A DNA stretch of 64,000 nt, taken from Fomitopsis serialis (taxonomy: Eukaryota > Basidiomycota > Agaricomycetes > Polyporales > Fomitopsidaceae). How positions within the stretch are numbered: the stretch's first letter is position 1; each line of letters opens with the position of its first letter. Positions 1 through 64,000 of this stretch are shown here, piece by piece. The stretch spans positions 1 through 64,000 of the forward strand of contig NW_025955069.1 in NCBI RefSeq assembly GCF_022376445.1, written 5' to 3'. The notes under the pieces are model-generated. The model was not told where the DNA came from. It saw nothing but the letters and a program-made list of their open reading frames with translations, and did no database searches. The position numbers were made by a program, and so were the translations under genes.

Positions 1-925
1 TTGAGAAAGGCTGTTGACATTGATACATGCATTGACTACAAGAAACATGCACTCCAGCATTTGCCTGAAGGGGCCCTAGAGAGCAACAAGAAGGCTGAAT
101 TGCTTCATGGCCTCAGTCTGGCATATCAATTGAGATGGAATGCCTTGAAAAAACTTGATGATGCAAAGGATGCTGTTGCTGTGCTTCAGCAGGCTGTTGA
201 TCTTACAGTTGGTGATGACAGATTGAAGTATGAAAGGCTCTGTTCCTTGGGCAGTGCATATAAAGAATTGCATCATACTACAATGAGTTTGTCTGATATA
301 GATGCAGCAGTGATGGCTTTTGAAAAAGCACAGAAGATACTCCCTGCAGGGCATAAGGAAAGAGCTACAACTCTTAGGTCCTTTGCCTCAGCTGTACAGC
401 ATAGGTTCCATCAGACAGGTAATGATGCTGATATGGAGAAAACCATTCAGCTGTTGACCAGAGCAGTAGAATTGACACCATCTGGTGATTCTGAGAGATA
501 TAAGTGTGTCCATATGCTAGCACATGCTCATCACAACTACTATGAACACAATGGAGATTTACTCAATATTGAGCAAAGTATCACCTACTTTCAGGAGAGT
601 GTTGAACTTGAGAAGATGTTTGGACATGCATCACATAATGTCAGCCATCTGGGAGATGCGTACAGGCACCGTTTTGAGCACCTAGGGGAAATCTCTGATC
701 TGCATTGTGCAGCTGAAGCATTGGAGAAAGCTGCTGCTGTTTGTTCAGAAGATGATGAGAGACCTGGAATGCTCATGAGCTTGGGAGCTCTCTATCATAC
801 CCTCTTCATTAATACACAGGACTTGGTCAGTCTCCAAAGAGCCATAGAGCTATTTAAGGAATCTGTCTTTACTTCTGTTGGGGGGCACTTGCATGAAGAC
901 AAGACAGCTGGGTTAAATCATCTTG
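1..925 (+). CDS. TPR-CHAT protein, upstream part (interrupted, partial at window edge)
   Basis: The open frame enters from outside the window and is helical repeat protein throughout, with recurring tetratricopeptide-like units (for example LTRAVELTPSGDSERY and LEKAAAVCSEDDERP). The frame is broken at 925 by an LTR element and resumes at 20183; skipping the insertion and one copy of the 5-bp target duplication restores the frame (codons run GLNH-LGSSY). The three coding pieces (1-925, 20183-21432, 21489-22286) sum to 991 codons. The family is a TPR array followed by a CHAT caspase-like protease domain, greatly expanded in agaricomycetes and usually of unknown substrate. The gene is visibly richer in A and T than its neighbours. 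In this haplotype it should make only a truncated product ending a few codons into the LTR. Confidence 0.8.
921..925. repeat. Target-site duplication of the first LTR element, left copy (TCTTG)
   Basis: TCTTG lies directly before the LTR start at 926 and again at 20178-20182 directly after the 3' LTR. A 5-bp duplication is the usual mark of an LTR-retrotransposon integrase. One copy belongs to the host reading frame. Confidence 0.93.
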
Positions 926-1064
926 TGTAACGGATATTCCCGTTACGGTATGTCTTACATTAAATGTTTGTCTTTGTTTGCTCGAGGACTCGTATGGCGC
1001 GCCAGTGCACCTACAAGTCCTCAGCCTTTACCTCGTCACCGCCTTTGTATGCAATCTGTAGACA
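926..1064 (+). repeat. 5' LTR of the first element, left fragment
   Basis: These 139 bp match 19977-20115 of the 3' LTR. The fragment ends at the CA dinucleotide where the Plavaka element inserted; the LTR resumes at 14056. The first bases form an inverted repeat (GTAACGG, 6-base loop, CCGTTAC). Confidence 0.93.
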
Positions 1065-1081
1065 CATCAGGAAACCCACCC
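1065..1081 (+). repeat. Left terminal inverted repeat of the Plavaka element
   Basis: The sequence CATCAGGAAACCCACCC pairs with 14037-14053 at 16 of 17 positions. Just inside lies TGCAAAT-containing sequence that is also found, inverted, inside the right end (TGCATGGGGC region), as expected of subterminal transposase-binding motifs. Confidence 0.92.
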
Positions 1082-1791
1082 TGTGCAAATTGAGGTAATT
1101 TTGCGCAATTTTGTGTAAATGTCCTGGACACCCCATTTTCTTAACCCCCTCATAAATGTTGCACCAATTTCTGCCAAATCGAAGCAAATCGACAATCAAG
1201 TATATTTACTCATTTGTGACCAGCTTTTATACGACTATACCCCTGTATTTATCAGACTACACCACATCAGGTATACATAGGATCGTGCACAACGAGCTAG
1301 CAGACACCTCGGAAGTACCTACTGCTCGTCGAGATTAGCAATGCACTATTCAATTAAGATGTGTGCAGGAGACCCAAAAGGAGAGGAATGCATAGACTTG
1401 CTCGGGTATACGGAGAGGAGAGGTGAGGCATGGCGCATCGCGCAACACTAGAGGTCCATCCCCGCAGTCAGGGGGTCAATGAGGGAATTGGCTGTGGCCT
1501 TACGAGTGCGAGTGGCACTCTTCTTCATATGAATAGTCCTGCAAATGATGATATCAGTCACCTCATTTCGGACGCACATAGCCTCGTAGTCCAACGAACT
1601 TCGCTTCATTGAATATAAGGTTAAGGATCTTATGACGGCCAATCAGATTGATTGGCGAGAGGGCGGCGAGATGGTCCCGGTAAGGCGCCTCCTGTTTAGT
1701 CGAATTGAAACCTTCGTTTTCTTTGAGGGGCTCGCGGGTGCCATGCAGGCCCTCTCCAATTGCTGCGCCAGCCTACAGGATCGAGGTGGAG

Positions 1792-4700
1792 TCAGTGGGT
1801 ATTGTCTAGGGCAGAAATCGGGGCATAGTGCGCACGAAGGTTGCGAGGAGCGCAGCCATTGTCTGCGGGATTTCTCGCTCCATCGCGCCAGGGCCAGTAT
1901 TGATGGACGAGATGAACGCCGAGTCTTCGATGGGGCAGAGTGCTTTGGGTCCGAGGAACAGGATGTTGGCGAGATTGATGATTGGCTCTGCGCAGAATGG
2001 TATGTTGCGCTTGAGCTCGGTATAGCTGCCGTTCTGTGTCGTCCAAGTGAGCATCCGAGTCCAAATGGTCAATGAGGTCATGATCCATACCACGAGTTTA
2101 CCGGGGAATATGAACTGGTCATTGAGGAGCAGCTCCTGGACAGCCGTCTGGAGGGCCTCCGGGTCATTCTCGATGGCCTTGAGGCCATAGCCCTCCCATA
2201 CAGGATCACGACAGGCGCTATACCAGGGTCCACGGATCGAACACATTCTCTTGGCGGGCTGGCGATGTTACATGGGTGCAGTTAGTACTCCGCGCGTGCA
2301 GCAAGATCAATCAGCGAGTCAATGGACTTACCAATGTCAGTAAGCTGAGGACATACGCTGAGTCTTGCAACAGGCGCTGGGCGATTGTACTGTAGTTGGG
2401 GCCGAGGCGCCGCGCACCAGTGATGAATATGTCGAGGAACATTTTGGGCCGCTCGCCGATGTTCGGAAAGGCATTGACAAGTGCCAGAGCTTGCGGCAAC
2501 TCTTGGGCGATGGTCGACTTCAACAGAGTGCGGACCTTGTTTGATTTCTGCGAGTTGAGACCAGCTACCTTATTCCCGTCCTTAAATGTGACTTCCGTAT
2601 CCTCGGGCCAGACGTTCACATGGCTGGCACGCAACAGGCCTCGGGCATCTGTTGCTGATTCATCGTCGTCGTCGTCGTCGTCGCCTGAGATAGTACCATT
2701 GCGAGTTGCCTGGTGTCGCAAAAAATGCATCATCCTCGTGACTACTCGAATCCGAATCCATAGAAGTACAAGCTTACCTGATGTCCCTTCACATTGGTGG
2801 CAGGCCCGGGAATCGATTGCTGACAATGTCGAGGTGATTAGCTCAGCTCTAATATGCACGACTTGGACAGCAGTACGTACGTCGGAAGGAGCCGGTGCGG
2901 TCAGCTACAGCAGTTTGGTAGTGAGTCCGATGGCTTGGGACTACATAGTCAGCTAACAGACATACCTTACGTCGTGGCTTAGGGCGTCCAGTGCGGGACT
3001 TTTCAGGGAATAGGTCAAGTCCCGAGTCTTCGCCACTGCTGATGGACTCGGGGGGTGGCTGTCATTCACATGATAGTCTCAGTCAGCAGCCCGACACCAC
3101 AGTTCGTTGAAGGCATGATAGCTAGAACGCACCCGAGGAAACATTTTGTCCATAGACGTTGAACGCCGCAACTGTCAGATGATTTAGAGCGGTGTTCACG
3201 CCATAACAGTGAAGTTACTTGCCCTTTTCAGGCGCTGGTACAATCGAGGCAATCAGAGGTCGACACGAGCAGAGCTAGAGTCAGCGTTGTGGGACATGGT
3301 GAGTACTGTGTGCGTACCTGGCTGTCGGTCTCGCGGAAGCCTCCCTGCCGCTTGGTCTTCGTCACAGTGACACCTTTCTCGGCAACCACCATGCCAGCCT
3401 GGTTAGATCGCTGCTGCAACAGCCGCTTGGTTACTTCGGCGCAGCGGCCACAAGATAGATCTAGGATGGGAGCACTTACCTGCGTGGTGGAACTGCGTTG
3501 GTTGGAAGACGCGGCCGGCTGAGGGTGCGATGATGACTCATTACGGTGCTCCTCCACACTCGGTGTGTTTTTCTTATCATCTTGTTGACCGTAGTGACGA
3601 CTGGCTGGCAGCTTAGGGCGCTGTGCCCGACGGATGATCATCTCCTGCGCGACGGACTTAGTAGACTATAAGCAGTGCCAAGGACCTGGCGGTATGCGGT
3701 ATGAACGCACGTTCCATTCGCGATGAACCCGTGCCTCCCTAAGGTTCATGGGGTCATCTTCGTCTTCAGCTACCGGACATTCAGCTTCATCTGCGGAGTC
3801 ATTGGCATCGGGATTGCGGGTGGGAGGAGACTCGTATCCAGGGTCTAGGAAGTCAGGCGCATAATCGGACCCTCCGGCCTCTGAGTCTGAGAGTACGCGG
3901 CGGTTGTGCCGGCCTTTCGAGACGACCTTGACTGACTAGAAAATGGGGATCGTAGGCGTGAGAGAAATGTAATTCAACATGCTCAGCGGTCAAAACACGA
4001 TCACGGTACTCACACCTTGCGCCAATTGCTCCGCAACTTTAACGGACTTACGGCTGGATGGTGCGTGCACATCTTGCACACCAAAGTCCTCTTCGCTTTC
4101 AGGCTCGGCACCCGATTTGTATTCTTCATCGTCCGACCTGGACTCGGCCTCAGAGCCTCCACCGCCATCATCACTGGGATCGGCTGCTGCTAGTCTCTCA
4201 CGGTGCTGATCATGATCGAAATCGGTGCGTGCACTTAGCTCGGTGTCGTCCATGCGAGGATCTATGTCAATGTTGAGCCGTTCTCAATGAGCATATCAGT
4301 CTGCCAGTGAAGATCATTGTACGTACCACGACCTATCTCAGGCTCTTGATTGACTGTTCTAGATGCAGATGCCTTCGAATGAGAGGCCTGCGTCAGCGAG
4401 GACTTCGATGGCACATTGGCGGGCACTAGTGGTGGAGGTGCGTTCGCAGTCATCTAAATTATACTACATGATTTGTTGATTGAAGGCATGTACGTACGTT
4501 GGCCTTGGCCCATTCTCATTCGTGCAGCCTTGACTTGCATTGTCATAGTGTCGGCGGCTGATTCTTCGGGTTGGTGTTTCTGGCGAGGCTTCGGCTGCCA
4601 AACTGGAGAGGAATTAGCCTCGATATGGGCTGAACACGGGGCTGGGAATCAAGCACACCTCGGTCCTTGTATGCCTGTGTTTTCGCAGCACGAGGTCCGG

Positions 4701-5189
4701 TGACTATAGAGCGAGTTAGTGACAAGGGTTTAGATGGCAAGCAATACTACGAAGATAACTTGTTGGGTTCGAGACTTCCTGCTCTCGTGCGCGCTCATAT
4801 GCGTCTCTCTCGGCACGCTTCAAGGTCCTCAGCTCTCTCTCCAAGTTAGCCAATCGGTCTGTAGCAACGTTTGAATCGCCTTCTCCTTCGGGGCCCAGGT
4901 CTAGATCAAGGAGTCAGACTGGGACCCATGTTAAATCAAGGTAAGTCGAGCTTCATAGCCTACCTTCAAGCTGGCTGACATTGCTTTCGCCAGCACTGGG
5001 TGCCTCCCGGTTGATGACTCCCCCCGCCGGGAGCGTTTTCTTCTTGCCACGCGAGGCTGGTGCACGCCGGGGTGGCATTGGCTTCACTGTCGACTCTCGA
5101 GCAGGCGTCCTGCAGCGGCTGTGATGTAGCGGCGTTGAGTGGTGGTGGTACCGTCGGGAGGGAGGGACGACACTGGCTGACAAATTCAA
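1792..5189 (-). CDS. Accessory transposon gene, acidic/coiled-coil with a C-terminal domain possibly related to DUF6532
   Basis: Reading the minus strand, a chain of short exons codes for a basic N-terminus (MPPRRAPASRGKKK), a heptad-like coiled coil near 4870-4760 (RLANLERELRTLKRAERD), acidic disordered stretches near 4250-3990 (SDDGGGGSEAESRSDDEEYK) and a conserved-looking C-terminal part at 2860-1806 (KVRTLLKSTIAQELPQALAL, and NDQFIFPGK further on). That architecture resembles the DUF6532 proteins common in agaricomycete transposon-rich regions. The family call is by resemblance only, and the exon boundaries are not fully resolved. It lies entirely inside the Plavaka element and points away from the transposase, so it is probably element cargo or an accessory gene. 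Confidence 0.4.
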
Positions 5190-6694
5190 GCAGGGCTTTT
5201 CACAGGCCCGGGGGGCGGAGGCTCACATGCCGGGCTTGCCCGCCTTGGGGGCAGAGTCAGCCACTACTGCCCTGGCCTTGGAGTGGCGCGATCTCAGTCG
5301 CTCTGGTGTCCAGATCGTCATCTGCCAGTCATCATTGGAACGCAGACTCAGAGCCCCGAGGCTCAGTGGTATCCCGAGTCAGCAAGGGCCGTCTAACATC
5401 CAGGTGAGAAGCACAGTGAGTACGCAGTTACCCTCGCAGCTCCAATATTATCTCTTACAGTCGCGCTGATTATCCTTGGGTCATCTTAGGAAGTTCTACT
5501 CCACGTTATCCCCTCGCAAGACTAGGCCGCCCGCCCGCCCTCTTGTGCTCCTCTTGCTAGCTAGCCCGCTGCGGCACTGCCTTCTCGTGTCCTATCACCT
5601 CCCACCAGCTCATACATTCGCCAGCCACCTACTCGCTCACTCGCTCTCTCCGCACCGCTCGCTTGCTCGCCTGCCATATTGTGCTTTGTTATTTCCCTCT
5701 GTCGATCTTTCGGCCTCATTGATGAAGCTGTCCCAGAAGAGAGGACTCGCCGAGAGGATGGAAGCCACGAACTTGCCATTTCGCGGATGGCGCCAGAGAA
5801 TCCTGGCAAGGCTGCGCCCACCCGACTCAAATTTGGCCGTCATATCGCATGTGTCCCAATTCTTGCTCATCCTTCTCGCCATCCTTCTGGTCCCTGCAAT
5901 AACGAACACGTGCCTCACTGGTATTTATCTCTATGGTCTTGCGACTTCGCCATCTTTCTCGGTGCCTGCAACGCTGGGCGAACAAACGGTGGTCTCGCAG
6001 ACTCTGCTCAGGGTCGGCCTGCGGCTAAACTGCACGACCTCCACACTCGCATTGAACGCAGTCTACGTGTATGGCTATTCCTTCATATGGTCAGCCATTG
6101 TCGGTGCGTACTACGTGTGGCCTTCGTTCGGGGCATACTGGTATTTATGCCGCCATGATGCAGCGTGCTTGGCGTGGCCAGACTTACTGCCTGCGGAGAG
6201 GATCACGAAGTCTATGTTCATGGCAAGGCGGTACAGTCGTCACCATTTCTCAAACGTCCGACTGGATCGACGGAGGCGGCTGCTGGCGGGTGAATCAATG
6301 TACACCATATTTGTCCAGCCTCTGAGTGGCAGAAGCATCCCAATAGGTCATTATCTCATTGCTGATGGTCTCCGAGTCGTCTGTGAGCTGACAATTCAAG
6401 TACCTGTACAGTTGTGTCTGCTGCAACAACGATCCGAGATGTGCGGCGCTTATTGGTCACGAAGGGCGTTCAATCATCGCTCGCTCACTCAGTGCGCATA
6501 TGCGGGATGAAGACACGTGAAGTTTTATCGGATGATCGGAGCATGCAAGACGTCGGAGCTGGCCCCCTTTCCCACTTCATGATGAATGTCTTCCTGCCAG
6601 GTGCGTGACAGTGTCCTTTCTGATAACAGCAATATTATCGTGCTGACGAGAGCTTCAAGGTGGGAGTCAATCTGCAAATCGTCCATTCACATGT
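5190..6694. other. Region between accessory gene and transposase, probably shared upstream DNA
   Basis: A long open plus-strand frame at 5476-6510 shows only low-complexity and hydrophobic stretches, with no domain I recognise and no splice pattern to support it. I regard it as chance or as 5' non-coding DNA of the element. The transposase zinc-finger frame is open back to 6647, so an upstream exon with the true start probably lies here. Confidence 0.3.
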
Positions 6695-9600
6695 ATGGGC
6701 TGTGGAACTATGGGCTTTGAGAATGCGACTGCCTTGTCCCGCCATGTTGCTCGGTCAGCAGATCCACGGTGCGCAGCTAGCATCACTAATGCCACTGATC
6801 TGGCCCGCCAGGAGGCACTCGCTTGTTTGACGCAGCCGCAGACGAGTGTTCGCCACGGACATTGCACTGCGGAAGGATCTTCTCATGGCATGCCGTCGAA
6901 CGCCAGCGCCGACAACCATGAGCCCGCAGGAGCCCAGGATATTGATGACGAAATTCGGCAGGATGACGACCTCGGACATGGTGATAATCCTCAGGCTGGT
7001 GCGCGATCTCCGCGGCCATCATCGAGGAGCTCTTCATCTTCAAGTTCCAGTGAGGAAGAGCGGGACTACGATGTTCCTCCTTCGTCGCCACTGCTCATAC
7101 CCTCGGGTCAACATCGGAGGTCTGCATCACCTGCGGACAGCTCAGGATCTGGTGAGGAAGATGGTATGCTCCTCGAGCAGGAAGAGCTACCCGGCCTTCG
7201 CGGACCGGAAGAAGAGTTCCTCTTCCATGATCCTCATCGTGTCCGCTTTGGTGGTCAAGCAGGTGCTCTCGTCAATGAGCCACTGGCAGCCGATATTGAT
7301 CGGCCAAAGGAAGGGCCGTTTTCTCTCTACGAGGTCGGAATGGCTGAAACGATCTCTGAGGATAACATCTTCGCACCCTTCGCTTCAGAGAGGGAGTGGC
7401 ACATTGCTCAGTGGGCAAAAAAGCGCGGCCCAAGTGCGAGCGCTTTCAACGAGTTCCTTGCAATCGATGGGGTGCGTATGATAGCTCTCATAAATGCCAT
7501 CAACTGGAATGCTGATCATGGTATGGGCCAGGTCCGTGATGCCCTGCAGCTTTCGTTCAAAAACACGAAAGAGCTGAACAAGATAGTTGATTCCTGCCTT
7601 CCGAGCCGCCCCAGATTCGTACGGCATGTACTTGAGGTCGATGGAGAGACATACGACCTTTGGCTGCGAGACATTATGCAGTGCATCCGCGTTCTATTCG
7701 GCTCACCAGATTGGGCTGCAGATATCCTTCTCGTGCCCGAACGACACTATACAGACGAGACCAAGTCAATGCGGGTATACGGCGACATGAATACTGGCGA
7801 ATGGTGGTGGCGATTGCAGGTGACCATGATATTTCCCCCCGCTCTCTACCTCATATTCACGCTATGCCTATATGATAGCACAAAATTGAGGCCAAGCAAC
7901 CGGGCGCCACCATCGTACCACTCATCATTTCGTCCGACAAAACTCAATTGACAATGTTTCGCAATCGCTCGTGCTACCCACTCTATCTAACAATCGGCAA
8001 CATCCCTAAGGCAATACGTCGAAAATCCAGTCGACAGGCGCAACTTCTCATTGGGTATCTTCCTGTCACACGGATCTCACACATCAAGAACGAAGAGACT
8101 CGCCGCCGCGCTATTTCTAACCTCTTCCACGCATGCCTGAAGCAGGCCCTCGCTCCGACTCGCAAGGCTGCCCGTCGTGGAGAGAAGATGTCGTCAGGCG
8201 ATGGCTCTACTCGCCGCTGTCACCCTGTCTTCGCGGCATATATTGGAGATTATCCCGAGATTGTTTGCGTTGCTGGTGTGAAGAATGGCGAATGTCCCGC
8301 GGGAGTGGTAGATCCCAAGTCTATGGGTGAGGCTGTGCCGTGCACGCAGCGCGACCTGAATGCAATCCTGCACGCCCTCACTACGCTCGAGCGGACGGGG
8401 GACCCGGTCGCTCATGTGCACGCCTGCCAGGCTGCAGGGATCAAGCCGATTGCGGACCCATTCTGGAAGGACCTGCCTTACGTGAACGTCTACGTGTCTT
8501 TCCCCCGGATATCCTACATCAGCTTTACCAGGGAATGGTTAAGCATGTCATAGGCTGGACGAAGTCAGCGTACGGCGCACGCATCATTGATGCTCGTTTT
8601 CAATCCCTGCCTCCGAATCATAACCTCCGTCACTTCTCGAAGGGTATCTCACACCTCTCCCGTGTTTCCGGGACTGAACATCAAGACATATGTCGCGTTC
8701 TCCTCGGCACGATCATCGACCTCCGTTTACCTGGTGGGCAAAGTCCCGTGCGACTGGTGCGAGCCGTACGTGCCCTTCTCGACTTTGTGTATCTCGCACA
8801 ACTCCCGGCCCACACTTCCAACACGCTCTCCCAACTCGAGGACTCCCTGGCTCGGTTCCATGCGAACAAGGGTGTTTTCGTGGATCTAGGCATTCGCGAT
8901 CATTTCAACTTCCCTAAACTGCACTCGCTCCAGCACTATGTCAGCGGGATCAAGATGTTCGGCACCGCAGATGGGACTAACACTGCCCAGTCCGAGCATC
9001 TGCACATCTCGCTCGCCAAGGACCCGTGGCGAAAATCGAACAGGAAAGATGAGTACCCGCAGATGACCACCTCAGTTGTCCGGCTTGAGCAGATCCATGC
9101 GCACGCTCTCTACATCGACTGGCGGCTCGCTGGGCGGCCTGATCTGCCGACGACACCTGCTGTTATTCCACACAAACTCCATCAGCATCTCACTCGCTAC
9201 CCCACTCACAGATCACTCTCGTTTTCCACCGTGGAATCGCGCTATGGCGCCCATCGCTTTCAAACAGTACTCAAGGAATTCATCGCGCACTTCAAACATC
9301 CCCATTTGTCTGGACGTCAACTCGCGACCTTCGTATCGGTGTACGATCTGCCATTCCGGTCAGTCTCTGTATGGCACAAAGTCAAGTTCTGGAATCAAGA
9401 CCCCTTCCAGCGAAGGGATGCGCCCGAGACCTTGGACGTGATTCACGCGCGTTCAGCATATCGGGATACTCAAGGTCGCATAGTCGCCGGGCGATTCGAT
9501 ACCGCCCTGGTCAACGAGAAGGGAGACGGCGGGTTTGTTGGGGTCTCAGGTAAGGCTTACCATGCCATCACCAATGCTTCTTGCTGAGTGAAGACATAGG

Positions 9601-9958
9601 TTATCGTGTAGCCCAAGTGCGCGTCATCTTCTCGCTCTCGAAGAAGGCCCACGAGATTGTCTTCAAGAATGAACCCGACGCGCCCTCGCACTTCGTGTAC
9701 CTCGAATGGTTCAGCAGGTTCAAATCGCGCCCCGAAGCGAACCACCTGTTCTATACGGTGAAACGCTCACGCGACGCAGACCAGCAGCGCATAGCAGCAA
9801 TCGTTCCCTTGAAGAATCTGCATCGGAGTGCGCATCTACACCCCAAGTTTGGCCCAGTGAAACCATTGGAGTGGACGAGCAGCAATGTGCTCGAGCTGTG
9901 CGACGTGTTCTACGCTAACTCATTCACAGATAGACACACATATATTACTGTTGTGTAG
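6695..9958 (+). CDS. Plavaka-family transposase (one-base frameshift)
   Basis: The protein begins with a C2H2-like finger (FTCMGCG, then ALSRHVA), an acidic serine-rich linker, and then the conserved Plavaka core. Exon 1 runs to 7819 (ending EWWWRLQ). A second exon from 7879 encodes PLIISSDKTQLTMF, YPLYLTIGNIPK, RQAQLLIGYLPVT, NLFHACLK, MSSGDG and YIGDYPE. After a frame change it continues FPPDILHQLYQGMVKHVIGW and HFNFPKLHSLQHYVSGIKMF, to 9549. The last exon (9600-9958) holds the typical ending (YRVAQVRVIF, HLHPKFGPVKP, NSFTDRHTYITVV). The frame change falls in a run of five C at 8502-8506, where six would keep the frame. As written the gene is broken; with one base restored it looks complete. 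The start is uncertain because the finger frame is open upstream. Confidence 0.85.
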
Positions 9959-11255
9959 AGATCGTTAATGCAATGAGAGTCTCCACTCTTTTATTCATTT
10001 CAGCTGCGAGGCAAGCAAACGTCCCCCGCGAGCCCTAGGCGCTGGCCCGGGGCGCAGCTAAGCGCCCGGCTTAACACCCCTCCTCGTTGCAGCGTGGAAG
10101 ATTAAGACTCCAGCTTTGAGTTCTAGACAGTATCTCGTGTACTCTTGAGAATCGCGCGCAAAATTAACGTCGGGAAACGCAGATGCTCACGCCAGTTCAA
10201 TAGTATGGCAGAGCAAATGCGCCACCGCGACCGGCGCTTCTGGTCTTCAGGCGCGCCGAACGCACACTCGGCGCTAGTGACACTCTCAATGCACCCCCGC
10301 CTTCCACGACTCTGGAGCCCGCCCCTTCGCTGCCTTGCAAGGCCGTCCTTCGCGCTTACCTCTGCTTGCTCGTCCCACGCGTCTCGGCGCGCCCTACCTA
10401 CGCCATGCTCTCGAGGTCGTACTACTCCGCAACCCGGCCGCTCAGGCTGCCTTTGACCCCCTTTGACCCCCTTTCAAGCTCACTTCCAACCGAGGTGCAC
10501 TGCCCTGACCACGCCAGTCCCCGCCCCGCAGCTGGTCCCTCCATCCGGACTCCCCCATTATCGGCCAAGCTTGGTGTGCGCGGGCAGCCCCAGCCTCGAT
10601 TGCCGTGGCGGCCAACTCCCCTCTCTCTGGGCGCCGGATCCGCCATCGTGCAGCAGCGCAGCTGAGGATAATCGCCTGGCATTGCCGACCATTACTCCGT
10701 TGTTAGCACTCACGTCGGCCTCCGCATTCCAGTGGGAGGCGAGCAGCTTGAAAGCCACCGCGCATTCCTCGCACCAGACTCGTCAGTCGCCATTTGCCAC
10801 TGCCCGCCGAATGCTTTCATCGCCACCCTTCACCCATTCCTCGCATTCCTGCAGAGCGCAGCAGCAGGGAGCCTGGCTGAGACGCACGGCGCCCGGCTTG
10901 AACACTTGCCTTTACACTCACCCCGCTCTCCTGGTGCATCCACTCCCGCTGATCTTGCTCGTGCCCTCATCTTCGCGCATCTGCTCTCGCCAGTGCCTGC
11001 CCTCCCTCGCGCCCTCCAGGGCCTTCTCGCGCTGGCGTCTTCTTCTCGCGCTCACACCCTCCACCTCGCACTCGCGGCGCCCGTCTTGCGCTCGGCCACG
11101 CCCTCGCCCTTACTCATGCCTGCGCCATCGATTGGAATTGGCGGATCAAATTTGCGCTTGCGTCTCCTGGCTAAGTCCCGCGGTCGCCTCGAGGGCATCT
11201 TACTGTGCGTAGTCTTTCTTTTCTGCCTTGTACCTTCTTCTGACGGTTCTGCATA

Positions 11256-11682
11256 GAAAACTATACGATCGACTCAAAACGGCGAGGCTAACAAGGTGAA
11301 GAACCAGATCAGTGGCGAGTACGGCGCCGTTCCCCAGACCGATGCTTACTACCGCGACCACAGCATCAAGTGGGTCGTCATCGGTGACCACAACTACCTT
11401 GAGGGTTAATCGCGTGAGTATGCCGCTGTCGAGCCCCGCTTCCTCGGCAGTATGGCTGCCATCACCTGCTCGTTCGCCCGTATCCACGACACGAACCTGA
11501 AGAAGCAGGGCATGCTCGCGCTCACGTTCGCCGACTCCGAGGACTACGAGAAGGTCCGCCCTCAGGACCGCGTCGCGCTCGAGTTGTTCGCGCCTGGTAG
11601 ATCCCACGCTCGTGCTCTAGCCCAGTGACGGATCCAAGGAGGAGCTCTCGCTCACGAACAGCCTCCACGACGGAATCATCGA
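11256..11682 (+). pseudogene. Captured aconitase gene fragment
   Basis: The plus strand reads clear C-terminal aconitase sequence: NKVKNQISGEYGAVPQTDAY, HSIKWVVIGDHNYLEG, a TAA stop where aconitases have serine (EG-S-SRE), then [33 protein letters not shown] and [18 protein letters not shown]. After a frame change, DGSKEELSLTNSLHDGIIE resembles the last aconitase strand and helix. This is the swivel domain (domain 4) only; the iron-sulfur cluster domains are absent. It lies inside the transposon, so it was most likely copied from a host gene, as in Pack-CACTA elements of plants. The in-frame stop and frame change show that it is not functional. Confidence 0.85.
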
Positions 11683-13928
11683 ACCCGACGGTGACGATGT
11701 ACGTGCCGCCGCCGATGTAGACTCGGGTCTGAATGAGAAGACTACGGCGGGCAACTCGCCACTGCACTTCGTGCGCGCAGCCTCCTTCATCCTGACATTA
11801 GCCTTGTTCATTCACGAGTCCCTACGCGACGCCGCGCACCGCCTCGACCACACTGCGCGTCGAGCCGCGCTCGCCGTACCTCAAGCTCGGCATCTTCTCG
11901 ATGCTCGCAAGCGCATTCAGCCGAATGGACGGGCGACAATTTATTCGGACTTTGTGACGCTTTACCTGTTAAGTCGTGTGTGGATAGGCATGCATATATT
12001 ACACGTGTAGTCGTAAACCTCACGCGCATCGTACTTAGCTTGCGAGTACCCCGCCGTAGCGCGCGCAAGCGCCCGACCGCCGCCAACAACAAAGCGCTTT
12101 ATTTAACACTTCCCATTTAGAATAAAAGCTCGTGGAGGCATGTACAGGAAGACACAATAACAGAATGATCAATGAGATATAAAAAACGTACCTCGATGCC
12201 GTAGCTCGAACAGCCCAGACAGAGCCAGAGATACCAGCGCCTATTTCTCGCACTTTGCAAGACGAGAGGCAATTGCCACTTTGACGCTCTGCTGCAACCC
12301 CTTGACTCCTGACTACAACACACCCTGGCTACATCGTCACTCAAATCTCACACTCCGCGCTGCTCTTGTGGCGCTTTCGGGACGACCTCAGCCGACAGTG
12401 GCTCAACACCGTTTGAAGAGCCTGTGCCGACTCCCTACTGCGAACGTTCAAGTTCTCGCCCTACAAGACGCACCACCAACGCCTACTAGTACCTAACCTT
12501 CGCAATCAGCCCCTACACCATAGGCCAGCTCGTCATCCCCCATCCCATCGTATGGTGCATGCCGGTTGCTTTGGCCCCTCCGGGAGGCCGAGTGATTAGT
12601 GCTGTACCAATGAGGGGCCGCTGTACACTATATACCACCACCCATTGTGCAACTACAGCGACCACTAACCACAAATGCGGCGACACCTCTCTGGCAAGCT
12701 CACCAAAGGCCCGAGACGCAAGACGATACACATGGCGATCACGACCGCAGAGCCAACACCCTGTGCGCCGGCATAGCCAGCCAACGAACGAAGGGCAGCC
12801 GAGGTGAGTGCAGACGCGCGTGAACTGGTAACTGACAGCGAGCACAGGGCGCTGCGACGTGCAGCACCACACTGCTGCACATTGTAGATGACAACGGCGA
12901 GCACGCAGGCGCAGTTACGATCGGCGAGCGGTCCGCTCGCGCGTAACGGCATGTCAGGGCAAGCAGTGGACGGTGGGTAAGCGGCGGATGGCGGGCGAGC
13001 ATAGTAGCGAGGGCGAACACGAGCGAACGCCTTGCGTGAAAACACAGCCAGCGAGTAGACCGCGGGCGACGTGGCGTGTTCTTAGCCTGCTCCTCACCTC
13101 ATTCGTCCCCCGCCTTCGGCCTTGCCCGTTGCGGGCGAGCGCACGACTGGCTGAGCTGCATACTCCTCCGACCTCGAGCATCGCGGAAATCTCGGCGAAC
13201 TACAAGACCACCTTGACCGCGTGGAGCGTGCTGCTCGAGCCGGTCGTCACTAAAGTGCGGCGGCTCGCGCAAGCCGTTCGTCACCTCGCCAACCCGCTAG
13301 TCTCCTCAGGTCTCCCCGATCCCAACCGTGGGCCTCATGCGAGGCAGCCACGCCCAAACTTCGTGCAGGCCGCGTCGTCTCCCGCCAAAGCGGGCCGGGG
13401 CTGTGCTCGCCCCGCAGCCTTGCCACATGAGTGAGTCGGGCTTCGTCGCACTGATAGCCTTCGAGTCAGCGACCCTCCCTGGACTATCAAGCACCTCTCC
13501 TCGCGGCCACAGCCAGTACTGTTCCCGTACCTCTATCCCTGACGTCCTGGGTGTGCCCCTCGCGGTCGTCGCCCCATGGGACGACAACGCGTAGTGTCAT
13601 GCCTTTGACCATTACACTGCAGTCCTTATGTGTTTCCTACGACGCAAGCCTGCGCACATTCCCTACTCGGACGGCTACGGGGGCTGCAGCCTCCATCACG
13701 AGGCTTCAGTCACTCCGCAAGAAGGCAGAGGTAGCGTTGGGTATGATAACGGTCGAGGCAATGGCGTCGGCAATGACTGGGCTGCAATGACTGGGCGTGT
13801 GCTGGGCGTGGGGGCGATGCGGAAGGTTCAGGGCGGGAGCAGGTGGCACAGAAGGAGATGAACGTTGCCGCCGTGGCAGCACTACGAGTAATTAATCGAA
13901 CAACGAATATATTTACGGAAGCAGGTCA

Positions 13929-13968
13929 TTTACACGGATTTACACGGATTTACACGGATTTACACCCC
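13929..13968 (+). repeat. Subterminal tandem repeat of the Plavaka element
   Basis: The unit TTTACACGGA occurs three times in a row from 13929, followed by a degenerate fourth (TTTACACCCC). It starts about 125 bp from the right end. Subterminal repeats of this sort bind transposase in CACTA-group elements. Confidence 0.7.
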
Positions 13969-14036
13969 TTTGCAAGGTACTGGCGCCCGAAGTGGCGCGA
14001 CGCGGGTTTGGCGCGGATTTGCGCCACATTTGCATG

Positions 14037-14053
14037 GGGCGGGTTTCCTGATG
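14037..14053 (-). repeat. Right terminal inverted repeat of the Plavaka element
   Basis: GGGCGGGTTTCCTGATG is the complement of the left end with one mismatch. The CA at 14054-14055 is the duplicated target. Confidence 0.92.
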
Positions 14054-14055
14054 CA

Positions 14056-14117
14056 GTACCTCTTGAATAGAGACTGGGTGCAGCGCATACGAGGCACGAC
14101 GAGTAAGGCGTCTTACA
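14056..14117 (+). repeat. 5' LTR of the first element, right fragment
   Basis: These 62 bp match 20116-20177 of the 3' LTR and end GTCTTACA. The following bases (14118 on) read CTTTTTTGCGCTCCAG and lack the TGG start of a classic tRNA-primed binding site. Confidence 0.93.
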
Positions 14118-14238
14118 CTTTTTTGCGCTCCAGAAAAGCTTCTATTCTGGGGATTTTCTACTCTAGGCAACAACATCTCGAAACTCGAACTCTATGCTCT
14201 ATCAAACCCTCTAGTCGGCCCAGGAAGACCTCGACAGG

Positions 14239-17200
14239 ATGTCTGGATCGACAACCAACCCCTCCGAAGCAACCCGGAGCAACCGCGGAACCCGTAGTGG
14301 AACCCGCAGCAAGCTCAAGGCGTTGCGAGCGGAGATCAAGTCCAAGCTCGCCGCGAGCCAAGAGCGGCTCGAGCATACACTCGCCGAAGCCGCGGCGAGT
14401 CAGCAGCGGATTAATGCCGCGCTCGAAGAGTCCAAGCAGACCCGCAAGGATCTGATGGACGCCGTCGACGAGGCACTGTCGGCGGCGAGCAGCAGCAGTA
14501 GCGGCCGTTCATCGCGCGCGCAGACCGCTCGGACTGAGTCCTCCGACCAGGAGAACTCAGCCGGAGCACCCACGGAGCAGGCGCCGTCCGACCGTGAGGT
14601 CGAACACGCACTGGGCACAGAGCAGCCCGAGCCCACCGTTGGGTCTGCTCAGAGCCACCCGGAAACACTATCCCGGGCAGCTCCAGCCCAAGCAGCGAAG
14701 CCGGGCACCCTCCCGAAGGATGGTGCACGCGCCGAGTTCGACGACAGGCCTGGCGCCGAGCTCGAACCCGAACTGAGCGAGCGGTGCGTCGAGTCGACGC
14801 ATCTCCAGGTTCGGGAGGGTATAGGCACACAGTACTACAGTAGTAGTACTATGTACAGTGGAAGCGAGCCCACGCCCCTAGATACCCTCGTCGCGCGCTC
14901 AGAAATGAGCCGCGATACAAAAAATATATTGCCACTGTCGAACGACGTGCGCGCCACGACGAGCAGCCGGCTCGACGCGACGCGCGACGCGCTCAACGCT
15001 ACGAGCGTTGAGCGTCACGAGTCCGTGGCGAGCGCCCCGCGTGCTAGCGCCTACCGCACTACGCTCGACCGCCACCACCGACCCGCCGTTCTCGACCACC
15101 TCCACTCTCTGGGCAGCCACCTCGAGCGCCCGTCTGGCGAACCAGACGCGCGCGCCGTCCCAACGCGAGTGCGAACTCGTGTTTGCGACTGGCTGGCTGA
15201 CTTACCGCCAGTCCAGTCAGTGGCGACCGACCTGGTACCTCCCGGTACCAGATCGCCACTTCCTCCATCCCCGGCTCTTCACCTCTCCCCTCTTGCCTCT
15301 CGCCTCGACTTGGGTGGTCCCCTCCTCGAGTCCGATAACTCTGGCGACCGATACCGCGGCTCTGGCGACACGCAACCCAGCCACGCGACCCAGGACTTGA
15401 ACGACGCGCGTTCAAGTCCAACGCCGAGTAGCGAGACTGAGCGGACCATGGACAACGCAGATCGAGGAGAACGGAAGAAGGACAGGGGGCAGAGGAGTAG
15501 CGAGGATGAGGAGGGAACGCAGGGACAGAGGGAGGAAGGGTGCTGGGCGAGCAGGAAGCATGAGCCCGAAGGCTCGACCACCACAGGTACGTACTCACTG
15601 TACGTTCCTGCATCGCAGCCCCCGCTTCCCGTGCCCGTGCTAGCAGGCGTAGCGACGAACAAGAAGCTCGTCGTGCGCACTGCTAGCCACGAAGATGGCA
15701 ACTACGTCCCCAGGCACGACTGCGAAGTCGTACCTGATGTTCCGGGTGGTAGCACGCCCAAGGTGCTGCGGGACGACCTCCAGGTCGTACCCTCCATGCC
15801 CCCTGTATCCGCGCCAGTAGGCGTCTCGACGAACGTAAGGCTCGTCGTGCGCACTACTGGCCACGAATATGGCACTTCCGCCCACAGGTACAACTGCGAA
15901 GTCGTACCGGATGTCCCACGGGAGCTGCGGTACGACCCTGAGGTCGTACCCGGACCCTCCACTTTGCAAGGCAATACGACGGACGCGCAGTACTGCACGT
16001 CCGACGTGCCCCATAATTTCTCGACCGGATATCGAGTAGCGGATACGCCCCAGACGGACGTATCCGCCTCGATATCTCCCTCCTTGACGGTGCCCGCACA
16101 GGCAATCGTAGCGACGAACGTGAAGTTCGCCGCGCGCATTGCTAGCGATGGAGAGGGTACGATCGCGCCGCGGGGCGACCCAAGGATCGTACCCCCCACT
16201 CTGCAAGACGGAGCGCCGGTGTTAGAGGACGACCGCGAGGTCGTACTATTCATTTCGCAAGGCGGCACAACGGACCAGCAGCGATGCAGGTCCGATGTGC
16301 CCCATTCAACCTCGACTGGATGTGACGCGGTGTTCGCTGACTCCTCGTCGGCCAGTCGCATCGCGCACTCAACTGCGCCTCAAGACACCTTGCACATCCT
16401 CACGGAAGTACAGGCGTCCGACTGCTTCAGCACAGCTGAACCTCATTTGGTTCAGCTGGCCGAGCCATTGGACGACCCCGACGATCTCTCCCGCAACGCG
16501 CTCGATCCCGCAAGGGTTATGGCGAGCGACCCTCAGCGTATGACCTCTCCGCGAGAAGCTTGTACCGCCCTAACGGACGTGCAAACACAACTCCTTCGGG
16601 TATGCGCAGCTGAACCATCCACGGTTCAACTGGCAGATTCCCCGGACGACCCCACTTATGACCGACAGTCGTCTTGCCACGACGTCGACGCAGACGGCTG
16701 CCGAACCGTCACGCATGCGACCCAGGACGCACGTATCGCCCCAACGGCCGTGCGTCAGAGCGACCGTCCATGCGCAGCCGAACCGCACGCGGTTCAGCTG
16801 CTAGACCTCGGCACTGTCAGCAGCCACCAATCTCTCTGCGACCCCAGTGCTCCTGCGAACGCGCAGTCCGACGCTTGCGTATTCACAATGAACGCGCTAG
16901 CTCGAGATCGCGACTCGACTGCTGCACTACTGCCAGTGCAGCAGCCGGCGCTTACGGACCCCGACAGACCAGAACGGCATCCCGACCGTCAACCCGACGA
17001 GAACTTCACAGTTCTCGTCGAGGGCTCGCTCCTAGGGACCCCTACCCAACTCCCCATCGACTCCTTCGCGGCTCCCGACATCGGTGGCGACTACGAGAGG
17101 CACCACGAGTCGGAGGTCGCGCGCGCACTCCGGAGATCGAGTGCAGGACGGATGGCGGATCAGGCCGGGGACGAGGGGGACGTGGATGAGAGTGCAGAGA

Positions 17201-19746
17201 CAGAGGAGTCAGATGAGGAGGGTCTGGCAGAAGGAGGAGGGGAGGAAGGGTGCGGTGTAGGCGAAGGAGACGAACCTGCGAGCTCGAAAGACAGAGGTAC
17301 GTCCATGTCGGAGGTACCTCCCCCGCCTCTACCACCTCCTCCTACACCGCCACCACCACCCGTGACGACCACGACAACCAATGCGGTTATCGTGGCAGCC
17401 ACCACGCATGTCGACGGTATGATCGACCCATGGGGCGACCTACAGGTCGAGCCCAGCACGGACAGGCCGTGCGGGACGATCGGTGGGCGAGTGCGCTCGA
17501 CCGGCGTACCCAAAGTCCCTGCGACTCACACGCAGACGTCGGACTCTTCGTTCGACGCCTGTTTCGAGGAACCCGACAGTGACTCGAAAAGCGAGTACCT
17601 CACGGTACTCGCCCTGCCGTCACCACCCCCTGTTCCGATACCACCACCGATCGCGACCACCCCGAAGGTCGTCGCAATCGACACTGGTCCATCCACACCA
17701 CGGAGCGACATCGCAATCGCATCCGCTGGCACGCACGGCGGCGCGCCCGGGGTGCACACAGGCACTACCGGCGCGTCCCACCTCTCCGATACAGGTGTAG
17801 TACCGACATCAAGCATCAAGCTTGAGGTAGGTGCCGATGAGCACCCTCATGAGCAGTGCGAGTACCATAAGGTACTCAAGTCTCTGCCTGCGTCAAGTGC
17901 AGTGGGTGCCGCACAAGGACACGACATTTCTCCTGTCAAAGGCAAGTACCTCACGGTACTCGCCAGCTCACCTACTATAGTTGCAGTGTCACCGCCGTGT
18001 CACACTGCAACAGACCTCGACGAAGATACAGGCGAGCTCAATCCCGCGAATCGTGGCCAGTCAGCCGGTACGTCTACAAATGTAGACGTACGACGGACTG
18101 CACCCGGACCTGAATGGCGACCGTCGGGACGCTACGTGCTGCCGGCACGTCGCGTTCAGCAAGACCGACGCGATCTGGACGTGTACTTCGACGGCGAGCA
18201 CCAGCCCAAATACTGCGAAGTACTTGTTGCGTCTAGCGAACGAGACCGGGAGCTACCGCCGAGCACATCCAAGATGGATGTGCTGTTATCTTCCCTGGAC
18301 CCAGCACAGTCGAATGGATCGACGCGAACTGGCGGATCCACATCCGTGGCTCCAGGATCAGGGACACCTGGCGAGAACGAACCTTCGTTCTTGCGGATGC
18401 AAATGCCCAGTGCGTCGACTCGTGCGACTACTAGAGTGTCGCCGCGTGCCCAAACGGAGATGCGTTCCCGGGATCCATTGAAAGGTTTCCAGATCTATCT
18501 CGAGGGACTCAAAGCTCAGTCGATGCGAAGGCCGGAACCATTGGATTCAGGCGAACGGCGACGTTCATCTACAACTGATGGTACCAAGACCGAGCCGGCG
18601 CGAGCGCAAGGAGGAGCTACCTCCTCTACGAGGGGGGTTACTCTCTTGAGAGGGGAAGGGAGCGGGGCCTCGAGCAGCCACCGCTTGATCCACACCATGG
18701 CCAGTACACCACGCGAAGATGTACTGGTCCCGGATCCCCTAGTGACACGGATGTCAAGCCGTGAGCTCGACTTACGGGCCACCCATGGGAACTCGACGCG
18801 AAGATCAGGCAGTCGCACAGTGAGCCAGGGGTTCGACGTGCAGGATACCGTGCGAGTGGCCAGTACATCACATAGTGATGTACTGGAACTGGATGTAGTC
18901 ACAGGCCGTACGTCCAATGTCGACGTACGGGCTTCACGTCGAACATTGAGGCAGGTACCACCTGTACTGCATGCGTCGAGTGATCGAATCGAGGTGCAGG
19001 ATACTCGTGATCGTCGCAGCCGCGACATCACTTCGGAAACCAGTACCTCGCGCCACGAAGTACTGGGATTAAACCGAGTACCGACTGCACTGGGTCACCC
19101 AGTGACTGTCGACGTGAGTCGATGGCCCACGGATAAGGTGTCGCGTGAGGAGTGCTTCACCCTCCTTGCAGACCAGCTTGACCATGACTTCGACGAGGCT
19201 GATGTCGCGGCAAGTACTGGCGAGTGGGACATCTGGGCTCACTGCAAGAGGTCAGCCCTTAGCTGTGGGCAGGCCATCGAGGATATGTCCCCACGACCAG
19301 GGACATACTCTCGTGCAGCTTGTCGAGCATGGGACCACTTCCAGAGGGAGTTGGAAGTGGTTCCACTCGAGTTTGATCCTCGGCTCGTTGCACCACTTCC
19401 TATGGAGATGGTACGACATTGGGCCTACAACAAGCTGGGATGGCTTGTTGTACCACCTCGTCAACAACCAGTGGATGAGTCCGACTGGTACAACTCCTCT
19501 GATGAGGAGCCTCGTACCATGACTCGTGAGGAGTACCCTGACCATGTTGAGTCGGAGTATCCCTCCGAGTCCGAGCATCTTAGCTCGTGGGACTCACGAA
19601 GATCTGGGTCTGAGGAGACTAACTCGGTAGTAGTCTCTGACTACTACGAGCAGTCTGAGATGGAGGATACCCTTAGCTCTTCTGCACTATCTGCCGACGA
19701 TGAGGGTAACTCTGAAGATGCTGACTACTACTCCGAGTCCGAGTAG
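14239..19746 (+). CDS. 1835-residue protein of the non-autonomous LTR element, function unknown
   Basis: This single uninterrupted frame fills nearly all of the element interior; the start is the first ATG after the LTR. I do not recognise it. Residues 1-90 are basic, then a heptad-like helix (AEIKSKLAASQERLEHTLAE, QQRINAALEESKQTRKDLMD). The middle is long and disordered, built of degenerate repeats: blocks like VATNKKLVVRTASHEDG followed by DDLQVVPS, blocks AAEPHxVQLxD, blocks KSEYLTVLA, and a proline run near residue 1030. The last 230 residues look folded (REECFTLLADQLDHDFDEAD, AACRAWDHFQRELEVVPLEF) and end in an acidic tail. There is no zinc knuckle, protease, polymerase or integrase motif. 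Its DNA is studded with perfect inverted repeats. It may be a structural or targeting protein of the element, or a captured host gene. That the frame is free of stops over 5.5 kb argues that it is translated. Confidence 0.75.
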   Translation: MSGSTTNPSEATRSNRGTRSGTRSKLKALRAEIKSKLAASQERLEHTLAEAAASQQRINAALEESKQTRKDLMDAVDEALSAASSSSSGRSSRAQTARTESSDQENSAGAPTEQAPSDREVEHALGTEQPEPTVGSAQSHPETLSRAAPAQAAKPGTLPKDGARAEFDDRPGAELEPELSERCVESTHLQVREGIGTQYYSSSTMYSGSEPTPLDTLVARSEMSRDTKNILPLSNDVRATTSSRLDATRDALNATSVERHESVASAPRASAYRTTLDRHHRPAVLDHLHSLGSHLERPSGEPDARAVPTRVRTRVCDWLADLPPVQSVATDLVPPGTRSPLPPSPALHLSPLASRLDLGGPLLESDNSGDRYRGSGDTQPSHATQDLNDARSSPTPSSETERTMDNADRGERKKDRGQRSSEDEEGTQGQREEGCWASRKHEPEGSTTTGTYSLYVPASQPPLPVPVLAGVATNKKLVVRTASHEDGNYVPRHDCEVVPDVPGGSTPKVLRDDLQVVPSMPPVSAPVGVSTNVRLVVRTTGHEYGTSAHRYNCEVVPDVPRELRYDPEVVPGPSTLQGNTTDAQYCTSDVPHNFSTGYRVADTPQTDVSASISPSLTVPAQAIVATNVKFAARIASDGEGTIAPRGDPRIVPPTLQDGAPVLEDDREVVLFISQGGTTDQQRCRSDVPHSTSTGCDAVFADSSSASRIAHSTAPQDTLHILTEVQASDCFSTAEPHLVQLAEPLDDPDDLSRNALDPARVMASDPQRMTSPREACTALTDVQTQLLRVCAAEPSTVQLADSPDDPTYDRQSSCHDVDADGCRTVTHATQDARIAPTAVRQSDRPCAAEPHAVQLLDLGTVSSHQSLCDPSAPANAQSDACVFTMNALARDRDSTAALLPVQQPALTDPDRPERHPDRQPDENFTVLVEGSLLGTPTQLPIDSFAAPDIGGDYERHHESEVARALRRSSAGRMADQAGDEGDVDESAETEESDEEGLAEGGGEEGCGVGEGDEPASSKDRGTSMSEVPPPPLPPPPTPPPPPVTTTTTNAVIVAATTHVDGMIDPWGDLQVEPSTDRPCGTIGGRVRSTGVPKVPATHTQTSDSSFDACFEEPDSDSKSEYLTVLALPSPPPVPIPPPIATTPKVVAIDTGPSTPRSDIAIASAGTHGGAPGVHTGTTGASHLSDTGVVPTSSIKLEVGADEHPHEQCEYHKVLKSLPASSAVGAAQGHDISPVKGKYLTVLASSPTIVAVSPPCHTATDLDEDTGELNPANRGQSAGTSTNVDVRRTAPGPEWRPSGRYVLPARRVQQDRRDLDVYFDGEHQPKYCEVLVASSERDRELPPSTSKMDVLLSSLDPAQSNGSTRTGGSTSVAPGSGTPGENEPSFLRMQMPSASTRATTRVSPRAQTEMRSRDPLKGFQIYLEGLKAQSMRRPEPLDSGERRRSSTTDGTKTEPARAQGGATSSTRGVTLLRGEGSGASSSHRLIHTMASTPREDVLVPDPLVTRMSSRELDLRATHGNSTRRSGSRTVSQGFDVQDTVRVASTSHSDVLELDVVTGRTSNVDVRASRRTLRQVPPVLHASSDRIEVQDTRDRRSRDITSETSTSRHEVLGLNRVPTALGHPVTVDVSRWPTDKVSREECFTLLADQLDHDFDEADVAASTGEWDIWAHCKRSALSCGQAIEDMSPRPGTYSRAACRAWDHFQRELEVVPLEFDPRLVAPLPMEMVRHWAYNKLGWLVVPPRQQPVDESDWYNSSDEEPRTMTREEYPDHVESEYPSESEHLSSWDSRRSGSEETNSVVVSDYYEQSEMEDTLSSSALSADDEGNSEDADYYSESE
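14380..19647. repeat. Array of perfect short inverted repeats within the 1835-codon gene
   Basis: At least 25 hairpin-forming repeats are spread through the gene. Those with arms of 9 or more and loops of 8 or fewer are (arm/loop): 14990-15014 (11/3), 15393-15419 (10/7), 15929-15950 (9/4), 16433-16458, 16919-16944 and 16995-17020 (each 10/6), 17591-17612 (9/4), 18068-18091 (10/4), 18262-18284 (9/5), 18860-18886 (12/3), 18906-18930 (9/7), 19334-19361 (10/8), 19426-19452 (10/7) and 19627-19647 (9/3). A compound stem of 9 plus 9 pairs lies at 16028-16076. The stem sequences differ from one hairpin to the next, although GTAC cores are frequent. Confidence 0.88.
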
Positions 19747-19964
19747 TAGTTTACCTTATGGCCTGCATAACTTTGTCGAGTTATGTACGACAATGATGAA
19801 TGGTTGTGTCTGCTCACTGACGCAATCTAACATGTTGTTGTCTACAGTTCAACATCATCTTTGTTTGCCAACTGCTACCACCGGTGGGTTGTTGCATATG
19901 TCTCCTTTCATTTTCCTTTTTCTATCTGTTTCTCTGGTTATCGCTGGGACCCGTGGTCGTGTCC

Positions 19965-19976
19965 AGTGGGGGAGGG
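19965..19976 (+). other. Polypurine tract of the first LTR element
   Basis: AGTGGGGGAGGG directly precedes the 3' LTR, the position where plus-strand DNA synthesis is primed in LTR retroelements. Confidence 0.75.
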
Positions 19977-20177
19977 TGTAACGGATATTCCCGTTACGGT
20001 ATGTCTTACATTAAATGTTTGTCTTTGTTTGCTCGAGGACTCGTATGGCGCGCCAGTGCACCTACAAGTCCTCAGCCTTTACCTCGTCACCGCCTTTGTA
20101 TGCAATCTGTAGACAGTACCTCTTGAATAGAGACTGGGTGCAGCGCATACGAGGCACGACGAGTAAGGCGTCTTACA
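19977..20177 (+). repeat. 3' LTR of the first element (intact, 201 bp)
   Basis: Runs from TGTAACGG to GTCTTACA and gives the uninterrupted sequence that defines the empty site of the Plavaka insertion. Flanked on the right by TCTTG (20178-20182). Confidence 0.95.
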
Positions 20178-20182
20178 TCTTG

Positions 20183-22286
20183 GCTCAAGCTACTTGTCAT
20201 ACTTTAAGAGAACAGAAAATGCTGCATATCTGGACCTAGCTATCCAGACATTTCAGGAGTCTTTGGATTTATTACCTAATGAACACCCAATGAAAGTTGA
20301 TCAGCTATGCAATCTTGGAGGTGCATACTTGATGAAGTTCAAGCATCTTCATAATGTCTTAGACATTGACCACACAATCAGTGTGTTGCAGCAAGCAGTT
20401 GAGCATTCGCTACCAGGCACTTCTACTGCACTTTTGGCACAGATGCAGTTAGGTGAAGGTCACTATGAGAAGGCTATATACATGATCACCAGCCTGAATG
20501 ACAAATTTGCATATGTCCCAGAAATGAAAAATGCTATGAAGTTCCACAGATCAGCTGCTTGCTGTGATTATGGCTCTGCTTTATCCAGAATGGTAGCTGC
20601 CTGTAGATGGGCGGATGCTGCACAGAAGCTGGGAAATGGACAAGATGATTGTATAGCAGCATATGAGAGAGCTTTCACACTACTACCAGAAGTTGTTTGG
20701 TTAGGGAAGTCAGTAGCAAACCAGTATGCTGATCTGGCTAGGTGGAACACACTTGCAACTCAAGCAGCAAATATTGCAATTTATCTGGGACAATACCAAA
20801 GAGCTGTGGAATGGCTTGAACAAGGGAGATCTATCACATGGAATCAGCTCCTCCAGTTGCGCACCCCTCTTGATGAATTACAAAGTGCCCACCCAGTTCT
20901 CTCTGATGAACTCAAATCTGTGTTCCAACACCTTGAGATGCTGAGTCATGACAGAGAAAAGTCTGCTGTGCACAACCATATGACAATGGAACAGATTGGC
21001 CAGTTTCGCAGAAGGCTTGCCATGAGAAGGGATGAGCTGGTACAGGAAGTGAGAACTCTACCAGGATTCAAGGATTTTTTGAGGGCAAAGCCATTTTCTG
21101 AGCTCCTTGATGCTGCCAATGATTCACCAGTTATCTACTTGGTTCTGGATGATCATGCCTCATGTCATGCAGATGCACTTATATTGATGCCAGGCCAAAA
21201 TTCTGTGGTCAATCTGCACCTCAAGGGCTTGTCTAAGAAACAGATCCAGAGTATGCATGAGTCCTTGCAGACACACTTGGGTGGACAAACTGTGCGCAGT
21301 GCACAGAATGTTTCTGAACATGCTGCAAAGTTAGTTTCCATAAGTGGTTCCAATGTCTTGCATATGCATGACATACTCAGCCAACTGTGGAACAACATTG
21401 TCAATCCAATCATTCAAGCTCTAGAACTTCCAGTATGTGATATTCTTTTCATGCATAGTAGCCTTTAAAGCTGACATATTGGTTCTAGATTGTGACAGAC
21501 CACCCTCCCCCTCACATTTGGTGGTGCATGACAGGTCCCCTTACCTTCCTGCCAATACATGCTGCAGGGGACTATAGCATGGATGAGCCTGGCCATAAGA
21601 TATCTGACTACATGGTATCCTCATACACTCCAACTCTCACTGCATTAATCAAGGCTAGGCAGAAGGCTGCCAATCCTAGTCCAGCCATATTGGGCATCTG
21701 CCAAACTCAAGCTTTGGGCTATTCTGTGCTACCAGCAGTTGCCCAAGAGTGGAGTGGCATAGAAGACATAGCTGCCAAGACACACAGCAGCACAGATAGC
21801 CTGCATGACAGTGCTGCTACACTTGAGAATGTCTTAAGCAAGATGCAGACAGCCCAATGGGTGCACTTGGCTTGTCATGGGATTCAAGACTCTGAAAACT
21901 CCATAGAGAGTGCATTCATACTCCACAATGATGCTCTGAAGCTCTCTAGGATTGTTCAGCAGGACCTAGACCAAGCAGACTTTGCTTTCCTATCAGCATG
22001 CCAAACTGCCACAGGTAACATCAAGCTCTCTGACCAGGCAGTACACCTTGCTGCAGGCATGCTGTTTGCTGGGTTCAGGTCTGTCATAGCCACTATGTGG
22101 TCCATCAGAGACGAAGACGGGCCTGAGGTTGCTAGAGATGTCTATGCTCACCTGTTGGCTACCAAGGATAGCGAAGATGCTGCAGATGCCCTGCACATGG
22201 CTGTACAGAACCTCAGGAAGAAGTACCCTGGAACCGAGGACAAGGACATCCTAGCTTGGGCTCCGTTCATCCATATGGGCTGTTGA
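20183..22286 (+). CDS. TPR-CHAT protein, downstream part with the CHAT domain
   Basis: The frame of 1-925 resumes here with a further TPR-like unit (YLDLAIQTFQESLDLLPNEH), then a long helical linker. An intron at 21433-21488 (GTATGT to TTCTAG, phase 0) joins it to 21489-22286. The last 260 residues are a CHAT domain, a caspase-like cysteine protease fold. The presumed catalytic histidine lies in WVHLACHG and the cysteine in FLSACQTA, followed by LAAGMLFAGFRSVIATMW. Both catalytic motifs are intact. In prokaryotes TPR-CHAT proteins are proteases of immune or cell-death systems; in fungi their role is mostly unknown. In this haplotype this part is cut off from its promoter and N-terminus by the insertion. 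Confidence 0.85.
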
Positions 22287-22575
22287 AGGAACTTCGAGTT
22301 TCATCGCTTATGCACGTTGTACTATAGTTTGACCGATGTCAACCGCTCGCCGAATCCGCAGAACGAGTTGTTTCTCATGTACAGTAGTTTGTAGTAGCCG
22401 AATTGCGTCTCGTGTACAGTAGCTTGCGTATGCTGTCGAACGATATAACCTACATTGTTTTTGCAAAAGCTTCGATGAGACCGGAACGCGTGTCGATCAC
22501 GACGGCGACGAGCAAAGAGGTAATACTCACCCGATCGCTCACCAACTTCCGCGCCAGAGCTTATCCCATCAGCAC

Positions 22576-24011
22576 TCACAACGACGGCTTCTTCTCGCTA
22601 TCACGACGCAACAGTTGATTCTGCACGATCAGAAGGAGCGCATACAGCGTCTCGATCCGCTACACTCGCGTAAGCTCTCGCCGAACAATTCAAGCGACGC
22701 GATCACACTCACAGGCATAGCCACGCCCCTCGCCCGGCCCATACGTACGAGCTCACCGAGGATGACCTCCACCTCTGTCGGGCGCCCACTCTCCACGTCC
22801 ACGAGCGTGCTCGCGCGGTGACTCGCGTCGGGGCTCGCATGTATGCGCGCCGTGTTGCGCAGCGTATTCTCCACCACCTCCGGGTCCAGCCCCGGGCCGT
22901 CCACGCTGTCGGGGAAGAGCACCGTCCCGAGCGTGTAGACCTCCTGCATCGCCGCGCGGATAGCCGGGATGCTGTAGTCAGCGATCGCGGGCGACGCGCT
23001 CGAGATCTCGCCGGGTCGGAGAGTTGGTGTGGAAGAGGCGGACGGCGCTGCGCCGGGCTCGAGGTGGGGCGGGCGGAAGATGGCGGTGAGCGGGAAACGG
23101 GTGAGGGCGGCGGTGATGCCGAGGCAGGCGTTCCAGAAGTTCTTGCTGTACTTGACGCGTTGGATCTCGGCGACGATCGAGGTTTGGCTGCCGCCTGCGG
23201 CGAGGATGCGCTCGAAGTCGGACAGGAGAGCGCTCTCCTCTGGCGTGTTCTTTGTCGTTGTCGACGACGGGCGGTAGACACCTAACGAGACGCGGTCCTA
23301 GATAATATTAAGTTTCAACTCGTTTGTGTAGCACGCGATAGTGCTCACGAAGTCGTTGTGTTCCACGACATTACTGCCCTTCATACCCGTACCAATCCAG
23401 ACTGCCGTGCTGATGATTTTCGGCTCCTCATTCGGCTGTAGCTTCTTGAGTGCCTCGTACAGGTCGACTTCGACGTTCAGTCCATTCTGCATCAACACGT
23501 ACGTCGGCTGAGGATACTGATCCGAATATGGCGACGAAAGAAGGGGCGCGAGGAGGGCTGGAGTGCGGGTCAGCTCCGGAATTGCCTTGGTCGTGACTAC
23601 CACGTAGTTATATGGACGATCCGCTGCCTCTGCGACAGAGCGGCACACTGGCGGACGAGAGTTCAGAGCTAATTCGCAGGAGGGGAACGAGTGTACCCAC
23701 GTCGGTCAGGCCTCCACCCTCGGTGCTCGCCGTACTTGCGGCTGAGGAAGTGTAGCCCCTCATCTTCCGCCAACGTCAGTGTACGGTCGCTAAGCTAGGC
23801 GTAGGCTATACACCACCTTTCACTGACTGGTAGTTGCTCCGTGCAACGACCGTTACATGCGCTTGACCACTTCGCTTCAGGATCAACGAGTCTTCGTACC
23901 GCGATCTTCCCTCTCAGAGACAAACTCGAAGCGTGGATAATTCTGCGACTCACAGATGGCTCCTACTGCGCCGAGACCCACTAGAAGTACCTCTCTCAGT
24001 TGCGACGACAT
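22576..24011 (-). CDS. Ketopantoate-reductase-like protein, copy A
   Basis: Six exons on the minus strand: 24011-23954, 23891-23817, 23763-23701, 23647-23349, 23297-22713 and 22659-22576, together 387 residues. It starts MSSQLREVLLVGLGAVGAI, a Rossmann NADP-binding motif (GLGAVGA). It continues with the ApbA/PanE N-domain (YNYVVVTTKAIPEL, YVLMQNGLNVEVDL, IISTAVWIG) and the C-domain (KYSKNFWNACLGITAALTRF, STLVDVESGRPTEVEVILGE), ending ETLYALLLIVQNQLLRRD. The family reduces 2-dehydropantoate to pantoate in coenzyme A synthesis; fungal paralogs often have untested substrates. All splice sites are GT-AG. It is divergent from the hydrolase at 24582 and has a near twin at 45355-46792. Confidence 0.88.
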
Positions 24012-24581
24012 GGTGGTAGCGGGTGTACTTTGCTTACGACTACCAGTGCTACGCCGACGGTCGCCCGTTCATCCGGCGATTGCGTAACTTCAGCTTCGGA
24101 CTCTACGCGCTGGTAGCTTACGCTAGACTCCCTCCTTTGCATCGCATGCGAATTCTGTTGATGACCTTTGAGCGACATAGAGCATAAGGTGGATTGGCCA
24201 GCCTGAGCGGTCGTGAAGGGGCGTAGGAATGAAGCGGCGCGCATCCGAGTCCCAGGCGAGGAGGAGGCGTGTATAGCGCGCGCTTGAACATCTGAACCTG
24301 GATTGAACTTGCCTCCACTGGCAGCAGCACCGGGCGATCATAGCCTTGCATAACATCCTCACGTCCTCAGAGTGCGCGTGAATCTTGACACCGTCAATCC
24401 CTGGTACCATGGCGGCAGTACCGGTGCTGAATCAGAGTCCTTGGCAAGGATTTCACGAGCAGGGGCCAGTTGCCCGGAGCCCGGTTTGACGCGGACGCCT
24501 GGAGATTGCGCAGGCGCGTCCGACCCACCCAGGTATTAAAGCATCTTGTTCTACGATTACCTGTCCTTCCCCGAAATCAAG
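24012..24581. promoter_or_regulatory. Shared upstream region of the divergent reductase/hydrolase pair A
   Basis: The two start codons face away from each other across 570 bp, an arrangement kept in the other arm (44820-45354). Both genes probably share regulatory sites here. I see no clear TATA box. Confidence 0.5.
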
Positions 24582-26174
24582 ATGGACCGTACGTCGTACA
24601 AGGAAATCACCACCAAGCGCAGCATCAAGTACAGCTACTACTCCTCGTCTGGCGACGCGTCAAAACCGACCCTTCTGTTCGTGCATGGTTTCCCGTCAAC
24701 CTCGTATGACTGGCGTAACCAAGTCGCGTTCTTCAAGGCGAAGGGCCACTCAATCATTGCGCCTGACATGCTGGGCTACGGTGGAACGGACAAGCCAGCA
24801 GAGACAGCTCTGTACAAGCACAGCGCGATGTGCGCGGATGTGATTGACATTCTGGACGCGGAGAACGTGAGCAAGGCGATCGTGATAGGACACGACTGGT
24901 GAGTGCAGTTTGGCAAGGAGCTCGCTGCGTGGCTGGGTTGAGGCGCGATATGGGCGCACTGCTGGGGAGAGTGCATTGCGGGGGCTATATGCGTCCTAGG
25001 TTTAGCCAGACCAATCGGCACATAGAATGTTTTCCATATGCCCACCTATCCAGGCATACTGACAGAGTGCTTGGCTCGCAGGGGTGCACCTCTTGTGGGT
25101 CATTTGGCTGTACGCTACCGAGAGCGCTTCCTCGCATTCGCATTCCTCGCGGTCGGCTACACACCATCGTTCGCGAACTTCAACTACGAGACCGCCATGG
25201 CCACGGTCAAGCAAGCCATCGGCTACGAGCCTTATGGCTATTGGCGGTGAGCATAACTGGTCTTACGGTGGACCTCGTTCTGAGATGCGCCAGGTTCTTC
25301 GTTGAAGAGGGTACCGACCAAGTCATGAAGGACCACGTCAGTGTTCCTCGCCCCCACGTTCGCTGTCATCCTGCAATCGACTGACTTGCTGCGTTGCCTA
25401 GTTGGAGTCGACGCTCGGGATCATTCACCCCGCAGACCCTGCGACTTGGAAGGAAGATCTCTGCGTACCTGGGGCGGCGAAAGCGGCACTTCTTGCAGAT
25501 AAGAGGACTCCGATAGCCTCTTACGTAACTCCGGAGGTGAGTTCTCATGCCGTAGCATTCAGGTTGTACGGAACATTACTCTGTTCGCCCTGTTCTATTG
25601 CGACCATGATCGGTAGAGTTAGGTAGCCTGACACAAGCCTGACATGGATGAAATTGAACTCGAGTCGATCTCCATATAGTGCTGCCACTGCCGCTTTGTC
25701 TCCATCCGTGATGGGCATGGTCATCTGTACCTTGACTGCTATGCTCCCGTGTTCGACGAACGAGGACTTACGCTGGCTTTTCACACAGGTGAAGCAGCAC
25801 CTGACAGATATGATCGTCAAAGACGGGCTCGGCGGCGCACTGAATTGGTACAAGGTGATCCTCAGCGGTCTCGCCGCAGAAGACGACAAGGGTGGGATCC
25901 CGGCCGGTTTACAGTCCGAGTGCTCGCTCACACAGACGTCGTAGGCATCCCCCAGGAACGACTCCCCCTTCCTCTTCCAGTGTTGTATATCGGTGGGAAG
26001 CAGGACTGTGTGAACCCGTCTGCGCTTGCGCTGCGGACGTCGACGCAGCTGTGTTCAGACCTCACGGTGAAGGAGCTAGACACGGGCCATTGGCTCCAGC
26101 TGGAGGCCCCAGACGAGGTCAACGAGACGCTGAAGGAGTGGGTCGAGACTGTCGAGAAGAAGGCGAAGTTGTAA
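24582..26174 (+). CDS. Epoxide-hydrolase-like alpha/beta hydrolase, copy A
   Basis: Six exons: 24582-24898, 25082-25246, 25294-25336, 25402-25536, 25765-25891 and 25945-26174, together 338 residues. Visible motifs are the oxyanion-hole HGFP, DMLGYGGTDKP, the nucleophile elbow GHDWG (Asp about residue 105), a cap tyrosine in LNWYK and the catalytic-histidine region near the end (GHWLQLEAP). This set is that of soluble epoxide hydrolases, which open epoxides to diols, although haloalkane-dehalogenase-like activity cannot be excluded. The fourth intron is long (25537-25764). One donor is the weak GTCAGT (25337). All introns are GT-AG. The frame is intact throughout. Confidence 0.87.
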
Positions 26175-26455
26175 GTTATGGAAGGGAAGTGGCAAGATTT
26201 GGGTGACATCTAGGTGCATGTACGATATTGGTGAGTGTCAAGTGTTTCTGGGGTGTCAGCTGCTAACGTGCATTGCAGGGACGGATCGTGTACAGCACAA
26301 CAATCAGGCAATCATGTACTCGACTTGTACACCAACGTAGTCCGTTGTCGTGATCCTCTTTGCTCACGGAAACACCTCCGGAAAGGAAAGGAAATGCATA
26401 TTAAAGAGCCTCCCACTTTTCGCGTGCGTTAGTGCAGCATGCATGACGTGGGTTG

Positions 26456-26930
26456 CTTTCATTGGGGGGAGGTTCCTTGCAGGGCGTATTTACGCTCCAG
26501 GAATGGAAAGTATCAAATGGCCAGCTTCTGGCTGTCAAGTGCAGAGCGCCGGGTCTGCACCGACGGGTTTTACCGCGGTACCGAATAAGAGTTACAGGTA
26601 CGTGCCGGCAGCTGCAATACCGTGTTCGGCAAGCTGTCATTGTTCGCAGCGTCTAATGCATTCCGCTGTTATGACACCATAAGTACACTCCGCCACAATG
26701 CATTCCCTAATCGAACGACGGTCGTGCGTCGCACCGGTGAAACTGGTCGATAATACGCGAGCGAGCAGGGATTGCATCCAATTATGATGCGCCCGTTGCA
26801 CACTGATCGGGTCTCGCTACCAAATCTGCAACCGGCTTTGCCGCTCCTCCGGAGCAGGGCGGTTCAGGATGATGTAAATGGGTATAAGGTACAGCGTCGC
26901 AAGGAGTCTGCAGCTACTCGTGCTGCACTA
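26456..26930. other. Intergenic, nothing recognised
   Basis: Short frames only. The duplicated block ends near 26455, and the degraded acyltransferase-like gene begins beyond 26930. Confidence 0.5.
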
Positions 26931-28557
26931 CTCACACTCTACCCATGGCTAACAGCACATCACACCCACTATGGATCCCATGGTCCAGGCTCTCCAGCGT
27001 ACATTCCCGAAGCTGCCCTCGCGAGTAGTCGTCCTCTCTCCATAGGAGAACTCATGTACGCCGCGAGCCGGCGCGGAGGCGGCATGACCGATCCCTCCAC
27101 TATCGTCTCGCTGGAGTGCTCTGGAGGATACACCATCACCAACGACGAAGTATCCTCGCCTGCGCGGCATTGCGCCTCGGTACCCCCTCCTCGCATCCAA
27201 CGTCACATTCCTCAGCGGGCCCCACTTCCTGGTCAACGCACCCGCGACGCTCGCGCGCGCGCTGCAGAGCGCTAAGGCTCAGGTCGAGTTCCACACCTTC
27301 CATGATCAGGAGCAGCGTGATCGCCCTGCGCGACGAGTGGCTGCTTCGACGCCGACAAAGCGCTTGACATCCGCGAGCGGACGTGCGCCCTCTGGTGGGG
27401 CAGGGATGCCGACCCGCAGTCGGGCAAGTACGTGTTCGGTCTCATCACAACGCACTTCGTCACCGACAACCGCCGGCGCCTGAACCTCATGCGCCGCTTC
27501 CTGGAGCTGCTCGCGAGTCCAGGACGCGCACAAGCGGAGTTGGATGCCACTTTGCTGCGAAGGCTGCGCCTGTGCCGATCCCTGTACCCACGGAACACCT
27601 CAAACCCCAACTCGGTGACGACGCTGAGGAGGCTCGTCAAGCCAAGATCGTCTTCGACGAATTGGTCAATCAGTACGCCAAGAAGGTATGTCAGACCTGT
27701 TCAGCCCGGTGCAGCCTTCTCATGACATGCCTACAGCCAATGTCGGGCATCGTCGCTGATGGCACGCCCGCAGCCGCGCTGACTCCGCGTATACTGCGCA
27801 AAGTCTGGTCGAGCGAAGAAACCGCGCGGATCCTCCGTGCTTGTAAAGCGCACGGCGTCACTATCACGCATCTCGTCAATATCGCGGGCGCCCTGTCCTC
27901 CGTGCACGACAAGAGTGGTCCGACGAACGCTCCTCAGTTAACGACGACGACGACGACGCGCTCTACTTCGACTTCAGCCAGCCTATGGATATCACCGCTA
28001 AGATTCCGCAGCACCCAGGCGGAATTACGAGCAGCGATCTGGAAGTTGCCGTCCGGATTGAGTTGTACCCCGTCATGCTCCGTGTCCCTCGTTCGGTCGC
28101 GACGGGCAACGAGAGCCAGGAAAGCATTTGGGAGGTCGCCAAGCAGTTCAAAAAGCAAAATGACGCCTTCGTGAAGTCGCCCTACTTCTGGCACTTCCTT
28201 CCGATGTATCGTCCGATGATCACGGAGTCCTACAACGCGAAGCTTGCTGGAAGACCGGCGATGCCGTTCATGAGCAGCTTGGGCGACCTCAAGACGGTCC
28301 TGCCTGCGCGCTACCCGGTTCAGACGTCGAATACTGCGAACGGTCACGCGGGAGATACCGGTGCGGAAATCCGGATTACAGAGAACTGGACCGCTGGCAG
28401 AATCGATCCCTTCTCCCTCGTCTACCACCTCTTCACGTTCGACGGTCGTCTTTACTTGCAGTTCAGGTACAACATGAACCGTACGAGCAGTGCGCTGATC
28501 GAGCCTTGGTTCGAGCGTGTGGTAGCCATCGTATCGCGATCCACCCAGGACGCATAG
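26931..28557 (+). pseudogene. Acyltransferase/condensation-domain-like gene, frameshifted
   Basis: Fragments in changing frames line up as one protein: RPLSIGELMYAASRRGGG and PSTIVSLECSGGYTITNDEV, then YPLLASNVTFLSGPHFLV, then KYVFGLITTHFVTDNRRRLN, then PIPVPTEHLKPQLGDDAEEA, a GT-AG intron at 27688-27735, RKVWSSEETARILRACKAHG, and finally the frame from 27985 with FTFDGRLYLQFRYNMNRTSS. The order and the HxxxD-like ITTHFVTD motif suggest the CoA-dependent acyltransferase/condensation superfamily (alcohol acetyltransferase type); this is by resemblance only. At least four single-base frame changes lie between 27150 and 27950, one in an ACG repeat near 27940. Either the gene is decaying or this stretch is poorly sequenced. 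Confidence 0.55.
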
Positions 28558-29224
28558 TTATCGTATGTTCATCTTTGGCGGCTGTCTCACTGTGGCTGAC
28601 CCAGTCATACAGTTTGGTACAGTAATGCGATGGTTTCTTATTGCACGTAGGATCATTCCGCACAGGAAACATTGCATGATGTTGCTATATGTCGCCTTAC
28701 TATTCTCGCAGACGCATTACGAGCTATCTGCTCTCTGCGACTCAGTGTTTGCATTACCGGGTCAGCCGCACAATAACCCTGTATCGTGTCTTGCGCTCGG
28801 AAGTTGGTGCTGCTCGTTCGCAGAGGCCACGTAGATTGTGAAGAATGTCGACTCAGACGAGTCCACGAGTGTAACCCAGCCCAAGCCCAGCCTGTCGGCA
28901 ACAAAATACTGGACTGACAAAATCAGTCACGGGGACTAAACGCAGATCTCGGCGCTTGTGCGATCTACCGAAATACTCGGCCTCACTGACCACCGCTCCT
29001 CACTGACCCCCATCAACGTTTCAATACGCAAGCGCGCCGTATTTCCTCAGGGACAAGTCGACACCTTTGCGTCGCTATCACAAGGATAAGACATGTAAGC
29101 TGATCGATGATGCATGCCATCGGAGTATTATATTGACTTCAAGTTCAGCGCGATCAGAGAGGTTGTTGGACGAGAAGTGCACCTTCTGTTTCGTTTTCGG
29201 AACTCATTCTACGAGGCAAACACA
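28558..29224. other. Intergenic, nothing recognised
   Basis: No convincing frame, RNA gene or repeat. It probably holds the promoter of the F-box gene. Confidence 0.5.
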
Positions 29225-30413
29225 ATGCCTGCTCAATCGGAGACAACTTATCCGTAAGGCTCACAAGGCATCCGGGGTGTCCAAGTGGTCCTCACTAATT
29301 GTTTGAGTTCTCCAGACTGCAGGACAACGGAGATGGTATCGTGATTTCCATCCCTGCTCCGCCGACCCAAGCGTCTCCTCGTCACGAAGAGTTATGGACG
29401 GAGATGCTGGTTCACAGTGAAGCCATCCGCGACCTCAAATCAAGGTGGAACACTCTTGCGACGATATCCAGGCTTCCTGACGAAGTCCTCGGAGAAGTGT
29501 TCTTCCAGCTGAACCTCCTCTACCGCAGCGACGAACTAGAATGGCGCTTGAGTCATCGCTACGAGTGGATCAATGTCTGTCAAGTCTGCTCGCACTGGCG
29601 CACCGTCGCTCTCAGTAGCCCCAGGCTTTGGAGCGACATTACCGCGACGCGGTCGATAAACTGGACGAAAGAAGTGCTTGCGCGGTCTCAGTACGCGCCC
29701 CTCCGCGTGCAAATCGCAATGACCAACATGGCCGATGGCATGGACAAGGCGGCTCGATTGTTTCTGGCGGACCTTGCACGCATCGAGGAGGCGGTCGTCG
29801 GTGTCTCGACAGAGGCGTTTGAAATCCTGGATGCCCTCGACGCCCCCGCGCCAGTTCTCCGGTTTCTCACCGTGAAAGCGGTACACCACAGAACTTTTAG
29901 GCCGCCTGGAGCACAACGGACCATCCCTCCTCTGCACGTCTTGGCGCGCCCCTTCATCAACCGTTTGGAACAGCTGACTCTCTTTGGCTGCCCTTTCCCA
30001 TGGAATACCCCCGTGTCCTTCACATCCCTCTCACATCTCAGGCTAGTCGGGACAGGCGCTGAGCGACCTCCGATGTCTGATGTCATGGCTACCCTAGCGC
30101 ATCTGCCACTATTGGAGTGCGTCGACCTCGAGGATACACTTCCTGTCCTTCCGGAGGACGTCACCTCAGTGCCAGCATCCTCGATGTCCGTCGATATGCG
30201 TCGCTTGAGAAATCTGCGGTTGGTAGGGGAAACTATTGACTGCGCCCACTTCCTTAGGTGCCTCACGTTCCCCGAATCGATCAGCCTCACTCTGCAATGC
30301 ACGTCGAAGAGGGGCCTGGTCGATCTCGTATCCTGCATCCAGGACAAAACGCCGCTGATCCGGCAACCTCGCACTTTAGTGCTCGACGAAGACTTCGCTG
30401 AGTCCAGCTTCCG
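29225..30413 (+). CDS. F-box protein, upstream part (interrupted)
   Basis: A short first exon (29225-29253, MPAQSETTYP) is joined over a GT-AG intron (29254-29315, with a CTAAT branch-like site) to 29316-30413. The F-box-like segment is SRLPDEVLGEVFFQLNLLYR, followed by VCSHWRTVALSSPRLWSDIT. The rest is the leucine-rich, loosely repeated region usual in agaricomycete F-box proteins, which recruit substrates to SCF ubiquitin ligases. The frame is broken at 30413 by the Ty3/Gypsy element. Leaving out the element and one TTCCG, coding resumes at 40145; the pieces sum to 578 codons. A truncated product would end four codons into the LTR-derived sequence. Confidence 0.82.
30409..30413. repeat. Target-site duplication of the Ty3/Gypsy element, left copy (TTCCG)
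   Basis: TTCCG occurs before the 5' LTR and again at 40140-40144 after the 3' LTR. Confidence 0.94.
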
Positions 30414-30606
30414 TGTAAGGACGATGGTAAAGTAGTTTAGTCAGCGCCTTAGTCAGCGACCCGGAGTCCGCCGAAGGACCGTTTTATAGCTGACGCGCCC
30501 CGTTGCTCTCGTCGTCTTTTCCCCATCGTTGTACACCGCTCGCCCCTGCAATATACAGGCTTTGGCTAGCTCAGTACGGCGTCCGAGAAGACCTACACCC
30601 CTTACA
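30414..30606 (+). repeat. 5' LTR of the Ty3/Gypsy element
   Basis: Begins TGTAAGGAC and ends CCCCTTACA, with a 7-bp terminal inverted repeat (TGTAAGG/CCTTACA). A TATA-like TTTTATA lies at 30482-30488. The sequence after it (30607 on) is TCTTTTTGAGCTACCG, without the usual TGG of a tRNA primer site. Confidence 0.95.
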
Positions 30607-30719
30607 TCTTTTTGAGCTACCGACCTCGTTAAATCGAGGAGCCCCCTTACTCTCTCGCTTCACTCTCTCGCTTCCTTCTGCTTCACTCAACTCTCGCGCC
30701 ATCCATCTACCCCCAATCT

Positions 30720-33700
30720 ATGTCGACAACAACAACAAAGACCAAAACCAAAAGACGGACTCAACAGACTACTACTAGTCGACCCGTCACCCGCGCATCG
30801 AGCCGAGCTACGACGTATGCTCAGGGCAATATCCGGGACGTCGACGAGCGTCGTCCCGAGGACCAGGGCCCCGGTGAGCAAATGCCACCTCGCTCACCTA
30901 TCCCTGACGGTTCTGTTCGCAGAACCTCTTCGCCTCAGCACGTCGAGCAAGAGCTCGAGCACGAGCGCACACCACCCGCCCGCGCACTATCCCTGGAGCG
31001 CACACTACCCGCGGGCGCACCATCTCCTGCGCCCTCAGCTCGCTCCGAAACACGGCGCACGTCGGAGACCAGCATCCGTGACATGTGCCAAGACTTTTTC
31101 GACATGATCAACGACCGTCTCGAAGATTCGGACGAGGTCATCCGAAATGCGGCGAATTTCGCCAACACTGCCTTGCGTGACGTCATGGCAGCTCAGCAAC
31201 GAGCGGCCGAGACTCGCAACCTCACGCGGACGATGTTCCTGGACATCCGTAGACAACTGGACCGTCTTGGGTACGGACCAGCCGAAGAGGAAGACGAGGT
31301 ACGTGACGATGATCACGGACGCCATGCCTCTCCGCATTCTGTTGATAGCAGGCAACCATCGCCGCATATCCGCGATGACGACTACGTCGAGACCATGTCC
31401 CTCGACACTATGTTCGCGCCGAGGCGACCGAATGAATCCGACGCTCAATACGCCAACCGGGCCCGACGTCGGGATCAATTTCTGGACCGCCAAGGAATGG
31501 AGCAACGCCGACGCGAACGTGAAGCTCGCATCGCGCAGACCTGGCGCGAGGCTGCGGAACGACACGGAGGTGATCCGTACGCCAATCAGCAGGCCTACGC
31601 GCCGTACCCGGGTCCTCATGATGACGATGACGACCCGGGGGACGACTACGACGGTGACCCGCGCCAACCGTCGCCGCGAGACCCTAGGCCACCCCGAGAT
31701 CATCCAGATGCGGATGGTCAACGAGGTGGAGCCGCTCCGCCGCCACCTCCGCCACCTGGCGGACCACCCGATGGCGACGATGGAAGCAATGGGTCGGACG
31801 ATCGCGACGACGAGCAAGACCCTCAAGATGACGAGCAGGACGCGCGCGAGCCCCCGCGCCGAGATGAACGTCGCTTCACCCGTAGTCCCACATACTTAGC
31901 TGACCGACGTGTACCTTTGTACGATACACGCACTGGCAATAGACGAGTCCGTGACCCCTACGATCCGGACTACGATGACACTTTCAGAGCTGAAGGCCTT
32001 CGTATGATACGAAGGCTAGTCCGCGAAAAACTGTCTGAAAGCATGCCTGACAGCAATGCGCTCAAGAATATTAAGAACATACCCACACCCTCGCAGTACG
32101 ATGGTACTGACGACTACGAGCAGTTCGAAAACTGGCTCAAAAATTTACTTCGCTGGATGAGTCTCTTCCGTCTAGGTGGACCGACACTCGACAAAGAACG
32201 TTTGTATATACTTGGCCAGTTCTTGAAGGGAAAGGCTGCCGACTGGTATAACGATACCATCGATGCACCTACCGCGAACGGAAGGCCTTGGACGTTCCTT
32301 GAGGCACTCTGTGGTCTATTCGATAGATTCTTACACCATGCGACTGCCAGCACAGCAGCCGACAAGTTCTACGCTGCTAAATACACTAAAGAAGGTGGTA
32401 TTAACGGCCTCTGGGACTATCTCACGAAGTATGCGGCCCGTATGCCCATACCACCTGACGACTACACGTTCGCACGCGTGTTCACGGAGGCGCTTCCCAG
32501 CGACATCGGCGTGCCGCTGTTCCAGGCCAAAAACGTGTCCGTCGAGTCGACTCCTCTACAGCGACTCCGACGTCTTGCTCTGCAGCAAGAACACAACAAT
32601 AAGCAAGTCGCGGCCTACCGTTCAAAACACGCTGCGCGGGTTGCGACAACTATACCCAATACTGCAAGCAACCCTTCGACGCGAAGCACTGACCGTCGTG
32701 TCGAGTCGAACCATCGCGATAGCCGAGGGCAAAGTAGTGGCCAACAGGGCACTCGTAAGTTCATTCGTTTCGTTCGTCGCTCTGACCTCTTGGCTGCTGC
32801 AGCTCGCGGCGGAGGTGCGCCGCTGATTCGTCCTAAGGGACTGCAACAATCGTCTCAGCCGACCTCAAACATCCGTGGTGGTGTTGCACCTGCTTCGGGC
32901 AACCGTTCGTCAGGCCAGCAGGGTGCGTCGCACCAGTCTCATTCTCACGCACATGGCACTTCGCAGCACTCGCGCAAGTGCTTCAACTGTGGAGAAGAGG
33001 GACACTTCTCGAAGGACTGCCCTCATCCACCTCGCACAAACTTCCGTGCGGCGCGTATCGTCGATGATCGCGACGACCCCGACGCAAACGAGTCGGTCCT
33101 CCCGCCCGACAATCCTGTCGAGGCGCCCGAGGTGTCGCCGGATACAACGCCGGATGCTCCTTCATCTGCGGCCGAGGCAGCCAATGCCGATAACCAGGAC
33201 GAAGTACTCGCCCAGTTAGAGGACGAGTACCTCGCCATGGATGGATCGCAGTATGATCCTGATGAGTACATCATGATGGAGGATGCACTCGAGGATGATG
33301 ACAATGTCGTATACTACGGCTCAATGCGTCGCATCGAGGTTTCGCAGGTCGATAATGACTTGGTGGAGCACACCGAGACCTCACACGGAGACCATACGTC
33401 ATATGGGCTTCGTATCTTCCACATTCCTCGCGATGTTAGCACGCAGGACAGTGTCTTCGAGCTTGAGTGGCGCCGCGCGCTTAGTAATGGTGCTGACAAC
33501 ATCGACCTCGAGTCGATAGACAACGTTGCAGTGCGCGAGATCCTGCGTCGAGGCCCATCAATTGAAGCCGTCTCTGAACGCAGTGGTATAAGCTATGAAC
33601 ACATAGCCGAGGACTTCGTGGGACCTGCACCAGTGGACGCTGCAGTTGCCACTGGGTTAGGCGAGCCCGACGCCATGTCGATCTCTTCTGACGACTCGAT

Positions 33701-34664
33701 ACCATCTCTTGAAGAGATACCCGAGTCTGATCATGTTGTCCCGGACTTCACTGACGAAGAGACGTATGCTCTCGCGCTTACAGGCCGCTTGCGCACGCTG
33801 TGCCGCGAACTCCTTTGGACACGATACGAGCTGCTGCGCAGCCTCGAGCGCTACCGGCCAAGCGCAGAAGATCGCGAGCGCATTCGCAATCGACTGGACA
33901 ACCAAAACTGGTTGGTAGGTTCCATGAACATACCAGATTTATCTTACAACTATCTAGACGAGCCCTCGTTTGCCACGACCATTGCACTTGCCGAACAAGT
34001 GCTCAGAGAAGATGCAGACATGCATGACCCACCTCCGCCATACCCGGCATTACGAGCAATGCTGGCTCGTACTGGACGCATTCCCGACGCGCCCAACTCG
34101 AGTGTACAGCCCCTCGCAACACGTGCAACCGTGCGACGCGCTGTAACAGGTCGTCGACCCGACTTAACTCGGTATGACCAAACATGCCTTACCGCTTACC
34201 TGACAATCAACGGATTGCAGGCCTTAGTACTCCTCGACTCCGGAAGTACTACTGACTCCATAAGCCCCGACTTCGTGCGAGTCGCTGGTATCGAAGCTTT
34301 TGAACTCGAAAACCCGGCGATCCTTCAACTTGGCTGTGTCGGAAGCCGTTCACGCATCAACTACGGCGCGAACGTACCCGTGATCTGGGGTCAATTCAAA
34401 GGTGAGGTCTACTTCGATGTTGTGAATCTTGACCGCTACGATGCAGTGCTCGGCACACCGTTCATGCGGAAGTTCGGTGTATGCCTTGACTTCGCGAAGT
34501 CGGCAATCTGCATCGGAGACATTGCGATACCCGCATTGCTTCCGCGGGAGGAGGAGGACGCCGCAAATAGACGGCGACGTACCTTCCCTTCTCGCCGGAG
34601 TGTCACAAATACATCGCAGCAGACGCCTGCTCCGTCTGCGCCCCCGCCTAATCCCTCATATTGA
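30720..34664 (+). CDS. Gag-protease polyprotein of the Ty3/Gypsy element
   Basis: The frame of 1314 codons has a disordered basic and acidic N-terminus with a coiled-coil stretch (FDMINDRLEDSDEVIRNAAN). A retrotransposon gag core follows near residues 440-620 (PTPSQYDGTDDYEQFENWLK, LYILGQFLKGKAADWYNDTI), then a CCHC zinc knuckle (CFNCGEEGHFSKDC, about residue 755). An acidic linker follows, then an aspartic protease near the end (VLLDSGSTTDSISPDF and YDAVLGTPFMRKFG). Having the protease in the gag frame is common in this clade. The frame closes with UGA followed by CUAG, and pol continues in the same frame. The start is the first ATG after the LTR, 113 bases downstream. Confidence 0.93.
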   Translation: MSTTTTKTKTKRRTQQTTTSRPVTRASSRATTYAQGNIRDVDERRPEDQGPGEQMPPRSPIPDGSVRRTSSPQHVEQELEHERTPPARALSLERTLPAGAPSPAPSARSETRRTSETSIRDMCQDFFDMINDRLEDSDEVIRNAANFANTALRDVMAAQQRAAETRNLTRTMFLDIRRQLDRLGYGPAEEEDEVRDDDHGRHASPHSVDSRQPSPHIRDDDYVETMSLDTMFAPRRPNESDAQYANRARRRDQFLDRQGMEQRRREREARIAQTWREAAERHGGDPYANQQAYAPYPGPHDDDDDPGDDYDGDPRQPSPRDPRPPRDHPDADGQRGGAAPPPPPPPGGPPDGDDGSNGSDDRDDEQDPQDDEQDAREPPRRDERRFTRSPTYLADRRVPLYDTRTGNRRVRDPYDPDYDDTFRAEGLRMIRRLVREKLSESMPDSNALKNIKNIPTPSQYDGTDDYEQFENWLKNLLRWMSLFRLGGPTLDKERLYILGQFLKGKAADWYNDTIDAPTANGRPWTFLEALCGLFDRFLHHATASTAADKFYAAKYTKEGGINGLWDYLTKYAARMPIPPDDYTFARVFTEALPSDIGVPLFQAKNVSVESTPLQRLRRLALQQEHNNKQVAAYRSKHAARVATTIPNTASNPSTRSTDRRVESNHRDSRGQSSGQQGTRKFIRFVRRSDLLAAAARGGGAPLIRPKGLQQSSQPTSNIRGGVAPASGNRSSGQQGASHQSHSHAHGTSQHSRKCFNCGEEGHFSKDCPHPPRTNFRAARIVDDRDDPDANESVLPPDNPVEAPEVSPDTTPDAPSSAAEAANADNQDEVLAQLEDEYLAMDGSQYDPDEYIMMEDALEDDDNVVYYGSMRRIEVSQVDNDLVEHTETSHGDHTSYGLRIFHIPRDVSTQDSVFELEWRRALSNGADNIDLESIDNVAVREILRRGPSIEAVSERSGISYEHIAEDFVGPAPVDAAVATGLGEPDAMSISSDDSIPSLEEIPESDHVVPDFTDEETYALALTGRLRTLCRELLWTRYELLRSLERYRPSAEDRERIRNRLDNQNWLVGSMNIPDLSYNYLDEPSFATTIALAEQVLREDADMHDPPPPYPALRAMLARTGRIPDAPNSSVQPLATRATVRRAVTGRRPDLTRYDQTCLTAYLTINGLQALVLLDSGSTTDSISPDFVRVAGIEAFELENPAILQLGCVGSRSRINYGANVPVIWGQFKGEVYFDVVNLDRYDAVLGTPFMRKFGVCLDFAKSAICIGDIAIPALLPREEEDAANRRRRTFPSRRSVTNTSQQTPAPSAPPPNPSY

Positions 34665-34668
34665 CTAG
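34662..34668 (+). promoter_or_regulatory. Candidate stop-codon readthrough site (UGA CUAG) between gag and pol
   Basis: The gag frame stops at TGA (34662-34664), directly followed by CTAG, and the same frame stays open through pol. UGA-CUA is the best known readthrough context in animals and fungi (for example in peroxisomal isoforms of glycolytic enzymes). A fraction of ribosomes reading through would give the Gag-Pol fusion that such elements need. Reinitiation at the ATG at 34674 is the alternative. Confidence 0.6.
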
Positions 34669-34673
34669 CCGAG

Positions 34674-37600
34674 ATGGACAGTAGTGCGTCACCCGACCCA
34701 CTACAAACCGTCTCGTTCCACCGTATTACTGCTAATGAGTCAACTCCAGTTGCAGACGAAGCGCGCATCACACAGATCCGCGAGCAATTCATGACGAAAT
34801 ACGCTGAACTCTTCGGTCCAGTACCACCTGGACTACCCCCGGTACGAGAGGTCAATCACACTATACCCCTAGTTGATGACCGAAAACGGTACACTTACTA
34901 TCTACCTAAGTGCCCAGACTCTCTCAAGCCCAAATTGCTCGAGAAGATACAGCTCTACACCGCCAATGGCTGGTGGAAAGAGTGCCAGACAGAGCAAGCA
35001 GCACCAATGCTCTGCCTCGCGAAGAAAGACGGCGGACTACGCACCGTCACAGACGTTCGCCAGCGCAATGCGAACACCATCAAGGATGTAACGCCTTTTC
35101 CGGATCAAGACCAGATCCGGAATGACGTTGCCCGCGCTCGATACCGCTCGAAGATCGACATGTCAAACGCCTATGAACAGGTGTTAGTAGAACCGAAGGA
35201 CGTCCACAAGACCGCCTTCGCGACGATCTATGGTACGTTCTACAGCCTTGTTATGCAACAAGGGGATGCGAACGCCCCGTCTACGTTCCAACGCCTCATG
35301 ACATCGATCTTCCGCGATGCCATAGGGATATTTGTCCATGTTTATCTGGACGATATTTTTGTCTTTTCAGACACTCTCGAAGACCACGAGAGACACCTTG
35401 AATGGGTTTTCAAGAGGCTTCGTGAAAATCGACTGTACCTCAGTGTCAACAAATGCGCATTATTTGCGAGACGAGTTGACTGCCTCGGACACATCATTGA
35501 CGAGAAAGGACTCCATGCAGATACTGACAAAATGGCCCGAGTTCGCAACTGGCCTGTACCTCGGAACTACCATGAAGTACAGCGCTTTCTCGGCCTTGTG
35601 CAGTATCTCGCTCACTTCATGCCTAACCTCGCAGCATACACAGGTCCAATTTCGAGCATCACACGAAATGGCCAGTCATTCGACTGGCGACCTATTCATC
35701 AAAAGTGCTTTGACGAAATCAAGGCACTCGCGTGTAAGACACCCATCCTACGACCAATCGATCCTAGGAATTCCGACCCCATTTGGGTCATTACTGATGC
35801 ATCTACATCAGGAGTCGGTGCTGTATATGGCCAGGGCCCTCAGTGGGACAACTGCCGCCCGGCTGGCTTCATGTCGAAGAAGTTCACGTCCGCGCAGCAC
35901 GCGTACTTCACTTACGAGATGGAGGCCCTAGGCGTCCTCGAAGCACTCCTTAAATGGGAAGACAAACTGATCGGACGACATTTCAAGATCGTCACTGACC
36001 ATCGCGCGCTCGTCTTCATACAAGACAAGCGGAAGCTCGCGCCACGACTCGAGCGTTGGACGGAATACCTCAGTCGTTTTGACTTTGAGATTGTGTACGT
36101 CCAAGGCTCCAAGAACCTTGTCGCTGATTCATTCTCTCGCTACTTCTCTAGTGAGGGCGCCGACGTGTTACACGAGCCACAGGACTATGTCTCCGCGGAC
36201 ATAAGGATCGATCCCTACGGTGAGACACTTTCTGATGCTCGACTCGCAGAGATCCGAGCTCAGCGTGTTGTTGAACACGTCGAGCCTCGAGTTCGCGAAG
36301 CCGAGGAGCTTGCGGCTCACTACCCGCAAGGCCCTGATGCGTCCGACTCGGACGCAGACTCATCATCCGTTCAGGACGACCCAACCGCAATTGATTCCGC
36401 AATTGCCGGACCACCGCTCGACACGGTTGTCCAGCAAACCCTCGACCTGCAAGATACCGTGCGATCTGGCTATGCCAATGATCGTTTATTCAAGGCCATT
36501 ATGGACCACCCCGAGGATCACCGTATGTTCCTCGTACATGACGAGTTGCTTTGGTACAAGCCACACCCAGAAACTGAGGTATTATGCATACCTCGAGTCA
36601 AGGTACGTCGTCGACTACTACCTGAAATTATCCTCGACGAGGCGCATACTGCGCTCGGGCATCTGGGTACCCGACGGACGTCGGACTACGTCCGGCGATG
36701 GTACTGGTGGCCCAACATTGGCAAGGACATAGCCGCATTTTGCGCGAGCTGTAGCACCTGTCAGATGTCCAAATTTTCGCGCCAGAAGCCCACTGGACTG
36801 CTACATAGCATGCCTATCCCATTGCGACCTTGGCAGTCTGTTGGGATGGATTTCGTCGGCCCATTCCCCTCGTCACGAGGCTTTGATTACCTATGGGTAA
36901 TTATATGCCGACTGACTTCACACCTGCATCTGATTCCTGTTACGACTCGAGTACGAGCTTCCGAGCTCGCCTGGCTCTACTTCAAGGAAGTAGTCAGATT
37001 ACATGGTCTTCCGGAGTCCATAGTTTCGGACCGAGACCCCAAATTCACGTCGAAGTTCTGGAATGAACTTCATCGACTCATGGGTAATAAGTTACTCATG
37101 TCGACTGCATTTCATCCACAGACTGACGGCGTCTCGGAACGTGCTATCCAGACCATTTCGCAAATTCTGCGAAGCGTTGTTCGACCTGATCAGACCGACT
37201 GGGTCGACCGCCTACCCCTTGTCGAGTTTGCGATCAACTCGAGTGTCAATGCCTCGACCGGGTTCGCACCATTCGAGCTCACCTACGGATACATGCCCCG
37301 GATCATGCGCACGCTCGAAAACACGCCCGCGATGCCCGGAGTACGAGCATTTGCCGACCGCGCAGTCGAAAATCTGCTGATTGCCCATGACGCAATCATC
37401 GAGTCGCGCGTCACTCAGACGACGCATGCGAACCGTCGCCGACGCGCCGACAACCCTAATGGTGATGACCAACCTCGATACGAGGTTGGCAAACTCGTCT
37501 ACTTAAGTACTCACAATCTATCCCTACCGAAAGGACGAGCTAACAAGCTCGCCCCACGCTATGTAGGCCCCTACCAGATTGTCAGGGCACACCCCGACAC

Positions 37601-37988
37601 GTCAAACTACACACTGGAGCTGCCGGATGTGTTGCGGAAACGTCGCATTCACCCGACCTTCCATGCGTCGCTCCTTCGGCCTCATCAGCCGAATGACGAC
37701 ACCATGTTCCCGGGCCGAGACGTAACAAAATTTTACGACTTCGGACTCGACGGTGAACAGGAATACCTAGTCGATGAGATCCTCACTCATCGCTGGGTCA
37801 GTCGACGTATTGAGTTCCTGGTACGTTTTGACGATGGCGACATCCTCTGGGAGTCATATGATAACTGCAAGGATCTTGAAGCTCTTGACAGGTATCTCGA
37901 GCTACAAGGTATCTCGGACTGGCGAGAGCTGCCGCGACATACTGGACCCGACCGCCACGCGCGAAGATCAATGCGCCCTGGCGGGTGA
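34674..37988 (+). CDS. Pol polyprotein of the Ty3/Gypsy element
   Basis: The frame of 1104 residues has a reverse transcriptase (CLAKKDGGLRTVTDVRQRN, active-site VYLDDIFVFSDTLEDH), RNase H (WVITDASTSGVGAVYGQG, EALLKWEDKLIGRHFKIVTD) and integrase. The integrase shows the HHCC zinc-binding region (HTALGHLG, CASCSTCQ) and the D, D, E residues in GMDFVGPF, IVSDRDPKFTSKFW and HPQTDGVSERAIQ. The C-terminus (YLVDEILTHRWVSRRIEFLV, WESYDNCKDLEALDRYLELQ) looks like a chromodomain, which guides integration to modified chromatin in chromoviruses. No frameshift or internal stop is seen. It lies in the gag frame, 9 bases beyond the gag stop codon. Confidence 0.95.
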   Translation: MDSSASPDPLQTVSFHRITANESTPVADEARITQIREQFMTKYAELFGPVPPGLPPVREVNHTIPLVDDRKRYTYYLPKCPDSLKPKLLEKIQLYTANGWWKECQTEQAAPMLCLAKKDGGLRTVTDVRQRNANTIKDVTPFPDQDQIRNDVARARYRSKIDMSNAYEQVLVEPKDVHKTAFATIYGTFYSLVMQQGDANAPSTFQRLMTSIFRDAIGIFVHVYLDDIFVFSDTLEDHERHLEWVFKRLRENRLYLSVNKCALFARRVDCLGHIIDEKGLHADTDKMARVRNWPVPRNYHEVQRFLGLVQYLAHFMPNLAAYTGPISSITRNGQSFDWRPIHQKCFDEIKALACKTPILRPIDPRNSDPIWVITDASTSGVGAVYGQGPQWDNCRPAGFMSKKFTSAQHAYFTYEMEALGVLEALLKWEDKLIGRHFKIVTDHRALVFIQDKRKLAPRLERWTEYLSRFDFEIVYVQGSKNLVADSFSRYFSSEGADVLHEPQDYVSADIRIDPYGETLSDARLAEIRAQRVVEHVEPRVREAEELAAHYPQGPDASDSDADSSSVQDDPTAIDSAIAGPPLDTVVQQTLDLQDTVRSGYANDRLFKAIMDHPEDHRMFLVHDELLWYKPHPETEVLCIPRVKVRRRLLPEIILDEAHTALGHLGTRRTSDYVRRWYWWPNIGKDIAAFCASCSTCQMSKFSRQKPTGLLHSMPIPLRPWQSVGMDFVGPFPSSRGFDYLWVIICRLTSHLHLIPVTTRVRASELAWLYFKEVVRLHGLPESIVSDRDPKFTSKFWNELHRLMGNKLLMSTAFHPQTDGVSERAIQTISQILRSVVRPDQTDWVDRLPLVEFAINSSVNASTGFAPFELTYGYMPRIMRTLENTPAMPGVRAFADRAVENLLIAHDAIIESRVTQTTHANRRRRADNPNGDDQPRYEVGKLVYLSTHNLSLPKGRANKLAPRYVGPYQIVRAHPDTSNYTLELPDVLRKRRIHPTFHASLLRPHQPNDDTMFPGRDVTKFYDFGLDGEQEYLVDEILTHRWVSRRIEFLVRFDDGDILWESYDNCKDLEALDRYLELQGISDWRELPRHTGPDRHARRSMRPGG

Positions 37989-38224
37989 TAGTTCCACTAT
38001 CTAGATCGGCGACTGACTCGCCGGAGTCGCCGCCCAACACCCCATTACCTGACGACCAACATTCGCCAGAAACTCTTTGAACTCGCGTCGAACATTCGCG
38101 ACTATCCCGCCGTGAAACTTGTACGCCGACGCGATGCCTATTAAAGTGCACGCCGCCATCACGCCGTGCTCACCAAACCATCTAATTGCTCAACTGTGCG
38201 TGCTCTACCCTCGCCTCTTTTACT

Positions 38225-39673
38225 ATGTCTGCTGCTATCCTTACTGCCGACGTCGACCACCCCATGGCCGACATCCATACTGTGCAGGTCGCCAATGGAC
38301 CTGTCACCAACCCTGTCGCGAACATCGCACAGGCGCCTGCGATGTGGCGCCACAACGAAGGCGTGAACGCCGTCTTGCACGCCAGCAACTGCGGCGTCTG
38401 CGACGCCTTTTTGCACCACGCAACCGACGCCCTCGGTACTCGCAACTACCAGGTCGCACGCACTGAACAGGACGACACCGCCGCCCGTTCTGCACGACGC
38501 GAAGCCTATGAACGAGGCTACGAGGATGCGCAACAGGACCGTGCGACGCTCGCAACCACGATCCAGCAACTTCAAGCTCGCATCGCGGAGCTCGAAGGCC
38601 AACTCGCCACCCGTGCAAACACCGGTGGACGATTTCCTGGAGGGGGAGGATTGGGACCTATTCGCAATAGGTTCGCCCCCTACAACACTGATTCCTCTGT
38701 CGATACTTACCTCGACAATAGCCTCACTCGCAGGTTCAACACGAATGAGCGTATCCGTGGACCCGCTCGCCACCAGACCCTCATCATGTCGGAGGTACCT
38801 CTGACCATCGACGAAGTCGACGGCGCACTGCGTCGAGCGCAGATCGACGACGCTGTAGGCCTCGCAGCCGTGCGCCAGCTTCAGCAATGGCGCAGGGCGA
38901 TCTTCGCCACCCTCGCTGTGGGACAACCCCTTTCAGTGACCCAAGAGGCCCTGCAAAACCATTGGGTTGGACTACCCGACTGGTACCTCCACCGTTTCCC
39001 TCGCACCCCCCGACTCGATCGCACGGCGAACCCGCCGTCCCAGGAGCAACACGAGACTCCTCCGCGCTATACCGACCCAGCCGAGAAGTGGGCATCTTAC
39101 TTCTCGCGCTACCCAAGAGCCCGCCTTCCTCGCGGACTCGTGCGCGACAACAGCGGTCAAGTCCCCATCGACCGCGCGAATCTTCATTGCATGATGATTC
39201 GCATCGCCTCTCCCCTCACGTCGACCCGACGTCGCTACAAGTCGGCCATCTTCGACACGCTTGCCGCCCTGTTCACCGACCCGCAGGTCTACGTCGCACA
39301 CCTCCAGGCTGCGAATGTCAATCCCGAACCGGCCCTCAATATCACCCCGTTGCCGGAGACGCAGAACGGGGCTGTCGTGACGGTTGACGTCACGATGACC
39401 ACTGTCGCGGTACATGCGGCGCGCTGCGGCATCACCCCGGAGTTCGTGCTTCACCACCTCTGCCTGTGGGCCCGAGACTACCTAGCGAGTGGACTACGAA
39501 CGGCAGACCTGGGTCCGACCGCGACTGGAGCCCCGCTGATGGCCGAGCACATCGATGGCGAGGTCGCACCAGGTGGACAACCCACGACTGGCCACGGCGA
39601 GCAGCCCATTCCGAACGTCGCAGCCGGCGAAGAGGCAATGGCGGTCGAGCCGCTTGGTCGGGACTCGGCGTAA
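38225..39673 (+). CDS. Third gene of the Ty3/Gypsy element, function unknown
   Basis: It lies between pol and the 3' LTR in the sense orientation but in another frame. The frame is open from an ATG at 38186; I prefer the second ATG at 38225 (MSAAILTADVDHPMADIHTV, 482 residues). There is a short cysteine pair (SNCGVCDAF), a coiled coil (ARREAYERGYEDAQQDRATL, TTIQQLQARIAELEGQLATR), a glycine-rich hinge and a helical C-terminal half (EVPLTIDEVDGALRRAQIDD, PDWYLHRFPRTPRLDR). It has no signal peptide or membrane segment, so the env-like position does not mean an envelope protein. It could be an accessory capsid or nucleic-acid-binding protein. How it would be translated, 237 bases after the pol stop, is unknown; a subgenomic or spliced RNA is likely. 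Confidence 0.75.
   Translation: MSAAILTADVDHPMADIHTVQVANGPVTNPVANIAQAPAMWRHNEGVNAVLHASNCGVCDAFLHHATDALGTRNYQVARTEQDDTAARSARREAYERGYEDAQQDRATLATTIQQLQARIAELEGQLATRANTGGRFPGGGGLGPIRNRFAPYNTDSSVDTYLDNSLTRRFNTNERIRGPARHQTLIMSEVPLTIDEVDGALRRAQIDDAVGLAAVRQLQQWRRAIFATLAVGQPLSVTQEALQNHWVGLPDWYLHRFPRTPRLDRTANPPSQEQHETPPRYTDPAEKWASYFSRYPRARLPRGLVRDNSGQVPIDRANLHCMMIRIASPLTSTRRRYKSAIFDTLAALFTDPQVYVAHLQAANVNPEPALNITPLPETQNGAVVTVDVTMTTVAVHAARCGITPEFVLHHLCLWARDYLASGLRTADLGPTATGAPLMAEHIDGEVAPGGQPTTGHGEQPIPNVAAGEEAMAVEPLGRDSA
38633..38651 (+). other. Internal copy of the polypurine tract (candidate central PPT)
   Basis: TTTCCTGGAGGGGGAGGAT here is identical over 19 bases to 39929-39947, the polypurine tract plus first base of the 3' LTR. 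It sits inside the third gene, 1.3 kb upstream of the 3' tract. Internal polypurine tracts act as second plus-strand primers in Ty1 and lentiviruses. Confidence 0.65.
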
Positions 39674-39928
39674 TGCCGAGGGATGGTTCGTCCTCTCTCC
39701 ATACTCCTTCTAAAAGTTTGTGTTTGCCGTATTCGCGATCCTATGTATCCGTTGTTCGTCGCACTTCGCACCGACGAGCTTATGCCTACTACCACTGAGT
39801 GGCTTGTTCACCACTTATTATGATTATGTATCTACGAATCCCCGTCGACTTTAGCTGCGACGGGTGTCTTCATTATGCACATTATGCTATATTCTATGTA
39901 CACTGCCCTATGTCGACGTCTACGACGT
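39674..39928 (+). other. Non-coding stretch between third gene and 3' polypurine tract
   Basis: About 255 bases of element DNA without an open frame, expected to be 3' untranslated sequence. Confidence 0.55.
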
Positions 39929-39932
39929 TTTC

Positions 39933-39946
39933 CTGGAGGGGGAGGA
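39933..39946 (+). other. Polypurine tract of the Ty3/Gypsy element
   Basis: CTGGAGGGGGAGGA directly abuts the TGTAAGG start of the 3' LTR. Confidence 0.85.
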
Positions 39947-40139
39947 TGTAAGGACGATGGTAAAGTAGTTTAGTCAGCGCCTTAGTCAGCGACCCGGAGT
40001 CCGCCGAAGGACCGTTTTATAGCTGACGCGCCCCGTTGCTCTCGTCGTCTTTTCCCCATCGTTGTACACCGCTCGCCCCTGCAATATACAGGCTTTGGCT
40101 AGCTCAGTACGGCGTCCGAGAAGACCTACACCCCTTACA
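39947..40139 (+). repeat. 3' LTR of the Ty3/Gypsy element
   Basis: 193 bp, identical by eye to 30414-30606, followed by the TTCCG duplication at 40140-40144. Confidence 0.95.
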
Positions 40140-40144
40140 TTCCG

Positions 40145-40754
40145 CGTGCGCATCTCTATGGATGACGAACTACCCGCAGACGGCGTTTCCTTCCCACTCA
40201 TCGTCACTTTCAGAAGCGACCCCAACCTCTTTTCCGCGGAGCCGTCTGCGCCATGCGCCATTGCCTTCTGCCAGCATCTTGCACTGACTCACGTGCGGAA
40301 CTTGCATGTCGCCGGGATCATCCCGCCGACATATGACGAGGACCAAACGAAGGAGTGGGTGCAACTGTTCAGCGGCTTGAGCAGTCTGACGACACTCGGC
40401 ACGGCCGGACTGGCGGCCTACCGACTCCCTGACATGCTCAAGGCGAAGATGTTGGACGACAGCGACCGGCTTTGCTTGGGCACGCTACAGCGCGCGGAGG
40501 TGGAGGCTGTCAGCTTTGGTGTGACGGAGACGTTTCGGCGCGGGGAGCCTGGAGACTTCACGGAGCAGCTGGTGCAGAGTCTCGTGATTCGGGCGCAGGA
40601 GACCTCGACGCTGGCGACACTTGTAATCAAGCGGTCGAAGTGCGTGGACCTGCCTGATGTCAAGATGCTGGAGAAGTTCGTGGGGAGTGTAGAGTGGGAC
40701 GGAGTTGTCGATGCAGATTCAGGTCAGGAGGACTTCGAGCTGAACTACTATTGA
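40145..40754 (+). CDS. F-box protein, downstream part
   Basis: This continues the frame of 29225-30413: restored codons read ESSFRVRISMDDELPADG, then GVSFPLIVTFRSDPNLFSAE, LALTHVRNLHVAGIIPPTYD and LLEKFVGSVEWDGVVDADSG-type sequence to the stop at 40754. It is the C-terminal, leucine-rich substrate-binding half. It has no start of its own, so it is silent in this haplotype unless an LTR promoter drives it. Confidence 0.8.
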
Positions 40755-41254
40755 GCGGCGGCGCGCTTGCTGCAGCCCGTCATACGACCGCGGATATATG
40801 ATGATTTTTCCTCCAGGAAGGATCCGATCTCAATGATTATAGGCACATGGATCCGGCCACGATGAGCTCCGAATCAGAGCGACCTACTATGTTCTTGCAA
40901 ACATCCTTGCTACGCTGCATCCCTCAGCGTTCCTTCCCGCAGTTGGAGTTATACTGGTGGAAGCGCCGAGTTTTCCCTTCGCACGATGGGCCACTGGCAG
41001 AGGTTAGTGAGTACGTTCTAGCCGATACCCGCTTTCGCGCAAAATGCTGGCTGATGGCTGGCGCAATGACCAAAACTCAGTGAGTACCGCGACCCTTCCC
41101 CAGAGTGGATAGTCCAGAGTTACTGACAACTTGGAGCAGCATGACGCTACTCGTTCACATGGTCCAGCGTATACGCATAAATCCCAAAGAGGCCGCTTGC
41201 ATCGTGCAATAGTTCGCTACGTGCAACCTCTTACAATTTGCTACCTTCTACAAG
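40755..41254. other. Intergenic, nothing recognised
   Basis: Convergent gap between the F-box gene and the flavin-reductase-like gene. A short plus-strand frame at 40847-41083 has no support. Confidence 0.5.
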
Positions 41255-42339
41255 TCATTCATTGCGCTTCTCGATTGCTTTCTCGATCGCACCCTGCTCA
41301 TTAGCCCATACCGGCCTCGCGATCCGGAACCCATCACCGACGCGCGAGTACGAGATGTCGCCCAGGCGCCCGACGGGCTTGAATTTTGCTGGATCGACGT
41401 TCCCGCGCTCGTCCAGCACGTTGTTGCGCACATGGATGTATTTGACATGTCCGAGAATCATCGTCGTCGTGTTCGCGCCGGATTCCGGGTCGACGATGTC
41501 GATAACTTGGAAGAGCTGTGAAGACATCATTGTTAGGCCTGTTCTGACGCGTTGAGATTGTACGTACCTCGCATTCCATGCTGAACGCGCTCTCCTTGAC
41601 GCGTGCGGGCTTGACGTGAATCTGCGCGAATATTTTGTGAATATCTGGGGAGTGCAACATGACGAAGTGCCGGGGCACGTACACTCTTTTCCTTGGTGAG
41701 ACCGCTGATCGGCCATTCGCTCACGCCCTCAGGCGCGTCTACGGATGCGACGTTCGCAGCCTCGACGAACGGTTCGCTGATGATGTTCACAGTGAAGCCC
41801 TTGGTGGCCTTGATGTTGCTCGTTGTGTCCTTGACGCGCTGCGGGCCGTTGCTGCAGCAGATCGAGACGAGGGGTGGACTGGATGTGACCTATGGGTTTG
41901 AATGAAGAGGCTTATCTGCGCTTCGAATCATATATTCGCACCATATTAAACCAACTGTTGTGCCTAGGTTAGCCAATGTCATTGTCGGGAATATTTCGCA
42001 ATCACCTGAACGGTGCGAGATTCTCAGCCCCACTCTCTGACAACGTTGATACGAATGCGATCGGGCGAGGGACGATCCCGCTGATCATGAGCGTATACAG
42101 CTTCCTGCGCACCAGGAAGTGTGAGGATACAGCGCGGGATCGAAAGAACAGTACAAAGAAACCTACAGCTTGTCCTCCTTCGCGGTGTCCACCACCTTCC
42201 AGCCAGCCTTCTCTCCTTCTATCCATGCCTTACCTGCCGGCGTGTCTGCGATCTTCTGACCGTAGGTCCACTGCGGGTTCGGCGAAAGCGTACTCTGGTA
42301 CGCGAACGAGCTGTTGAACGGTGGGATATCGGCAGCCAT
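41255..42339 (-). CDS. Flavin-reductase-like (FMN-binding split barrel) protein
   Basis: Six exons on the minus strand: 42339-42167, 42104-42006, a 22-base mini-exon 41963-41942, 41889-41683, 41621-41568 and 41515-41255, together 271 residues and in frame throughout. Key segments are LYTLMISGIVPRPIAFVSTL, FNMVTSSPPLVSICCSNGPQ, KATKGFTVNIISEPFVEAAN, VKESAFSMECE and TMILGHVKYIHVRNNVLDER. This is the flavin reductase-like domain found in fungal flavoprotein oxygenases, which bind FMN; the electron partner and substrate are unknown. The mini-exon is supported because it restores the conserved FNMV segment. All introns are GT-AG; the shortest is 42 bases. Confidence 0.85.
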
Positions 42340-42903
42340 ATCTGCGGTGTGCGATGCACTGATGCTTGGTCGATTGGACAGGCTTATGTAGGCTTTGTAA
42401 GGCGCGTATTCAGACCTTTCGAGCGTCTGTTCATCGAGCGCGTTCCCTGCAACTTATCGAGCAGACGGGGCAAAGCTCGGAGTCCGTGGACTGATAGCCT
42501 CGGGCCCGGGCTTCGGGAAGCGTGCGTGTGCTGATGGGTGAGACCATACCTCGCGGAGTGATGCTAACAGCTATGCTGTGCGAGGAAACCCCCGTAGCAG
42601 CCTGCCGCGCCATGCATCCTGCACGAACGCACGCCAAAAGGTGGGGGGTCTTTGTTGCTCGTTTCTTTTCCTTTCCGGAGGTGTCCCCACGAGCAAAGAG
42701 GATCACGACAACGGACTACGTTCGTGTAAGTTACAAGTCGAGTACATAATTACCTGGTATCCTTGCGCTGCATATCATCCTTCCCTACGCCCACCGGAGC
42801 AAGGCTAAGCATGTTCGACTGACACCCCAATAACGCTTGACACTCACCGATATCGTACATGCACCTAGATGTCACCCAAATATTGCCGCTCCCCTTCCAA
42901 AAC

Positions 42904-44819
42904 CTACAGCTTCGCCTTCTTCTCGACAGTCTCGATCCACTCCTTCAACGCCTCGTTGATCTCGTCTGGGGCCTCTAGCTGGAGCCAATGGCCCGCATCT
43001 ATCTCCTTCACCGTGAGATCTGAACACAGCTGTGTAAACGTCGGTAGCGCAAGCGCAGGCGGATTCACAGGGTCCTGCTTCGCACCAGCGTAGAACACTG
43101 GGAGCGGAAGGGTGAGTCGTTCCTGGGGGATGCCTACTACGTCTGTGTGAGCGAGAATTCGAGCAGTTAATCGGCTGGGATCTCGCCCTTGTCGTCCTCT
43201 GCGGCGAGACCGCTGAGGATCAGCTTGTACCAATTCAGCGCGCCGCCGAGCCCAACATTGACGATCATGTCTGTCAGATGCTGTTTCATCTGCGTGAAAC
43301 GCCAGCGTAAGTCCTCGGTCGCCGAAAACGAGAGCATAGCGGTCAAGGTACAGGTGGCAGTTGCCCATCATGGATGAGGCAAAGCGATGGTGGAGCATGG
43401 AGAATGGTGCTCGGCAGGAAGGTCGTCCAAACACATGCAGAGTATGATGGAGACGCTCGTGGTACTGTACTGATTGATTGGTATACAAGATGAAGTTCAC
43501 CCCTGCCAGATCATTGAACTCTACCGAACGTGGCTGCCCGGTTCAACTTACGGTCAGGCTGGCTTGCCACAGGCGCGTCGATCGCATCCCTTTGGAGCCA
43601 CCAAGTCCACCGCTTCTGAGACGCACTTAGCAGCCCGATTTGTTCGGCGTGCAAATCCAGCCTCTGATTGATGACCAACACGATAGAGGCCTCAGAAATG
43701 CTGAATACTCCGGAGACGAATCACAGGGCGGCGATGCATCGAGGTGGATTGGGCAGAGAGGAACTGGGCGGTGAAGAGTCCAGGGCAGCCGCGTGGTTTC
43801 AGGGTAACAGGGCGGGCACAGTGATGTTGCGAACGATGCTACAGCACGAAAACTCACCTCCGGAGTCACGTAGGTGGCTATCGGCATCTTCTTATCTGCA
43901 AGCAGTGCCGCTTTCGCCGCCCCAGGTACGCAGAGATCTTCCTTCCAAGTCGAAGGGTCTGCAGGGTGTATGAGCCCGATTGTCGACTCCAGCTACATAC
44001 GTGGCGCATCCAGTCAGTCGGTTGCGGGATGACAGCGAACATAGGGATCAGGAGCACTGACGTGGTCCTTCATGACTTGGTCAGTGCCATCTTCGACAAA
44101 GAACCTGGCGCATTTCAGAACGAGGTCCGCCGTGAGACCAGTCATAGCTACTCACCGCCAATAGCCCTTAGGCTCGTAGCCGATGGATTGCTTGACCGTG
44201 GCCATGGCGGTCTCGTAGTTGAAGTTCGCGAACGACGGTGTGTAGCCGACCGCGAGGAATGCGAATGCGAGGAAGCGCTCTCGGTAGTGTACAGCCAGAT
44301 GAGCTACGAGAGGTGCACCCCTGCGAGCCAAGCACTCGGTCAGTATGCCTGGATATACAGACCAATAGCGAGCATCCTCTGAGCCAATTGCTCTGGCTGA
44401 ACTTGGGACGCATATAGCCCGCTGTACTGTCTCCCCAGCAGTGCGACCATATCGCGTCTCAACAAGACATGCAGCGAGGTCCTTGCCAACTGAAGGACTC
44501 ACCAGTCATGTCCTATCACAATCGCCTTGCTCACGTTCTCCGCGTCCAGGATGTCAATCACATCTGCGCACACGGCGCTGTGCTTGTACAGGGCTGTATC
44601 TGCTGGCTTGTCCGTGCCACCGTAGCCCAGCATGTCAGGCGCAATGATTGCGTGGCCCTCCGCCTTGAAGAACGCGACTTGGTTGCTCCAGTCATACGAC
44701 GTCGACGGGAAGCCATGCACGAACAGAAGGGTCGGCTTGGACGCGTCGCCGGATGAGGAGTAGTAGCTGTACTTAACGCTGCGCCTGGTGGTGATTTCCT
44801 TGTACGACGCACGGTCCAT
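42904..44819 (-). CDS. Epoxide-hydrolase-like alpha/beta hydrolase, copy B
   Basis: Six exons on the minus strand: 44819-44503, 44320-44156, 44104-44062, 43992-43858, 43313-43187 and 43133-42904, each equal in length to its twin at 24582-26174, together 338 residues. It keeps HGFP, GYGGTDKP, the nucleophile GHDWG, LNWYK and GHWLQLEAP. The fourth intron (43857-43314) is 544 bases against 228 in copy A, through extra sequence of about 300 bases. The fifth intron starts GCGAGA where copy A has GTGGGA, so it must splice as a GC-AG intron. If it is not spliced, the protein would lose its last 77 residues with the catalytic histidine. Confidence 0.85.
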
Positions 44820-45354
44820 CTTGATGCTGGGGAAGGACAGGCAATCGTAGAACGAGATGCTTTAGTACTGCGTTTTCGCGATTTCCAGGTGTCCGCGTCA
44901 AACTGGGCTCCGGTCAACTGACCAGGCTTGCTCGTGCAATCCTTGCCAAGGATGAGGACAAAGCACCGGTACTGCCGCCATGGTACCAGAGATTGACGGT
45001 GTCGAGATTTACGCGCGCTGAGGACGTTGTGAGGAGGTTACGCAAAGGCTATGATCGCGCGGTGCTGCTGGAGGCAGTCACGGTCCAAGTTCAAGCGCGC
45101 GCTATACGCCCTGACCTTGCCTGCGACCCGGGTGCGCGCCGCTTGCCTTCCTACGCCCCTTCACGGTCGTTGACCAATCCGACTATATGCTCTATGCCTT
45201 TCAGAGGTCATCAACAGGTTTCGCGTACGATGTTCAGGAGTGAGTCTAGCGTAAGCTACCAACGCATAGAGCCCGAAGCTCAAGTTATGCAATCGCCAGA
45301 TGAACGGGGCATCGTCGGCGTAGCAGTCGTAAGCAAAGTACACCCGCTACTACC
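44820..45354. promoter_or_regulatory. Shared upstream region of the divergent reductase/hydrolase pair B
   Basis: 535 bp between the two start codons, homologous to 24012-24581. Blocks conserved between the two arms here are the best guess for shared control sites. Confidence 0.5.
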
Positions 45355-46792
45355 ATGTCATCGCAACTGCGAGAAGTACTTGTAGTCGGTCTCGGCGCAG
45401 TAGGAGCCATCTGTGAGTCGCAGAATCATCCACGCTTCGAGTTTGTTTTGAGAGGGAAGATCGCATGAAGACTCGTGGGTCCTGAAGCGAAGTGGCCAAG
45501 CGCATGTAACGGTCGTTGCACGGAGCAACTACCAGTCGGTGAAAGGTGGTGTATACGCCTAGCCTAGCGGCCGTATACTGACCTCGGCGGAAGATGATGG
45601 GCTACACTTCCTCAGCCGCAAGTACGGCGAGCACCGAGGGTGGAGGCCTGACCGACGTGGGTACACTCGTTCCCCTCCTGAGAAATAGCTCTGAACTCTC
45701 GTCCGCCAGTGTGCCGCTCTGTCGCAGAGGCAGCGGATCGCCCATATAACTACGTGGTAGTCACTACCAAGGCAATCCCGGAGCTGACCCGCACTCCAGC
45801 CCTCCTCGCGCCCCTTCTTTCGTCGCCATATTCGGATCAGTATCCTCAACCGACATACGTGTTGATGCAGAATGGACTCAACGTCGAAGTCGACCTATAC
45901 GAGGCACTCAAGAAGCTCAAGCCGAATGAGGAGCCGAGAATCATCAGCACGGCAGTTTGGATTGGTGCGGGCATGAAGGGCGGTAACGTCGTGGAACACA
46001 CCCCCGTGGAACACAATGACTTCGTCAGCCCTATCGCGTGCTGCACAACTGAGTTATGACTCAATCCTATCTAGGACCGCGTCTCGCTGGGTGTCTACCG
46101 CCCATCGCCGACAGCCACAAAGAACACGCCAGAGGAAAGCGCCCTCCTCTCCGACTTCGAGCGCATCCTCGCTGCAGGCGGCAGCCAACCCTCGATCGTC
46201 CCCGAGATCCAACGCGTCAAGTACAGCAAGAACTTCTGGAACGCCTGCCTCGGCATCACCGCCGCCCTCACCCGTTTCCCGCTCACCGCCATCTTCCGCC
46301 CGCCCCACCTCGAGCCCGGCGCAGCGCCGTCCGCCTCTTCCACACCAACTCTCCGACCCGGCGAGATCTCGAGCGCGTCACCTGCGATCGCTGACTACAG
46401 CATCCCGGCTATCCGCGCGGCGATGCAGGAGGTCTACACGCTCGGAACGGTGCTCTTCCCCGACAGCGTGGACGGCCCGGGGCTGGACCCGGAGGTGGTG
46501 GAGAACACGCTGCGCAACACGGCGCGTATACACGCGAGCCCCGACGCGAGTCACCGCGCGAGCACGCTCGTGGACGTGGAGAGCGGGCGCCCGACAGAGG
46601 TGGAGGTCATCCTCGGTGAGCTCGTACGTATGGGCCGGGCGAAGGGCGTGGCTATGCCTGTGAGTGTGATGTGTCGCTTGAATTGTTCGGCGAGAGCTTA
46701 CGCGAGTGTAGCGGCTCGAGACGCTGTATGCGCTCCTCTTGATCGTGCAGAATCAATTGTTGCGGCGAGATGGCGAGACGAAGCCGTTGTGA
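45355..46792 (+). CDS. Ketopantoate-reductase-like protein, copy B
   Basis: Six exons: 45355-45412, 45471-45545, 45594-45656, 45710-46023, 46075-46659 and 46712-46792, together 391 residues. It matches copy A in every exon length except the fourth, which has a 15-base duplication giving VEHTPVEHNDF, and the last, which is one codon shorter. The NADP-binding motif GLGAVGA and the C-domain signature (STLVDVESGRPTEVEVILGE) are intact. The donor of the fourth intron is GTCAGC where copy A has GTGAGC, a weaker site. Both copies look translatable. Confidence 0.87.
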
Positions 46793-47452
46793 GTGCTAAG
46801 GGGATAAGCTTTAGAGCTGAAGCCGGTGAGCGATCGGGTGAGCATTATGCTTTACCTGTTGTTTCTCGCTGCCGTCGTGACCGACCTGTGTTCCAGTCTT
46901 GTCGCAGCTATTGCGGGAACAATTATCATTCGGCGACATACACGGGACACACAGTTCGGCGACTACACACTCTACTGTGCATGAGAAACAGGTCGGCCTG
47001 TGGATTCAACGAGCGGTCGACATAGGTTAAGCTATTGTACAACGTGCATGCCAGTGAGCGATGAAACTCAAAATTCCTTCACACTGACACTCAGCCCACT
47101 ACGGGGAAACATGAATCACTTCCCAGGCGTAGCTTCCACCGTTGCAATCGTGTTCCCCAACCAGTACCATGCAAGGTTGCTGCCATGACACATGGCAAGC
47201 GCCACGCTGTATCGCGATGACCACATTTTAATGATTGAGTTTGAACGGTGCGTTGCTCGTCGAGCTTTAGGGACTTCAAGCCTCGTGTACATGGCCGCAA
47301 GCTTTATCGACTGAGCCTTAGCACGCGGGCGCATATAGTATGCAGGGTCCGCGAGTCATTCGTGCGGCTGCCCTTCCACACCTCCGCACCTGCCCACGCT
47401 GCGGGTCGACTACTCCTAGGTCCCTCGATACCAGGCTGCCGCTACACCTCCG
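46793..47452. other. Intergenic, partly duplicated DNA
   Basis: The first 290 bases align in reverse with 22287-22575 and are non-coding in both arms. From 47083 on I see nothing recognisable. Confidence 0.5.
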
Positions 47453-48586
47453 ATGTCTGCAAAGGGTGTACTGACTGTTTCTGCGTCCCAGGTCATGCCC
47501 ACTGGCCTGGATCCAGACATCGCCGGCCGAGCTGTCAGCCAACTTCAGGCCTGCAAGGCGGAGTTCGACGCCTGGGCCGAGGATATCGATAGCCTAGAGT
47601 AATCATCTCTCCCTGTCTGCTAAATTGCGCTGATCCTCCATGCGTTATGACTTGGACAGTCTGAAGCGGATGCCGGGGGCGTCCGCGGTGGTGACCGCGA
47701 TACACAACGCGCAGGGCACTACGCTCACCGCGCTCACCGCCGCACTGCGCGTCGTCGATGACTATCGCAAGTTCTGCGCGCTCGTCGAGGAGAATCTCCG
47801 GGACGCGAGTTACGACCCTTCCGGCGAGCTCAGATTCGATCAGCGCATCCTCACCGCCGGGGAATATACCCGCTCCTCTTCGGCACAACTCTGCGAACTC
47901 ATTCGTGAGTTGCAAGAGATTCTCGGGGATCTCAGGAAACAGGTGGAGAGGCTTGGGCAGGAAGAGAAGAAGAGGAAGGGGTGGTTTGGTAGGCTCATGG
48001 ACCGCTTTCTGGGTGCTGTCGAGGCGATTGCCCGAGCGGTACTAGCAAGCCTTGGGCTGTTTTCCCCCAACGGCGCTTTTGCGTCGGCCTTCGCGTCATT
48101 TGCGGATAGCGCAGGTTGGTTGGTTGGTAATCCCGTTTATGGTCATTTGAGGGCGAAGCCCTATGTAGACTCTAACTATACACATGTACTATACTACTAA
48201 GTTCGAAGCGATTGTGTCTAACTAGTCATTGGCTCGGTGTATCTCCGTAGAGACCACTCTGCCGGTGATAGCGCAGGTAGGTCATGCACGGTCTCATGAG
48301 AACACGGGCCGCTGGACAGAACCTAACGTCAACCTTCGCAGGCGCTGCCGCGAAGAACGCCGAGATTCGAGACTTGTTGGACAACATTCGCCACCGCGTG
48401 GTACAAGGCGTCCCTGGCGCACAGAAGTCCATGACTTCCACTCTATCCGACCAAGAACTTTTGCGGACGCAAGTCGCGCTTCGTACTAAAAGGATGCGGA
48501 CGAACCCTCAGGATGCCCAGAAGGCTGCCCAGCAGTGGCAAGTCATGACTCTACGATACGATCGCATCGCGAACCAACCTAGGTAG
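47453..48586 (+). CDS. Unknown helical protein, related to the gene at 51337-52596
   Basis: Proposed exons are 47453-47598, 47660-48122 and 48281-48586 (304 residues). The first intron (GTAATC to GGACAG) is convincing; the second (GTTGGT to AGGTAG) is inferred because it joins the downstream frame at the place expected from the paralog. The N-terminus has LQACKAEFDAWAEDIDSLD. A coiled coil (ELIRELQEILGDLRKQVERL) follows, then a basic and hydrophobic amphipathic segment (WFGRLMDRFLGAVEAIARAV, LASLGLF), then a second helical region (AEIRDLLDNIRHRVVQGVPG). No family is recognised. The layout suggests a membrane-associating helical protein. If the second intron is wrong the protein stops at 48200 (228 residues). 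Confidence 0.55.
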
Positions 48587-49430
48587 TGCCTCCTACGCCG
48601 CTACCCACTGTCCTCGATGAGTCGTGTCCGCAGCAGTATGTACAGTTGTACGCATTCTCTGTCGAGCAACTGACAGGAACATCGCTTTGAGGCGTTTGAG
48701 CGGCTTCGGCGTATGAAGGAGCGAGAGGCCGGCGATCACAGGAGTAAACAGGTGGTAATGCGCGTTCCTCATCGGGTGTGATCTCCAAGGATAATCCTCG
48801 TGTCAGTGGGCCGAGGCGGGGACGCGATGCGACGGAGGCAAGAAGGGGCAGTGAGCACAGCAGTCGGTCTACTGCGCCAGCCGATGGATCTACGCGTCAA
48901 ATTCATTTCGATCTCAGACAGCACAGCGTAAGTGATATTCGGGCTCCGAAATGGCAACGATAGCACTCTCCGAGCTTAGTAAGCTGTGTGTTGATGAGTC
49001 ATCAGAACAGCCAACAGCCCGGGTGTCGAAGCCATGTCGAAGCCCCTCCAAAGACCAATTGCGACTCGGACAGGAAGGACCGCTCTCACTCGAGGATATT
49101 CGTGGGGACTCGGAGTCCAAGGGAGTCCACCGCTGGCTGACTGAGCTATGCCGCGGACCGCGAACGGGGACGTGCGCAGCAGGGCGGCAGTCAAAATGGC
49201 GCACAGCCTCCTACGGTGGTCCGCGGCGCATCCCACCGCCGCCCCGCCCCCTCTGCACGTGGAGGCGCTCCCATTCGCCGCGAGGCTCTCGTCCGTGCTG
49301 CGAAGCACTGCATTGTCCGCCTGCTCTCTCGTGTTCGGAGCATGACTACCGCGGTATTGACTCATGGCATGTTGTTGTTTCCTGACTTGCCGATGCACCC
49401 GGCTAGGTCCCCGACACCGAGTCACCGGCC
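48587..49430. other. Intergenic, nothing recognised
   Basis: Only short frames on both strands. The right part is the upstream region of the small heat-shock gene. Confidence 0.5.
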
Positions 49431-49431
49431 G

Positions 49432-49438
49432 TATATAA
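49432..49438 (+). promoter_or_regulatory. TATA box of the small heat-shock protein gene
   Basis: TATATAA lies 104 bases upstream of the ATG at 49542, a fitting place for a strongly inducible gene. I did not find an unambiguous heat-shock element nearby. Confidence 0.6.
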
Positions 49439-49541
49439 GGCCCCGAGCTCGTTCGAGTGGCGACACCGATCCGCCCCTTTGTTTTCTGACACTCCTCCTC
49501 TCCCGTTCTCGCTCTTACGACTTACGACCAGCCTCCTCTCC

Positions 49542-50356
49542 ATGACCCGCCTTGCCTCTCCGAAGATGGCCAGAATGCAACAGTTGTCGAACGAGCATGA
49601 TCAGGAGCGCAACTTTCGGGAGCTTGACCGCATCCTCGCCCGAAGCTTCGTCCGGGAGCTCCTGCGCCACCGTGCCAGACAGCCTTCCGGACCGCCCACG
49701 GACAGACTGCTACGGCCTCGGTGAGTCGCTCTGTGCTGACCTATACGTCCTGTTCCTAACTTCGCATCCCAGGATGGACCTCTGCGATGAGCCTGCGAGC
49801 GCTTACATCGTCGCCACTCTCGAGCTGCCCGGACTCAAGCAAGAAGACCTCTCCGTGCGGATAGAGAACGGCCTGCTCGTCGTGCAAGGCGAGCGACGCT
49901 TCCGCTCGCTCGCGCGCACCCCGAGTCGCAGCCTCGCCGCAAGCCCCAGCCCCGACCCCGCCCATGCTGGACAAGGTCCGGTGGCGTCCACGAGTGCCCT
50001 CGCCCGCGCCCAGTCGGCGGAGCCGGCCTCCCGCGCAGGCTGGCCGGATGCCCAGCAGGGCCTGCCCTACGCGTATACGACCCAGGAGATCAAGTACGGC
50101 ACGTTCCAGCGGACGCTCGCTCTCCCGCTGGGCACGCAGGTACGTCGTGTGCTGCCCCACCTCGGTTCCTCCGCGGCTGACTTGGTGTTCTCCTCGCATG
50201 CAGGTCGGGCACGTACGCGCGTCGCTCACGGAGGGGATGCTCACGCTCTCGTGGCCGCGCAATCCGCACGCGGTGCCGGTCCACGCCGCCGGCCAGGACG
50301 ACGCTGCCAGTGCGAGGGCGAGAGAGCAGCCCGGATCCGTCGGGCGATCCGGCTGA
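49542..50356 (+). CDS. Small heat-shock protein (Hsp20/alpha-crystallin family)
   Basis: Three exons: 49542-49720, 49773-50139 and 50204-50356, together 232 residues. The alpha-crystallin domain begins at about residue 68 (SAYIVATLELPGLKQEDLSV, IENGLLVVQGERRF), is interrupted by an alanine- and serine-rich insert of about 50 residues, and ends with TQEIKYGTFQRTLALPLGTQ and VRASLTEGMLTLSWP. Such proteins form oligomers that hold unfolding proteins under stress. The long loop between the strands is common in basidiomycete members. The TATA box upstream fits inducible expression. Both introns are GT-AG. Confidence 0.9.
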
Positions 50357-51336
50357 GACGTGTCGCGTCGTTTGAGCATACCTGTTGCCAGCCCCGCAGC
50401 TGCAACGCCGTATGACTCATCCGGCGGGGCCTCCGTGCCGGACGCATACACGCATACACGCATACACGACGGCTTCACTTCGTGCCCGGGCACTGGGCCG
50501 GACGGCTGACGCGTCCGTGCGGTGGCCCACGCACCCCCCACTCTGTCTCTTTCTCGTTTATGTTTCCGTCATGACTCTCATGCTGCGCTCGCAGCCGGAC
50601 CTTCGTCGTTCTATCTGCCTCCATGTATATCTGATCTTGGTCACCGTACTCCCGCGTTTCTCAGTTATTGGTATGTATCACTTCCGGCTGTCCCGTACCC
50701 AAATGTACCCTACCCTCAGATTGCGAATAATCTAGATACCGTTGCACTGCTCCGCAATGCCTCTTATGGACAGAGCTTCAATCAACTGTCCCCGTAAGGC
50801 AAGACGTGCTAGCGTGTTTCGGTACGTGCGCAGTTGACAGATGTTGGCACGGTGCACGCCTGTCGTAGTCACGGTGAGTAGAGCCTTGAATCGAGTCATG
50901 CTGAATGCAACATCGCAGCTAAAACAGGTTCCAGTGCACCATCGCGGAAGGAGACATTGGGCGCGCCATGACTCGCTGTCATGTTGGTGAGACTCAACAG
51001 ACTCGAGCTTTGCTCGAGCTGACGTGATTGTCTGCAAGAAAGCGCTGATATCGTAAGCGATAACCTCCTTGAAGAGTGCTAGTGCCAGTGCTGGTGATGA
51101 GTCGGTGCGACTCACATAGGGTGGACAGTACCGCGCGGTGTGTTGCGTGATCATCCCGGTTCAGTTGTGAGACGTCTTTGTATAAGTATCTGTGTACAGT
51201 ACCAATACGCTAACGATCCGCCAAGCCGTCTTGTGGTTAGTATCCTACACGGTCGGGCGAACGCAAAATGAAAATATCAACACGAGATAGCGATTATGTA
51301 GCGACCAGACGTTTCTCAGCGCATATAGTATGAGGC
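50357..51336. other. Intergenic with a small tandem repeat
   Basis: The unit CATACACG is repeated about three times near 50443-50468. Otherwise no gene or RNA is recognised; it lies between the ends of two convergent genes. Confidence 0.5.
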
Positions 51337-52596
51337 TCACGAACGTGCAGTGAGCTGTACAATGAATAGCGGCCCCTCGTCAGATTCCTTGCTGTAGAAG
51401 TGCAAGTTCCAAAGATGATGCATCTCCGGGTGCACCTTGCCCAAAGTCTTGACGTGGGCACCATTGCTCATGCGTCTCATCCTGTCCGCCGCGTCCTTCG
51501 CCCGCTCTGAATCCGGCTCCATGTGCATGTGTTCTTGTGACGTCTTCAGCATGAGCTGCTCCTCGACTTTCTCCGCCTCTTGTTTCAATCTATCGCGGGA
51601 CTCTCCCACCTTCCTCCGGACGTCCTCGATCTGTTTTGGGAGTTCGTTGTGAATCAAGTCCACGATGTGCTTGACATCGGCGGAGTGGTGATGGAACATA
51701 TGTTTGGTGAACCAGCCTCGCATGACTGTGCAGCGATATGTGAGACCGGCGACGCATAGGGAGTAAAATGGTTGGAAGATGTTACGACTCACTCTCACCA
51801 GCCTTCTTGAATTCCTTCTCGGCCCATTCCTCGAAATGGGGGGCGATGGCTGTCACGAGCCCGTGAACGAGGTGACCGGCAGGATGGATTGTGACAACGA
51901 CCAGCACGGCCTTGACGATGATTATCACGACGATCTTGAGTGCATGGAAGAACTTCTCATGATGCTTCGACCACATGTCACGCCACCAGTGGTGTGTCGT
52001 CCCCGGACTCTCCGCATTATTCACCGGAAAGCATGCGAGCTTCGTAGAAATGTTGTGCAAGGCTGCCTGCAGAACGTCGATCTGCGGAAACAAGGCGTCG
52101 AACGACCGCCGGACTTCTTCCCCTGTGCAGACCACATCGTCTCCGGGTTCTTGAGGCGCGTCGAGCCGGGTTGCCATCTTTTTGCAGAGCTTCCTGTGGC
52201 CCTCGATAGCTGTTTTGGACAGCTCGAGTGTCTTATCCGTATGCTTCCCCACCTCCAGGATTGCCGCGAGAATGTCTTCAAATTCCACCTGATCACTGTT
52301 GTGTCTGTGATTTCGGGAGTCAGTTCACGTCGACGTACGTTCGACTTGTGGCTGTGTTACGCACCCCGCATGCTCGAGTTCAGATTTCCAGCCATCGAAG
52401 CGTTCCTTGCACTTCTTCAGCTCGTCCAGCGGACACGAATCTTCGTCGGGTCCCACAGGTTCATCTTTTGGCGCTTTCTCATGCGTGGTCTCTTTGGGAT
52501 GTTTCCCCTAGAGCGCATTATCATTGCTGTCTCGATAGTAAGTCCACTACGAGGACTTACAGTGTGATGATGTAGGACATCTTGCAAATGGTGCAT
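51337..52596 (-). CDS. Unknown protein with a hydrophobic central segment and coiled coil
   Basis: Four exons on the minus strand: 52596-52561, 52507-52365, 52295-51793 and 51725-51337, together 356 residues and in frame. The N-terminal part has LDELKKCKERFDGWKSELEH and helical segments. Residues about 185-215 are a strong membrane-type stretch (FFHALKIVVIIIVKAVLVVV), preceded by HHWWRDMWSKHHEK. The C-terminal third is charged coiled coil (DLIHNELPKQIEDVRRKVGE, SRDRLKQEAEKVEEQLMLK). The family is not known to me. It aligns loosely along its whole length with the protein at 47453-48586 (LxxCKxxFDxW at the start, hydrophobic centre, helical end), so the two are probably diverged paralogs in inverted orientation around the heat-shock gene. 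The first exon is the least certain. Confidence 0.6.
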
Positions 52597-54448
52597 CGTG
52601 TCGTGAATTTTCTCCTAGGGCGAGGTATCATATATCATCGCTGCCATCCTTGACAGCAAGTTCACTACGAAGACTTACACCAATGTGAGGATGCGTCAAA
52701 TTCTGTATCATATGGCTGTTCATGTCGTCGTGAAACGATACGTGACTGCTGGGTCGGGGATCAGGCAGTAATGAGACCTAGTAGGCTTTCGCGGTAATTG
52801 AAGAGACGATTAGAGGAAAATGAAGTTGAAGTCAACTAGCCTGAGCGAGAATGCGGAAGAGATATCGCTGTAGCGTCGCAGTCGGGTACTGCACCTTATA
52901 TGGTGCAGAACGGTCGGACGGACCTGCATTTTTGTGTCCTGTACGTCGTGTAGTGACCCTGAATTGAAGACCGTGCAGAAATTAACACGATGCGATGGTG
53001 TCAAAAACATCCGTGGCACACTGGAAATAGCTGGAATCAACCACAGTAGCCCTGAAGTGAATTTCCGAAGACTGCCCCATGCATTCGCCTGCACGAACGA
53101 GACACTGCTATCAGTTGGCGCCCAGCCCCATTGAACATTCGACTCACCACTGACCACGTCGGGGGCATCTGAATGCCTTGCGATCCTGCGTCGCTCGCTT
53201 CGATTGAACCATGCAGTTCATATCATGAAGCAGACAGGTAATGCCAGTGGCCGCACGGGAGTCCGATGGAAAACCCCGGATAAAGCTGGGAACTCAAAAT
53301 CCCTGAGCCCTGATGCATGAACCCTGAGGGCGCACACATATACGGACGATAAAGTTACAACTTACGCGCAATATGAACGTCTACTGCAACGCTGCGTGGG
53401 CCACACTGGCACCTGCGTACCGACTAATGGCGGGCCGGACACGTACCACTGGCGCTGTGGCCCACATGCCCTTCGTGTGGCACCATTCGGATGCCGGATC
53501 TTGAGCTTCTTCATGCGGTGGCAGCCTTATGTACTCGTCTGCGGAGCAGGGCGATAGAAGTCGTTGAAACGTTGACTGCCTGGCCAGTTGCCGGATCACC
53601 ACAGATATGTGGCGTTGTCATAGACGCATGCCAGTGGTATAGTACTAGTTCGAAGCGGCACGACAAACATCTCGACGGGCCGCCAAACTGCCAGGGGCTT
53701 CTAATTCACGCTGAAGGTGTCAATGTCCAAGGGCTCTCCAGAGATTGGCAATAGTAGAACAGCCAGTGTAAACCTCACCCTGGCGAACAACAGAAGGGAC
53801 TCCGAGTCGATAAACGGTTAATTTTCGTTTGACTTCTGTCGCCGACGACCAATCCGCTAGCAGTAACGTTACTGTGTGCTGATCATTTAGGTAGTTTCTC
53901 AAAAGGAGTACCTTGGGGAAGGGCAATCGACGTCGACTCGATCGACTTCAGTTGTTTCTGCAAAGCCGGGGCGGTTATGGGCGCTAGCAATAATATGACA
54001 TCAAGTGCCATTACTTCAACATTACTCACTAACAAATGCTTATGTGCCAATAGTATTACAATAAATTAAGAAATGACATCGTTCCATACGCACTTTCAGG
54101 CGTATCTGTCTGCAATATTCTACTTTGTTTCCAGCGAGTAATTCTCTCCCTGACGGACTCGCTCAGCGTGTGCATCGTCATGAGAATGATCTGAACTCCA
54201 ATTTGAGAGGCCCGCATTAATAACGGGGTTTCTTACCGACTCTCCTATCTGGATTAGTTGGCGTTACGAGATTGCCAAAAGTAGACGTACTCGACCGATA
54301 CTCAACTCTTCTATCAAGCCTGACTCGATTTGTAGAGATTGCTTGTATGCTTCGTGTGCTGACTCGGATCCAGCACCTGCATCCTCGGACTTTACCTTCA
54401 TTTCGAGTCTCGACTTGCCAGATCTCCAAAGTTCGCCTAGAGTCGACT
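52597..54448. other. Long intergenic stretch, nothing recognised apart from a partial duplication
   Basis: No convincing coding frame, tRNA or repeat array in 1.85 kb. The segment around 52650-52720 is a degenerate copy of 52535-52600, the first-exon/intron region of the neighbouring minus-strand gene. The right end is the promoter of the synthetase gene. Confidence 0.5.
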
Positions 54449-57285
54449 ATGGCTCAGCCGGTCGCGTCATCTTCGCAGCCTGCGCAACTGCCCGCGCTTG
54501 AAGGGCCTCATCTGGGCCAGAATGAAGGGAAGAAACCTAAAGAGAAGAAGGAGAAAGCAGTGGCAGCGAGTGGTCAATCACTGGAGGTACGACATCTTCA
54601 CGTATTGTCTGAGCATGCTTTACCGAACCTACGCAGCTGAGCCCGCGGCCAGAGTACTTTGACCATCGCATCAAGATGTTCGATGAGTTGAAGGCGCAGT
54701 ACGATGAATGGGTCAAATGTGCGTTCACATCTTGAAGATTTGTCGGACGGCTTCGTCTCATGCTTCGGTACAGCGCAACCACGTCAAGAGGTCGAGATCA
54801 CGATGCCCGACGGCTCAAAACGCAAGGGCACGAGCTGGGAGACGAGCCCACTGGACATCGCGAAGGAAATCTCCAAAGGTCTCCCGGATCGCGTCGTGAT
54901 TGCGAAGGTTCCGACCGTTTGTCCACCTCGGGTCGCTCGTGCTGAACTGTGATAGGTGAACGGCGACGTGTGGGACCTGGAGCGGCCGCTCGAGGGCTCG
55001 TGCACTCTTGAACTCCTTGACTTCGAGCACCCCGAAGGTGAGCGCCACCATGGTGGCTTCGCGCGATCACAAGTAACGACGGCCCGTAGGCAAGCGCGTC
55101 TTCTGGCATTCGTCTGCGCACGTCCTCGGCGAGGCCGCGGAACGTCACTATGGCTGCCATCTGTGCATTGGCCCCCCGACAGAAGACGGCTTCTTCTACG
55201 AGATGGCGATGGAGGAGAGGTGCGTCCCAGTACTCGCATGGCACAACTGTCCTTAACAGAGCGGCTACAGAGTCGTGCAAAACTCGGATTACCCTGCCCT
55301 GGAGAAGCTGACGGACTTGGCTGTCAAGGAGAAGCAGAAGTTCGAGCGGATTATGGTTTCAAAAGAGAAGCTGCTGGAAATGTTCGGGGTGCGTGTATCT
55401 CCCTCAGTCGTCCAAGTACAGCGCGCTCACGGTCCGGGCAGTATAACAAGTACAAAAAGTACCTGATCGAGACGAAGATTCCCGACGGCGGGGAGACGAC
55501 AGTGTACCGCTGCGGTCCGATGATCGATCTCTGCGTGGGCCCGCACATCCCACACACTGGCAAGATCAAGGCGCTCATGGTGACCAAGGTAGGCGCGCAG
55601 GTGACTGCAGGCTCGGCCATTGGTGACATCGTACACAGAATTCGGCATCGTATTTCCTCGGAGACTCGAACAACGACTCGCTGCAACGCATCTACGGTAT
55701 ATCGTTCCCCGACAAGAAGCAGATGTCCGAGTACAAGGTATTCCTCGCTGAGGCGGCACGGCGGGACCACCGGAAGATCGGCAAGGAGCAGGAGCTATTC
55801 TTCTTCAATGACCTAAGCCCTGGAAGCTGTTTCTTCCTCCCGCACGGCACGCGCATCTACAACACACTCTTAGAGCTCATGCGGGCAAGTCGCTGCATCC
55901 CTAGCTACAGACTCTCTGTGCTTACTTACCAATGCAGTCGGAGTACTTCAAGCGAGGATACCAAGAGGTCATCTCGCCGAACATGTACAACTCTAAGCTA
56001 TGGGAGACGTCCGGACACTGGCAGAACTACAAGGACGACATGTTCACGCTGTCCGTGGAAAAGGAGCAATGGGCGCTGAAGCCGATGAACTGCCCCGGGC
56101 ACTGTCTCATCTTCGACAGCCGCGATCGGAGCTACAAGGAGCTGCCGATCCGTATGGCTGAGTTTGGTATCCTCCACAGAAATGAGGCCAGTGGCGCGCT
56201 CACTGGTCTGACGCGTGTCCGGCGATTCGTCCAAGACGATACGCATATTTTCTGCATGCCGTCGCAGGTAAGTCTCGTGTAGTCTTAGTTTGCGTTGTGT
56301 GCTGTGGCTGACTGGAATGTGTAAACAGATTGAGGATGAGATCTCGCTGCTGTTCGACTTCCTTCAGCATATCTACGGCTTGTTTGGCTTCGACTTCAAG
56401 CTTGAGCTATCTACTCGTCCCGATAACTACCTTGGCACCATCGAAACATGGAACGAGGCTGAGGCGGTACGTGGCGTTCTTCTGACCTTGCTTATTCTCC
56501 ACGTCAGCCCTAATCATCATTTGCCGAGCAGCAACTGAAGAGATCCCTCGACAAGCAATACCCTGGCAAGTGGGATTTGAACCCCGGAGACGGCGCGTTC
56601 TACGGACCCAAGATCGACATCACCATCCGTGATGCGCTCCGTCGGTCCTTCCAGTGCGCGACGATCCAGCTCGACTTCCAGCTCCCTGAGCGTTTCAACC
56701 TCAAGTACCGCTCCGCGGATGACGCCACGGGCGACAAGCCTCCGAGTCGGCCGGTCATCATCCACCGAGCGATCCTCGGAAGTTTGGAACGATTTATCGC
56801 TATCATCACGGAACACTTTGCTGGGAAGTGGCCGTTCTGGTTGTCGCCGCGGCAAGTGTTGGTGGTCCCGGTCGCCAACCCATTCGTGAGCTTGCACGAT
56901 AATGTTTGCACCACGTCTTTGCTCATCTTCCACTCAGAAAGATTATGCGGCTGAGATCGCACAGAAGCTGAACGACCTAGGCATCTTCGCTGACGTCGAC
57001 AACGGCGATAACACCCTGCCCAAGAAGATCCGCAACGGCGAAATCGCGCAATACAACTTCATCCTCGGTGAGCGAGATTGCCCAAACGTGTTACAACACG
57101 ATCGATCTGATGACCGTGCTTTTCCAGTCGTCGGGCAGGCTGAACTCGAAACGCGCTCTGTGAACGTCCGCAACCGTGACAACGTTGGTACCAAGGGCAG
57201 AGACGAGACGGTCCCGCTAGACGATATCATTCAAAAGTTCGTCGCGCTGAGAGCGAGCAGAAGCTTAGAGAACAAGCTCGCATGA
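54449..57285 (+). CDS. THS1: Threonyl-tRNA synthetase
   Basis: Thirteen exons: 54449-54586, 54637-54718, 54774-54907, 54956-55037, 55090-55219, 55271-55388, 55442-55588, 55639-55884, 55938-56267, 56329-56466, 56532-56885, 56938-57067 and 57128-57285, together 728 residues. It charges tRNA-Thr. Domains in order: lysine-rich N-terminus, TGS domain ([20 protein letters not shown]), editing-domain motif HSSAH ([19 protein letters not shown]), catalytic core ([38 protein letters not shown]) and anticodon-binding domain ([20 protein letters not shown]). No targeting peptide is seen in this start; an alternative upstream start for the mitochondrial form cannot be judged. One intron (55885-55937) begins GCAAGT and would be GC-AG. 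The gene name is by homology. Confidence 0.94.
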
Positions 57286-57446
57286 GGCAGGGTGGAACGC
57301 AGATAGAGTCGTCGTGTTTACTGCTATGAACGAAGACGATGCTGTGTCCATACTAACGGTAGAGAAAGAGAAGAAGAATGCTATGATACAGAACATGTAC
57401 GATGAAACCTCGACGCTGACTCGATGGGTACTTTTAGTGGCGTCGC

Positions 57447-59492
57447 TCAGACGGCGATACCGAACTGCTTTCTCTGTAGGACGGTAAGTTTCACTTTGAA
57501 CATGATATGGACGATGAGAGTAGTACGCACTAGCTGTTGAATCTGTTCGCGTTCCGCGGGCGGCAGCGAGTTGATCTGGTCCTGCGTCAGATTCAAGACT
57601 TGCATCAACATGTCCTATTCAATCAGGTCAGGTTATCACATCTACCAAACAGTATTCCCTATTGTCGCAGCGAAGACGTACCCTCTGAGCCGGGTCGAGC
57701 GCAGGAGCAACCGGTGGTGGGTTGGCAGAAGGCTGAATGGGTGGTGGTTGCGAGACCGGGGCGACCTGCACGGGCATGCTCGGCGGGGGCGGCGGGCGGT
57801 AGTATGGCGGGGCCTGCGCCTGCGTGTGCGAGAGGTGGGCGCTGGGAGGCGGGAACATCGATGGCGGCGGGACCGGCGGAGTCGGGTGATGCACGGGTGT
57901 GTGCGTCTGTGGGATGTTCGATTGGAGGTGCGGTGGGAACGGTGGGTGCTGGAGGGGACCCTGCGAGTAGGGCGCGGACATCGGCGGAGGATGCTGGGGC
58001 TGGGGCTGGTGCTGGGGCGTGGACTGGTGCATCGGTGGCGGGACTGCCGCTGGGGGAGCAAGCGCCTTGGCGGGTTGCGAGGGCGTTGCGGCGTTGGTAG
58101 CTTGGAGCATGCGCTGTGAGGGTGGGTCAGAAGCTGATCTACACGGTGCACATGGATACTAACCTGCAGTATCGCAGGGTCTACGATGTTGTTCAGCAAC
58201 AGCGCCTGGAACAGCGCGTAGCCCAGTTGCGGGTGAGCCACAAGGAGCGCCCGCGCCTGCTCTGGGTGCGTGATAACGAACGCCTACGAAGCGCCCCATC
58301 AGGTTACTTGTTCTGAAAGAGAGGGATAATAGCACGTACCTTCATTTGCGCTAGCACCTCCAATATCTGTGCTGGGTTTGCCGTAGCGAGCATCTGGCTG
58401 ATGGTGTCGAGGGAGGTCGACCCGGGGGGATTGGCACGCCTTGAGGCAGACTCTGAAGGAACGCGCTCGGGTTGGCGCCACCGCGGTCACGGTCGTTGCG
58501 CTCCCGCCATTGGGCACGAGTCTCGCCGCCGTCGACCAGCTCACCACGCACAGTTGTTTTGCCTTCGAGGAAAGGGTCTGAGTCTGCGAGGTCGATACGG
58601 AGTGGCCGCCCGCCGAGATCATGCCCATTCAGATTGCGCACAGCAGATTCGGCTGTCTCGTGGTCTGCACAGTTGAGATGTGATTGGAAAGGCGTTGGGA
58701 TAGATTTCATTGTATACGTTGTCAAGCATGCGCGGATATTTCACGAGCAGGCATAGAACAAGGACGATCGCGTGCCACGCCCAGGGCGGTGGCAAGAGTG
58801 GGACGAGGTTGAGGTGAAAATGACACGACGGTAGCGTCGGTGCGAGTTGCCAGTTATTGGTGCACACAGAGGGATAAGTCGATTTTGACGTCGACGCCAC
58901 AAGTTAGACACACGGGTCGGTGGTTCGTTTGAGGGAGCCGTGCACGTTTGAGTATTCGGGATATGAGTGTATAAGGTTCCAGTTGAAGTCAGACATGAGA
59001 ACGACACATTGATATGCAGGAAATCATGCTGTACCCGAGAATTCGCAAAATCCATAGCCTCTTGGTTTCCCTGTATCTCTGTCATAGACCAACCTGCGCA
59101 CATAACGCGATGAGTTGCTGTTCAAGCGAGCGTACGACACTACAGGCATACAGACTACTCCATGAGAGGAAGTCCGCCATACCAAGAAACGGTCCTCAGG
59201 CCGAGTCGAGGTGTGGGCGGACTGCTCGTCACGGAGAGCTTGCATGCGTAGATCGTCACGAACCCAGTTGATTCTACCTGAACCCGACGACTTGGCCAAC
59301 TTTTTTGAATACGTCAATGAGTTGGTCCTGTAGTTCCATGGTGGTGAGTTGCAGGAAGCGGTTGTGAAGGCCTCCTAGGACCCACCTCTCCTATGGTGTA
59401 AGGAATGTTGCCGACTTTGTGGCAGTGGCGGTGAGCTTCGCGTAGGACTACTGCCAACGGACGTGGAACTCACCGAACACGACTTTACTCAT
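57447..59492 (-). CDS. Cleavage stimulation factor subunit 2-like RNA-binding protein (CSTF2/Rna15), one-base frameshift
   Basis: Nine exons on the minus strand: 59492-59474, 59414-59386, 59327-59278, 59093-59035, 58664-58340, 58283-58164, 58113-57682, 57614-57531 and 57473-57447. It binds the GU-rich element downstream of poly(A) sites in the 3' end cleavage complex. The RRM has RNP2 VFVGNI (about residue 5) and RNP1 KPRGYGFCEF (about residue 42). Next come the hinge region (MLATANPAQILEVLAQMK, HPEQARALLVAHPQLGYALF), a proline-rich linker and the C-terminal three-helix segment (LNLTQDQINSLPPAEREQIQ). Exon 5 changes frame in a C run (58434-58439, G on the plus strand), where one more base would restore 381 residues. 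In such a conserved gene this is more likely a base-calling error. Intron 4 is unusually long (370 bases). Confidence 0.9.
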
Positions 59493-59940
59493 GCTTATTT
59501 AGACCACTTCAACTCTCCGAATTTGCGTAGCTTGAGGGTTGAGTACTCAGTCCGCAGGACTTGGGGGGACGACTAGCTATCCACCCTTTGCAGTCGGACG
59601 TTGGTCACTACTGCCAGTGGTGTATGTTCGATGGAATGCCAAAGATATGAGCTTCCGTCAGAGGTTGAGACTTAGAAAAGACACTGAGATATTGCTGGTC
59701 ACTGCCACGAAGTTTGAATTGCTCTATGAAGTCTCGGTCAATTGAAATCACGTGATATGTCCTCAGCCACTCGTTAAAGTCGTTTCTCCTGTACCTTGTC
59801 CTCGTCCTCACTCGTGCTCCTCTCTCCCTCCGCCGTTGAGTCTGGAACGCGTGGAACGGTGAACTTCCAAAGGACTGAGAAACAGAGCAGAGTTAACTCG
59901 GTACCCCTGTGCGTATGAAAGGCCCGAGCGAACAAGCAAC
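59493..59940. promoter_or_regulatory. Divergent promoter between CSTF2 and VPS15
   Basis: The two start codons lie 448 bp apart, head to head. No TATA box is obvious, as expected for housekeeping genes. Confidence 0.55.
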
Positions 59941-62900
59941 ATGGGCAACGTACAGTCCCTCACGCGCACAACCGGCGCGCTGGACTCATTTGTGGCCGAG
60001 CTTGGAGGCGACATGGTGTATGAGCGGAGGTAGTGCCCTTTGCATGAATGTGTGAACATTGTGAGTGAATGGTCTGTCGCAGTATGGGCTCTGCCCGCTT
60101 CCTCAAGACAGTAAAGTGCCGACACAGGAACGGCTACCTGGTAGTCAAGATCTTCGTGAAACCGGATCCTGGACTTAGTCTGCGGAAGTACCACCGGCGA
60201 CTGAAGGGTGCGTCACACGAGCTCGCGCTGGAGTTTGACTGATGCATTGCAGTTGAGCGCGAAGCATTGGCCGACCTTGTCAATGTCTACAACTACCAGG
60301 CGTTTGTGGAGACAGACAAGGCTGGATACATCATCCGGCAATGGATCGCGAGCAGCCTCTACGATCGCATTAGGTGCGCAGAGTTGCGGGTGGGCGAAGT
60401 GTATGCACTGACATTGTTGTAGCACGCGCCCGTTCCTCAGCCTGGTCGACAAGAAATGGATCGCGTTTCAGCTACTCCACGCCCTCCGAGATGCGCGCAA
60501 CCGGAAGATCCCCCATGGCGACATCAAGTCTGAGAATATACTCGTGACCTCTTGGAACTGGGTGTATCTCACCGACTTCGCGTCATACAAGCCGACTTAC
60601 TTACCCTTGGACGACCCGTCTGATTTCTCGTTCTTCTTCGACACCAGTGGCCGGAGAACATGCTATGTCGCCCCCGAACGATTCTACACTGCGACAGAGA
60701 ACCCGGAGATTAGCGCAAAGAAGAGCAGGCTGGCGATGGAGGACGGCGAGGGCAGGAGGGATGGCAGAGTCACGGAGGCGATGGATTGCTTCAGCGCCGG
60801 ATGCGTTATCGCGGAACTCTTCCTTGAAGGCTCGCCGCTCTTCACGCTCAGCCAGCTGTTCAAATATCGCGAGGGAGAATTGAGCGTGGAGTCCCAGTTA
60901 AGCACGATAGATGAGCCGGTGAAGGTGCGAGCCTACGCTCAGTAACCGCGAGATGTCCGCACTCACACACGACCGTAGAACCTCATCAAACAGATGATAG
61001 CTATCGACCCCGCCGTCAGGCCGTCATTCGACACGCTCCTCCACACGTCCCGTGGAACTGTGTTTCCCGAGTCCTTCTACTCTTTCTTTCACAACTACGT
61101 CTCCTCCATTAACGAACTCTCCGGCCCGTCTCCGTTCGTAGCGAACGCGGCCCCTACGGTGCCGCCCACCCCAGCAAGCGCCACCGTCAAGAGTCCCCAG
61201 GCCGTCACGTCGCAGGCGATCCCCGGCGCCTCGGCTGGAGACGTATCGAACGAGCCCCTCCCCAGCGACTCGGACCGCCGCATGGAGAAAATATGGAGCG
61301 ACTTCGAGAGCGTCGAGCCGTTCTTGGCCGTAGACGCAGCGGAGGAGACTGTCATGGATGTCAAGGTTGACTACATGCCGTCAATGAGTTCGTCCAAGCC
61401 GTTCCAGGTAAGTTCACAGGAGTTGCATTGGCGGCAGCGATGTGATTTGTACGTGTAGGACATACTACCAGTGGAGTTGTACATTCCCAATCGGGAGAGC
61501 AAGGCCGGCAATCCGTTGTCTGCGGCTAGACGTACCGCCGCCGCAGAAGGTAAGCGTGATTCTTCGTGGTCAAGCCGCCTCTCATGATACCGTGAATAGA
61601 TGGTCCAGCCCTCATTGTCCTCGCGCTCGTCTCGGGAAACATCCGCAACTGCACTCTCCCTAGTTCGAAGCTACGAGGCTTGGACATTCTTCTGGCGCTC
61701 TCACCGTACCTCACCGACGAGGCGAAGCTAGACAGGAAGGTCCCCTACGTGGTTGACCTACTGCACGACGATGCGGCCATCGTTCGCGCAGCCGCGATGC
61801 GTACGCTCATGCAAATCGTACGTTTCATCCTACTCTGCACTTACCGCTAGCTGACGCGAAACAGCTCATGCTCGTCACCGTCATCACGCCCTCCAACGCG
61901 GCGATCTTCCCCGAGTACATCATCCCAGCCGTCGCTCACCTAGTCCGTGATCCGGAGGTGTCCGTGCGGTGCATGTACGCACAATGCATCGTGTCTCTCG
62001 CCGATACGGCCGTTCGGTACCTCGAGATGGGACAGGCGTTGAAGGCGCATGGCTCATATAAGCTCTCGCCTGACACGCAAGAATACGACGAGGCGCATTT
62101 CGAGGTTCGCAATGATCTTCCATCGGCAAGTTCAAACAATGATTGATGGTGTGGACGGAGTAGGTGTCGTATGACGCAAGCATGCAAGAGCTCCAGAACA
62201 GCATCCAGGAGCATCTCTCTGCGCTCCTCGTTGACCCTTCTAGCATCGTGAAGCGTGCGGTGCTGCACAACATATCCTCTCTTTGCATATTCCTCGGGCG
62301 ACAGAAGACCAACGACGTGCTACTCAGCCATATGATCACGTACTTGAATGATCGTGATTGGTTACTGAGATATGCGTTCTTCGATTGCATTGTCGACGTG
62401 GCCGCGTGCGGAGAAGGAAGGAGCCTAGAGGAGTATATCCTGCCATTGATGATCCAGTCGCTGTCAGGTAAGCGCCGTAGTCTTGGTTTCACGCGCAAAA
62501 CGCGACTCACGTATCGAACAGATGTGGAGGGTGCTGTTGTCGCGAAGGTTCTTGCGGCATCGACCAGTCTATGTGAACTGGGCCTCTTCCAGAAAATGCG
62601 CATCTGGGAGCTCATGAGCGCAACTCTCGGTTTTCTGTATCATCCCAACAGTTGGATTCGACAAGGTCCGTCGACTTGATCTGTTGAAGCTGACACTGCA
62701 ACGATTTACAAAACATGCTAACAGGAGCGGCCGCTTTTATCGCTTCTGCCGCGAAACACCTGCCCCCAGCGACGTCTGGTGTATCTTGTACCCATCGCTG
62801 AAGCATCTTCTGCGCTCGGACATACGAGACGTCGACGAGCGCAGCTTACTTCTTGCTATGAAGCCACCAGTATGTTCTCCGGCGTAATGCCCGTCCTGAA

Positions 62901-64000
62901 ACTGATTTGACACAGCTGTCCCGCCAAGTGTTCGACGCAGGGGTTCAATGGGCCATGAAACCGGAGAAGTCATTATTTTGGCGGACTCATCGCGGGTCGA
63001 AGTCCGAATCTCCTAGGGACAGCCTCGCTACTGTGCGGGGTTCGGGCACTGTTGGAACCCGAGGCAAGACTGAAGAGTGGGTGTTCCTCATTACTCGCAT
63101 CGCCAGGTGTTGATGTCTTCCTTGACATCTGAAAGAGATGAGGCGCAAATCTCTAAGTTGCAGCATATGGGTATGCCACCTGGCGAAGAAACAAAGTTGC
63201 TATCAATGCGTGACTATGTACTCAAACTTGCGCGCAACATAGCGAGGTACGTCCTACAGGCCACCATTTGCGTCGGATGAGTCTGATCGCCACTAGCTAT
63301 GCTTCACGCGTAAGCGACGAGGGCGATGCCGAGCAACTCAAGACGATCGTTGGTATTGAACTGCAGAAATTGGGAGTCGTTCCTCAGACCGTGTTCCTGA
63401 GGGGACCGCGCTCGGTCTCGAAGCACGGCTCGTACTCGGACCTACATGCGAGGTCGCCCGTCCTTGGGACACCACGGTCTGGTCGGACTTTCAGCATGGA
63501 TTATACGGCCACAGCAGCAGGAGCACCCTTCGAAGACCTACGACGACGACTCGCTATCATCAATGGATCAGCTACCTCTGTCAACGCGACAAGCCCTCGT
63601 GAGGCACGTAGTCCGACCATGCCTTCGCTTGACCATGCTATCCTGCCTTCCTCCGCGTCTGGTGACGTGCCACGTTCTCCCGCACGACCAGGCAGTCCGA
63701 CTGAATCCATCATTTCCATCACCAACCCCTCTGCATCACGGCCCATGCGCATCGGTAGCATTGACGGTCAAAAGGCAGCGCCTGCGATAGGATCGTCTCG
63801 AGCCAATGCCACTGGTTTACTGGACGCGCATGCGTATGCCCGGTCGGATGCATCGCCGGAGCGATCTGGAAGGACATCGCCTCTATCATCAGCCCTGACG
63901 ATACGGCCTCAGGATAAGCTCCGACCTCCATCGCTGACACCAATATCGACTTATGGTGAGTCACCTCGGCAATCTCTTGTCCGTATGCTGATTGGAATTA
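59941..64000 (+). CDS. VPS15: VPS15-type protein kinase, regulatory subunit of class III PI3-kinase (partial, one-base frameshift)
   Basis: Exons: 59941-60029, 60083-60207, 60253-60373, 60423-60924, 60979-61407, 61459-61549, 61600-61817, 61865-62104, 62164-62467, 62522-62665, 62725-62869, 62916-63076, 63136-63246 and 63297-63955, with an intron open at the window edge. The start MGNVQS fits N-myristoylation, as known for VPS15, which anchors VPS34 on endosomal membranes. The kinase domain shows IPHGDIKSENILV and LTDFASYKPTYLPLDDPSDF. HEAT repeats follow from about residue 450 (DLLHDDAAIVRAAAMRTLMQ, PAVAHLVRDPEVSVRCMYAQ), then a serine-rich linker; the WD40 part lies outside the window. The frame slips in a run of five C at 62763-62767 (KHLPP-SDVWC), where six are needed. 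About 1113 residues are visible. Confidence 0.93.

Follow-up and report, generated by a model that had tools for sequence, protein, structure and literature searches.

The coding sequence of a young LTR retrotransposon in Fomitopsis serialis is filled with perfect short hairpins, whose arms evolve slowly and covary. We consider it probable, with room for considerable doubt, that in this helper-dependent element the coding sequence has a second job, as stem-loops kept by selection on pairing. The evidence comprises an excess of stems, their hairpin geometry, the slow and covarying arms, a profile of arm divergence that is flat across codon positions, and simulations in which arm-copying leaves the arms unslowed. 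The element lies in the window, the whole 64,000-nucleotide stretch of DNA that was analysed, and has the following parts:

14054 to 20177, forward strand: copy of a non-autonomous LTR retrotransposon with truncated 5' LTR (direct repeat 14054-14117/20114-20177, 64 nt, 100%)
14054 to 14117, forward strand: remnant of the 5' LTR, its 3' part (direct repeat; comparison with copy L009)
14118 to 14133, forward strand: primer-site-like stretch CTTTTTTGCGCTCCAG, directly after the LTR (the same stretch in the nine copies displayed)
14239 to 19746, forward strand: single ORF of 1835 aa that bears the hairpins, with no Pfam match (ORF scan, Pfam)
19967 to 19976, forward strand: polypurine tract before the 3' LTR (sequence; similar in six other copies displayed)
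19977 to 20177, forward strand: 3' LTR, TGTAACGG...TTACA (sequence, LTR comparison)

In the 66-Mb assembly (806 contigs), the gene product matches at least 86 places (26 of the 572 candidates scored), one of which, on contig C335, is a gene copy at 99-100%; a relative is also encoded by Rhodofomes roseus. Our comparison set consists of 23 loci, the window copy and 22 fetched ones. An LTR pair of 194-212 bp, 97.5-100% identical, is present at 18 of the 23, the window copy having its 64-nt remnant, and the near-identical copy L009 carries two LTRs of 203 bp; no LTR pair was found in the fetched stretches of L020, L026, L029 and L030. LTR matches lie 5.5-6.2 kb apart in 17 pairs, which account for 34 of the 40 scored (82 candidates), with further matches beyond the fetched loci on C516, C476, C598, C44, C717 and C153. 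Clean 5-bp target duplications flank L022 (GGTAC) and L024 (TACCT), with both alignments ending on the LTR boundaries. A Pfam search of the window ORF and of the long ORFs of L029 and L030 gave no domain above cut-off, including reverse transcriptase and integrase. Taken together, the LTR pairs, the paired LTR matches, the target duplications and the lack of a reverse transcriptase domain identify a young non-autonomous LTR retrotransposon; the first-pass annotation had called it a non-autonomous LTR element, and this is borne out by LTR pairs in 18 of the 22 fetched loci. Internal stops are absent from eight copies that were chosen because their frame is open; others carry frameshifts or stops.

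Some further observations concern the element and its surroundings. Tandem 10-bp repeats, ATTTACACGG, occupy 13928-13977 upstream of the truncated 5' LTR. An ORF at 20194-21468, with weak TPR matches below cut-off, begins directly after the 3' LTR, and the element may thus have landed inside a gene. The 3' LTR has one 7-bp stem at its 5' end, a stem seen in the L024 LTRs. L029 and L030 are distant copies with many repeated DDLxVVP-like modules and open frames of more than 2100 codons. L010 and L014 are near-identical in the C-terminal 290 codons outside stems (dN 0.002, dS 0.013) and differ elsewhere (dN 0.102, dS 0.168), which makes the copies look like mosaics from recombination.

The first-pass annotation had counted 14 perfect inverted repeats with arms of 9-12 bases, and a program finds exactly 14 in 14239-19746 with arms of at least 9 and loops of 3-8. 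The means in shuffled sequences are 0.22 for dinucleotide, 0.41 for synonymous-codon and 0.11 for codon-order shuffles (100 each; maximum 3), so that none of the three kinds yields a similar number of stems. With arms of at least 8 and loops of 3-12, the gene has 21 stems versus 0.9-1.8 in shuffles. The stems below were located by the inverted-repeat search, with other evidence in brackets:

14379 to 14400, forward strand: stem of 8 bp, loop 6
14831 to 14850, forward strand: stem of 8 bp, loop 4 (13-bp version in other copies)
14990 to 15014, forward strand: stem of 11 bp, loop 3
15232 to 15251, forward strand: stem of 8 bp, loop 4 (arm of at least 8 at this site in 12 of 14 copies)
15393 to 15419, forward strand: stem of 11 bp, loop 5
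15929 to 15950, forward strand: stem of 9 bp, loop 4, encoding RYDPEVVP (motif list)
16028 to 16076, forward strand: compound stem of 9+9 bp with a 2-nt bulge (sequence)
16433 to 16458, forward strand: stem of 10 bp, loop 6, encoding TAEPHLVQL
16919 to 16944, forward strand: stem of 10 bp, loop 6
16995 to 17020, forward strand: stem of 11 bp, loop 4, with two compensated arm versions (13 of 14 copies)
17591 to 17612, forward strand: stem of 9 bp, loop 4, encoding EYLTVLA (copies)
17980 to 18011, forward strand: stem of 10 bp, loop 12
18068 to 18091, forward strand: stem of 10 bp, loop 4 (copies)
18262 to 18284, forward strand: stem of 10 bp, loop 3, with three compensated arm versions among copies (copies)
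18701 to 18727, forward strand: stem of 8 bp, loop 11
18860 to 18886, forward strand: stem of 12 bp, loop 3
18906 to 18930, forward strand: stem of 9 bp, loop 7
19284 to 19307, forward strand: stem of 8 bp, loop 8
19334 to 19361, forward strand: stem of 10 bp, loop 8
19426 to 19452, forward strand: stem of 10 bp, loop 7
19627 to 19647, forward strand: stem of 9 bp, loop 3

As had been proposed from the letters, the stems are spread over the whole gene and differ in sequence, the compound stem exists (16028-16036 pairs with 16068-16076, and 16039-16047 with 16059-16067), and the motifs DDxxVVP, AEPxxVQL and EYLTVLA are present in the translation. It is complementarity that recurs, the arm sequences being arbitrary; a single repeated motif as the cause is rejected, since stem sequences differ. 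All 23 loci share the excess, with 521 stems (arms of at least 8, loops 3-12) versus 21.7 expected from ten dinucleotide shuffles each; locus by locus there are 10-30 stems versus 0.2-1.6, and each locus exceeds its shuffles. In L024, stems with arms of at least 6 number 10, 11, 14 and 12 in successive quarters of the ORF, and the untranslated regions of that copy (371 nt) have no stems, which counts against the selection reading.

The geometry of the stems was analysed in a non-redundant set of 14 copies, from which nine near-duplicates (L009, L012, L016, L022, L024, L025, L027, L028 and L030) had been dropped; the same set served for arm rates, the long-loop control, column-pair covariation, Watson-Crick double and single changes and mispairs within sequences. 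Observed versus expected counts are 6 versus 2.3 at loop length 0, 43 versus 3.3 at 1-2, 27 versus 1.0 at 3, 117 versus 2.0 at 4, 59 versus 2.0 at 5-6, 53 versus 1.0 at 7-8 and 40 versus 4.3 at 9-12. Enrichment thus peaks at 58-fold at loop 4, is 27-53-fold at loops 3-8 and 9-fold at 9-12, and falls to 2-3-fold beyond. Among 175 distinct hairpins the loop is closed by C-G in 95, A-T in 37, T-A in 27 and G-C in 16, and among 76 site-loop combinations 13 tetraloops are of GNRA type and 9 of its reverse complement. These loop lengths, closing pairs and tetraloops are what a folded hairpin would favour, symmetrically between strands. In the 22-copy alignment used for tetraloops, arm 4-mers, loop inversions and mispairs (L009 alone omitted), arms at 71 sites tend towards ACC..loop..GGT next to the loop, and their commonest 4-mer is GTAC. 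Folding of the sense strand against dinucleotide shuffles, a control that had been suggested for the RNA, gives energies 5.7-6.3 kcal/mol per 90-nt window below the shuffled ones, over the whole length and in five of five copies; in the five copies tried the local gain is about equal on both strands. An Rfam search of 13900-20200 returned no match at E<=1.

A weaker excess of the same geometry is present in a second LTR element of the window:

30414 to 40140, forward strand: autonomous gypsy element with gag-protease, pol and a third ORF (domain, LTR and stem searches)

Its 194-bp LTRs are identical. As a candidate helper, it has the ends TGTAA..TTACA in common with the non-autonomous element and a similar primer-site stretch (CTTTTTTGCGCTCCAG resembles CTTTTTGAGCTACCG of the gypsy), but its LTR looks different; gypsy proteins have no clear relation to the gene product (BLASTP without composition correction, best E 0.017). 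With arms of at least 7 and loops of 3-12 the gypsy has 33 stems versus 4.6, and with arms of at least 6 and loops of 3-8 it has 58 versus 14.8, for comparison with 40 versus 8.8 in the gene. Its stems peak at loop 4 (14 versus 1.7). All three ORFs exceed synonymous shuffles at arms of at least 6 and of at least 7, the former counts being 21 versus 6.9 for gag-protease, 25 versus 5.2 for pol and 9 versus 2.2 for the third ORF (38186-39673), which lies downstream of pol, is hairpin-rich and has no Pfam match. At arms of at least 8, gag-protease has no excess (1 versus 0.5). Outside the two LTR elements, four stretches of the window, one of them with a Plavaka gene, give 56 stems versus 66 expected at arms of at least 6 and loops of 3-8, and the 1.5 kb upstream of the element gives 4 versus 2.7. 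Elsewhere in the genome we compared three gypsy, three copia and two Plavaka loci out of about a hundred matches each: at arms of at least 6 and loops of 3-8 the counts are 33 versus 17.9 in gypsy, 25 versus 19.1 in copia and 6 versus 8.6 in Plavaka, with 3 versus 0.8 at arms of at least 7 in one of the Plavaka loci.

We next consider whether the arms are held by the protein or by pairing. For arm rates, two copies were compared at stems that had been called in a more distant third one, as a guard against picking effects. Divergence between the two is 0.074 in arms, 0.184 in loops, 0.150 in 15-nt flanks and 0.168 elsewhere, an arm/rest ratio of 0.44. The long-loop control, 310 inverted repeats whose loops span 20-200 and whose arms lie clear of any short-loop stem, diverges at 0.171 and is not slowed. 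Copies for the codon-position and dN/dS figures were chosen for intactness (seven and eight, respectively). Across codon positions 1, 2 and 3, arm divergence is flat at 0.065, 0.057 and 0.065 (seven intact of the 14 copies). Outside stems, dN/dS is 0.60-0.70 in eight pairs of intact copies, which means that most of the protein is loosely constrained, with this exception:

18877 to 19746, forward strand: C-terminal 290 codons, with clear protein-level constraint (dN/dS 0.15-0.28, 8 pairs)

In six of the eight pairs the dS of stem codons is below that of other non-C-terminal codons, and in two it is above. Searching PDB sequences gave no match for the gene product (best E 0.58), and AlphaFold modelled the C-terminal 295 residues poorly (mean pLDDT 44.4). 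That the stems are a by-product of the protein, repeated peptides such as DDxxVVP happening to have complementary codons, strikes us as very improbable. Recurrent motifs and duplicated modules speak for it, yet shuffles that keep the protein and exchange synonymous codons take the count from 14 to 0.41, which refutes a protein by-product as sole cause; the equal conservation of arms at all three codon positions and the loose constraint outside the C-terminus also argue against it. Furthermore, every codon phase is represented among the hairpin centres (22, 12 and 7 of 41 sites in seven intact copies), unevenly, the favoured phase being that in which third positions are paired with third positions. 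Within the DDxxVV module a synonymous base covaries with its partner (62/4 versus 2/4 of 74 instances; Fisher P 0.0009, the instances coming from copies that are not independent), although the outer pair and one inner pair show no covariation, a point in favour of the protein.

Arm substitutions are in fact compensated in other copies, a possibility raised by the first-pass annotation, as is seen both in the compensated arm versions listed above and in covarying column pairs. Among 396 column pairs preselected as Watson-Crick in at least three copies, 35 have changed both bases from one Watson-Crick pair to another, versus 5-15 when the partner is slid by 1-6. The paired share of these columns is 0.909 versus 0.17-0.32 slid, a figure that is partly so by construction because of the preselection; the double-change count is thus the fairer one. 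Counted pairwise, double changes in short-loop stems number 1030 versus 211 under independence. Long-loop controls have 1331 versus 924, and part of the pairwise excess is therefore relatedness or module shuffling. The ratio of Watson-Crick double to single changes is 740/2790, or 0.27.

Slow, covarying arms could reflect selection on pairing, or the stems could be made by template switching, in which a near-palindrome lets the nascent strand fold back during DNA or cDNA synthesis and use its own arm as template, a mutational perfection without function. We regard the latter as quite unlikely to be the explanation. In yeast genes it leaves short spacers and perfect arms, homogenises the arms and inverts spacers (PMC8604942; quasi-palindrome template switching is also the subject of PMC3820800), and the stems here resemble this footprint in their short spacers, perfect arms and occasional spacer inversion in coding sequence. 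Mispairs without sense-strand preference also agree with it. To compare directions rather than to fit, we used simple simulations (8 tips, symmetric tree), with arm-copying taken from the first simulation only and selection from an origin-fixation model, since the first run had compensation entered by hand. First of all, the arm/outside ratio is about 1 under simulated neutral evolution and 1.0-1.1 under neutral arm-copying, which leaves the arms unslowed against the 0.44 observed, whereas origin-fixation selection on pairing at moderate strength gives 0.40-0.41. Second, arm-copying produces 3-10 double changes per single change, far from the observed 0.27; selection gives 0.10 at moderate strength and 0.07-0.18 over all selection-only simulations, and is thus exceeded by the observed value, which counts in favour of template switching. 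Third, we polarised recent stem differences by outgroup at a local identity of at least 0.88 in 15 copies (the 14 and L022). Among 99 such differences, gains of perfection comprise 20 single-base and 0 multi-base changes, and losses 42 single-base and 11 multi-base; 26 could not be polarised. No multi-base conversion of an arm to a perfect stem therefore occurs among the 73 polarised differences, 16 multi-base ones being among those without polarity. Fourth, exact loop inversions, at 3 of 119 loop pairs (including a 5-nt AATGC/GCATT; reversed-only 0, complement-only 0), would be expected of template switching, yet they exceed shuffled loops only weakly (3 versus 1.05, P 0.089). Finally, the excess is seen in retroelements and not in the four other window stretches, and arms are slow rather than neutral with no resolved recent multi-base conversion, all of which sets these stems apart from the yeast quasi-palindromes (PMC8604942). 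The suggestion that the stems are scars of template switching hence leaves the slow arms unexplained. Selection on pairing fits better than neutral arm-copying by template switching, and neither fits fully: when its strength is set to match the arm rate, the selection simulation retains only 11-14 of 30 planted stems, and this loss, together with the excess of double changes, means that some arm-copying may act alongside selection.

Which molecule is read is addressed by the mispairs. In otherwise perfect stems of the 22 copies, single mispairs are G.T in 51 cases, A.C in 78 and other in 56, with 16 double; within sequences there are 49 G.T and 132 A.C, versus 2.7 and 6.0 expected. Intermediates at compensated pairs are A.C only in 11, G.T only in 4, both in 4, none in 14 and of transversion type in 2. 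At fitting strength, a simulated sense RNA that tolerates G.U gives G.T to A.C at 3.4 to 1, and strand-blind pairing about 1.1 to 1. That G.T is not preferred over A.C argues against a plain sense-RNA structure, and the pattern favours pairing that is strand-blind, leaning weakly towards the complementary strand. Given this pattern and the equal folding gain, we do not claim the mRNA fold as the selected state. Of the roles suggested earlier, a structure in the genomic RNA stands as a possibility, although the lack of a G.U preference speaks against its simple form. Protein-binding sites in DNA would leave unexplained the covariation of arbitrary sequences at variable spacing, and dimeric DNA-binding sites were rejected as arm sequences are arbitrary and spacings run from 3 to 12. 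A strand-blind DNA structure, with selection acting on hairpins or cruciforms that the stems form in the element's DNA, whether single- or double-stranded and whether cDNA or integrated copy, would accord with the mispairs, with the folding gain on both strands, with GNRA tetraloops and their reverse complement being similarly frequent, and with the strand-blind simulation. It is nevertheless unlikely in our view: arms of 8-13 bp are short for cruciform extrusion in chromatin, and we know of no LTR replication step that needs such structures. On the whole, the first-pass annotation is partly supported: the non-autonomous element and the complementarity are borne out, the test that it proposed for compensated arms came out positive, and template-switch scars and DNA protein-binding sites fall short as explanations.

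Returning to selection on pairing, some 20-30 short perfect stem-loops would be kept for their base pairing rather than for the protein, and this selection would be what slows the arms. The stems would probably work in cis, on the single-stranded genome of the element that carries them, either the RNA or its cDNA. An element without enzymes must have its packaging and copying supplied by a helper, and the stems would most likely serve in the folding, packaging or copying of the genome by an autonomous element, through its Gag and reverse transcriptase. Spread over the whole genome, they might be recognised by Gag, make the genome more compact or aid reverse transcription. The graded hairpins of the autonomous gypsy fit a requirement that both elements share. 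More tentatively, and with a small chance of being right, the LTR retrotransposons of this fungus may be under selection for packing perfect hairpins into their coding sequence, the hairpins being read strand-blind as cDNA or DNA and not as mRNA; most of the protein of the helper-dependent element would then amount to hardly more than an open frame in which the hairpins are housed.

Structures within coding sequence have received much attention in RNA viruses and, to our knowledge, little in LTR retrotransposons. Non-autonomous LTR elements with a large body go by the names LARD and TR-GAG; the present element resembles them in its LTR pairs, polypurine tract, target duplications and lack of pol, and differs in its hairpin-bearing ORF, which runs to about 1800 codons and belongs to no known family. 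Among the open PMC papers searched by title and start of abstract, no retroelement gene of such a kind was found. In Ty1, paired regions of the LTR RNA are needed and compensatory rescue has been demonstrated (PMC5454406). The helper-dependent mini-Ty1 is likewise an LTR RNA mobilised by a helper; however, the Ty1 structures studied sit in the 5' leader, whereas the stems here run throughout 5.5 kb of coding sequence (PMC5454406). In GORS viruses, many small stem-loops cover the coding sequence, with excess folding energy and with paired sites less diverse than unpaired ones (PMC7642675). The scale is similar here, with folding energy well below shuffled along the whole length; on the other hand, pairings in those viruses are poorly conserved, while here the same pairings persist between copies and covary, in a fungal LTR element with perfect stems, equal gain on both strands and no G.T preference (PMC7642675).

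What makes this system valuable is that the effect is very strong and that one genome offers about two dozen natural variants, covariation and a graded version in an autonomous element. The packaging and copying of an enzyme-less parasite becomes testable by breaking and re-pairing single stems, and the mispair pattern raises the question whether selection sees RNA at all. For this element, the findings suggest that a coding sequence doubles as a structural molecule.
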